Part shown: in pieces, positions 1 through 23,277 of the stretch
Layout of the letters: each line of letters starts with the position of its first letter
Numbering within the stretch: the first letter of the stretch is position 1
Origin: Candidatus Hydrothermarchaeum profundi
GTDB taxonomy: Archaea; Hydrothermarchaeota; Hydrothermarchaeia; Hydrothermarchaeales; Hydrothermarchaeaceae
NCBI GenBank assembly: GCA_002011125.2
Contig: MTMF02000004.1
Span: 1-23,277 of the forward strand
Length of the DNA: 23,277 nt
Direction: 5' to 3'
Position numbers and translations under genes: made by a program
Notes under the pieces: model-generated
The model's input: only the letters and a program-made list of their open reading frames with translations
Databases searched by the model: none
What the model was told of the DNA's origin: nothing

Positions 1-54
1 ATCCGCAAGGATGGCAAGATAGACCTGAGGTATGCATTCAAGGGGTTGAGGTAG
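1..54 (+). CDS. 3' end of an unidentified reading frame (partial)
   Basis: Frame 1 is open from the window edge and ends IRKDGKIDLRYAFKGLR followed by TAG at 52-54. The basic, hydrophilic peptide looks like a plausible protein tail, but I do not recognise the family, and 17 codons cannot prove coding. The last codons and the stop lie inside the segment shared with the RHH gene at 18441-18526. The frame may therefore have been truncated or fused when that segment arrived. Confidence 0.25.
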   Translation: MRKDGKIDLRYAFKGLR

Positions 55-134
55 CCTAACCCGCGGAGACGCTCCTTAACCTTTTCTTCATCCTCCTCGC
101 TCAGAAAGTACTCCTCTTCCTCGTTTCTGAGATT
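49..134 (-). pseudogene. Remnant of a ribbon-helix-helix (CopG-like) gene, C-terminal part only
   Basis: Positions 49-134 match 18441-18526 almost base for base, with only a handful of substitutions in about 86 bases. The minus-strand reading is the acidic tail EEEEYFLSEEDEEKVKERLR followed by GLGYL, as in the intact gene. The N-terminal DNA-binding half is missing: a TAA lies at 135-137 just upstream of the match. The intact gene's stop codon is also gone, so the frame runs on toward position 1. This is a broken copy of a gene found elsewhere in the window. Bases 135-223 beyond it show no gene I can support. Confidence 0.7.
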
Positions 135-223
135 TTAGGATCCTCCCTAGATTCACCACTCAGCGAGCCTTTGCGTTGCACTTGAGCATGAGAAAAGAGG
201 AGGTTCTCGAATTGTCTGCACTT

Positions 224-1741
224 TCAAGACAACTTTAAAATTCTGATACATTCCCTGCTGAACACCTCTTTACCCTCAACCCAGTCGTAGCTCTCGGGCA
301 CAAGTGCGCAGGAATCAATGATTACGTAGCTAACATTGAGATTTTTCAGGCAGGCTGTGCTCCTATTCCCCAAGCATACATTTATTTTTCTCTGCTCCTG
401 CGTCTCAAAGCAGTAATCGAATGCAGGGTCGCAGCCTGTTTTCACCATCTTCCTAGTGACGGCGTTCATAGGGTTACCTATCCTCCCATCCAGCCCAGCG
501 TTCAGCGACCAGTTATATGTGATGTACTGCTTCCAGGGCAGGTAGACCACCTCCCCCTCCATATGGTCCAGAACTCTTCCAGCCTCTTTGTAATCCTCGG
601 GGTAGTCTATTGGATGGAGCTGCCCCGCTAGGAGTATCTGCATGTGGTTGAAGTACAGCAGCACGGCAGCCACCACAAGAAGTATGAGCTTAAACCTCCT
701 ATGCGCTTCTACACCACGGGGAATTAAGTAGGTGTAGCCAAGGAGGGTGAAGTAGGCGAACTTGTGGCTATCCCTAAAGGGCTTGAGGTCAAGGTACTGG
801 ACTGAGAGGGCAAGGATTACACCGAGAAAAATAAGGGAGATGAAGAGGATGTTTCTGCTATCTCTGGGCGCGCTCAGAAAGCCGTGAATGGAGAGGTAGA
901 TCAGCATAGAGACAAAGGCTATAAAAACGTAAAAGGGCACTTCCTCGTATATTCTTTCAACCGCACCCTCCCTCCAGAAGCCGTATAAACCTGCGAGCTT
1001 ACTCGCGCTGTTCAGGTCGAGGCTTGGTTTAGGGTAGAAGAATCGCATATGTTGCTCTGTTACCCCTGCGATTGCAACTGGCTTGAGGAGAGGCACGAAA
1101 GCAAGCCAGTACAGGTTCACTAGCAGTATTGCGATGGAGGCTACGCCTATTTCCCTTATTCCCGCCTCCCTTTTTAAGGCTAAGATGCCAGAGTACAGCA
1201 GGAATATAACAGCGTTGAGTATGAAGAAGTGAGCCTGAAACATCGATACGAAGGTGTACGCAAGCGCTAGTTTAAGCGCTTGCGCGCGCGTGGGCACCCT
1301 GTAGTAGGTGAACAGGTAGTACAGAAAAACAGGTGCTAAGACCGTGGCAGCGACCATTCCAAGCTGCCCGGCAGCGGTTATCCTGAGGTAGACAAAGGGA
1401 TTGTAGAGGAGGAGAAGCACGCCGAGGTACCTCGCCGACCGCCTAACCTCCAGGCTTTTGAAGAGAAAAGCGCCGCCTACCAGGAAGCACGCGAGCAGGA
1501 ACAGCTCACGGAATAAAAAGGGAGAGAGCAGCTTGGAGCCCACGACAGCGAGCACCTGGAAGGGCAGGCTCGCCAGCGATGCAGCACCCCAGGTGTTTGC
1601 CCCACTGAAGACAACTGCAAAGTACCTCTCAGGGTACAGCGGGGGCACGCTGTCGAGATATATCAGCGTCCCCGGCGAGAAGAGGAAGTTACCAAAGGTA
1701 AGGAGGTATACCAGCGCTGCTATAAGGAGCGCATACCTCAA
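224..1741 (-). CDS. Polytopic membrane protein, GT-C/YfhO-like (short form)
   Basis: This 505-residue protein is probably an integral-membrane glycosyltransferase of the GT-C fold, or a relative such as YfhO or AftD-like proteins. About ten to twelve hydrophobic helices fill residues 1-375, starting with a helix at about 3-21 and an outward loop containing LIYLDSVPP whose Asp could be catalytic. A soluble tail follows (EGEVVYLPWKQYITYN, then NVSYVIIDS). The same order occurs in the 1079-residue protein at 4471-7710, but this one ends before the sugar-binding-like domains. The start is TTG, not ATG: GGAGGGGTGA lies six bases upstream, and its TGA is the stop codon of the upstream MinD-like gene. 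Only six bases separate the two genes, so they are probably co-transcribed. Donor and acceptor cannot be told from sequence. Confidence 0.65.
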   Translation of the reverse strand: MRYALLIAALVYLLTFGNFLFSPGTLIYLDSVPPLYPERYFAVVFSGANTWGAASLASLPFQVLAVVGSKLLSPFLFRELFLLACFLVGGAFLFKSLEVRRSARYLGVLLLLYNPFVYLRITAAGQLGMVAATVLAPVFLYYLFTYYRVPTRAQALKLALAYTFVSMFQAHFFILNAVIFLLYSGILALKREAGIREIGVASIAILLVNLYWLAFVPLLKPVAIAGVTEQHMRFFYPKPSLDLNSASKLAGLYGFWREGAVERIYEEVPFYVFIAFVSMLIYLSIHGFLSAPRDSRNILFISLIFLGVILALSVQYLDLKPFRDSHKFAYFTLLGYTYLIPRGVEAHRRFKLILLVVAAVLLYFNHMQILLAGQLHPIDYPEDYKEAGRVLDHMEGEVVYLPWKQYITYNWSLNAGLDGRIGNPMNAVTRKMVKTGCDPAFDYCFETQEQRKINVCLGNRSTACLKNLNVSYVIIDSCALVPESYDWVEGKEVFSRECIRILKLS

Positions 1742-1747
1742 CCTGTG

Positions 1748-2800
1748 TCACCCCTCCTCCCTTTCCCAGTATTTTAGCAGAAACTTCACAAGCTCCTTCA
1801 CCTCCTGTGAAAACTCATACTCTTCGTCTTTCGTCAATAAAGGCGTCTCCGATTCCAGAGCTTCTTTTACCATGCTTTCTTCAGGTAGTATAGCCAGCAC
1901 AGGCAAAGAGAGCATCTCCTCAAATGCCTCAACGTCTGCGCCGTTCGCCTTGTTTATTACCACTCCAAGCAGTTTTGCCCTGCCTTCAAGCACTCGCTTC
2001 ACATTGTAGGCGTCGGCTATGGAAAGCTTTTCCGGGTTGGCAATTATCAGCACATAGGTATCCTCACCAATAACATCCAGGGCTTCAATGCCAGGAGGGA
2101 AGTCAAGCACTACCACCTCGTAGCTTTGCTTCACCTCCTCTATCACCTTTTTGATTTTCTCCACAGTCTCTTTACTCCTGTATCCATTTTTTATTGGAAG
2201 AGTCGCCAGTATGCTGCAACCATGCTTTCTTACCACAGCTTCCTCCACGCTTCTCTGCTCTTTCAACACTTTGTCCAGCCCCTTTGCATTAACCCCCATT
2301 GCTATGTCAAGGTTGGGCATCGCCAGGTCCAAATCAACCACGAGCACGCGCCTATTCAGCTTCGCAAGGGCAACAGCGAGGTTGCTCGCCAGCGTTGTCT
2401 TGCCAACACCACCCTTACCGGAGGTTACCGCTAGAACCTTGCCTTTGAGCTCCCGCGTTGGTGTGTATTCTTCTTCCTCCCTACTCTCTCTTAGGTACTC
2501 CACCAGGTTTAGAAGCACCCCTACTACGAGGAAATAGTAGGCGTAGATAGCCACGCGGTTGGCTAGGTCTTCTTTGCGCTGTGCAAGCAGCACCGCCGCA
2601 AGCACAAGTGATGCTATTGCGGCAAGCACAGGATAGCGGGCGTCTATCCTGTAGATAAGCGCCGCCAGGAAGTAGAAGGCGAAGACTATCGCAACCCTAG
2701 CCTCTTCGCTGCCCCTGTACTTCAGAAGGAACACAAGGAATGCCACAACAAGCAGCGCCTTTACAGCCTGCTCCCTGTTTATATTATCCAGATAGTTCAT
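1748..2800 (-). CDS. Membrane-anchored MinD/ParA-family ATPase
   Basis: The C-terminal two thirds of this 350-residue protein is a MinD-type P-loop ATPase. It has a deviant Walker A VTSGKGGVGKTTLASN at about 125-140 with the signature Lys, then VVDLDLAMPNLDIAMGV, and a Walker B-like VVVLDFPPGIE near 229-239. The unusual part is the first 105 residues, with four predicted transmembrane helices (about 13-26, 36-50, 57-74, 83-101) and then an acidic linker. MinD normally binds membranes through a C-terminal amphipathic helix. Bacterial polysaccharide BY-kinases are also membrane-tethered P-loop proteins, but there is no Wzz domain and no tyrosine cluster here. GGAGG sits just before the ATG. It leads a two-gene unit with the GT-C-like gene and diverges from the gene at 2988. 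A role in placing or regulating glycan machinery is inference. Confidence 0.85.
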   Translation of the reverse strand: MNYLDNINREQAVKALLVVAFLVFLLKYRGSEEARVAIVFAFYFLAALIYRIDARYPVLAAIASLVLAAVLLAQRKEDLANRVAIYAYYFLVVGVLLNLVEYLRESREEEEYTPTRELKGKVLAVTSGKGGVGKTTLASNLAVALAKLNRRVLVVDLDLAMPNLDIAMGVNAKGLDKVLKEQRSVEEAVVRKHGCSILATLPIKNGYRSKETVEKIKKVIEEVKQSYEVVVLDFPPGIEALDVIGEDTYVLIIANPEKLSIADAYNVKRVLEGRAKLLGVVINKANGADVEAFEEMLSLPVLAILPEESMVKEALESETPLLTKDEEYEFSQEVKELVKFLLKYWEREEG

Positions 2801-2943
2801 CTTCCTCCTTTCCTCTAATGTGCCACTTTAATAAGTTTCTTGCGCACATAATACAAGAACAATTGTAGCAATCGCCTCGCAGATAAATGTGGCGCTTGTA
2901 TGACCATTTTATCTTTCTCCACTCCCGCAGGCGACGCAGTAAA

Positions 2944-2951
2944 TTTATATA
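2944..2951 (+). promoter_or_regulatory. TATA box for the gene at 2988
   Basis: TTTATATA lies 37-44 bases before the ATG, placing transcription start near 2972-2976. A GAGGGG ribosome site sits at 2975-2980, so any leader would be very short. The 187-base divergent spacer must also serve the MinD-like gene on the other strand, but no equally clear box is visible for it. Confidence 0.5.
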
Positions 2952-2987
2952 GCGGTAGGATAATTCTATACTGCGAGGGGCGTCTAC

Positions 2988-4484
2988 ATGGACGAACTGG
3001 AGGAGAGGAGAAGGAAGATTAGAGAAAAGATCAAAAGGCGGAGCAGCCCTGAACTTTTCGGCATTGTGCTAGTTGGGTTGATCTTCGCCTTCCTTTTGTT
3101 TACTTCTCTACCCGGCGAGGAGAAAGCGGAGCAGGCACCCGCTACTCCAGCGCCAGAGAAGGCAGGCGTTGAGCAGAAAACTGTCCAGCAGATGCCTCCA
3201 CCTGCTCAGAAACCCGCTGAACAAGCTGCGCAAGAGAAAGAATCACCCGAAAAAACAGCACCAAGCGGTAATGTACCACCGCCAAGAATCGTACTCTCCG
3301 AACCCGAGAACACCACCTACACCACCTCCCTTCCACCCGTGAAATTCAGGGTTTATGGTCCCTACCTAGACACCATATTGCTAAGCATAGACGACGGGGA
3401 GAATATCTCCATACCCCACGATGGCTACATCGCCGAGGTGGAAGCTTCAAGCACCTTTGAGATGTTGAACGAATCCTTCGAAGAAGATAACTCTCTGTCA
3501 GCCTGGTCTGCACCCAAGCGGGGATATACAATCAGCATAGACAGCGAGAGCTATGACGGGAAACGCTCCCTCAAGGTAACAACCACAAGAACCTCAAAAG
3601 ACTGGAGCTGGATTTCCAGAGAGATGGACGTCATCCCCGGAGCGAAGTACAGGATAGTAACGCACGTGAAGGCGGAGAATGTAAAAGGACTGCACATCGC
3701 CATAGACGCTTTCGACGGAAGCAAATGGTTTAGATTAACAAATGTTCCAAGCGGCACCGACGGAACCTTTGACTGGAGGGAGTTTTCAGCTACGGTAAAC
3801 ATCCCAAATAATGTAAGAAAAATAAAAATCCATCTCAACCACGGCTGGTCCCTCGACGGGAGCAACCCAGCTACCGCCTGGTTTGACGGCATAGAGATTC
3901 ACCCATTAACGCGGGTACAAACTTTGAATGAGAAGAAAATCCTCCTACTTCAAAATTTCAGTAACGGCTTACACAACTTAACCCTCTTTGCCAACAACAC
4001 CCTTGCTAATGCCACCTCTCGCACAATCTACTTCACCATCAACGCCACCTCAGAGGAAAAAGAGAAGACCTATACCATCGGCGACACCAGTAGAGCAGGA
4101 AGCCTTGAGGTTACGCTTAAGAGATTTTACGGTATGGTCGATGTTGAAATAGTCAAGAACACGCTCTCAGAGACCTATGCTAGAGTGGACATAGAGGTGA
4201 AAAACATTGGCAATAAAGAGGCTAAGCTTCAGTTCACCCCTTATAATCCAGTGCTAATAGATAACGAGGGAAACACCTACGACTACACCTACGTCAAGAT
4301 AAAGGACGCCGCTGGGAGGTGGGGTACACATCCAGACCAGCTAAAGCTTGATGTCCTCTACCCTGGCGCCACGAGAAAGGGCGCCATCTTCTTCAAGCCA
4401 GATGTCAGCATTAAAGCGAAGAACCTGACCTTAGTGATATACCTGAACGGCGAAAAGTACGAGTTTAAATTTAAGAGATGGTGA
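2988..4484 (+). CDS. Membrane-anchored extracellular protein with CBM-like and DUF4352-like domains
   Basis: This 498-residue protein has a charged N-terminus (1-20), one transmembrane helix (about 22-41, FGIVLVGLIFAFLLF), a Pro/Ala/Glu/Gln spacer to about 100, and then an extracellular region. Residues about 155-305 look like a jelly-roll carbohydrate-binding module: NESFEEDNSLSAW at the start, DGKRSLKV, and AWFDGIEI at the end, the usual CBM4/9-like frame. Residues about 365-498 look like DUF4352, with RVDIEVKNIGNKEAKLQF followed by the LIDNEGNTYDY turn. Several NxS/T sequons suggest glycosylation. It is the only plus-strand gene in the first 20 kb and is divergent from the MinD/GT-C pair. 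Likely role: binding or anchoring glycan at the cell surface. Domain names are by eye. Confidence 0.7.
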   Translation: MDELEERRRKIREKIKRRSSPELFGIVLVGLIFAFLLFTSLPGEEKAEQAPATPAPEKAGVEQKTVQQMPPPAQKPAEQAAQEKESPEKTAPSGNVPPPRIVLSEPENTTYTTSLPPVKFRVYGPYLDTILLSIDDGENISIPHDGYIAEVEASSTFEMLNESFEEDNSLSAWSAPKRGYTISIDSESYDGKRSLKVTTTRTSKDWSWISREMDVIPGAKYRIVTHVKAENVKGLHIAIDAFDGSKWFRLTNVPSGTDGTFDWREFSATVNIPNNVRKIKIHLNHGWSLDGSNPATAWFDGIEIHPLTRVQTLNEKKILLLQNFSNGLHNLTLFANNTLANATSRTIYFTINATSEEKEKTYTIGDTSRAGSLEVTLKRFYGMVDVEIVKNTLSETYARVDIEVKNIGNKEAKLQFTPYNPVLIDNEGNTYDYTYVKIKDAAGRWGTHPDQLKLDVLYPGATRKGAIFFKPDVSIKAKNLTLVIYLNGEKYEFKFKRW

Positions 4485-7400
4485 GCTTTTTCTTTAGAGC
4501 TTCTAAGTATCCCTTCACCCTCTTCTCCAGCCTTCTCGCCCACCCGTCTCCTCTTTCTCTCCTCCAGTCGTAGAAGAGGTAGCCAACACAACCAATAAAT
4601 GTGATTACGGAGATTATTAACCCCCTCTCAAACCAGTCCTGAGGTTTGTACCTTATTACTATTTCAAGATTACCAGTCTCATTTATCCAGAAGCCGTTTA
4701 TCACAGAGTAGAGCGGGATTGATTTAACAACCTCAATCTTCCTGCCATCTCTGTAAACCCTCGCCTCCCAGAGAGGATCATAAGCTTCTGCAAAGCTGAG
4801 CATGAAGGGTTTTGATGCATTTAATTTTACTTTCCACAAAGTAGGGTTAATTTTCGTATAATTTATTACTTCTGCGGGTTTTTCCGTTACTTCGAAGAGC
4901 TGTTCTATTGTTTGATTTGTTTCTGTTGAATATAGCCAGATAGTGTCTAAAATAGTATTACCTAACGAAATTATTTCAATCTTGCGTTCCCCTTCGTTGA
5001 GATAGAATATTGGAGTATATGTGAAGTTTAGAGAGCTTGAATTTAAAATGAAGGAATGATTTCCAATCTTAACTTTAAATTCTCCTATCCCATTTAGAGC
5101 AATTCTATAGCTTCCATTCTTAAAAACCTCTATATCTTGCCATACCTTGTCATTCTTACCCAATAACAACACCTCTCCGTTATTAGTACTCACATTAACT
5201 TTGATCATCTCTGTATTATTACTTCTGTATAGGTCAGATTCTGATTTAAATAAATATATTAATTTTTTGTTTTGTAAAAGTTTTCCAATTTCTTTTTTAG
5301 CTTTAAAACATTCTTTCTCAGGAATTATTACAAATAAATTGACAGCATTACTTCCTTCTATATTCTCTAGTTTAAGTGTATATTTGCCCTTAGTGAGATA
5401 AATTTTTCCAACTTTTATCCAAACAAATTCTGTTTTGGTTTCGTCTGTTGTATCAATTTTCTTCGAAAAATTGGCTACGCTTATTTTTATCTCTCCACCT
5501 TTGGTGTTCTTCAGAACTCTTGTAAGAATTAGATAATTCGTGTTTTTTTCTATTATTATAGGTATTTCTAGTGAATCTTGATAGTTAGATATGAAAATAA
5601 AACCATATGATATTCTATAGCTAAATTCCCATTTTTGATTAGGAAAAGAATTTATAAAACCATGCCAAATTCCGTGGTGGGGATCAGTTATATATGCTCT
5701 CGACCATTTATCTCTTTGATAAAATCTCGAGTATTGAGCAACTTCAATAATATAATCTTTAGGTATAAATGGCACAGCTAAGTCAATATTATTTTTAAAA
5801 GGTGTTAAAATTATTTTATTTATATAAGACTTATTTAGTAGATTTATCTTAAAAGCATCAGCAAAAAGTATCGGATAATTATTCAGGTATAATATATGTT
5901 TACCGGTTTCTAATCCACCAAAAACTAAAATTGGATCATTTTTTATGCTAATATGATCATCATAATTTTTAATCTCAAATATATAAATAGGATCAAAACT
6001 AGCTACTAATTTAAGATTAGGATTATTTCTCAATTTATATAATGTATCATTAAACTTCTTTTTATACTGAGGTATATCATTATGTAAAAATATATATTTT
6101 ATGTTTAGAGGGGATATAAATTCATGTAAAGCATTGATTTGATCTCTAACAAGAAGAGAATTGTATCTGAAAGATAATGTATATGCATAATAATGTGTCA
6201 TAATATTGTTTCTAGCAAAATATGTTGGTTTTGATGAACCATAATATGTTAGAGCATCAGCACTTTTCCCTTTGGACCATTCAGGCTGATAAGGCCCCCA
6301 AAACTCTGGAATCCATATTACCTTAAAATCATCATCTTGAAGTTGTAGCCATTCATTCGCTTTTTTATATCCTTCTGGTATCTCAATTGGATATAATCTT
6401 CCGGCAACATCACCAGTAAGTAAAGGAGCCGAGGAAAGTAAAATTAAAAATAAAGTAAATAATATTACACAATATCTTATAAAATTTCTATATTTAACAT
6501 CGTATAACTTGTCTAGAATACTTCTAATAGAGAAAGTTAACAGAATAGATAAAGATAATACTACTATTTGGTCTGGAATTCTAGTAGTTCTAAATAATCT
6601 TCCAATAAAATGATTAAATGGCGAATCAAGAACAAACCAGTAAATAAAGTTTTTCGATAGTTTTCCCAAACCAGCAAATAACCCTACAACAATAAGAAAT
6701 AAAAATAAAAAAAACAAAACATATCTATTTTTGTTGTGAAAAAATATAGATAATAAAGCTATCATAGTTAATATTAATCCTGTTGGGACAACTACATATA
6801 TTAAAAAGTCGAAAGGAACATGATCAATATACTTTGGAAGCTGAAAATGAGATGATGCTCTCATAAGATTGATTATATTTCCATTGCTCCAAGTAATATC
6901 AACAGCAGGTTTTGTAAGAGCTGTAGCAACCCCCACTGTAGTACTAGCTATAATACTGAAAAAGAGATAGCCTCCTAGTAATGAAAATACTAAGCATGAA
7001 ATAACAAATATATTTAAACCATTTTTAAGGTTATTGATAAATTTTTTAAGGTTATTATCATACGAGAAAATAAGTAAATAAGGTAATATCACAATTAAAG
7101 GAGCAATTAGATATCTCTGATCAAATGCCGCTGCCTCTACCCACCAGAACCCAGATAATATTGCATACCTATAGCCTTTTTCATAAAGTGCTTTTAAGAA
7201 GAAAAAAATTATAAGTGGAAAAACTGAAAAGGAATATTGTATCCCTATATAGTGTGCATCTCCGACCCTAAAAGATAAATTTAGCATATACATAAGCCCA
7301 GAGAGAAAACAAGCAACAAAACTATTTACAGATTCTTTATTAAAACCAGCAATTTGAAGCATATATCTTGACAAAATAAACATTGAAAAACCAGATAAGG

Positions 7401-7710
7401 TGCAGAATAAAATATATTCCAACTTTATTAATGTTGAAACATCATACCCAAAAATTTTTCCCAAAAAGTAAAATATAGAATGTGGAGAGTATATCCATCC
7501 ACGAGTTGGTTTACTTAGCATTTCGTGCCATGATGGTTCATATACTACATTTTTCAAGAATATATCAAGAGTAGGAGCAAAACTTCCTGCATCTCCAATA
7601 ATTATACCTGGCTTAATAAAATTACGGGATATAAAAAGAGATATAAATAAATATAACCAAAATATATACAACAAATATATAGTTTTGACTTCAAATTTTA
7701 AATTTTTCAT
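4471..7710 (-). CDS. Large GT-C-like membrane protein with C-terminal sugar-binding-like domains
   Basis: In this 1079-residue protein, residues 1-430 hold about a dozen transmembrane helices with a first outward loop GDAGSFAPTLD and then SPHSIFYFLGKIFG, reminiscent of AftD/YfhO-type GT-C proteins. A soluble part follows (EGYKKANEWLQLQDD, then LNIKYIFLHND). Beta-rich domains come next; one, about 700-800, ends like CBM6/35 modules (WIKVGKIYLTKGKYTLKLEN). The protein ends with FAEAYDPLWEARVYRDG, one last helix (ISVITFIGCVGYLFYDW) and a Lys/Arg-rich cytoplasmic tail. The start is supported by AGGAG eight bases upstream. The tail overlaps the convergent gene by 14 bases. Base composition changes inside the gene: AT-rich upstream, ordinary in the last 350-400 bases. 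Likely an outer-face glycosyltransferase; substrate unknown. Confidence 0.7.
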   Translation of the reverse strand: MKNLKFEVKTIYLLYIFWLYLFISLFISRNFIKPGIIIGDAGSFAPTLDIFLKNVVYEPSWHEMLSKPTRGWIYSPHSIFYFLGKIFGYDVSTLIKLEYILFCTLSGFSMFILSRYMLQIAGFNKESVNSFVACFLSGLMYMLNLSFRVGDAHYIGIQYSFSVFPLIIFFFLKALYEKGYRYAILSGFWWVEAAAFDQRYLIAPLIVILPYLLIFSYDNNLKKFINNLKNGLNIFVISCLVFSLLGGYLFFSIIASTTVGVATALTKPAVDITWSNGNIINLMRASSHFQLPKYIDHVPFDFLIYVVVPTGLILTMIALLSIFFHNKNRYVLFFLFLFLIVVGLFAGLGKLSKNFIYWFVLDSPFNHFIGRLFRTTRIPDQIVVLSLSILLTFSIRSILDKLYDVKYRNFIRYCVILFTLFLILLSSAPLLTGDVAGRLYPIEIPEGYKKANEWLQLQDDDFKVIWIPEFWGPYQPEWSKGKSADALTYYGSSKPTYFARNNIMTHYYAYTLSFRYNSLLVRDQINALHEFISPLNIKYIFLHNDIPQYKKKFNDTLYKLRNNPNLKLVASFDPIYIFEIKNYDDHISIKNDPILVFGGLETGKHILYLNNYPILFADAFKINLLNKSYINKIILTPFKNNIDLAVPFIPKDYIIEVAQYSRFYQRDKWSRAYITDPHHGIWHGFINSFPNQKWEFSYRISYGFIFISNYQDSLEIPIIIEKNTNYLILTRVLKNTKGGEIKISVANFSKKIDTTDETKTEFVWIKVGKIYLTKGKYTLKLENIEGSNAVNLFVIIPEKECFKAKKEIGKLLQNKKLIYLFKSESDLYRSNNTEMIKVNVSTNNGEVLLLGKNDKVWQDIEVFKNGSYRIALNGIGEFKVKIGNHSFILNSSSLNFTYTPIFYLNEGERKIEIISLGNTILDTIWLYSTETNQTIEQLFEVTEKPAEVINYTKINPTLWKVKLNASKPFMLSFAEAYDPLWEARVYRDGRKIEVVKSIPLYSVINGFWINETGNLEIVIRYKPQDWFERGLIISVITFIGCVGYLFYDWRRERGDGWARRLEKRVKGYLEALKKKLTIS
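4487..4497 (+). terminator. Oligo-T stretch after the 2988-4484 gene
   Basis: CTTTTTCTTTA follows the TGA of the plus-strand gene by two bases. Archaeal termination commonly uses T-runs without a hairpin. The run also encodes the Lys-rich tail of the convergent minus-strand gene, so it may be coding sequence only. Confidence 0.3.
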
Positions 7711-7846
7711 AACTATTACTCCTTTATACTATAACAAGTAAATCTGCTGAAAAAATTTTTGTGGTTTAACTCCATTTGGCACAACCACAACGCTGATTAT
7801 ATGAAAAGTTTTTTTCATGTCGTGGCCGATATTGGTTGATGCCAAG

Positions 7847-7909
7847 TGTCTTGGGCAGCCGTTAAGTTGACTGATCTTAAGACCCTATTGCTGATTGTTG
7901 CCCAAGACA
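7847..7909. repeat. 11-base inverted repeat with a nested 5-base stem
   Basis: TGTCTTGGGCA (7847-7857) pairs perfectly with TGCCCAAGACA (7899-7909), 41 bases apart. Inside, TTAAG (7862-7866) pairs with CTTAA (7876-7880) across 9 bases. It lies in the only ordinary-GC part of the gap, upstream of the dead transposase. It could be an element end, an RNA fold or chance. Confidence 0.4.
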
Positions 7910-8048
7910 ACCAAAACCTTGGGCTTCGAACCCTCATGGATATTTGTCCTTTGCTCAGACCTGACATCGCGACACCTGCACAGGAGGTGGTCGTTATATA
8001 TGTAGGTGTTGGATGTGCATGAAAATTTGTGCTATGCCACGTTTATAG

Positions 8049-8490
8049 ATGAATTTAATTGAAGAAACGTTGAAATTTTCCAACATCGGAGGAGGATGAG
8101 TCAGTTTGTATCAGCGCTTAGAAGCGATGATTCAGTTGTAATGGAGGCAAAATCGGAAAGTAAAGAAAAACTGAGCAAATCTGTCACAACTCCTATAAGC
8201 AGGGTAGCTTTAATGCTCATGTATTAGTAGCATTATTTTTCATTATTTTTCTCTCTTGAGTTTAAAGCGTGATTAGTGACTTAAAGGAGAATGGAAACCT
8301 TCAGATTTTCGCAGGTGGTGTAGATTTAGATGTGGAGCAGATATACGAATCTCTGTCGCGATTCAATGGGAGGACTTTTATCAACTTTCTCTATAGCGTT
8401 CAGAGTAGCGTTTACTTTCGAAAGATGAGGTCACCAGCGAAAATTGAAGATTTCGTCCCTCGGACTTAAATCTCTTCAGAGGCTAAAAAG
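8049..8490 (+). pseudogene. Decayed IS transposase, N-terminal part
   Basis: Three frames join into one protein-like series. ATG at 8049 gives MNLIEETLKFSNIGG. Then 8096-8227 encodes SQFVSALRSDDSVVMEAKS and onward to PISRVALMLMY, with TAG TAG at 8225-8230, followed by HYFSLFFSLEFKA. Then 8269-8469 gives ISDLKENGNLQIFAG, VEQIYESLSRFNGRTFINFL and SVYFRKMR. A last shift gives DLNLFRG near 8465-8485. The order (helical N-terminus, LSRF..FINF segment, a DLN..FR piece) is what I remember of archaeal IS4-like transposases. The DDE core and C-terminus are gone. At least two frameshifts and two stops make it dead. Family assignment is from memory and moderate. Confidence 0.55.
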
Positions 8491-8693
8491 CAAGCTATAG
8501 TAGGTATTCCTAGGGTAGGAAGGTTCATTATCCTTTCCCGACGCTGAGAAACAAAAAACTGAAAAATTGATAAATTCATCGCTTTGATCGTACTTTTTCT
8601 GGGGACAATAATTTCTCATAAAATAAAAAACAGAAACTACAGACGCTGGCTAAGAGATATAAGATTTCTTTAATTAAATCTACACAATTATTT

Positions 8694-9803
8694 TTAGTAA
8701 TCACTATTTATAACCTCCGTATATAACATGTAAGTTTCTTTTGCTGTATTTTTCCAGGAGAACTTTTCTACTTGTTTTATTGATTTTCCTTTTATTTTTT
8801 TTCTAACAGTTTCATCAATTAGTAGTGTAATAATAGAGTTAGCAAAAGATTTATAATCATTAGGTTCATGGAGTATCGCAGCATTTCCAGTAATTTCAGG
8901 GATCGCATATTTGTTGGAAGCTATAACAGGAGTTCCACATGCCATTGCTTCTAATATTGGGAATCCAAAACTCTCATGATAACTTGGAGAGAAGAAAACT
9001 TTAGCTCCACTATATAAAGCAGGTAAATCTTCTTGAGGTGTCCAACCTAAAAATATTACATCTCTTTTATTAAGCTTATATTGGTTGAGTTTTTTCTCAT
9101 ATTTTTCTCTCCATTTATTACCAGCAATTACAAGTTTTATCCCATTAATCTCTTCTTTTACTAATCTAAATGACTTAAATAGCGTATTAGGATTCTTTAT
9201 TTTTGAATATACACTAACATGGAAAATATATGCTTCATTAATTCTATATTTTGCTTTAATCATTTTCACTTCCTCCAATGTTCGAGGATAAAAAATTGAA
9301 TGATCGATACCTTCATATATAACCTTTATTTTTTCTTCTGGACATTTTAAATAATTTGCTAAGGTATTTTTTATACTATAAGAAACTGCAATTATTCTAT
9401 CAAAGAATTTTATTACTTTAGGTTCTATAAATCTTTTCAACGCTTCTATAGTCTTGTTGTATCCAAGTTCAGGCTCTACCCACCATATGTCTCCATGTAC
9501 GGTTACAACTTTTTTACATTTTATTTTATTTACAAAGATTCTCCAAGACCAAGGTATAGCATTAAAATGAATAATATCAAGATTTAATTTATTGATAAAA
9601 TATTCACCTAGTAAAGGGGATTTTGGTATTATTGCTTCTTCGTTTTCCTTATATATTTTATGATAGCTCTTTTTATGATGAATTAAAACAATTTCTATAT
9701 TTCTGAACATTTTCTGTAGATTTTCAATTAACTTTATTTGATAGAGACTCGGTGCTAATTTTGGATATTTATCTAAATAGTGAGTATAGAATCCTATTCT
9801 CAT
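8694..9803 (-). CDS. GT4-family glycosyltransferase (GT-B fold)
   Basis: A cytoplasmic sugar transferase using an NDP-sugar with retention of configuration, as for the family. The N-terminus is MRIGFYTHYLDKYPK and the acceptor-domain segment is VTVHGDIWW. The donor domain has RIIAVSYSIKNTL, VIYEGIDHSIFYPR, and the EX7E site ESFGFPILE followed by AMACGTPVIAS. The length (369 residues) is usual. A GTG at 9812 would add three residues. I prefer ATG at 9803 because AGGTG lies six bases before it; the GTG is itself part of that site. It is the last gene of the tightly packed AT-rich group 8694-12987 and is separated by 77 bases from the methyltransferase. Donor and acceptor are not predictable. 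Confidence 0.9.
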   Translation of the reverse strand: MRIGFYTHYLDKYPKLAPSLYQIKLIENLQKMFRNIEIVLIHHKKSYHKIYKENEEAIIPKSPLLGEYFINKLNLDIIHFNAIPWSWRIFVNKIKCKKVVTVHGDIWWVEPELGYNKTIEALKRFIEPKVIKFFDRIIAVSYSIKNTLANYLKCPEEKIKVIYEGIDHSIFYPRTLEEVKMIKAKYRINEAYIFHVSVYSKIKNPNTLFKSFRLVKEEINGIKLVIAGNKWREKYEKKLNQYKLNKRDVIFLGWTPQEDLPALYSGAKVFFSPSYHESFGFPILEAMACGTPVIASNKYAIPEITGNAAILHEPNDYKSFANSIITLLIDETVRKKIKGKSIKQVEKFSWKNTAKETYMLYTEVINSDY

Positions 9804-9880
9804 AAAGTGCACCTTTTTGAAATTTATTAATATTCTAATTCAAATAGATTATTATCAAGATTTTATGCTTCACTAGATTT

Positions 9881-10636
9881 TCATATCTTTTCACTTTTCT
9901 TCAAGAATTCTTTTATGTCGAAATATACATCAGCCAAAGTTACATTAGGAATATCTCTTTTTTTACAAATAATAATTATTCTCTCTGACAATCTTGGAAA
10001 TATATTGGCTATAAATCTACTAATAATATTATTAAAAGAATAGATATAGGTACCTTTAATTCGTTCTATCTTAAACCCATTAAACCTTAAAACAGCTTTT
10101 AATATTCGAAGTGTATAATCTCTAACATGGATAGATTTATATCTTGCAGATTGCATAGGAGGCAAATCTAAGAAAATTTGCATGAACCACGAAGCTGGGT
10201 GTGAAACGTTTGGCACATTGATTATAAGCTTCCCATCATTTTTTAACACTCTATGGATTTCTCTCAATAAATTGTCAGGATCAATTATATGTTCTAGTAA
10301 ATCATTAATTATCACAACATCGAAAGTATCATTGTCAAAAGGCAATTTTTCACTTTCCACATCGCATAAATATGTTTTATAACCTCTTTTCTGCGCTATT
10401 TTTAGAGCTTTTTCAGATATATCAATTCCATACACATCAATTTTGGGAATTCTTACAAATGATTCTAATAGTTGTCCTCCCCCACATCCAACATCTAAGA
10501 TTCTAAACGTCTTTTCTTTATTTCTATTTGTAACAATAGATCTCACAATAGATAAAACTACGATGTCTGACATTTCTTTGTGTTCTTTAACCGGATATTT
10601 TTCGAATACTTTTTTTTGAAATTGGGAATTTTTCAT
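9881..10636 (-). CDS. Class I SAM-dependent methyltransferase
   Basis: A 251-residue methyltransferase of the UbiE/Methyltransf_11 type. Motif I is RILDVGCGGGQLLES (about 45-59), the acidic ribose contact is Asp in VYGIDISEKAL (about 72), then CDVESEKLPFDNDTFDVV and the post-II segment NDLLEHIIDPDNLLREIHR. The tail carries HVRDYTLRILKAVLRFNGF, common to methyltransferases in sugar clusters. Its ATG abuts the TAA of the upstream AlkP-family gene with no spacer. GGAGGT (10645-10650) within that gene's end serves it, so translation is probably coupled. Likely role: O-methylation of a sugar in the glycan made by its neighbours. The substrate is inference. Confidence 0.9.
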   Translation of the reverse strand: MKNSQFQKKVFEKYPVKEHKEMSDIVVLSIVRSIVTNRNKEKTFRILDVGCGGGQLLESFVRIPKIDVYGIDISEKALKIAQKRGYKTYLCDVESEKLPFDNDTFDVVIINDLLEHIIDPDNLLREIHRVLKNDGKLIINVPNVSHPASWFMQIFLDLPPMQSARYKSIHVRDYTLRILKAVLRFNGFKIERIKGTYIYSFNNIISRFIANIFPRLSERIIIICKKRDIPNVTLADVYFDIKEFLKKSEKI

Positions 10637-12049
10637 TTATATATACCTCCTAATTAATCTTCCAACATCCCACACACATTCTACTTTTATTGGTGGTTTA
10701 AAATTACTAATAAATATTCCATAAAGTGCATGATCTCCAAACCTATTTTCAATATTTTCAAAATAATTGCTATTTATATTATAATCCATTATTTCATAAC
10801 CATCATTTGGTAATAAAACAATTTCTGGGTATTCATACAAATTTATATCTAATTCATCCTTTGACAATACGTTTTTAAAAACTTCAGTACCTGTTAGTGG
10901 ATCTTTAACTTCTTTCAATTTTAATTTTAGTTCATTTACTAGATTAATGACTTCTCCATCAATAACACAACCTTGTGGTTCTCTTCCTTTTATATTTATC
11001 CTTATTAGTCCATTTGAGCCTCTGTAGAAGAATGCTTTTGTATTGGTCCAATCAGCGTTAAATAGATATTGATGTGAACTACTTGGTATAATTTTAAGCA
11101 AATGCTTTGTAAATTTACTATGCTCTATTTTTCCGAGAAATCCTTTTAAACCTATCTTTTTCATATAATTTCTTACTTTTTCAGCATCAATACCTAGTTT
11201 TAGGAGGGTGTTAGAATTAGATCTTAGCTTTAGATAACCCTCTTTCTCTAACCATGTATTTACATAAAATCTCCTATATACTCTCCTAAATCCGTGATCT
11301 GAAGCTATTATAACTTTTATTTCTTCTTTATTTTCACTAATAACTTCTTTTAGGATTTTACCTACTAATTTATCAACTCGTTTGTAGTGTTGCTCTACAA
11401 ATTCTTTATTATCAAATGCAAAATGTTGAATTACGTCTAACGATCTTAAAACAATTGCTCCAAAATCCCATTCATTCTCATTTAAAAGATAAACAAATAG
11501 ATCAACCTGATCATTTTCTGTCTTAATAATATTTTGCTCTAGTTTGTAGATACTAATTCCCTGTTCTAATTTATCCTCACCAAGATCAACGTCAAAATGT
11601 GGAAAATTTCTGATTATAAACCTCTTTAAGGAAGGGGGGTAAACGAAATTAGAAGTTTTTCCTGGAGAACCTAAACCAGTTATCATGATACCATTAATTC
11701 TCTCTGGAGGATATGAAAATGGAATATTCACAATAATAGATTTTTTGTTTTTCTCACTGAGCATATTCCAAATTGCTCTGACTTTCCTATCTTTTGACGT
11801 GACAGGCCTATAGAAGTATTCCCCTTCTTTTTGCTTTAAAAATCCCCAATTGCCATGCTTATGGGAAGGGACACCAGTAAATATTGATGTCCATGCTGCA
11901 GGAGAAAGGGGTGGTATTGTACTCATTAACCGTGAAAATTGACCGTTCTCAGATATTTTTGCAAGATTTTTTAGTTCGTTATTGTCCAATAATCTTTTTG
12001 TTATGTTATAATCGGCCCCATCTATTCCTATTAGCAAGACTTTTTCCAT
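10637..12049 (-). CDS. Alkaline-phosphatase-superfamily phosphodiesterase/phosphotransferase
   Basis: A 470-residue metal enzyme of the type I phosphodiesterase/nucleotide pyrophosphatase group. The first metal site is LLIGIDGADYN (Asp10, Asp13). The expected nucleophile Thr54 lies in SPAAWTSIFTG. Later ligands are in LRSLDVIQHF and VIIASDHGFRR, with a final GDHALYGIFI. No signal peptide or membrane helix is visible, so it is probably cytoplasmic. TTG at 12064 is possible, but ATG at 12049 has GGAGTGG six bases ahead and gives the usual MEKVLLIGIDG start. It overlaps the GT2 gene by 19 bases and abuts the methyltransferase. In a glycan operon it may cleave or transfer a phosphate-linked group; that is inference. 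Confidence 0.88.
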   Translation of the reverse strand: MEKVLLIGIDGADYNITKRLLDNNELKNLAKISENGQFSRLMSTIPPLSPAAWTSIFTGVPSHKHGNWGFLKQKEGEYFYRPVTSKDRKVRAIWNMLSEKNKKSIIVNIPFSYPPERINGIMITGLGSPGKTSNFVYPPSLKRFIIRNFPHFDVDLGEDKLEQGISIYKLEQNIIKTENDQVDLFVYLLNENEWDFGAIVLRSLDVIQHFAFDNKEFVEQHYKRVDKLVGKILKEVISENKEEIKVIIASDHGFRRVYRRFYVNTWLEKEGYLKLRSNSNTLLKLGIDAEKVRNYMKKIGLKGFLGKIEHSKFTKHLLKIIPSSSHQYLFNADWTNTKAFFYRGSNGLIRINIKGREPQGCVIDGEVINLVNELKLKLKEVKDPLTGTEVFKNVLSKDELDINLYEYPEIVLLPNDGYEIMDYNINSNYFENIENRFGDHALYGIFISNFKPPIKVECVWDVGRLIRRYI

Positions 12050-12987
12050 TTTAATCCACTCCAAATTCCGTTTAAATAACTCATTGCTATCTTTAACCTC
12101 TCCCTCAATGGCTTTTTAGATCCAAACAAAATCACTCTCAAATAGTATAAAGCGAATAACCAGTTGAAAATGAAAATGAAAAAGAAAAATTGCCATAATT
12201 TTGAGTATTTTTTGTGGAATATAATTCTATTTCTCCCGCAATAATATGCTCTATATTCATTATGACAGTGGAACAATCTTGCCTTATCCTTTTCTTCCTC
12301 TGGCAAAGGAATGTCATGCCAAACTTTTGCTTTTGGATTAAAAATTATTTTATATCCTGCTCTTCTCACTTTTTCCCCATAATCTGCCTCATCATAATGT
12401 ATAGGAAAATCTTTTTCATTAAATGGTCCTACTATATCTATAACTTCTCTTCTTATCATGAAGGCATTAAGAATATCGACAGATTCTATCAGATCTTTAA
12501 ATGGTATATTGACAATTTTTTCTGCTCCTATTTTTTTTGTTAATGAAGTAATCATATTTCTTCTGACTCCAGCACACCAAATCCTATTAGGTTGCTTATA
12601 ATAATACATTACTGGTGCAATAACCCCTATTTTTGGGTATATTTCTAATATTTTAACTAATTGAAAAATACAACTTTTATCAACAATGTTATCGTCATCT
12701 ATTAAAAAAATGTACTTACCATTAGAATTTTTGATACCGACATTCCTAGAACCTGCAAGAAACTTTTTTTTATCATTTCTAACTATCTTAATTTCAGGAA
12801 AATTTTTTTTTACCTCTTCATAAGTCCCATCAGTTGATTCATCGTCAACAACAATTATTTCTAACCTCTCTTTTGGATAATCACTATTAAAAATTGAATT
12901 AATTAATCTAATCAATTTTTCCTTTCTATTATATGTTGGAATTACAACTGAAACTAGGGGATAACCTTTAGACTCATTCGATGACAT
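12031..12987 (-). CDS. GT2-family glycosyltransferase, rhamnosyltransferase-like
   Basis: A 318-residue GT-A enzyme. It has VSVVIPTYNRKEKLIRL at the N-terminus, IIVVDDESTDGT, AGSRNVGIKNSNGKYIFLID and the metal-binding DDD at about 97-99. HYDEADYGEKVRRAGYKI holds the likely catalytic base. A hydrophobic C-terminal segment (FFFFIFIFNWLFALYYL) suggests membrane association, as in many polymer-building GT2 proteins. TTG at 12993 is possible, but ATG at 12987 has GGTGA six bases upstream. It overlaps the GT4 gene by 14 bases and the AlkP gene by 19. It is the first gene of the AT-rich block, so the composition step coincides with its start codon. Confidence 0.9.
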   Translation of the reverse strand: MSSNESKGYPLVSVVIPTYNRKEKLIRLINSIFNSDYPKERLEIIVVDDESTDGTYEEVKKNFPEIKIVRNDKKKFLAGSRNVGIKNSNGKYIFLIDDDNIVDKSCIFQLVKILEIYPKIGVIAPVMYYYKQPNRIWCAGVRRNMITSLTKKIGAEKIVNIPFKDLIESVDILNAFMIRREVIDIVGPFNEKDFPIHYDEADYGEKVRRAGYKIIFNPKAKVWHDIPLPEEEKDKARLFHCHNEYRAYYCGRNRIIFHKKYSKLWQFFFFIFIFNWLFALYYLRVILFGSKKPLRERLKIAMSYLNGIWSGLKWKKSC

Positions 12988-14050
12988 TCTCAATCACCCT
13001 TTCAAACTCCTCGGTGCTTCTATCCCAGTTAAACCGCTTAGCCCATTCTATTGCGTTCCTGCTCAGGCGCAGTCTGAGCTCTTCGTCGGTTAAAAGCTTC
13101 ACCATCGCCTCGGCAAAAGTTTGGATGTCGCCTCTCTCTACGAGCAAGCCGTTGTACTCGTGCTTTATGGAGTCTCTTAAACCCGGGATGTCGTAGCCCA
13201 CTGCAGGCGTGGCGCAAGCGTTGGCTTGTGTTACTACTTGCCCCCATCCTTCTCTTACCCCAGGTACCGCGATAATCCAAGCTTTCCTTAGCAGTTCCAC
13301 CTTGGTTTTGCCGTTTACGAATCCGAAGAAATTTACATCCTTGGCTTTGTCCTTGAGCTTTCTTCGCAGGTAGCCATCCCCAACCATCCAGAGCTGAGCA
13401 TCCTTAACCTCTTTCTTCACCAGCCTGAATGCCTCGACAACATCCTGTGGCTTTTTTGCCCTCTTCATTCTGCCCAAGAAGATTACTGTAGGGCGCTCGC
13501 TTTTCTTGGGTATGGCGTCGAGGGGTTTAACGTCTAAGCCGTTGCGCACGATGAAGACCCTCTTAAAGCCTAGCTGCTCTAGGTCGTGCTTCGTTGACTC
13601 TGAAACGGTGATGGTGGGTACGCTCCGGTAATGGCTGAGCCAGTAGTTTTCAAGAAAGTAGTACCCTATGATGCTTACGGGAAAATGGGTCTCGTAAAAC
13701 CAAAACTCCCTGGCGAGCTGGTGTATCAGAGCGATAATTTTTTCCTTCGCAACGAATTTGGGGGTGAGGAATGGCCTGGTGTTGATCTCGTCGATTACCA
13801 CGTCGAAGCGGTTACCATTCTTCCTGTAGAATTTCTTCGCCTTCGCGTAAACTGTGTATTTTCCACCATATCTGAGCACCTTAACTCCGTCCAAACTCTC
13901 CTCCTTTTCACATCCCTTAAACTCAGCGGTAAACAGCGTTACGGAGTAACCTTTCTCCACCAGCCTTTTTGCTATTTCATGGGTGTAGACCTCTGCACCG
14001 CCCGCTTCTGGATTTTTTATGTCCCGCCAGTTAAACCATAGAATTTTCAT
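12974..14050 (-). CDS. GT4-family glycosyltransferase with an altered EX7E motif
   Basis: A 358-residue GT-B enzyme: MKILWFNWRDIKNPEAGGAE at the start, TITVSESTKHDL, FIVRNGLDV, VIFLGRMKRAKKPQDVV, LWMVGDG, then VREGWGQVVTQANACATPAVG and IPGLRDSI. In the family's EX7E site the first Glu is present (about 267) but the second position (about 275) is Gln, where most relatives of this VREGWG type have Glu. Many divergent GT4 proteins tolerate changes here, so loss of activity is not certain. ATG at 14050 is preferred over TTG at 14065 (AAGGCG upstream). Composition is ordinary, unlike the next gene, whose start lies inside this gene's last 14 bases. Confidence 0.9.
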   Translation of the reverse strand: MKILWFNWRDIKNPEAGGAEVYTHEIAKRLVEKGYSVTLFTAEFKGCEKEESLDGVKVLRYGGKYTVYAKAKKFYRKNGNRFDVVIDEINTRPFLTPKFVAKEKIIALIHQLAREFWFYETHFPVSIIGYYFLENYWLSHYRSVPTITVSESTKHDLEQLGFKRVFIVRNGLDVKPLDAIPKKSERPTVIFLGRMKRAKKPQDVVEAFRLVKKEVKDAQLWMVGDGYLRRKLKDKAKDVNFFGFVNGKTKVELLRKAWIIAVPGVREGWGQVVTQANACATPAVGYDIPGLRDSIKHEYNGLLVERGDIQTFAEAMVKLLTDEELRLRLSRNAIEWAKRFNWDRSTEEFERVIENVIE

Positions 14051-14082
14051 TCTCTTCGCCTTCAATAGGCAAACACTAAGCG

Positions 14083-14859
14083 CTACCTGTCGTAGTACTT
14101 TAGGATATGCATTCTGTAGGCAATCGCAAGAGTATCCACAAACATGTCACATATCGCCTTCCAGTTTATTCTGCTATCATTGTTAAAGGTTAGCTTTACT
14201 GGTGCTTCCACTATGCGATACCCCCTCCTAACCGCATTTGCTAGTAACTCAACATCAAAGGCATACCTCTTTACAAGAATCTTTGGCATCACCTGTTCCA
14301 GCACCTCTCGCTTAAAAAGCTTTAAGCCAACCTGCGTATCCCTGACATTCAGGTTGAAGAGCGCCTTTGTGAGCAGAAAATAGGCTTGACTCAACATCTT
14401 TCTTCCGGTTGGGTAGTTTACAACCATTGAATTCGGGTGTCTCTTTGAGCCGATCACAACGTCAGCTCCGCTTTTGGACATTATTTCAAAAAATCTATCT
14501 ATCTGCTTGGGTGGCAGGTCACCGTCTGCATCTATGAAAAATATCAGCTCACCCTTAGAGTTCTCAAAACCATACTTCAGGGCGAATCCCTTTCCTCTGT
14601 TTTTACTGTAGGAGAGCACTTTAACTATGCCGTTATGCATTTTTTCAAGTTTCTTTGCTTTTTGCAGGGTGGAGTCGGTGCTTCCGTCATCCACGAGGAG
14701 TATCTCGTATCTTTTATTTAGCGTGTACATCGCTTCCTTAAGTTCATTCACCACCTTTGCGATGCCATTGCTCTCGTTGAAGGCGGGCACGACAAAGGAG
14801 ACCATCTTCCAATCCGCCTTGTAGTGAATTGGTGAACTGCTCGAGACGCTACTCTCCAT
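14083..14859 (-). CDS. DPM1/ALG5-like GT2 (polyprenyl-phosphate sugar synthase)
   Basis: 258 residues. After an 18-residue Ser-rich extension comes VSFVVPAFNESNGIAKVV, ILLVDDGSTDST, YSKNRGKGFALKYG, the metal-binding DAD at about 110-112 (FFIDADGDLPPKQIDRF), DVVIGSKRHPNS, RDTQVGLKLFKREVL and FDVELLANAVRRGYRI. This is the dolichol-phosphate mannose/glucose synthase pattern: it moves a hexose from GDP- or UDP-sugar to a polyprenyl phosphate on the cytoplasmic face. There is no C-terminal membrane domain, as in the short DPM1 form. AGGAGGGG six bases before the ATG fixes the start. With ManC nearby, Dol-P-mannose is the likely product, which GT-C enzymes could then use. The sugar is inference. 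Confidence 0.9.
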   Translation of the reverse strand: MESSVSSSSPIHYKADWKMVSFVVPAFNESNGIAKVVNELKEAMYTLNKRYEILLVDDGSTDSTLQKAKKLEKMHNGIVKVLSYSKNRGKGFALKYGFENSKGELIFFIDADGDLPPKQIDRFFEIMSKSGADVVIGSKRHPNSMVVNYPTGRKMLSQAYFLLTKALFNLNVRDTQVGLKLFKREVLEQVMPKILVKRYAFDVELLANAVRRGYRIVEAPVKLTFNNDSRINWKAICDMFVDTLAIAYRMHILKYYDR

Positions 14860-14930
14860 TATGGACCCCTCCTGGGATAGGATAAAAATCCTGCTTGTTA
14901 ATAAAGCTTTCTCAAATATTGATATTGGCT

Positions 14931-16196
14931 TTATAACAAAGCGCTCCTCTCAGGGATACCCGCTCTCCAGGTATAAGCTAGGCTCGCAATGAGGAGAGCA
15001 AGGTTCGCAAAGAGAAGCACCTCCACCATGGCTAAGGGTGAGGAGTGGAAGACTAACAGGAGGAAAATCTCAAGAAAGGTGAAGCCCGCGAAGAGCGCGA
15101 CATAGCGCATGTTTCTTACCGCTAGGTGATAGTTGAGTATAATTACCGAGAGGGAGAAGAAGAGCATGGCTAAGCCGTAGGGGCCAACCAAAGGCAGAGC
15201 TTCGACGTAGCGGGAGCCAAATAGAATTACTACAAGGTGGGGGAATAAGAGGTAGGCGGCAACCACTGAGCCAGAGAGCAGGGAAGCGTAGGCAAGGCTT
15301 CGCTTGAGCACTATACTGGTGTCTTCTCCTCTAGCATGAATCTCGGCAATCATTGGGAACATCACCGCATAAATCGCCGAGGGGAAGAAGAATATTATCT
15401 TGCCAAGCACACTTGCCGAGGTGTAGAGTCCCGCCTCGCGGGCGGAGAAGAAGTACTTGGCGAGCACCACGTCTAGGTTTGCTGGAACAGAAAAGCAGAA
15501 CATTGCAAGCATTACCGGCGCGGAGTAGGAGTAGAAGGCAGAGAAGTTAAAGCTTGGTTCATAGCTACTCCGCCTGATGTAGGGTGCGATGAGAAAAAAG
15601 GAGATAAACAGGGCGACCAGCGTGCCTAAGGCAACGCCTAGAAGGGCGCCAGTAACTCCGTAGCCTAGGGTAACAAAGGCAATGCCGGAGACGAGCTTGA
15701 AGAAGGCATTGGAAACGTTGAGCATTCCCATGGCAAAGAAACGCTTTAAGCCGCGGAGCACACCGCCGTTAATCGGCGCAACCCAAGCGAGGAAGATAAT
15801 AAATGCGAGGACCACCACGGGCTCAGCGTCGTGAATTTTAAGCAGGGAGGCGATACTTTTGCTCGCGAGCAGGAAGAGCAGCGCAAGGGTAAGCCCTATG
15901 ATTGCAACCCGCTTAATAGCGCCCAGAACAAAAAAACCTATCTCTTTACCCTCAGCTATGAACTTGGAAACAAAGTTCGTAGCGGCGGTGGAGAGCGTCT
16001 GGGAGATCACGCCTATCATGTAAAAAATCGCAAACAGGGCGCCGAAGATGCCATACTGCTCAGGTCCTAAAGCCCTGCCCATGTACACCTGGTATACGTA
16101 GTTCAGGGTGTTGGTCACGAGGGAGGCGATGAACATCACACTGCCATGCCTCAAAAGCTCATCCTTAAGTAATACCTGAGAAAATTTCATTGCCAT
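14931..16196 (-). CDS. Oligosaccharide flippase, MOP superfamily (Wzx/RfbX-like)
   Basis: 421 residues with about twelve transmembrane helices in the arrangement of polysaccharide translocases. It has the N-terminal signature RHGSVMFIASLVTNTLNYVY then MGRALGPEQYGIFGALFAIF, ATNFVSKFIAEG in the first cytoplasmic loop, and a second half starting YSAPVMLAMFCFSVPANLDV and VVLAKYFFSAREAGLYTSA. It should move lipid-linked sugars from the cytoplasmic to the outer face. The ATG has GGAGG 11 bases upstream; a second ATG two codons later is possible. It lies between ManC and the DPM1-like gene with short gaps (80 and 71 bases), consistent with one transcription unit. Confidence 0.92.
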   Translation of the reverse strand: MAMKFSQVLLKDELLRHGSVMFIASLVTNTLNYVYQVYMGRALGPEQYGIFGALFAIFYMIGVISQTLSTAATNFVSKFIAEGKEIGFFVLGAIKRVAIIGLTLALLFLLASKSIASLLKIHDAEPVVVLAFIIFLAWVAPINGGVLRGLKRFFAMGMLNVSNAFFKLVSGIAFVTLGYGVTGALLGVALGTLVALFISFFLIAPYIRRSSYEPSFNFSAFYSYSAPVMLAMFCFSVPANLDVVLAKYFFSAREAGLYTSASVLGKIIFFFPSAIYAVMFPMIAEIHARGEDTSIVLKRSLAYASLLSGSVVAAYLLFPHLVVILFGSRYVEALPLVGPYGLAMLFFSLSVIILNYHLAVRNMRYVALFAGFTFLEIFLLLVFHSSPLAMVEVLLFANLALLIASLAYTWRAGIPERSALL

Positions 16197-16276
16197 GCTT
16201 GAAGATGCCTCCGTGTGTTACTCCTTTCCTTCTAAACCGGTAAACCTGCCTGCCCCATTACCATTGGGGATACACA

Positions 16277-16288
16277 TTAAAAAAAAAG
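16277..16288 (-). terminator. Oligo-T run at the end of manC
   Basis: On the minus strand the last codons read through nine consecutive T before AATG. Archaeal polymerase can stop at such runs, so this may be a leaky terminator that lowers expression of the flippase and downstream genes. It also simply encodes the Phe-Phe tail. Confidence 0.3.
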
Positions 16289-17650
16289 CTTAAGCCTCCC
16301 GTACTCATCCTCAAACCTTTCTATGTCGTCCTCTTGGATGTACTCTCCGGTCTGGATTTCAATAAGGTGGAGGTTGACTTTGCCCGGGTTTTCTAAGCGG
16401 TGCTTCACAGATTTAGGTATATATATGCTCTCATTCTCGTGCACGAAGACTTCCACGAGCTTGCCATTCTCCTCTCTGGTTACCTTGGCGGTGCCTTTAA
16501 CAACAATCCAGTGCTCAGCCCTGTGATGGTGCCTCTGCAGTGAGATGCTTCTCCCAGGGTAGATGCACAGCCTCTTGACCTTGTAGCGTTCCCCATCTTC
16601 CAGCAGGGTATAATATCCCCAGGGCTTGTGCACTGTGGTGTGAATTTTAGCTTCTTCTCTGCCCTCGGCGAGCAGCTCTTCAGCTATTGCCTTAACCTCT
16701 TCTGACTTTTCCTTGCTGGCTACTAGGAGAGCGTCCTTTGTGTCTATTATTGCCAGATTTTCAACGCCGAGACAGGCGATAAGGCGGTCGTCTCCATAGA
16801 TTAGACACTCCTTAGCGTCCCTGAGTATAGCTTTGCCCTTTACAGCGTTTCTCTTGGCGTCTTTTGGCATAATCTCGTAAACACTTTTCCAGTTCCCTAT
16901 GTCCTGCCATCTGCCGGAGTAGGGCATTACTGCCGAGCGAGAGGAGCGCTCCATTATGGCATAGTCTATGCTGATACTGGGCAGTTTCTCGTAGTCATTC
17001 AGAAGCTCCTCATAGCTGTGCATATATCTGGCTATCTCGGGGGCATGAGTTTTGAACTCTTCCATGAGCACAGAAGGAGAAAAGAGGAAGATGCCTGAGT
17101 TCCAGAAACAGCCCTCTTTTATTAGTCGCTCTGCCTTCTCCCGAGAGGGCTTCTCAATGAATTTCTCTACTCTGTAGCCGGTGCTCAGAGGTTCGCCAGG
17201 CTTTATATACCCATAGCCGGTAGCGGGATACCTTGGATTGATTCCGAAGGTTACAAGGTGCTCTTTTGCAAGAGTCTCTGCTTTTGCAACCACATCAAAA
17301 AAATCACGGCTCAGAACATGGTCGCTGGGCATGGCGAGGAAGCTTTTATCTCCATAATTCTCGGCAATGAAGAGCGAGGCTAAAGCTATTGCAGGAGCGG
17401 TGTTTTTTCTATGGGGCTCCAGAATTATATTATCCTCAGATACAATATCGCCGATTTCATCTCTCACATTAAAGAGGTGCTCTCTGTTGGTGGCAACCAC
17501 TATCTCGTCGGCATGCTCTTTTGCAAGTTCAGCAGTACTCCTGAGCAGGCTACTACTTCCATTCAGAGAGAGAAACTGCTTTGGATAAAGCTCTCTGCTC
17601 AGTGGCCAGAGCCTTGTTCCACATCCCCCTGCAAGTATAAGTGCTATCAT
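16277..17650 (-). CDS. manC: Mannose-1-phosphate guanylyltransferase / mannose-6-phosphate isomerase
   Basis: Bifunctional enzyme that isomerises fructose-6-phosphate and mannose-6-phosphate and makes GDP-mannose from mannose-1-phosphate and GTP. The nucleotidyltransferase domain starts MIALILAGGCGTRLWPLSRE then YPKQFLSL, with FLAMPSDHVL, GYGYIKPGE and VEKFIEKPSREKAERL. A type II PMI cupin occupies about the last 110 residues (VHKPWGYYTLLEDGERYKVK, SISLQRHHHRAEHWIVVKG). The length (about 457) is typical. An ATG three codons earlier (17659) exists, but AGAGG is nine bases before the second ATG, and the second start gives the usual MI..ILAGG opening. It leads the glycan locus and supplies its donor sugar. 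The next gene upstream is 227 bases away, so a promoter before it is likely, though no clear TATA box stands out. Confidence 0.95.
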   Translation of the reverse strand: MIALILAGGCGTRLWPLSRELYPKQFLSLNGSSSLLRSTAELAKEHADEIVVATNREHLFNVRDEIGDIVSEDNIILEPHRKNTAPAIALASLFIAENYGDKSFLAMPSDHVLSRDFFDVVAKAETLAKEHLVTFGINPRYPATGYGYIKPGEPLSTGYRVEKFIEKPSREKAERLIKEGCFWNSGIFLFSPSVLMEEFKTHAPEIARYMHSYEELLNDYEKLPSISIDYAIMERSSRSAVMPYSGRWQDIGNWKSVYEIMPKDAKRNAVKGKAILRDAKECLIYGDDRLIACLGVENLAIIDTKDALLVASKEKSEEVKAIAEELLAEGREEAKIHTTVHKPWGYYTLLEDGERYKVKRLCIYPGRSISLQRHHHRAEHWIVVKGTAKVTREENGKLVEVFVHENESIYIPKSVKHRLENPGKVNLHLIEIQTGEYIQEDDIERFEDEYGRLKLFF

Positions 17651-17835
17651 GTTATTCATCCTCTATGTTCTAAATCGCAAAGAATGGATCAATCGTTGAG
17701 GGCAGGGATTACAATTGAGACTCTTTCCATTCTCAACCCCCATTGGGTGCATTATATTTCATGAAAACTTTACCTAGGTGAATTACTCTCTAACCGATTC
17801 AAAGGATGTAATGCGCTTCTATAGCCCAAGCTACC

Positions 17836-17877
17836 CCTGCCTGCCCTGTTATCATCGCAACGCTCAATTCAGGCAGG
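17836..17877. repeat. 8-base inverted repeat downstream of the CxxC gene
   Basis: CCTGCCTG (17836-17843) pairs with CAGGCAGG (17870-17877), with 26 bases between. It begins one base after the stop codon of the minus-strand gene at 17878, so it could shape that transcript's 3' end. No T-run follows. The rest of the 227-base spacer before manC (17651-17877) shows no gene. Confidence 0.3.
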
Positions 17878-18240
17878 CTAAAGGAAGGATTCCACAAAGC
17901 TTCTGGATAGCCCGGTATACTTCTGTACCACATTTATGAAGATGTTTCTCTGCACAGAGCCGAGCATCACATAGGTGTCGGCAAAGTCTTCTCTGCTTTC
18001 GAGTTCCTTTATGATTAGCCTGATCTGAGCCTGGGAGAGCTTCCCTCCTTTGTAATCGAGGTGGCGTTTAATCTCCGCCAGGACGTTGATAAAGTACCCT
18101 AACCCGTGAGCCTTATCGCTGGAGATGTTCTTAACAGCACCGCAGCTCCTGCAGAAGGGATGAGGCTCCAGGAGACCGTTCAATGTGGGTAGCCACACCC
18201 TATCGTGAGAGGACCTGTGAATGTGAATCTTATCACCCAT
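17878..18240 (-). CDS. Conserved-looking small protein with a CxxC motif, function unknown
   Basis: 120 residues, not recognised by name. The N-terminus is His-rich (KIHIHRSSHDRVWLP), followed by HPFCRSCGAVKNISSDKAHG, a single CxxC that with nearby His residues could bind one zinc. The rest is mainly helical (INVLAEIKRHLD, LSQAQIRLIIKELESRED) and ends FADTYVMLGSVQRNIFINVV then QKYTGLSRSFVESFL. GGAGG stands three bases before the ATG. A decayed paralogue on the same strand at 20588-20704 preserves the FA.TY...G.VQ.NIFI..V.KYT.LS core, so this is a real family present at least twice in the region. It could be a small nucleic-acid-binding or helix-turn-helix-like regulator; I am not sure. Confidence 0.75.
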   Translation of the reverse strand: MGDKIHIHRSSHDRVWLPTLNGLLEPHPFCRSCGAVKNISSDKAHGLGYFINVLAEIKRHLDYKGGKLSQAQIRLIIKELESREDFADTYVMLGSVQRNIFINVVQKYTGLSRSFVESFL

Positions 18241-18293
18241 AGGCCTCCTCCCGCAGTCGTACGAGGGAATCTGTATCTACTTTTATCTCCTGA

Positions 18294-18302
18294 TATATAA
18301 AT
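18294..18302 (-). promoter_or_regulatory. TATA box for the CxxC gene
   Basis: On the minus strand ATTTATATA lies about 54-62 bases before the ATG at 18240, placing transcription start near 18270 with a leader of roughly 30 bases carrying GGAGG. Bases 18303-18436 upstream are AT-rich and hold nothing else I can identify. Confidence 0.5.
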
Positions 18303-18436
18303 GTAACTATATGGACAATGCATGCTTTTTTTCTACATTGAGAAAATCTACAAAAATATTTCTAAATAAGCGCTCAAAATGAAATAATTTTCACAATTTC
18401 AAATCATATTTAATACATTTTCACTTCAGAACAGAT

Positions 18437-18637
18437 TCACAGGTAGCCTAACCCGCGGAGGCGCTCCTTAACCTTTTCTTCATCCTCCTCGCTCAGGGGG
18501 TACTCCTCTTCCTCGTCTCTGAGAAGCTCTTCCAGCACGAAGGTTATATACTCCTCAACGCTCTCAAACTCTCCGCTTTCTTTGACCCTCTTCTCTATCT
18601 CGGCGTAAAGCCTGTCTGGGATGTTCACACTAACCAT
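18437..18637 (-). CDS. Ribbon-helix-helix (CopG/Arc-like) protein, orphan antitoxin-type
   Basis: 66 residues. The N-terminal half MVSVNIPDRLYAEIEKRV then FESVEEYITFVLEELL has the beta-strand plus two-helix pattern of RHH DNA-binding proteins. The second half is very acidic (DEEEEYPLSEEDEEKVKERL) and ends GLGYL, an ending I also associate with some archaeal AlkP/sulfatase-family proteins (from memory). ATG at 18637 has AGGTGA close upstream and is preferred over TTG at 18658. No toxin gene adjoins it. It follows the surface-protein gene after a short T-rich spacer. A nearly identical piece of this gene lies at 49-134. It may be an orphan antitoxin or an autoregulator. Confidence 0.8.
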   Translation of the reverse strand: MVSVNIPDRLYAEIEKRVKESGEFESVEEYITFVLEELLRDEEEEYPLSEEDEEKVKERLRGLGYL

Positions 18638-18657
18638 GGAATCACCTATGCTCTTCA

Positions 18658-18676
18658 AAATAAAAAAGGAAAAGAG
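18658..18676 (-). terminator. T-rich run after the surface-protein gene
   Basis: Minus strand reads TCTTTTCCTTTTTTATTTT starting about five bases after the surface-protein stop codon. This is the kind of U-rich tract at which archaeal transcription often stops. It lies between the surface-protein gene and the RHH gene, which would then depend on read-through. Confidence 0.4.
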
Positions 18677-18680
18677 TTGC

Positions 18681-20471
18681 TCACTGCTTTCTTGTGTAGT
18701 AGTATGCTGCCGCTACGATTATTGCTAGAATGACCAGCGCTACTACCACCCACTTAACCCACGGCTTTCCTGGAGGCGCCACCGTAGGTGCAGGTGTAGT
18801 GGGTGCGGGTGTTACCGGCGCTGGCGTGGTCGGAGGTGGTGTTGTTGGAGGCGCCGTAGGCGGAGGTGTGGTTGGCGGTACTGTGGTTGGCGGTGCTGTG
18901 GGTGGCGCAGTAGTTGGAGGTGGAGCAACCTCCTCCTCACCAGCTATGGCAAAGTAGCTGAATCCTGGAGAGCGGGCCTTGTAGTAAACGTAGCTCGAAT
19001 CCTCGCCTACCTTTGAGGTGGAAAGCTTTGTCCAGGTGCCGGAGTACCTGTACAAGGCTACATTCTCCTGGGCTATGCCCTTCTCCTCTAGCCACTCTTT
19101 AGGCACGCGGAAGGTGATGTCGGCGTAGCTTACCTGCTCTTCTTTAATTACTGTCGAAACATCGATGTAAGCTAAAACCTCGCCAGGGGCTGAGGGAAGC
19201 CCCACCGGCTTGGAAATGGTCCTGCCCTCAATGGTTACACCAGTTATCCAGTCCTCAGCGTTTATCGCAATCTGTGTGAAGTATATCTTACCATCTCTGG
19301 TTATATTGTAAACCTTGGTATCGCCGGGCTTTATGAAGTCTATTGTAATCTTAAACTTGTCTGGCGGAATGGTGCTCACGCCTGGGACAATAACACCAAC
19401 AGGCGCTGACGGTGCGGCGATAACAGCACCTCCTATACCGTAAACACTGAAATGAGAGAGGTTTGCCCATACATAGTTGGCTGAGGTGTTAACCCCGGAA
19501 GCATACACAACTGTGCCATCCGCCAGAGTCTGCTGGGGAGGTGCAACCAGGCGAACCCAGCTACCGTTGGTGTATCTGAGAGGTCTCAGGCTGCTCTCGC
19601 TCACCCCTGGGGGTATCTTCGATTCGTTATAGTATATTCTGAAGTGTATGGTTACGTTGTCGTACCAGCTCGGGTCGCTAACATCTAAGGAGAAGTAAAC
19701 ATCTGGTATGGCTCCTGCCACACCGCTCAGGCTCATGGCTCCACTGGGCGGATTTACGCTGATGTTCACGGTTAGATTCACCGCAGGGGTGGAGCCGTTG
19801 GTGTATATAACCCACTCATAGCTGCCAACAAGTGTGGTGACAACGCCCGATGAGGCAGTGGTGTTTGGCGGAAGGGACGGGACTGGTACTGTTATCTGCC
19901 TTGGCAGGATTTCAAAGTTTACCGGCGTAGAGGCGAAGTAGGGTTTGCTGGAGTTTCCTGTGACAACATAGGCTACGGCGGTGTAGTTGCCGTCGAACAT
20001 GTAAGTGGTATTCAGCTTTATGTTGTAGGTCTTATTTAAGGGAAGATTGCCAGAATGACCGTAGCCATAGCCATAGCCGAAGTTGTGGTAGCTGCCGGCG
20101 TTTTCATCATAACCATAGCCAAAACCGTAGCTCAGATTTCCGAAGTTGCCAGTGGTAGTAATCACAAGCTCATTGGAGGAAAGATTGCCGCTGATCACAT
20201 TTCCGTTGAGGTCAATAAGAAAAGTTCTGTTTAGAGGTCCCGTGAGGTTGAGCATAATGTACTGCATAGGTACGTATTGATCAGGGCTTTTTAGCTCAAC
20301 GGTTAAGTTAAACTCGATAATATCATTTGATGGGTTCAAAGGTTGCGCGGTAGTTTGAATGCCCTTAAGAGTTACCTTCACAGCTGCAGCAGGGCCAGAT
20401 AGAATTAGAAGTAAAACGATAAGTGATGTTAACCCAATACTTGTAATAGTTCTATTTTTCAAATATCCCAT
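18681..20471 (-). CDS. Large cell-surface glycoprotein with PGF-pre-PGF domain, Thr/Pro stalk and C-terminal anchor
   Basis: About 596 residues. A signal peptide (SLIVLLLILSGPAAA) is followed by beta-rich domains dense in NxS/T sequons (NLT, NRT, NLS, NTT, NYT, NSS, NGS, NVT, NES). A Gly/Tyr/Asn-rich loop (YGFGYGYDE, NFGYGYGYGHSG) falls near 115-145. Residues about 370-515 match the PGF-pre-PGF domain: ADITFRVPKEWLEEKGI, NVALYRYSGTWTKL, YVYYKARSPGFSYFAIAGE. A 50-residue Thr/Pro stalk comes next, then a C-terminal helix (WVVVALVILAIIVAAAYYY) and a basic tail, so it is anchored by that helix and not by a PGF-CTERM signal. GTG at 20480 is an alternative start; neither has a good ribosome site. 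Likely an S-layer-associated glycoprotein and possible acceptor of the glycan made upstream. Confidence 0.85.
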   Translation of the reverse strand: MGYLKNRTITSIGLTSLIVLLLILSGPAAAVKVTLKGIQTTAQPLNPSNDIIEFNLTVELKSPDQYVPMQYIMLNLTGPLNRTFLIDLNGNVISGNLSSNELVITTTGNFGNLSYGFGYGYDENAGSYHNFGYGYGYGHSGNLPLNKTYNIKLNTTYMFDGNYTAVAYVVTGNSSKPYFASTPVNFEILPRQITVPVPSLPPNTTASSGVVTTLVGSYEWVIYTNGSTPAVNLTVNISVNPPSGAMSLSGVAGAIPDVYFSLDVSDPSWYDNVTIHFRIYYNESKIPPGVSESSLRPLRYTNGSWVRLVAPPQQTLADGTVVYASGVNTSANYVWANLSHFSVYGIGGAVIAAPSAPVGVIVPGVSTIPPDKFKITIDFIKPGDTKVYNITRDGKIYFTQIAINAEDWITGVTIEGRTISKPVGLPSAPGEVLAYIDVSTVIKEEQVSYADITFRVPKEWLEEKGIAQENVALYRYSGTWTKLSTSKVGEDSSYVYYKARSPGFSYFAIAGEEEVAPPPTTAPPTAPPTTVPPTTPPPTAPPTTPPPTTPAPVTPAPTTPAPTVAPPGKPWVKWVVVALVILAIIVAAAYYYTRKQ

Positions 20472-20534
20472 AACACCCACATCCCATTTATGGGGTAGCG
20501 ACGTCTCCTGTGTATATGCCTTTTATGTATTCGG

Positions 20535-20545
20535 TTATATATAAA
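20535..20545 (-). promoter_or_regulatory. TATA box for the surface-protein gene
   Basis: On the minus strand TTTATATATAA lies 64-74 bases before the ATG at 20471, a strong archaeal TATA match, giving a leader of about 40 bases. The gap 20481-20833 otherwise contains only the decayed CxxC-gene paralogue (20588-20704) and no intact gene. Confidence 0.6.
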
Positions 20546-20587
20546 CCTTTCTTTATGTTTTTTAGAATTCTTGAGGGCAGGATTCTA

Positions 20588-20704
20588 TCAAACTTCTGAG
20601 AGGTTTGTGTACTTCCTAACACAGAATATGAATATATTTCCCTGCACATTGCCTTTTGTAAAGTAGGTGTTGGCGAAACCTGCTTCTCCCACGCTTATGG
20701 TGCG
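20588..20704 (-). pseudogene. Decayed paralogue of the 120-residue CxxC protein (C-terminal part)
   Basis: The minus-strand frame reads GFANTYFTKGNVQGNIFIF then CVRKYTNLSEV and a stop. The intact gene at 17878-18240 reads DFADTYVMLGSVQRNIFIN then VVQKYTGLSRS. From FA to LS, 17 of 27 residues are identical. After the stop, a second frame at about 20580-20600 resumes with RSLIES, matching RSFVES, so a frameshift truncated the end. The N-terminal half with CxxC is not detectable before a TAA at 20735-20737. It lies upstream of the surface-protein promoter on the same strand. Confidence 0.7.
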
Positions 20705-20833
20705 TAGATATCCCCACGTTATCTGCAAAATTTTTTATGGTAACATGAAAATAAGAAGGATAAATTGAAGGATGAAGAAATTAACGGGTGGACATTAATA
20801 CCCTATGTATTTTTAGATGAAAATTAGGAGCTT

Positions 20834-21046
20834 GTGGAGTACAACTTTCAATGCATGCGGATGAAGGAAAGTGGGTTTGTCGAATTTATCAGATTCGACC
20901 TTCACAGGAAGGGAAAGATTGAGGAAGACTCTCCCCACGTGCATATACGTCTTGAAAGTAAAAATCCACGCAGCGACGAAGAAGCAAGAGAAAAAATCGT
21001 CAAAATTATTAAATCTATACCACACCTCGAGAATGTGATAAGATGA
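20834..21046 (+). CDS. Possible TumE/DUF6516-like toxin
   Basis: 70 residues from GTG 20834, with AGGAG just upstream; ATG at 20855 is possible. The core FVEFIRFDLHRKGKIEEDSP then HVHIRLES, followed by a helix (DEEAREKIVKIIKSIPHLENVI), resembles the RFD/YDN...PH.H pattern of the TumE (DUF6516) toxin group. In that frame a TAG (20825-20827) follows IPYVFLDEN, so the N-terminus may have been longer once. It overlaps the next gene by four bases (ATGA), and an HTH protein follows, the usual TumE-TumA layout with an extra gene between. Family assignment is tentative; a different small DUF is possible. Confidence 0.55.
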   Translation: MEYNFQCMRMKESGFVEFIRFDLHRKGKIEEDSPHVHIRLESKNPRSDEEAREKIVKIIKSIPHLENVIR

Positions 21047-21237
21047 AATTTAAAATTCACAAGAATAGGGTAGAGGAAGTGGTTGACTACAGCAAACTTT
21101 CAACCAGCGAACTTAAGATGAAGCTGAGGGAGCTTAAAGCAGAGCACGGGAAGGAGATGTCGCGAAATTACGACGACTCTCTCAGAGATGCCCTGGCTTT
21201 AAATGAGTATAGAATTATCAAGGAAGAGGTGTGGTGA
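21043..21237 (+). CDS. Small helical protein of unknown function between toxin-like and HTH genes
   Basis: 64 residues, not recognised: MKFKIHKNRVEEVVDYSKLS, then charged helices (LKMKLRELKAEHGKEMSRNY, SLRDALALNEYRIIKEEV). No Cys, no membrane segment and no signal peptide. The start overlaps the upstream stop (ATGA) and its end overlaps the HTH gene's GTG start by seven bases, so the three genes are translationally coupled. It could be part of the toxin (for instance a split domain), a chaperone, or an additional antitoxin. Evidence for coding is the tight overlap and the protein-like composition. Confidence 0.6.
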   Translation: MKFKIHKNRVEEVVDYSKLSTSELKMKLRELKAEHGKEMSRNYDDSLRDALALNEYRIIKEEVW

Positions 21238-21491
21238 GATTAAATATAGACGAGAGCCTCTCAAAAATATTCACACCAAAGCGTATAGCATTGTTCAACG
21301 CCATTACTGGAAGAGAGACCATTAAAAGTCTTGAAAAGAAGCTCAACAGAAATCCAAAGAGCATAGCCAGAGACATAGCTATTCTGGAAGACTTCGGTAT
21401 AGTCAGAAAGAAAAAAAGAGGTAGAAGTAGAACTCGCTGTAAAGGAGATTGTGATTTCCAGGTGATGCCTAAGTTCCAATCTTCTCCATGA
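21231..21491 (+). CDS. Winged-HTH antitoxin-like protein (HVO_A0114/TumA-like), frameshifted near its 3' end
   Basis: From GTG 21231 (or 21234) the protein reads SKIFTPKRIALFNAITGRET, LEKKLNRNPKSIARDIAILE, DFGIVRKKK: a winged HTH of the kind paired with TumE toxins. As sequenced it continues with an unlikely Arg/Cys-rich tail to 21491. Skipping one A in the seven-A run at 21411-21417 gives EVEVELAVKEIVISR and a TGA at 21463-21465, the usual beta-wing ending of this family. The true gene therefore probably ends at 21465, just three bases from the convergent acylphosphatase gene. The cause could be a mutation, an assembly error, or transcriptional slippage on the A-run. It probably autoregulates the operon. 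Confidence 0.75.
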   Translation: MVRLNIDESLSKIFTPKRIALFNAITGRETIKSLEKKLNRNPKSIARDIAILEDFGIVRKKKRGRSRTRCKGDCDFQVMPKFQSSP

Positions 21492-22155
21492 TTTTAGCGA
21501 GGGTTGCCTTTATTCCGTCTATCTCCTCGTAAATTCTGGCAATATCCTGAGCGAGGTGGTCCTTAACCACCCTCCTGTTTTTCTCCCCCTCCTCCTTCAA
21601 AACCTCTATGGTCTCGTCCTGCTTGACAAGCATCTCGTCCTGCTTCTTAAGCATCGCTGAGGTGTCCGCCTTTACAGACCTTATCGCCTCTATGGTCTCG
21701 TCCTGCTTCGCTAGCATTGCCGAAGTGTCTCGCTTGATGTCGCCCAGCTCTCTCTTCATATCGTTCAGTATCTCAATACCCCTTTCCAGCTTTTCGTCTG
21801 TGGATTGAGAATAGGATGCCATCTTCAGAAGAATCTCCTTCACACCCCTTTCCTCCAAGCCCCCGAGCACATCCTCCCCCTTCCTCTCAAAGTCAGCAAA
21901 GGCACCTCTATATTCATCCCTTCTTTTTGTTATGCGCTCCACCTTAATGTAAGCAGGAGCCTCCCTCTCTATTACATCAATAAGCTTGTTTATGCTTTCC
22001 TCCTCACCTTCAAGTACTGCGACCACCTCCCCCGTTGGCAGGTTCTCAGCATAGCCGGTTACCCCCAAGAGGAGGGCATGCTTTTTGATAAAGCTCCTGA
22101 AACCTCCTCTCTGAACCCTTCCCTCTATAAGCAGGAAGTATCTCACCATAGCCAT
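21469..22155 (-). CDS. Acylphosphatase domain fused to a long coiled coil
   Basis: 228 residues. Residues about 3-80 form an acylphosphatase: GRVQRGGFRSFIKKHALLLG then VTGYAENLPTGEVVAVLEGE. The catalytic Arg (20) and Asn (38) are present with the 18-residue spacing of classic acylphosphatases (Arg23/Asn41). The remaining 140 residues are a predicted coiled coil with internal repeats: DTSAMLAKQDETIEAI, then DTSAMLKKQDEMLVKQDETI. Acylphosphatases are normally about 90-100 residues, so this is a fusion. ATG at 22155 is chosen because GGAG (22161-22164) lies five bases upstream; an in-frame ATG at 22188 would overlap a TATA-like sequence. The coil suggests oligomerisation or docking to a partner. 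The domain may be enzymatic or used as a sensor. Confidence 0.85.
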   Translation of the reverse strand: MAMVRYFLLIEGRVQRGGFRSFIKKHALLLGVTGYAENLPTGEVVAVLEGEEESINKLIDVIEREAPAYIKVERITKRRDEYRGAFADFERKGEDVLGGLEERGVKEILLKMASYSQSTDEKLERGIEILNDMKRELGDIKRDTSAMLAKQDETIEAIRSVKADTSAMLKKQDEMLVKQDETIEVLKEEGEKNRRVVKDHLAQDIARIYEEIDGIKATLAKIMEKIGT

Positions 22156-22215
22156 GCAAACTCCTTTCCCTGAGGACATATAAATCATTTTCGACTAATG
22201 CTGAAAAACAGCCTT

Positions 22216-22331
22216 TCAAAACAGCGGCGGAGCGTGCACCGCTAGGATAATAAGCTCCTCTTCGCCGCGAGGGACGAAGATGTAGTCACCCTCGCCTATG
22301 CGGAGCCACTCAGGGGGCTTTTTATATATTT
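22216..22331 (-). pseudogene. Remnant of a cupin gene with a 27-base internal deletion
   Basis: The minus-strand frame reads PPEWLRIGEGDYIFVP then RGEEELIILAVHAPPLF and TGA. The cupin gene at 23116 reads NGEWVGIGEGDYIFVPPGEE, HGIENTGEEELVLLAVHSPP, LF. The remnant lacks nine residues, including the His, consistent with deletion between two short repeats that each encode GEE. The frame is closed upstream by TAA near 22349, so only the C-terminal end survives. It sits just upstream of the UPF0175 gene and overlaps its promoter. Confidence 0.75.
22319..22328 (+). promoter_or_regulatory. TATA box for the UPF0175-PIN operon
   Basis: TTTTTATATA lies 33-42 bases before the ATG at 22361, so transcription would start about 10 bases before it. 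No ribosome site precedes the ATG, which fits a leaderless or nearly leaderless antitoxin mRNA. The box lies within the cupin remnant on the opposite strand. Confidence 0.5.
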
Positions 22332-22360
22332 CTATATGTGTTACGTTTTGAGCATTGTAC

Positions 22361-22618
22361 ATGGAGGTTGTTCTGAGGATTCCGGGGGATGTCGTGGAGA
22401 ATCTTCGCCTGCCACCTGAGAATATAGAAGAAGAATTAAAAAGAGAGCTCGCCCTTGTATTGTATCAGAGGGGTATCCTGTCATCTGCAAAAGCCTGCAA
22501 GCTTGCGGGATTAACAAGGTGGGAATTCGAGGAGCTTCTGGGAAAGAGAAAAATCAGGAGGCATTATACGGAGATGGACTTAGAGGAAGACATTGAGTAT
22601 GCAACCGGTGGTTTGTGA
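22361..22618 (+). CDS. UPF0175-family antitoxin
   Basis: 85 residues: MEVVLRIPGDVVENLRLP, LKRELALVLYQRGILSSAKA, CKLAGLTRWEFEELLGKRKI and RRHYTEMDLEEDIEYA. The LALxLYxxGxLSxxKAxxLAGLxRWEFxxLLG core followed by RHYTExDLEED is the UPF0175 signature; the family is usually encoded next to DUF3368 PIN toxins, as here. The middle is an HTH-like DNA-binding region and the acidic tail probably covers the toxin. TTG at 22355 is a less likely start. The gene overlaps the PIN gene by 20 bases (22599-22618). Confidence 0.88.
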   Translation: MEVVLRIPGDVVENLRLPPENIEEELKRELALVLYQRGILSSAKACKLAGLTRWEFEELLGKRKIRRHYTEMDLEEDIEYATGGL

Positions 22619-23096
22619 TTCCTCTGTGCTCATCCATCTGGCAAAAATAGAGAGACTCCATCTCCTCAGAGATTTTTACGGGAGCGTTGCGATAACGCCT
22701 GCAGTGTGGAGGGAAGTGGTTGAGGAGGGGAAAGATAGAGAGGATGCCAGACTAATTAAAGAGGCTTTTGATGCCGGATGGATAGCTGTGGATTCACCGG
22801 CCAACAAACCCCTCGTCAAAATTCTGGAGAGGCACCTTCACCCAGGAGAGGCTGAAACAATCGCCCTGGCTGTGGAGAAGTCAGCCTTGGTTCTCCTGGA
22901 TGAATCAGAAGGCAGGCGAGTTGCCGATATTTATGGACTGAGATAAACTGGGGTGGTAGGTATCTTACTCAAGGCTAAGCTGAAAGGAGTAATACCTTCC
23001 CTTAAAAAAGAGCTGGACGCGCTGAGACATAGAGCCGGGTTCTGGATAAGCGACGACCTATATAGTAAAGCTCTGAAGTTTGCAGGAGAAGAATGA
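22599..23096 (+). pseudogene. PIN-domain toxin (DUF3368) interrupted by an in-frame TAA
   Basis: The frame encodes MQPVVCDSSVLIHLAKIERL, ITPAVWREVVEEG, HPGEAETIALAVEKSALVLL and DESEGRRVADIYGLR: a DUF3368 PIN nuclease with its acidic active-site positions (Asp7, Glu39 region, Glu84/86 region, Asp101). TAA at 22944-22946 (codon 116) stops it. The same frame then continues without a shift, TGVVGILLKAKLKGVIPSLK, FWISDDLYSKALKFAGEE, to TGA at 23094-23096. That is exactly the missing C-terminal third of the family, so a single codon breaks a normal 165-residue toxin. The truncated 115-residue product lacks the conserved TG..G helix and is probably inactive. ATG 22599 is preferred over TTG 22593. 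Nonsense mutation or sequencing error are both possible. Confidence 0.85.
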
Positions 23097-23115
23097 CAAA
23101 ACAGCTCAAACATGC

Positions 23116-23277
23116 TCAAAAAAGCGGCGGGGAGTGCACCGCCAGGAGAACAAGCTCCTCTTCACCGGTGTTTTCAATCCCATGCTCCTCTCCCGGCGGG
23201 ACGAAGATATAGTCACCCTCGCCTATGCCAACCCACTCCCCATTCACATAAGCTTTTCCCATACCCTTTAAAATGTA
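23116..23277 (-). CDS. Cupin-domain protein, C-terminal part (runs off the window)
   Basis: The minus-strand frame is open from the window edge to TGA at 23116-23118: ILKGMGKAYVNGEWVGIGEG, DYIFVPPGEEHGIENTGEEE, LVLLAVHSPPLF. This is the second half of a small single-domain cupin, with the metal-ligand His in PPGEEHGIEN. Such proteins are often mannose-6-phosphate-isomerase-like or sugar/auxin-type cupins of unknown substrate; nothing more can be said without the N-terminus. It converges with the PIN gene, 19 bases apart. A damaged copy of the same segment, in the same orientation, lies at 22216-22331. Confidence 0.85.
   Translation of the reverse strand, partial: YILKGMGKAYVNGEWVGIGEGDYIFVPPGEEHGIENTGEEELVLLAVHSPPLF

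Follow-up and report, generated by a model that had tools for sequence, protein, structure and literature searches.

An AT-rich glycan-assembly cassette, probably exchanged by recombination, inside a constant gene frame of an uncultured archaeon

Results

Genes and composition of the locus

The window, by which we mean the whole 23,277-nucleotide stretch analyzed here, holds a predicted glycan-assembly locus with an AT-rich centre. Its features are listed below; percentages other than GC content are identities.

224-1741, minus strand: 505-aa protein, constant right flank (84% to genome G018, 76% to G014)
1748-2800, minus strand: membrane-anchored MinD/ParA-like ATPase, constant right flank (PF01656, 2.6e-21; 84% to G018)
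2988-4484, plus strand: DUF4352 protein with a CBM_4_9 domain, constant right flank (PF11611, PF02018)
4471-5379, minus strand: C-terminal part of a GT-C-like protein, constant domain (35.3% GC over 4474-5379), with the right breakpoint where this part starts
5380-7710, minus strand: N-terminal part of the GT-C-like protein, variable (28% GC; 217 bits to G048, 46 bits to the sister locus)
5350-12928, minus strand: AT-rich cassette, probably exchanged, without DNA match in the sister locus (blastn stops at 5349 and 12929)
7711-8693, no strand: patch without a long ORF (0.98 kb, 37.8% GC)
8694-9812, minus strand: GT4 glycosyltransferase, GT4b (PF00534, 3e-37)
9881-10636, minus strand: SAM-dependent methyltransferase (PF08241, 2.6e-24); the sister locus has an FkbM methyltransferase in its stead
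10637-12064, minus strand: AlkP-superfamily type I phosphodiesterase-like enzyme (PF01663, 2.5e-34)
12031-12993, minus strand: GT2 glycosyltransferase (PF00535, 1.5e-31); left breakpoint about 60 nt into the gene
12974-14065, minus strand: GT4 glycosyltransferase, GT4a, constant left flank (83% to the sister locus, 56% to G048, 44% to G085)
14083-14859, minus strand: DPM1-like polyprenyl-phosphate sugar synthase, constant flank (PF00535, 1.9e-32; PDB 5mlz, 9.9e-21; 79% to the sister locus)
14931-16196, minus strand: Wzx/PST-type flippase, constant flank (PF01943, 9.2e-18; 82% to the sister locus)
16277-17659, minus strand: ManC, mannose-1-P guanylyltransferase/mannose-6-P isomerase (TIGR01479, 526 bits, cut-off 373)
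17878-18240, minus strand: 120-aa protein without a family, kept beside ManC (73% to the sister locus, 81% to G016)
18681-20480, minus strand: PGF-pre-PGF surface-type protein (TIGR04213, 86 bits, cut-off 28; 75% to the sister locus)

Measured in 500-bp windows, GC content drops from 46-50% to 23-35% over roughly 4.75-13.0 kb; the lowest value is 22.8%, and the non-coding patch reaches up to 39.6%. The cassette (5.3-12.93 kb) averages 29.8% against 48.4% in the flanks, and GC3 is 0.19-0.24 in cassette genes versus 0.53-0.65 in most flank glycan genes. The AT-rich stretch described by a first-pass annotation is therefore real over this interval, but its figures of 20-27% for the stretch and 52% for the surrounding locus were somewhat too extreme. 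The gene content that it proposed is borne out: Pfam recognizes the GT2, GT4, methyltransferase and AlkP/phosphodiesterase genes, and a GT-C-like protein of 1079 aa is also encoded.

The name GT-C-like for the 1079-aa protein, which matched no known family, reflects its length and hydrophobic N-terminal part. Searching PDB sequences with this protein and the AlkP enzyme gave no match, and an AlphaFold2 model of the GT-C-like protein built from two sequences was discarded (mean pLDDT 33). The 505-aa protein, present in one copy in the host bin and without a Pfam family, is also GT-C-like as judged by length and neighbours. The patch at 7.71-8.69 kb had no match in its own genome, in a six-frame Pfam scan or in the compared loci. 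At a comparable place the sister cassette carries a broken transposase.

Kept flanks and a replaced middle

Two full-length loci of the window's lineage, from different species, were compared. The sister locus (L002, contig MTLP01000015.1; about 80% DNA identity) lies in the Thermococcus MAG JdFR-02. It is collinear with positions 217-20489 of the window at 71-81% DNA identity (blastn), except for the middle, where window 5350-12928 and sister 8539-16458 are unrelated. The sister middle encodes the same kinds of function (GT2, FkbM methyltransferase, GT4, AlkP and GT-C), with 17-31% identity or none. Thus the comparison suggested by the first-pass annotation, carried out on another species, gave kept flanks and a replaced middle, and the same AT-rich genes were not seen in synteny in relatives. 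Differences also occur within the flanks: ManC is missing from the corresponding position of the sister locus and has a 79% match on contig G081:C27, and the DUF4352/CBM protein is 54% identical to its sister counterpart and differs in its middle domain.

Both breakpoints are intragenic, one about 60 nt into the GT2 gene and the other inside the gene for the 1079-aa protein. The left junction is nearly identical in the two loci (58 of 62 nt). Binned at 100 nt, the alignment to the sister locus shows identities of mostly 0.8-0.9 to the left of 12.93 kb and 0.4-0.5 to the right, while for G085, a genome of another phylum, the values climb from about 0.5 to 0.6-0.86 in most bins. At the right edge similarity fades gradually, with no sharp step. 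Residues 760-1079 of the GT-C-like protein keep 71% protein and 77% DNA identity to the sister locus, and the last 144 aa recur in G048 and G085 at 66-71%.

A donor-like lineage in another phylum

G085 has a sampled GC content of about 29% and the gene order DPM1-GT4a-GT2-AlkP-...-GT-C, as in the window. Its genus is probably Methanocaldococcus; in the congeneric genome G105, PRPP synthetase is almost identical to 1u9y. Window positions 10653-13048 match G085 at 73.6% DNA identity over 2425 bp. Cassette and flank genes show reversed bit scores. The cassette AlkP is 75% identical to that of G085, at most 36% identical to others in the same taxonomic order and 26% identical to that of the sister locus; GT4a of the flank is only 44% identical to G085. 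GT2 is 58% identical to G048 and G085 versus 31% to the sister locus. Accordingly, the AlkP tree joins the window with G085 (support 100) and places the sister apart, whereas the GT4a tree joins the window with the sister (support 100).

G085 is related to the donor but is not itself the donor. It is uncertain which of the two loci underwent the change, because G048 has the window's GT2 at about the same divergence as its GT4a.

Origin of the contig

The first-pass annotation took the flank composition as ordinary. It is ordinary (about 50% GC) only for its own lineage and foreign to the host bin, which has 38.5% GC and in which every sampled stretch lies at 34-42%. The flanks share 83% DNA identity with a 55% GC genome of another family (G018). 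GrpE and Pelota mark the sister contig as chromosomal, and the JdFR-02 bin has a second Pelota. We considered the sister locus as that of a Thermococcus strain and dropped this assignment, given that RNA polymerase of JdFR-02 shares 86% identity with G048 and 62% with the host and that the bin holds two Pelota genes.

The contig thus probably derives from a relative of about 50% GC and was misbinned. It is unlikely that the binning is correct and that the 38.5% GC host acquired the whole 23-kb locus or has it on a separate replicon. Such an origin is consistent with a virus-like segment of 48% GC at the end of host contig C8, with the lack of a duplicated single-copy marker on this contig (C4) and with tetranucleotide z-scores, for which flanks correlate with host segments at 0.39-0.68, within the host's own range of 0.40-0.73. 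Since these scores fail to separate flanks from host, the case for misbinning rests on GC content, flank phylogeny and the sister contig, itself misbinned beside a second Pelota; against a separate replicon, the contig shows no terminal overlap hinting at a circular plasmid. This question concerns the origin of the contig, and either answer is compatible with exchange of the cassette.

Misbinning of this kind is a practical trap that seems to have occurred in two unrelated public MAGs. A 30% GC cassette within 50% GC DNA brings the contig mean to about 42%, which may draw such contigs into 38% GC bins.

Discussion

Probable exchange of the cassette

We consider it probable that a glycan-assembly cassette was replaced by recombination inside a fixed gene frame, the incoming piece either originating in AT-rich archaea of other phyla or having a common source with theirs. 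On this explanation the left frame consists of the surface-type protein, the 120-aa protein, ManC, the flippase, the DPM1-like synthase and GT4a, and the right frame of the GT-C-like C-terminal domain, the DUF4352/CBM protein, the MinD-like ATPase and the second GT-C-like protein. The cassette exchange proposed in the first-pass annotation is supported by the kept flanks, the replaced middle and the donor-like lineage.

Three other explanations were weighed. Insertion of a mobile element by its own integrase or transposase is very improbable. In its favour are the broken transposase (HTH_32, rve) of the sister cassette and the toxin-antitoxin genes and repeats close to the ends of the contig. 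However, the locus yielded no recombinase or mobile element, the cassette edges (5.35 and 12.93 kb) no integrase, replication gene, att site or terminal repeat, and the viral contigs searched no relatives of GT-C, GT2 or flippase; the edges fall in homologous coding sequence, as homologous recombination would give.

In an assembly chimera, AT-rich DNA of a co-occurring archaeon would have been joined to a fragment of 50% GC. This would fit a metagenome bin, a cassette resembling DNA of a 29% GC genome and a contig foreign to its bin in composition. We regard it as highly improbable: the sister locus, assembled independently in a different project, shares the design and the near-identical left junction, both junctions lie within intact ORFs, and the cassette is only 74% identical to the donor-like genome.

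That an old resident region became AT-rich by local mutation bias or selection, without exchange, is scarcely credible: cassettes of about 30% GC do occur in other loci and phyla (C24, C27, G048) and the GT-C-like C-terminal part is AT-rich yet belongs to the conserved frame, but the middles lack homologous DNA although the flanks are about 80% identical, similarities are reversed, trees conflict and DNA identity to another phylum reaches 74%.

The data show the composition, mosaic structure, breakpoints and donor-like relative, on which the following scheme builds. The GT2-AlkP part of the incoming piece is nearest to a Methanocaldococcus-like genome. As the breakpoints lie in coding sequence, the swap would bring in a new GT2 and turn the GT-C-like protein into a chimera, in which the N-terminal part is new and the C-terminal part retained. 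ManC may supply GDP-mannose and the DPM1-like enzyme may charge a polyprenyl carrier; the cytoplasmic glycosyltransferases and the methyltransferase would build a variable unit, which the flippase would export, and the GT-C-like and AlkP-family enzymes could add or trim residues outside. The PGF-pre-PGF protein adjoining the locus is a candidate surface glycoprotein acceptor. Exchange would alter the glycan presented to viruses or partner cells, plausibly as a change of surface glycan against viruses. We infer the enzyme roles, the surface location and the selective agent, and the labels "serotype", "surface" and "mannose-based" are to be read in the same way.

More tentatively, AT-rich glycan cassettes may form one pool on which several phyla of archaea from vents and the subsurface draw (the window's lineage, Thermococcales and Methanocaldococcus-like methanogens), all docking into one and the same frame by homologous recombination between DPM1-GT4a and the conserved GT-C-like C-terminal domain. 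This domain might serve both as recombination anchor and as constant platform on which catalytic parts can be interchanged, and archaea in general might use switching of glycan type across phyla, probably as a strategy against viruses.

Genes for a probable surface sugar coat thus appear to pass between unrelated archaea, much like bacterial capsule-type switching. The exchange can be followed at the base level, across phyla, and swaps half of a membrane glycosyltransferase-like protein, so that metagenomes become a means of testing how uncultured archaea switch surface glycans and whether the presumed viral pressure drives this.

Comparison with known systems

Bacterial capsule and O-antigen loci have conserved flanks with a flippase, an AT-rich variable centre of glycosyltransferases and modifying enzymes, and exchange via the flanks. 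In these general terms the window is alike in its conserved flanks, flippase (PF01943) and AT-rich variable centre; no polymerase (Wzy) family was matched among its proteins. Unlike these loci it is archaeal, has DPM1-like and GT-C-like enzymes, a chimeric GT-C-like frame gene and a donor-like lineage in another phylum.

Three-part glycosylation of the Gtr/YfhO type combines a polyprenyl-phosphate-sugar synthase, a flippase and a specific GT-C. The window may similarly pair a constant DPM1-like synthase and flippase, both assigned by homology, with a specific protein that is GT-C-like by length and hydrophobic N-terminus, as in serotype-converting systems. It differs in that its flippase is Wzx/PST and not GtrA, its GT-C-like protein has no known family and only the N-terminal part varies. 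With regard to archaeal N-glycosylation (agl) clusters, no STT3/AglB match was found among the window proteins.

Genomic islands of Haloquadratum walsbyi with glycosyltransferases and S-layer proteins (cited in PMC5867893) likewise place variable surface-glycan genes beside surface-protein genes, a likeness by description; the passage concerned states no cross-phylum donor, unlike the window. The closest account concerns Haloferax, in which alternative N-glycosylation clusters vary between close relatives and have GC far below the genome (Shalev et al. 2018, PMC5867893). The authors of that study compared them to bacterial serotypes and named viruses as a possible driving force. Genes for orc1 and homing endonucleases are often part of these clusters, whose variation lies within one genus. 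The window resembles them in low GC (29.8% versus 48.4% in its flanks) and variable content. Neither orc1 nor a free-standing homing endonuclease, frequent but not universal in the Haloferax type, is among the window proteins. In the window the exchange is cross-phylum and its edges lie inside two genes of the fixed frame. Low-GC variable glycosylation clusters are already known in Haloferax; cross-phylum, intragenic exchange is new.

An AT-rich middle within conserved flanks

The first-pass annotation had proposed that an AT-rich cassette was exchanged within a surface glycan locus. The composition confirms the AT-rich stretch, with GC falling from 46-50 % to 23-35 % over about 4.75-13.0 kb, except for a patch of higher GC near 8 kb. 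Mean GC is 29.8 % in the cassette proper against 48.4 % in the flanks, and GC3 is 0.19-0.24 in cassette genes against 0.53-0.65 in most flank glycan genes. The cassette is organized as follows:

5350-12928, minus strand, in order of transcription: GT2, AlkP-family phosphodiesterase, methyltransferase, GT4, 1079-aa GT-C-like protein
7711-8693: patch without a long ORF, for which its own genome, a Pfam six-frame scan and the comparison loci returned no identity

The sole close relative in the genome collection is contig MTLP01000015.1, filed as 'Thermococcus sp. JdFR-02' (the sister locus). Window positions 217-20489 are collinear with it, at DNA identities of 76.5 % (MinD/505-aa region), 81 % (left-flank GT4, DPM1 and flippase), 76 % (surface protein) and 77 % (end of the GT-C gene), and 5349-12929 has no DNA match to it. 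Conserved flanks around a replaced middle, the pattern that the first-pass annotation had named as support for exchange, are found in this relative. Its middle, likewise AT-rich (GC 32 %), encodes a different GT2, an FkbM methyltransferase, a different GT4, an AlkP-family protein 26 % identical to that of the window and a different GT-C N-terminal part. A broken transposase (HTH_32 and rve domains, several internal stops) lies within this sister cassette at 11593-12685; ManC is absent from its expected position (4365-4736), where a 123-aa ORF is found.

Both edges fall within genes. At the left edge, 58 of the opening 62 nt of GT2 agree with the sister locus, a rate above the 81 % identity of the flank (P ~0.006 against that rate), and similarity stops thereafter. 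At the right edge, the two GT-C-like proteins share 17-30 % amino-acid identity as far as roughly residue 720 and 60-85 % past residue 780; exchange therefore affected the N-terminal part and spared the C-terminal part. The corresponding contig in G002, a genome from the same order, has the GT-C C-terminal part next to DUF4352 and MinD and stops near residue 683.

At 3456-3954 the DUF4352 protein has a CBM_4_9 domain where the sister locus has another domain, a second small domain swap. Its CBM region matches a 43 % identical stretch inside a GT-C-like protein of G048, a Thermococcales-like genome.

A donor-like lineage in another phylum

The window AlkP protein is 75 % identical to its homologue in the genome G085, which belongs to a different phylum, against at most 36 % inside the window's own order. 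Gene order in G085 is DPM1-GT4a-GT2-AlkP-GT4-MT-GT-C-flippase, DNA identity is 73.6 % across window 10653-13048 and across 4547-4941, and GC (~29 %, sampled) equals that of the cassette. In 100-nt bins, the closest partner of the window changes at 12.93 kb. The AlkP tree joins window and G085 (support 100), the GT4a tree joins window and sister locus (support 100), and the DPM1 tree likewise places the window beside the sister locus. G048 shares the frame, and the window is closer to it than to the sister locus in GT2 and in the N-terminal part of GT-C. We infer that the genus of G085 is Methanocaldococcus, because the PRPP synthetase of its congener G105 is nearly identical to PDB 1u9y, the M. 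jannaschii enzyme. The GT-C-like gene of G085 (L187, 3427-6794) seems split across two frames near the C-terminal part, by frameshift or sequencing error.

Origin of the contig

The window takes up the whole of a 23,277-bp contig (C4) in the host bin, G000. In this bin, which we infer to be Hydrothermarchaeota, 18 sampled 20-kb stretches have 34-42 % GC. The best relative of the right flank is G018, from another family of the order (a 2.6-kb match at 83 % DNA identity; GC 55 %), and the nearest relative of ManC is in the congeneric G016. Hydrothermarchaeota of that site have ~50 % GC, the exception being JdFR-18, which belongs to a second family and has 39 % (PMC6775978; PMC5369317); these values fit a foreign origin of the contig in this bin. 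The sister contig is located between GrpE and Pelota; this Pelota is 62 % identical to the host's against 42 % to the second Pelota in JdFR-02, and the sister contig is therefore misbinned. Since whole-contig GC averages 41.8 % (window) and 42.3 % (sister), the low GC of the cassette may be what led the binning of both astray. That the locus was genuinely transferred into the host, its contig being correctly binned, appears unlikely, though a real contender. A second JdFR-02 contig, C27, has the same design as these two contigs (flanks of 49 % GC with ManC and a 120-aa protein, centre of 30 % GC).

The ManC end on C27 is 79 % identical and, with the 120-aa-protein homologue, adjoins another AT-rich cassette. 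C27 and the sister contig, which carries a second Pelota, look foreign in this public MAG, with flanks of ~49 % GC; the MAG is probably contaminated.

Other elements in the window and host

An 84-bp sequence resembling the end of an antitoxin-type gene occurs at 49-132 and 18441-18524 (94 % identical), at 2641-2715 of the sister locus, on host contig C9 (position 1239764) and in several members of the order. Repeats at 22216-22311 and 23116-23238 (86-90 % identical) lie either side of a UPF0175 and PIN pair, scored as PDC-S70 by PADLOC. On host contig C16 (L103, 1376-9608), restriction-modification-type genes precede a class II pAgo (PDLC02381, 1.4e-214) and SIR2 partner (PDLC02408, 1e-128). 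Host C8:120001-135018 (L128), ~48 % GC within a 38 % GC genome, encodes small membrane proteins, a 916-aa secreted-looking protein and an NTPase, and is possibly a virus-like element.

Proposed mechanism and comparison with known clusters

At the level of sequence, these comparisons demonstrate replacement of the middle inside a fixed frame, with edges in coding sequence and an AT-rich source. Judging by family, ManC (TIGR01479) would supply GDP-mannose, the DPM1-like protein (match PDB 5mlz) would make a polyprenyl-phosphate sugar, the GTs and methyltransferase would assemble the variable part, the flippase (PF01943) would export the product, and the AlkP-family and GT-C-like proteins would modify it outside. 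A PGF-pre-PGF neighbour protein suggests a cell-surface setting. Neither recombinase nor end repeats were found for the cassette, so the exchange probably went by homologous recombination in gene ends that the loci have in common.

Variable glycosylation clusters are already known. The alternative glycosylation clusters of Haloferax are low in GC, variable and compared to serotypes (PMC5867893), and low GC and variable content recur in the window. Unlike those clusters, and new here, the window has a cross-phylum donor-like match, edges within genes and a chimeric GT-C-like protein.
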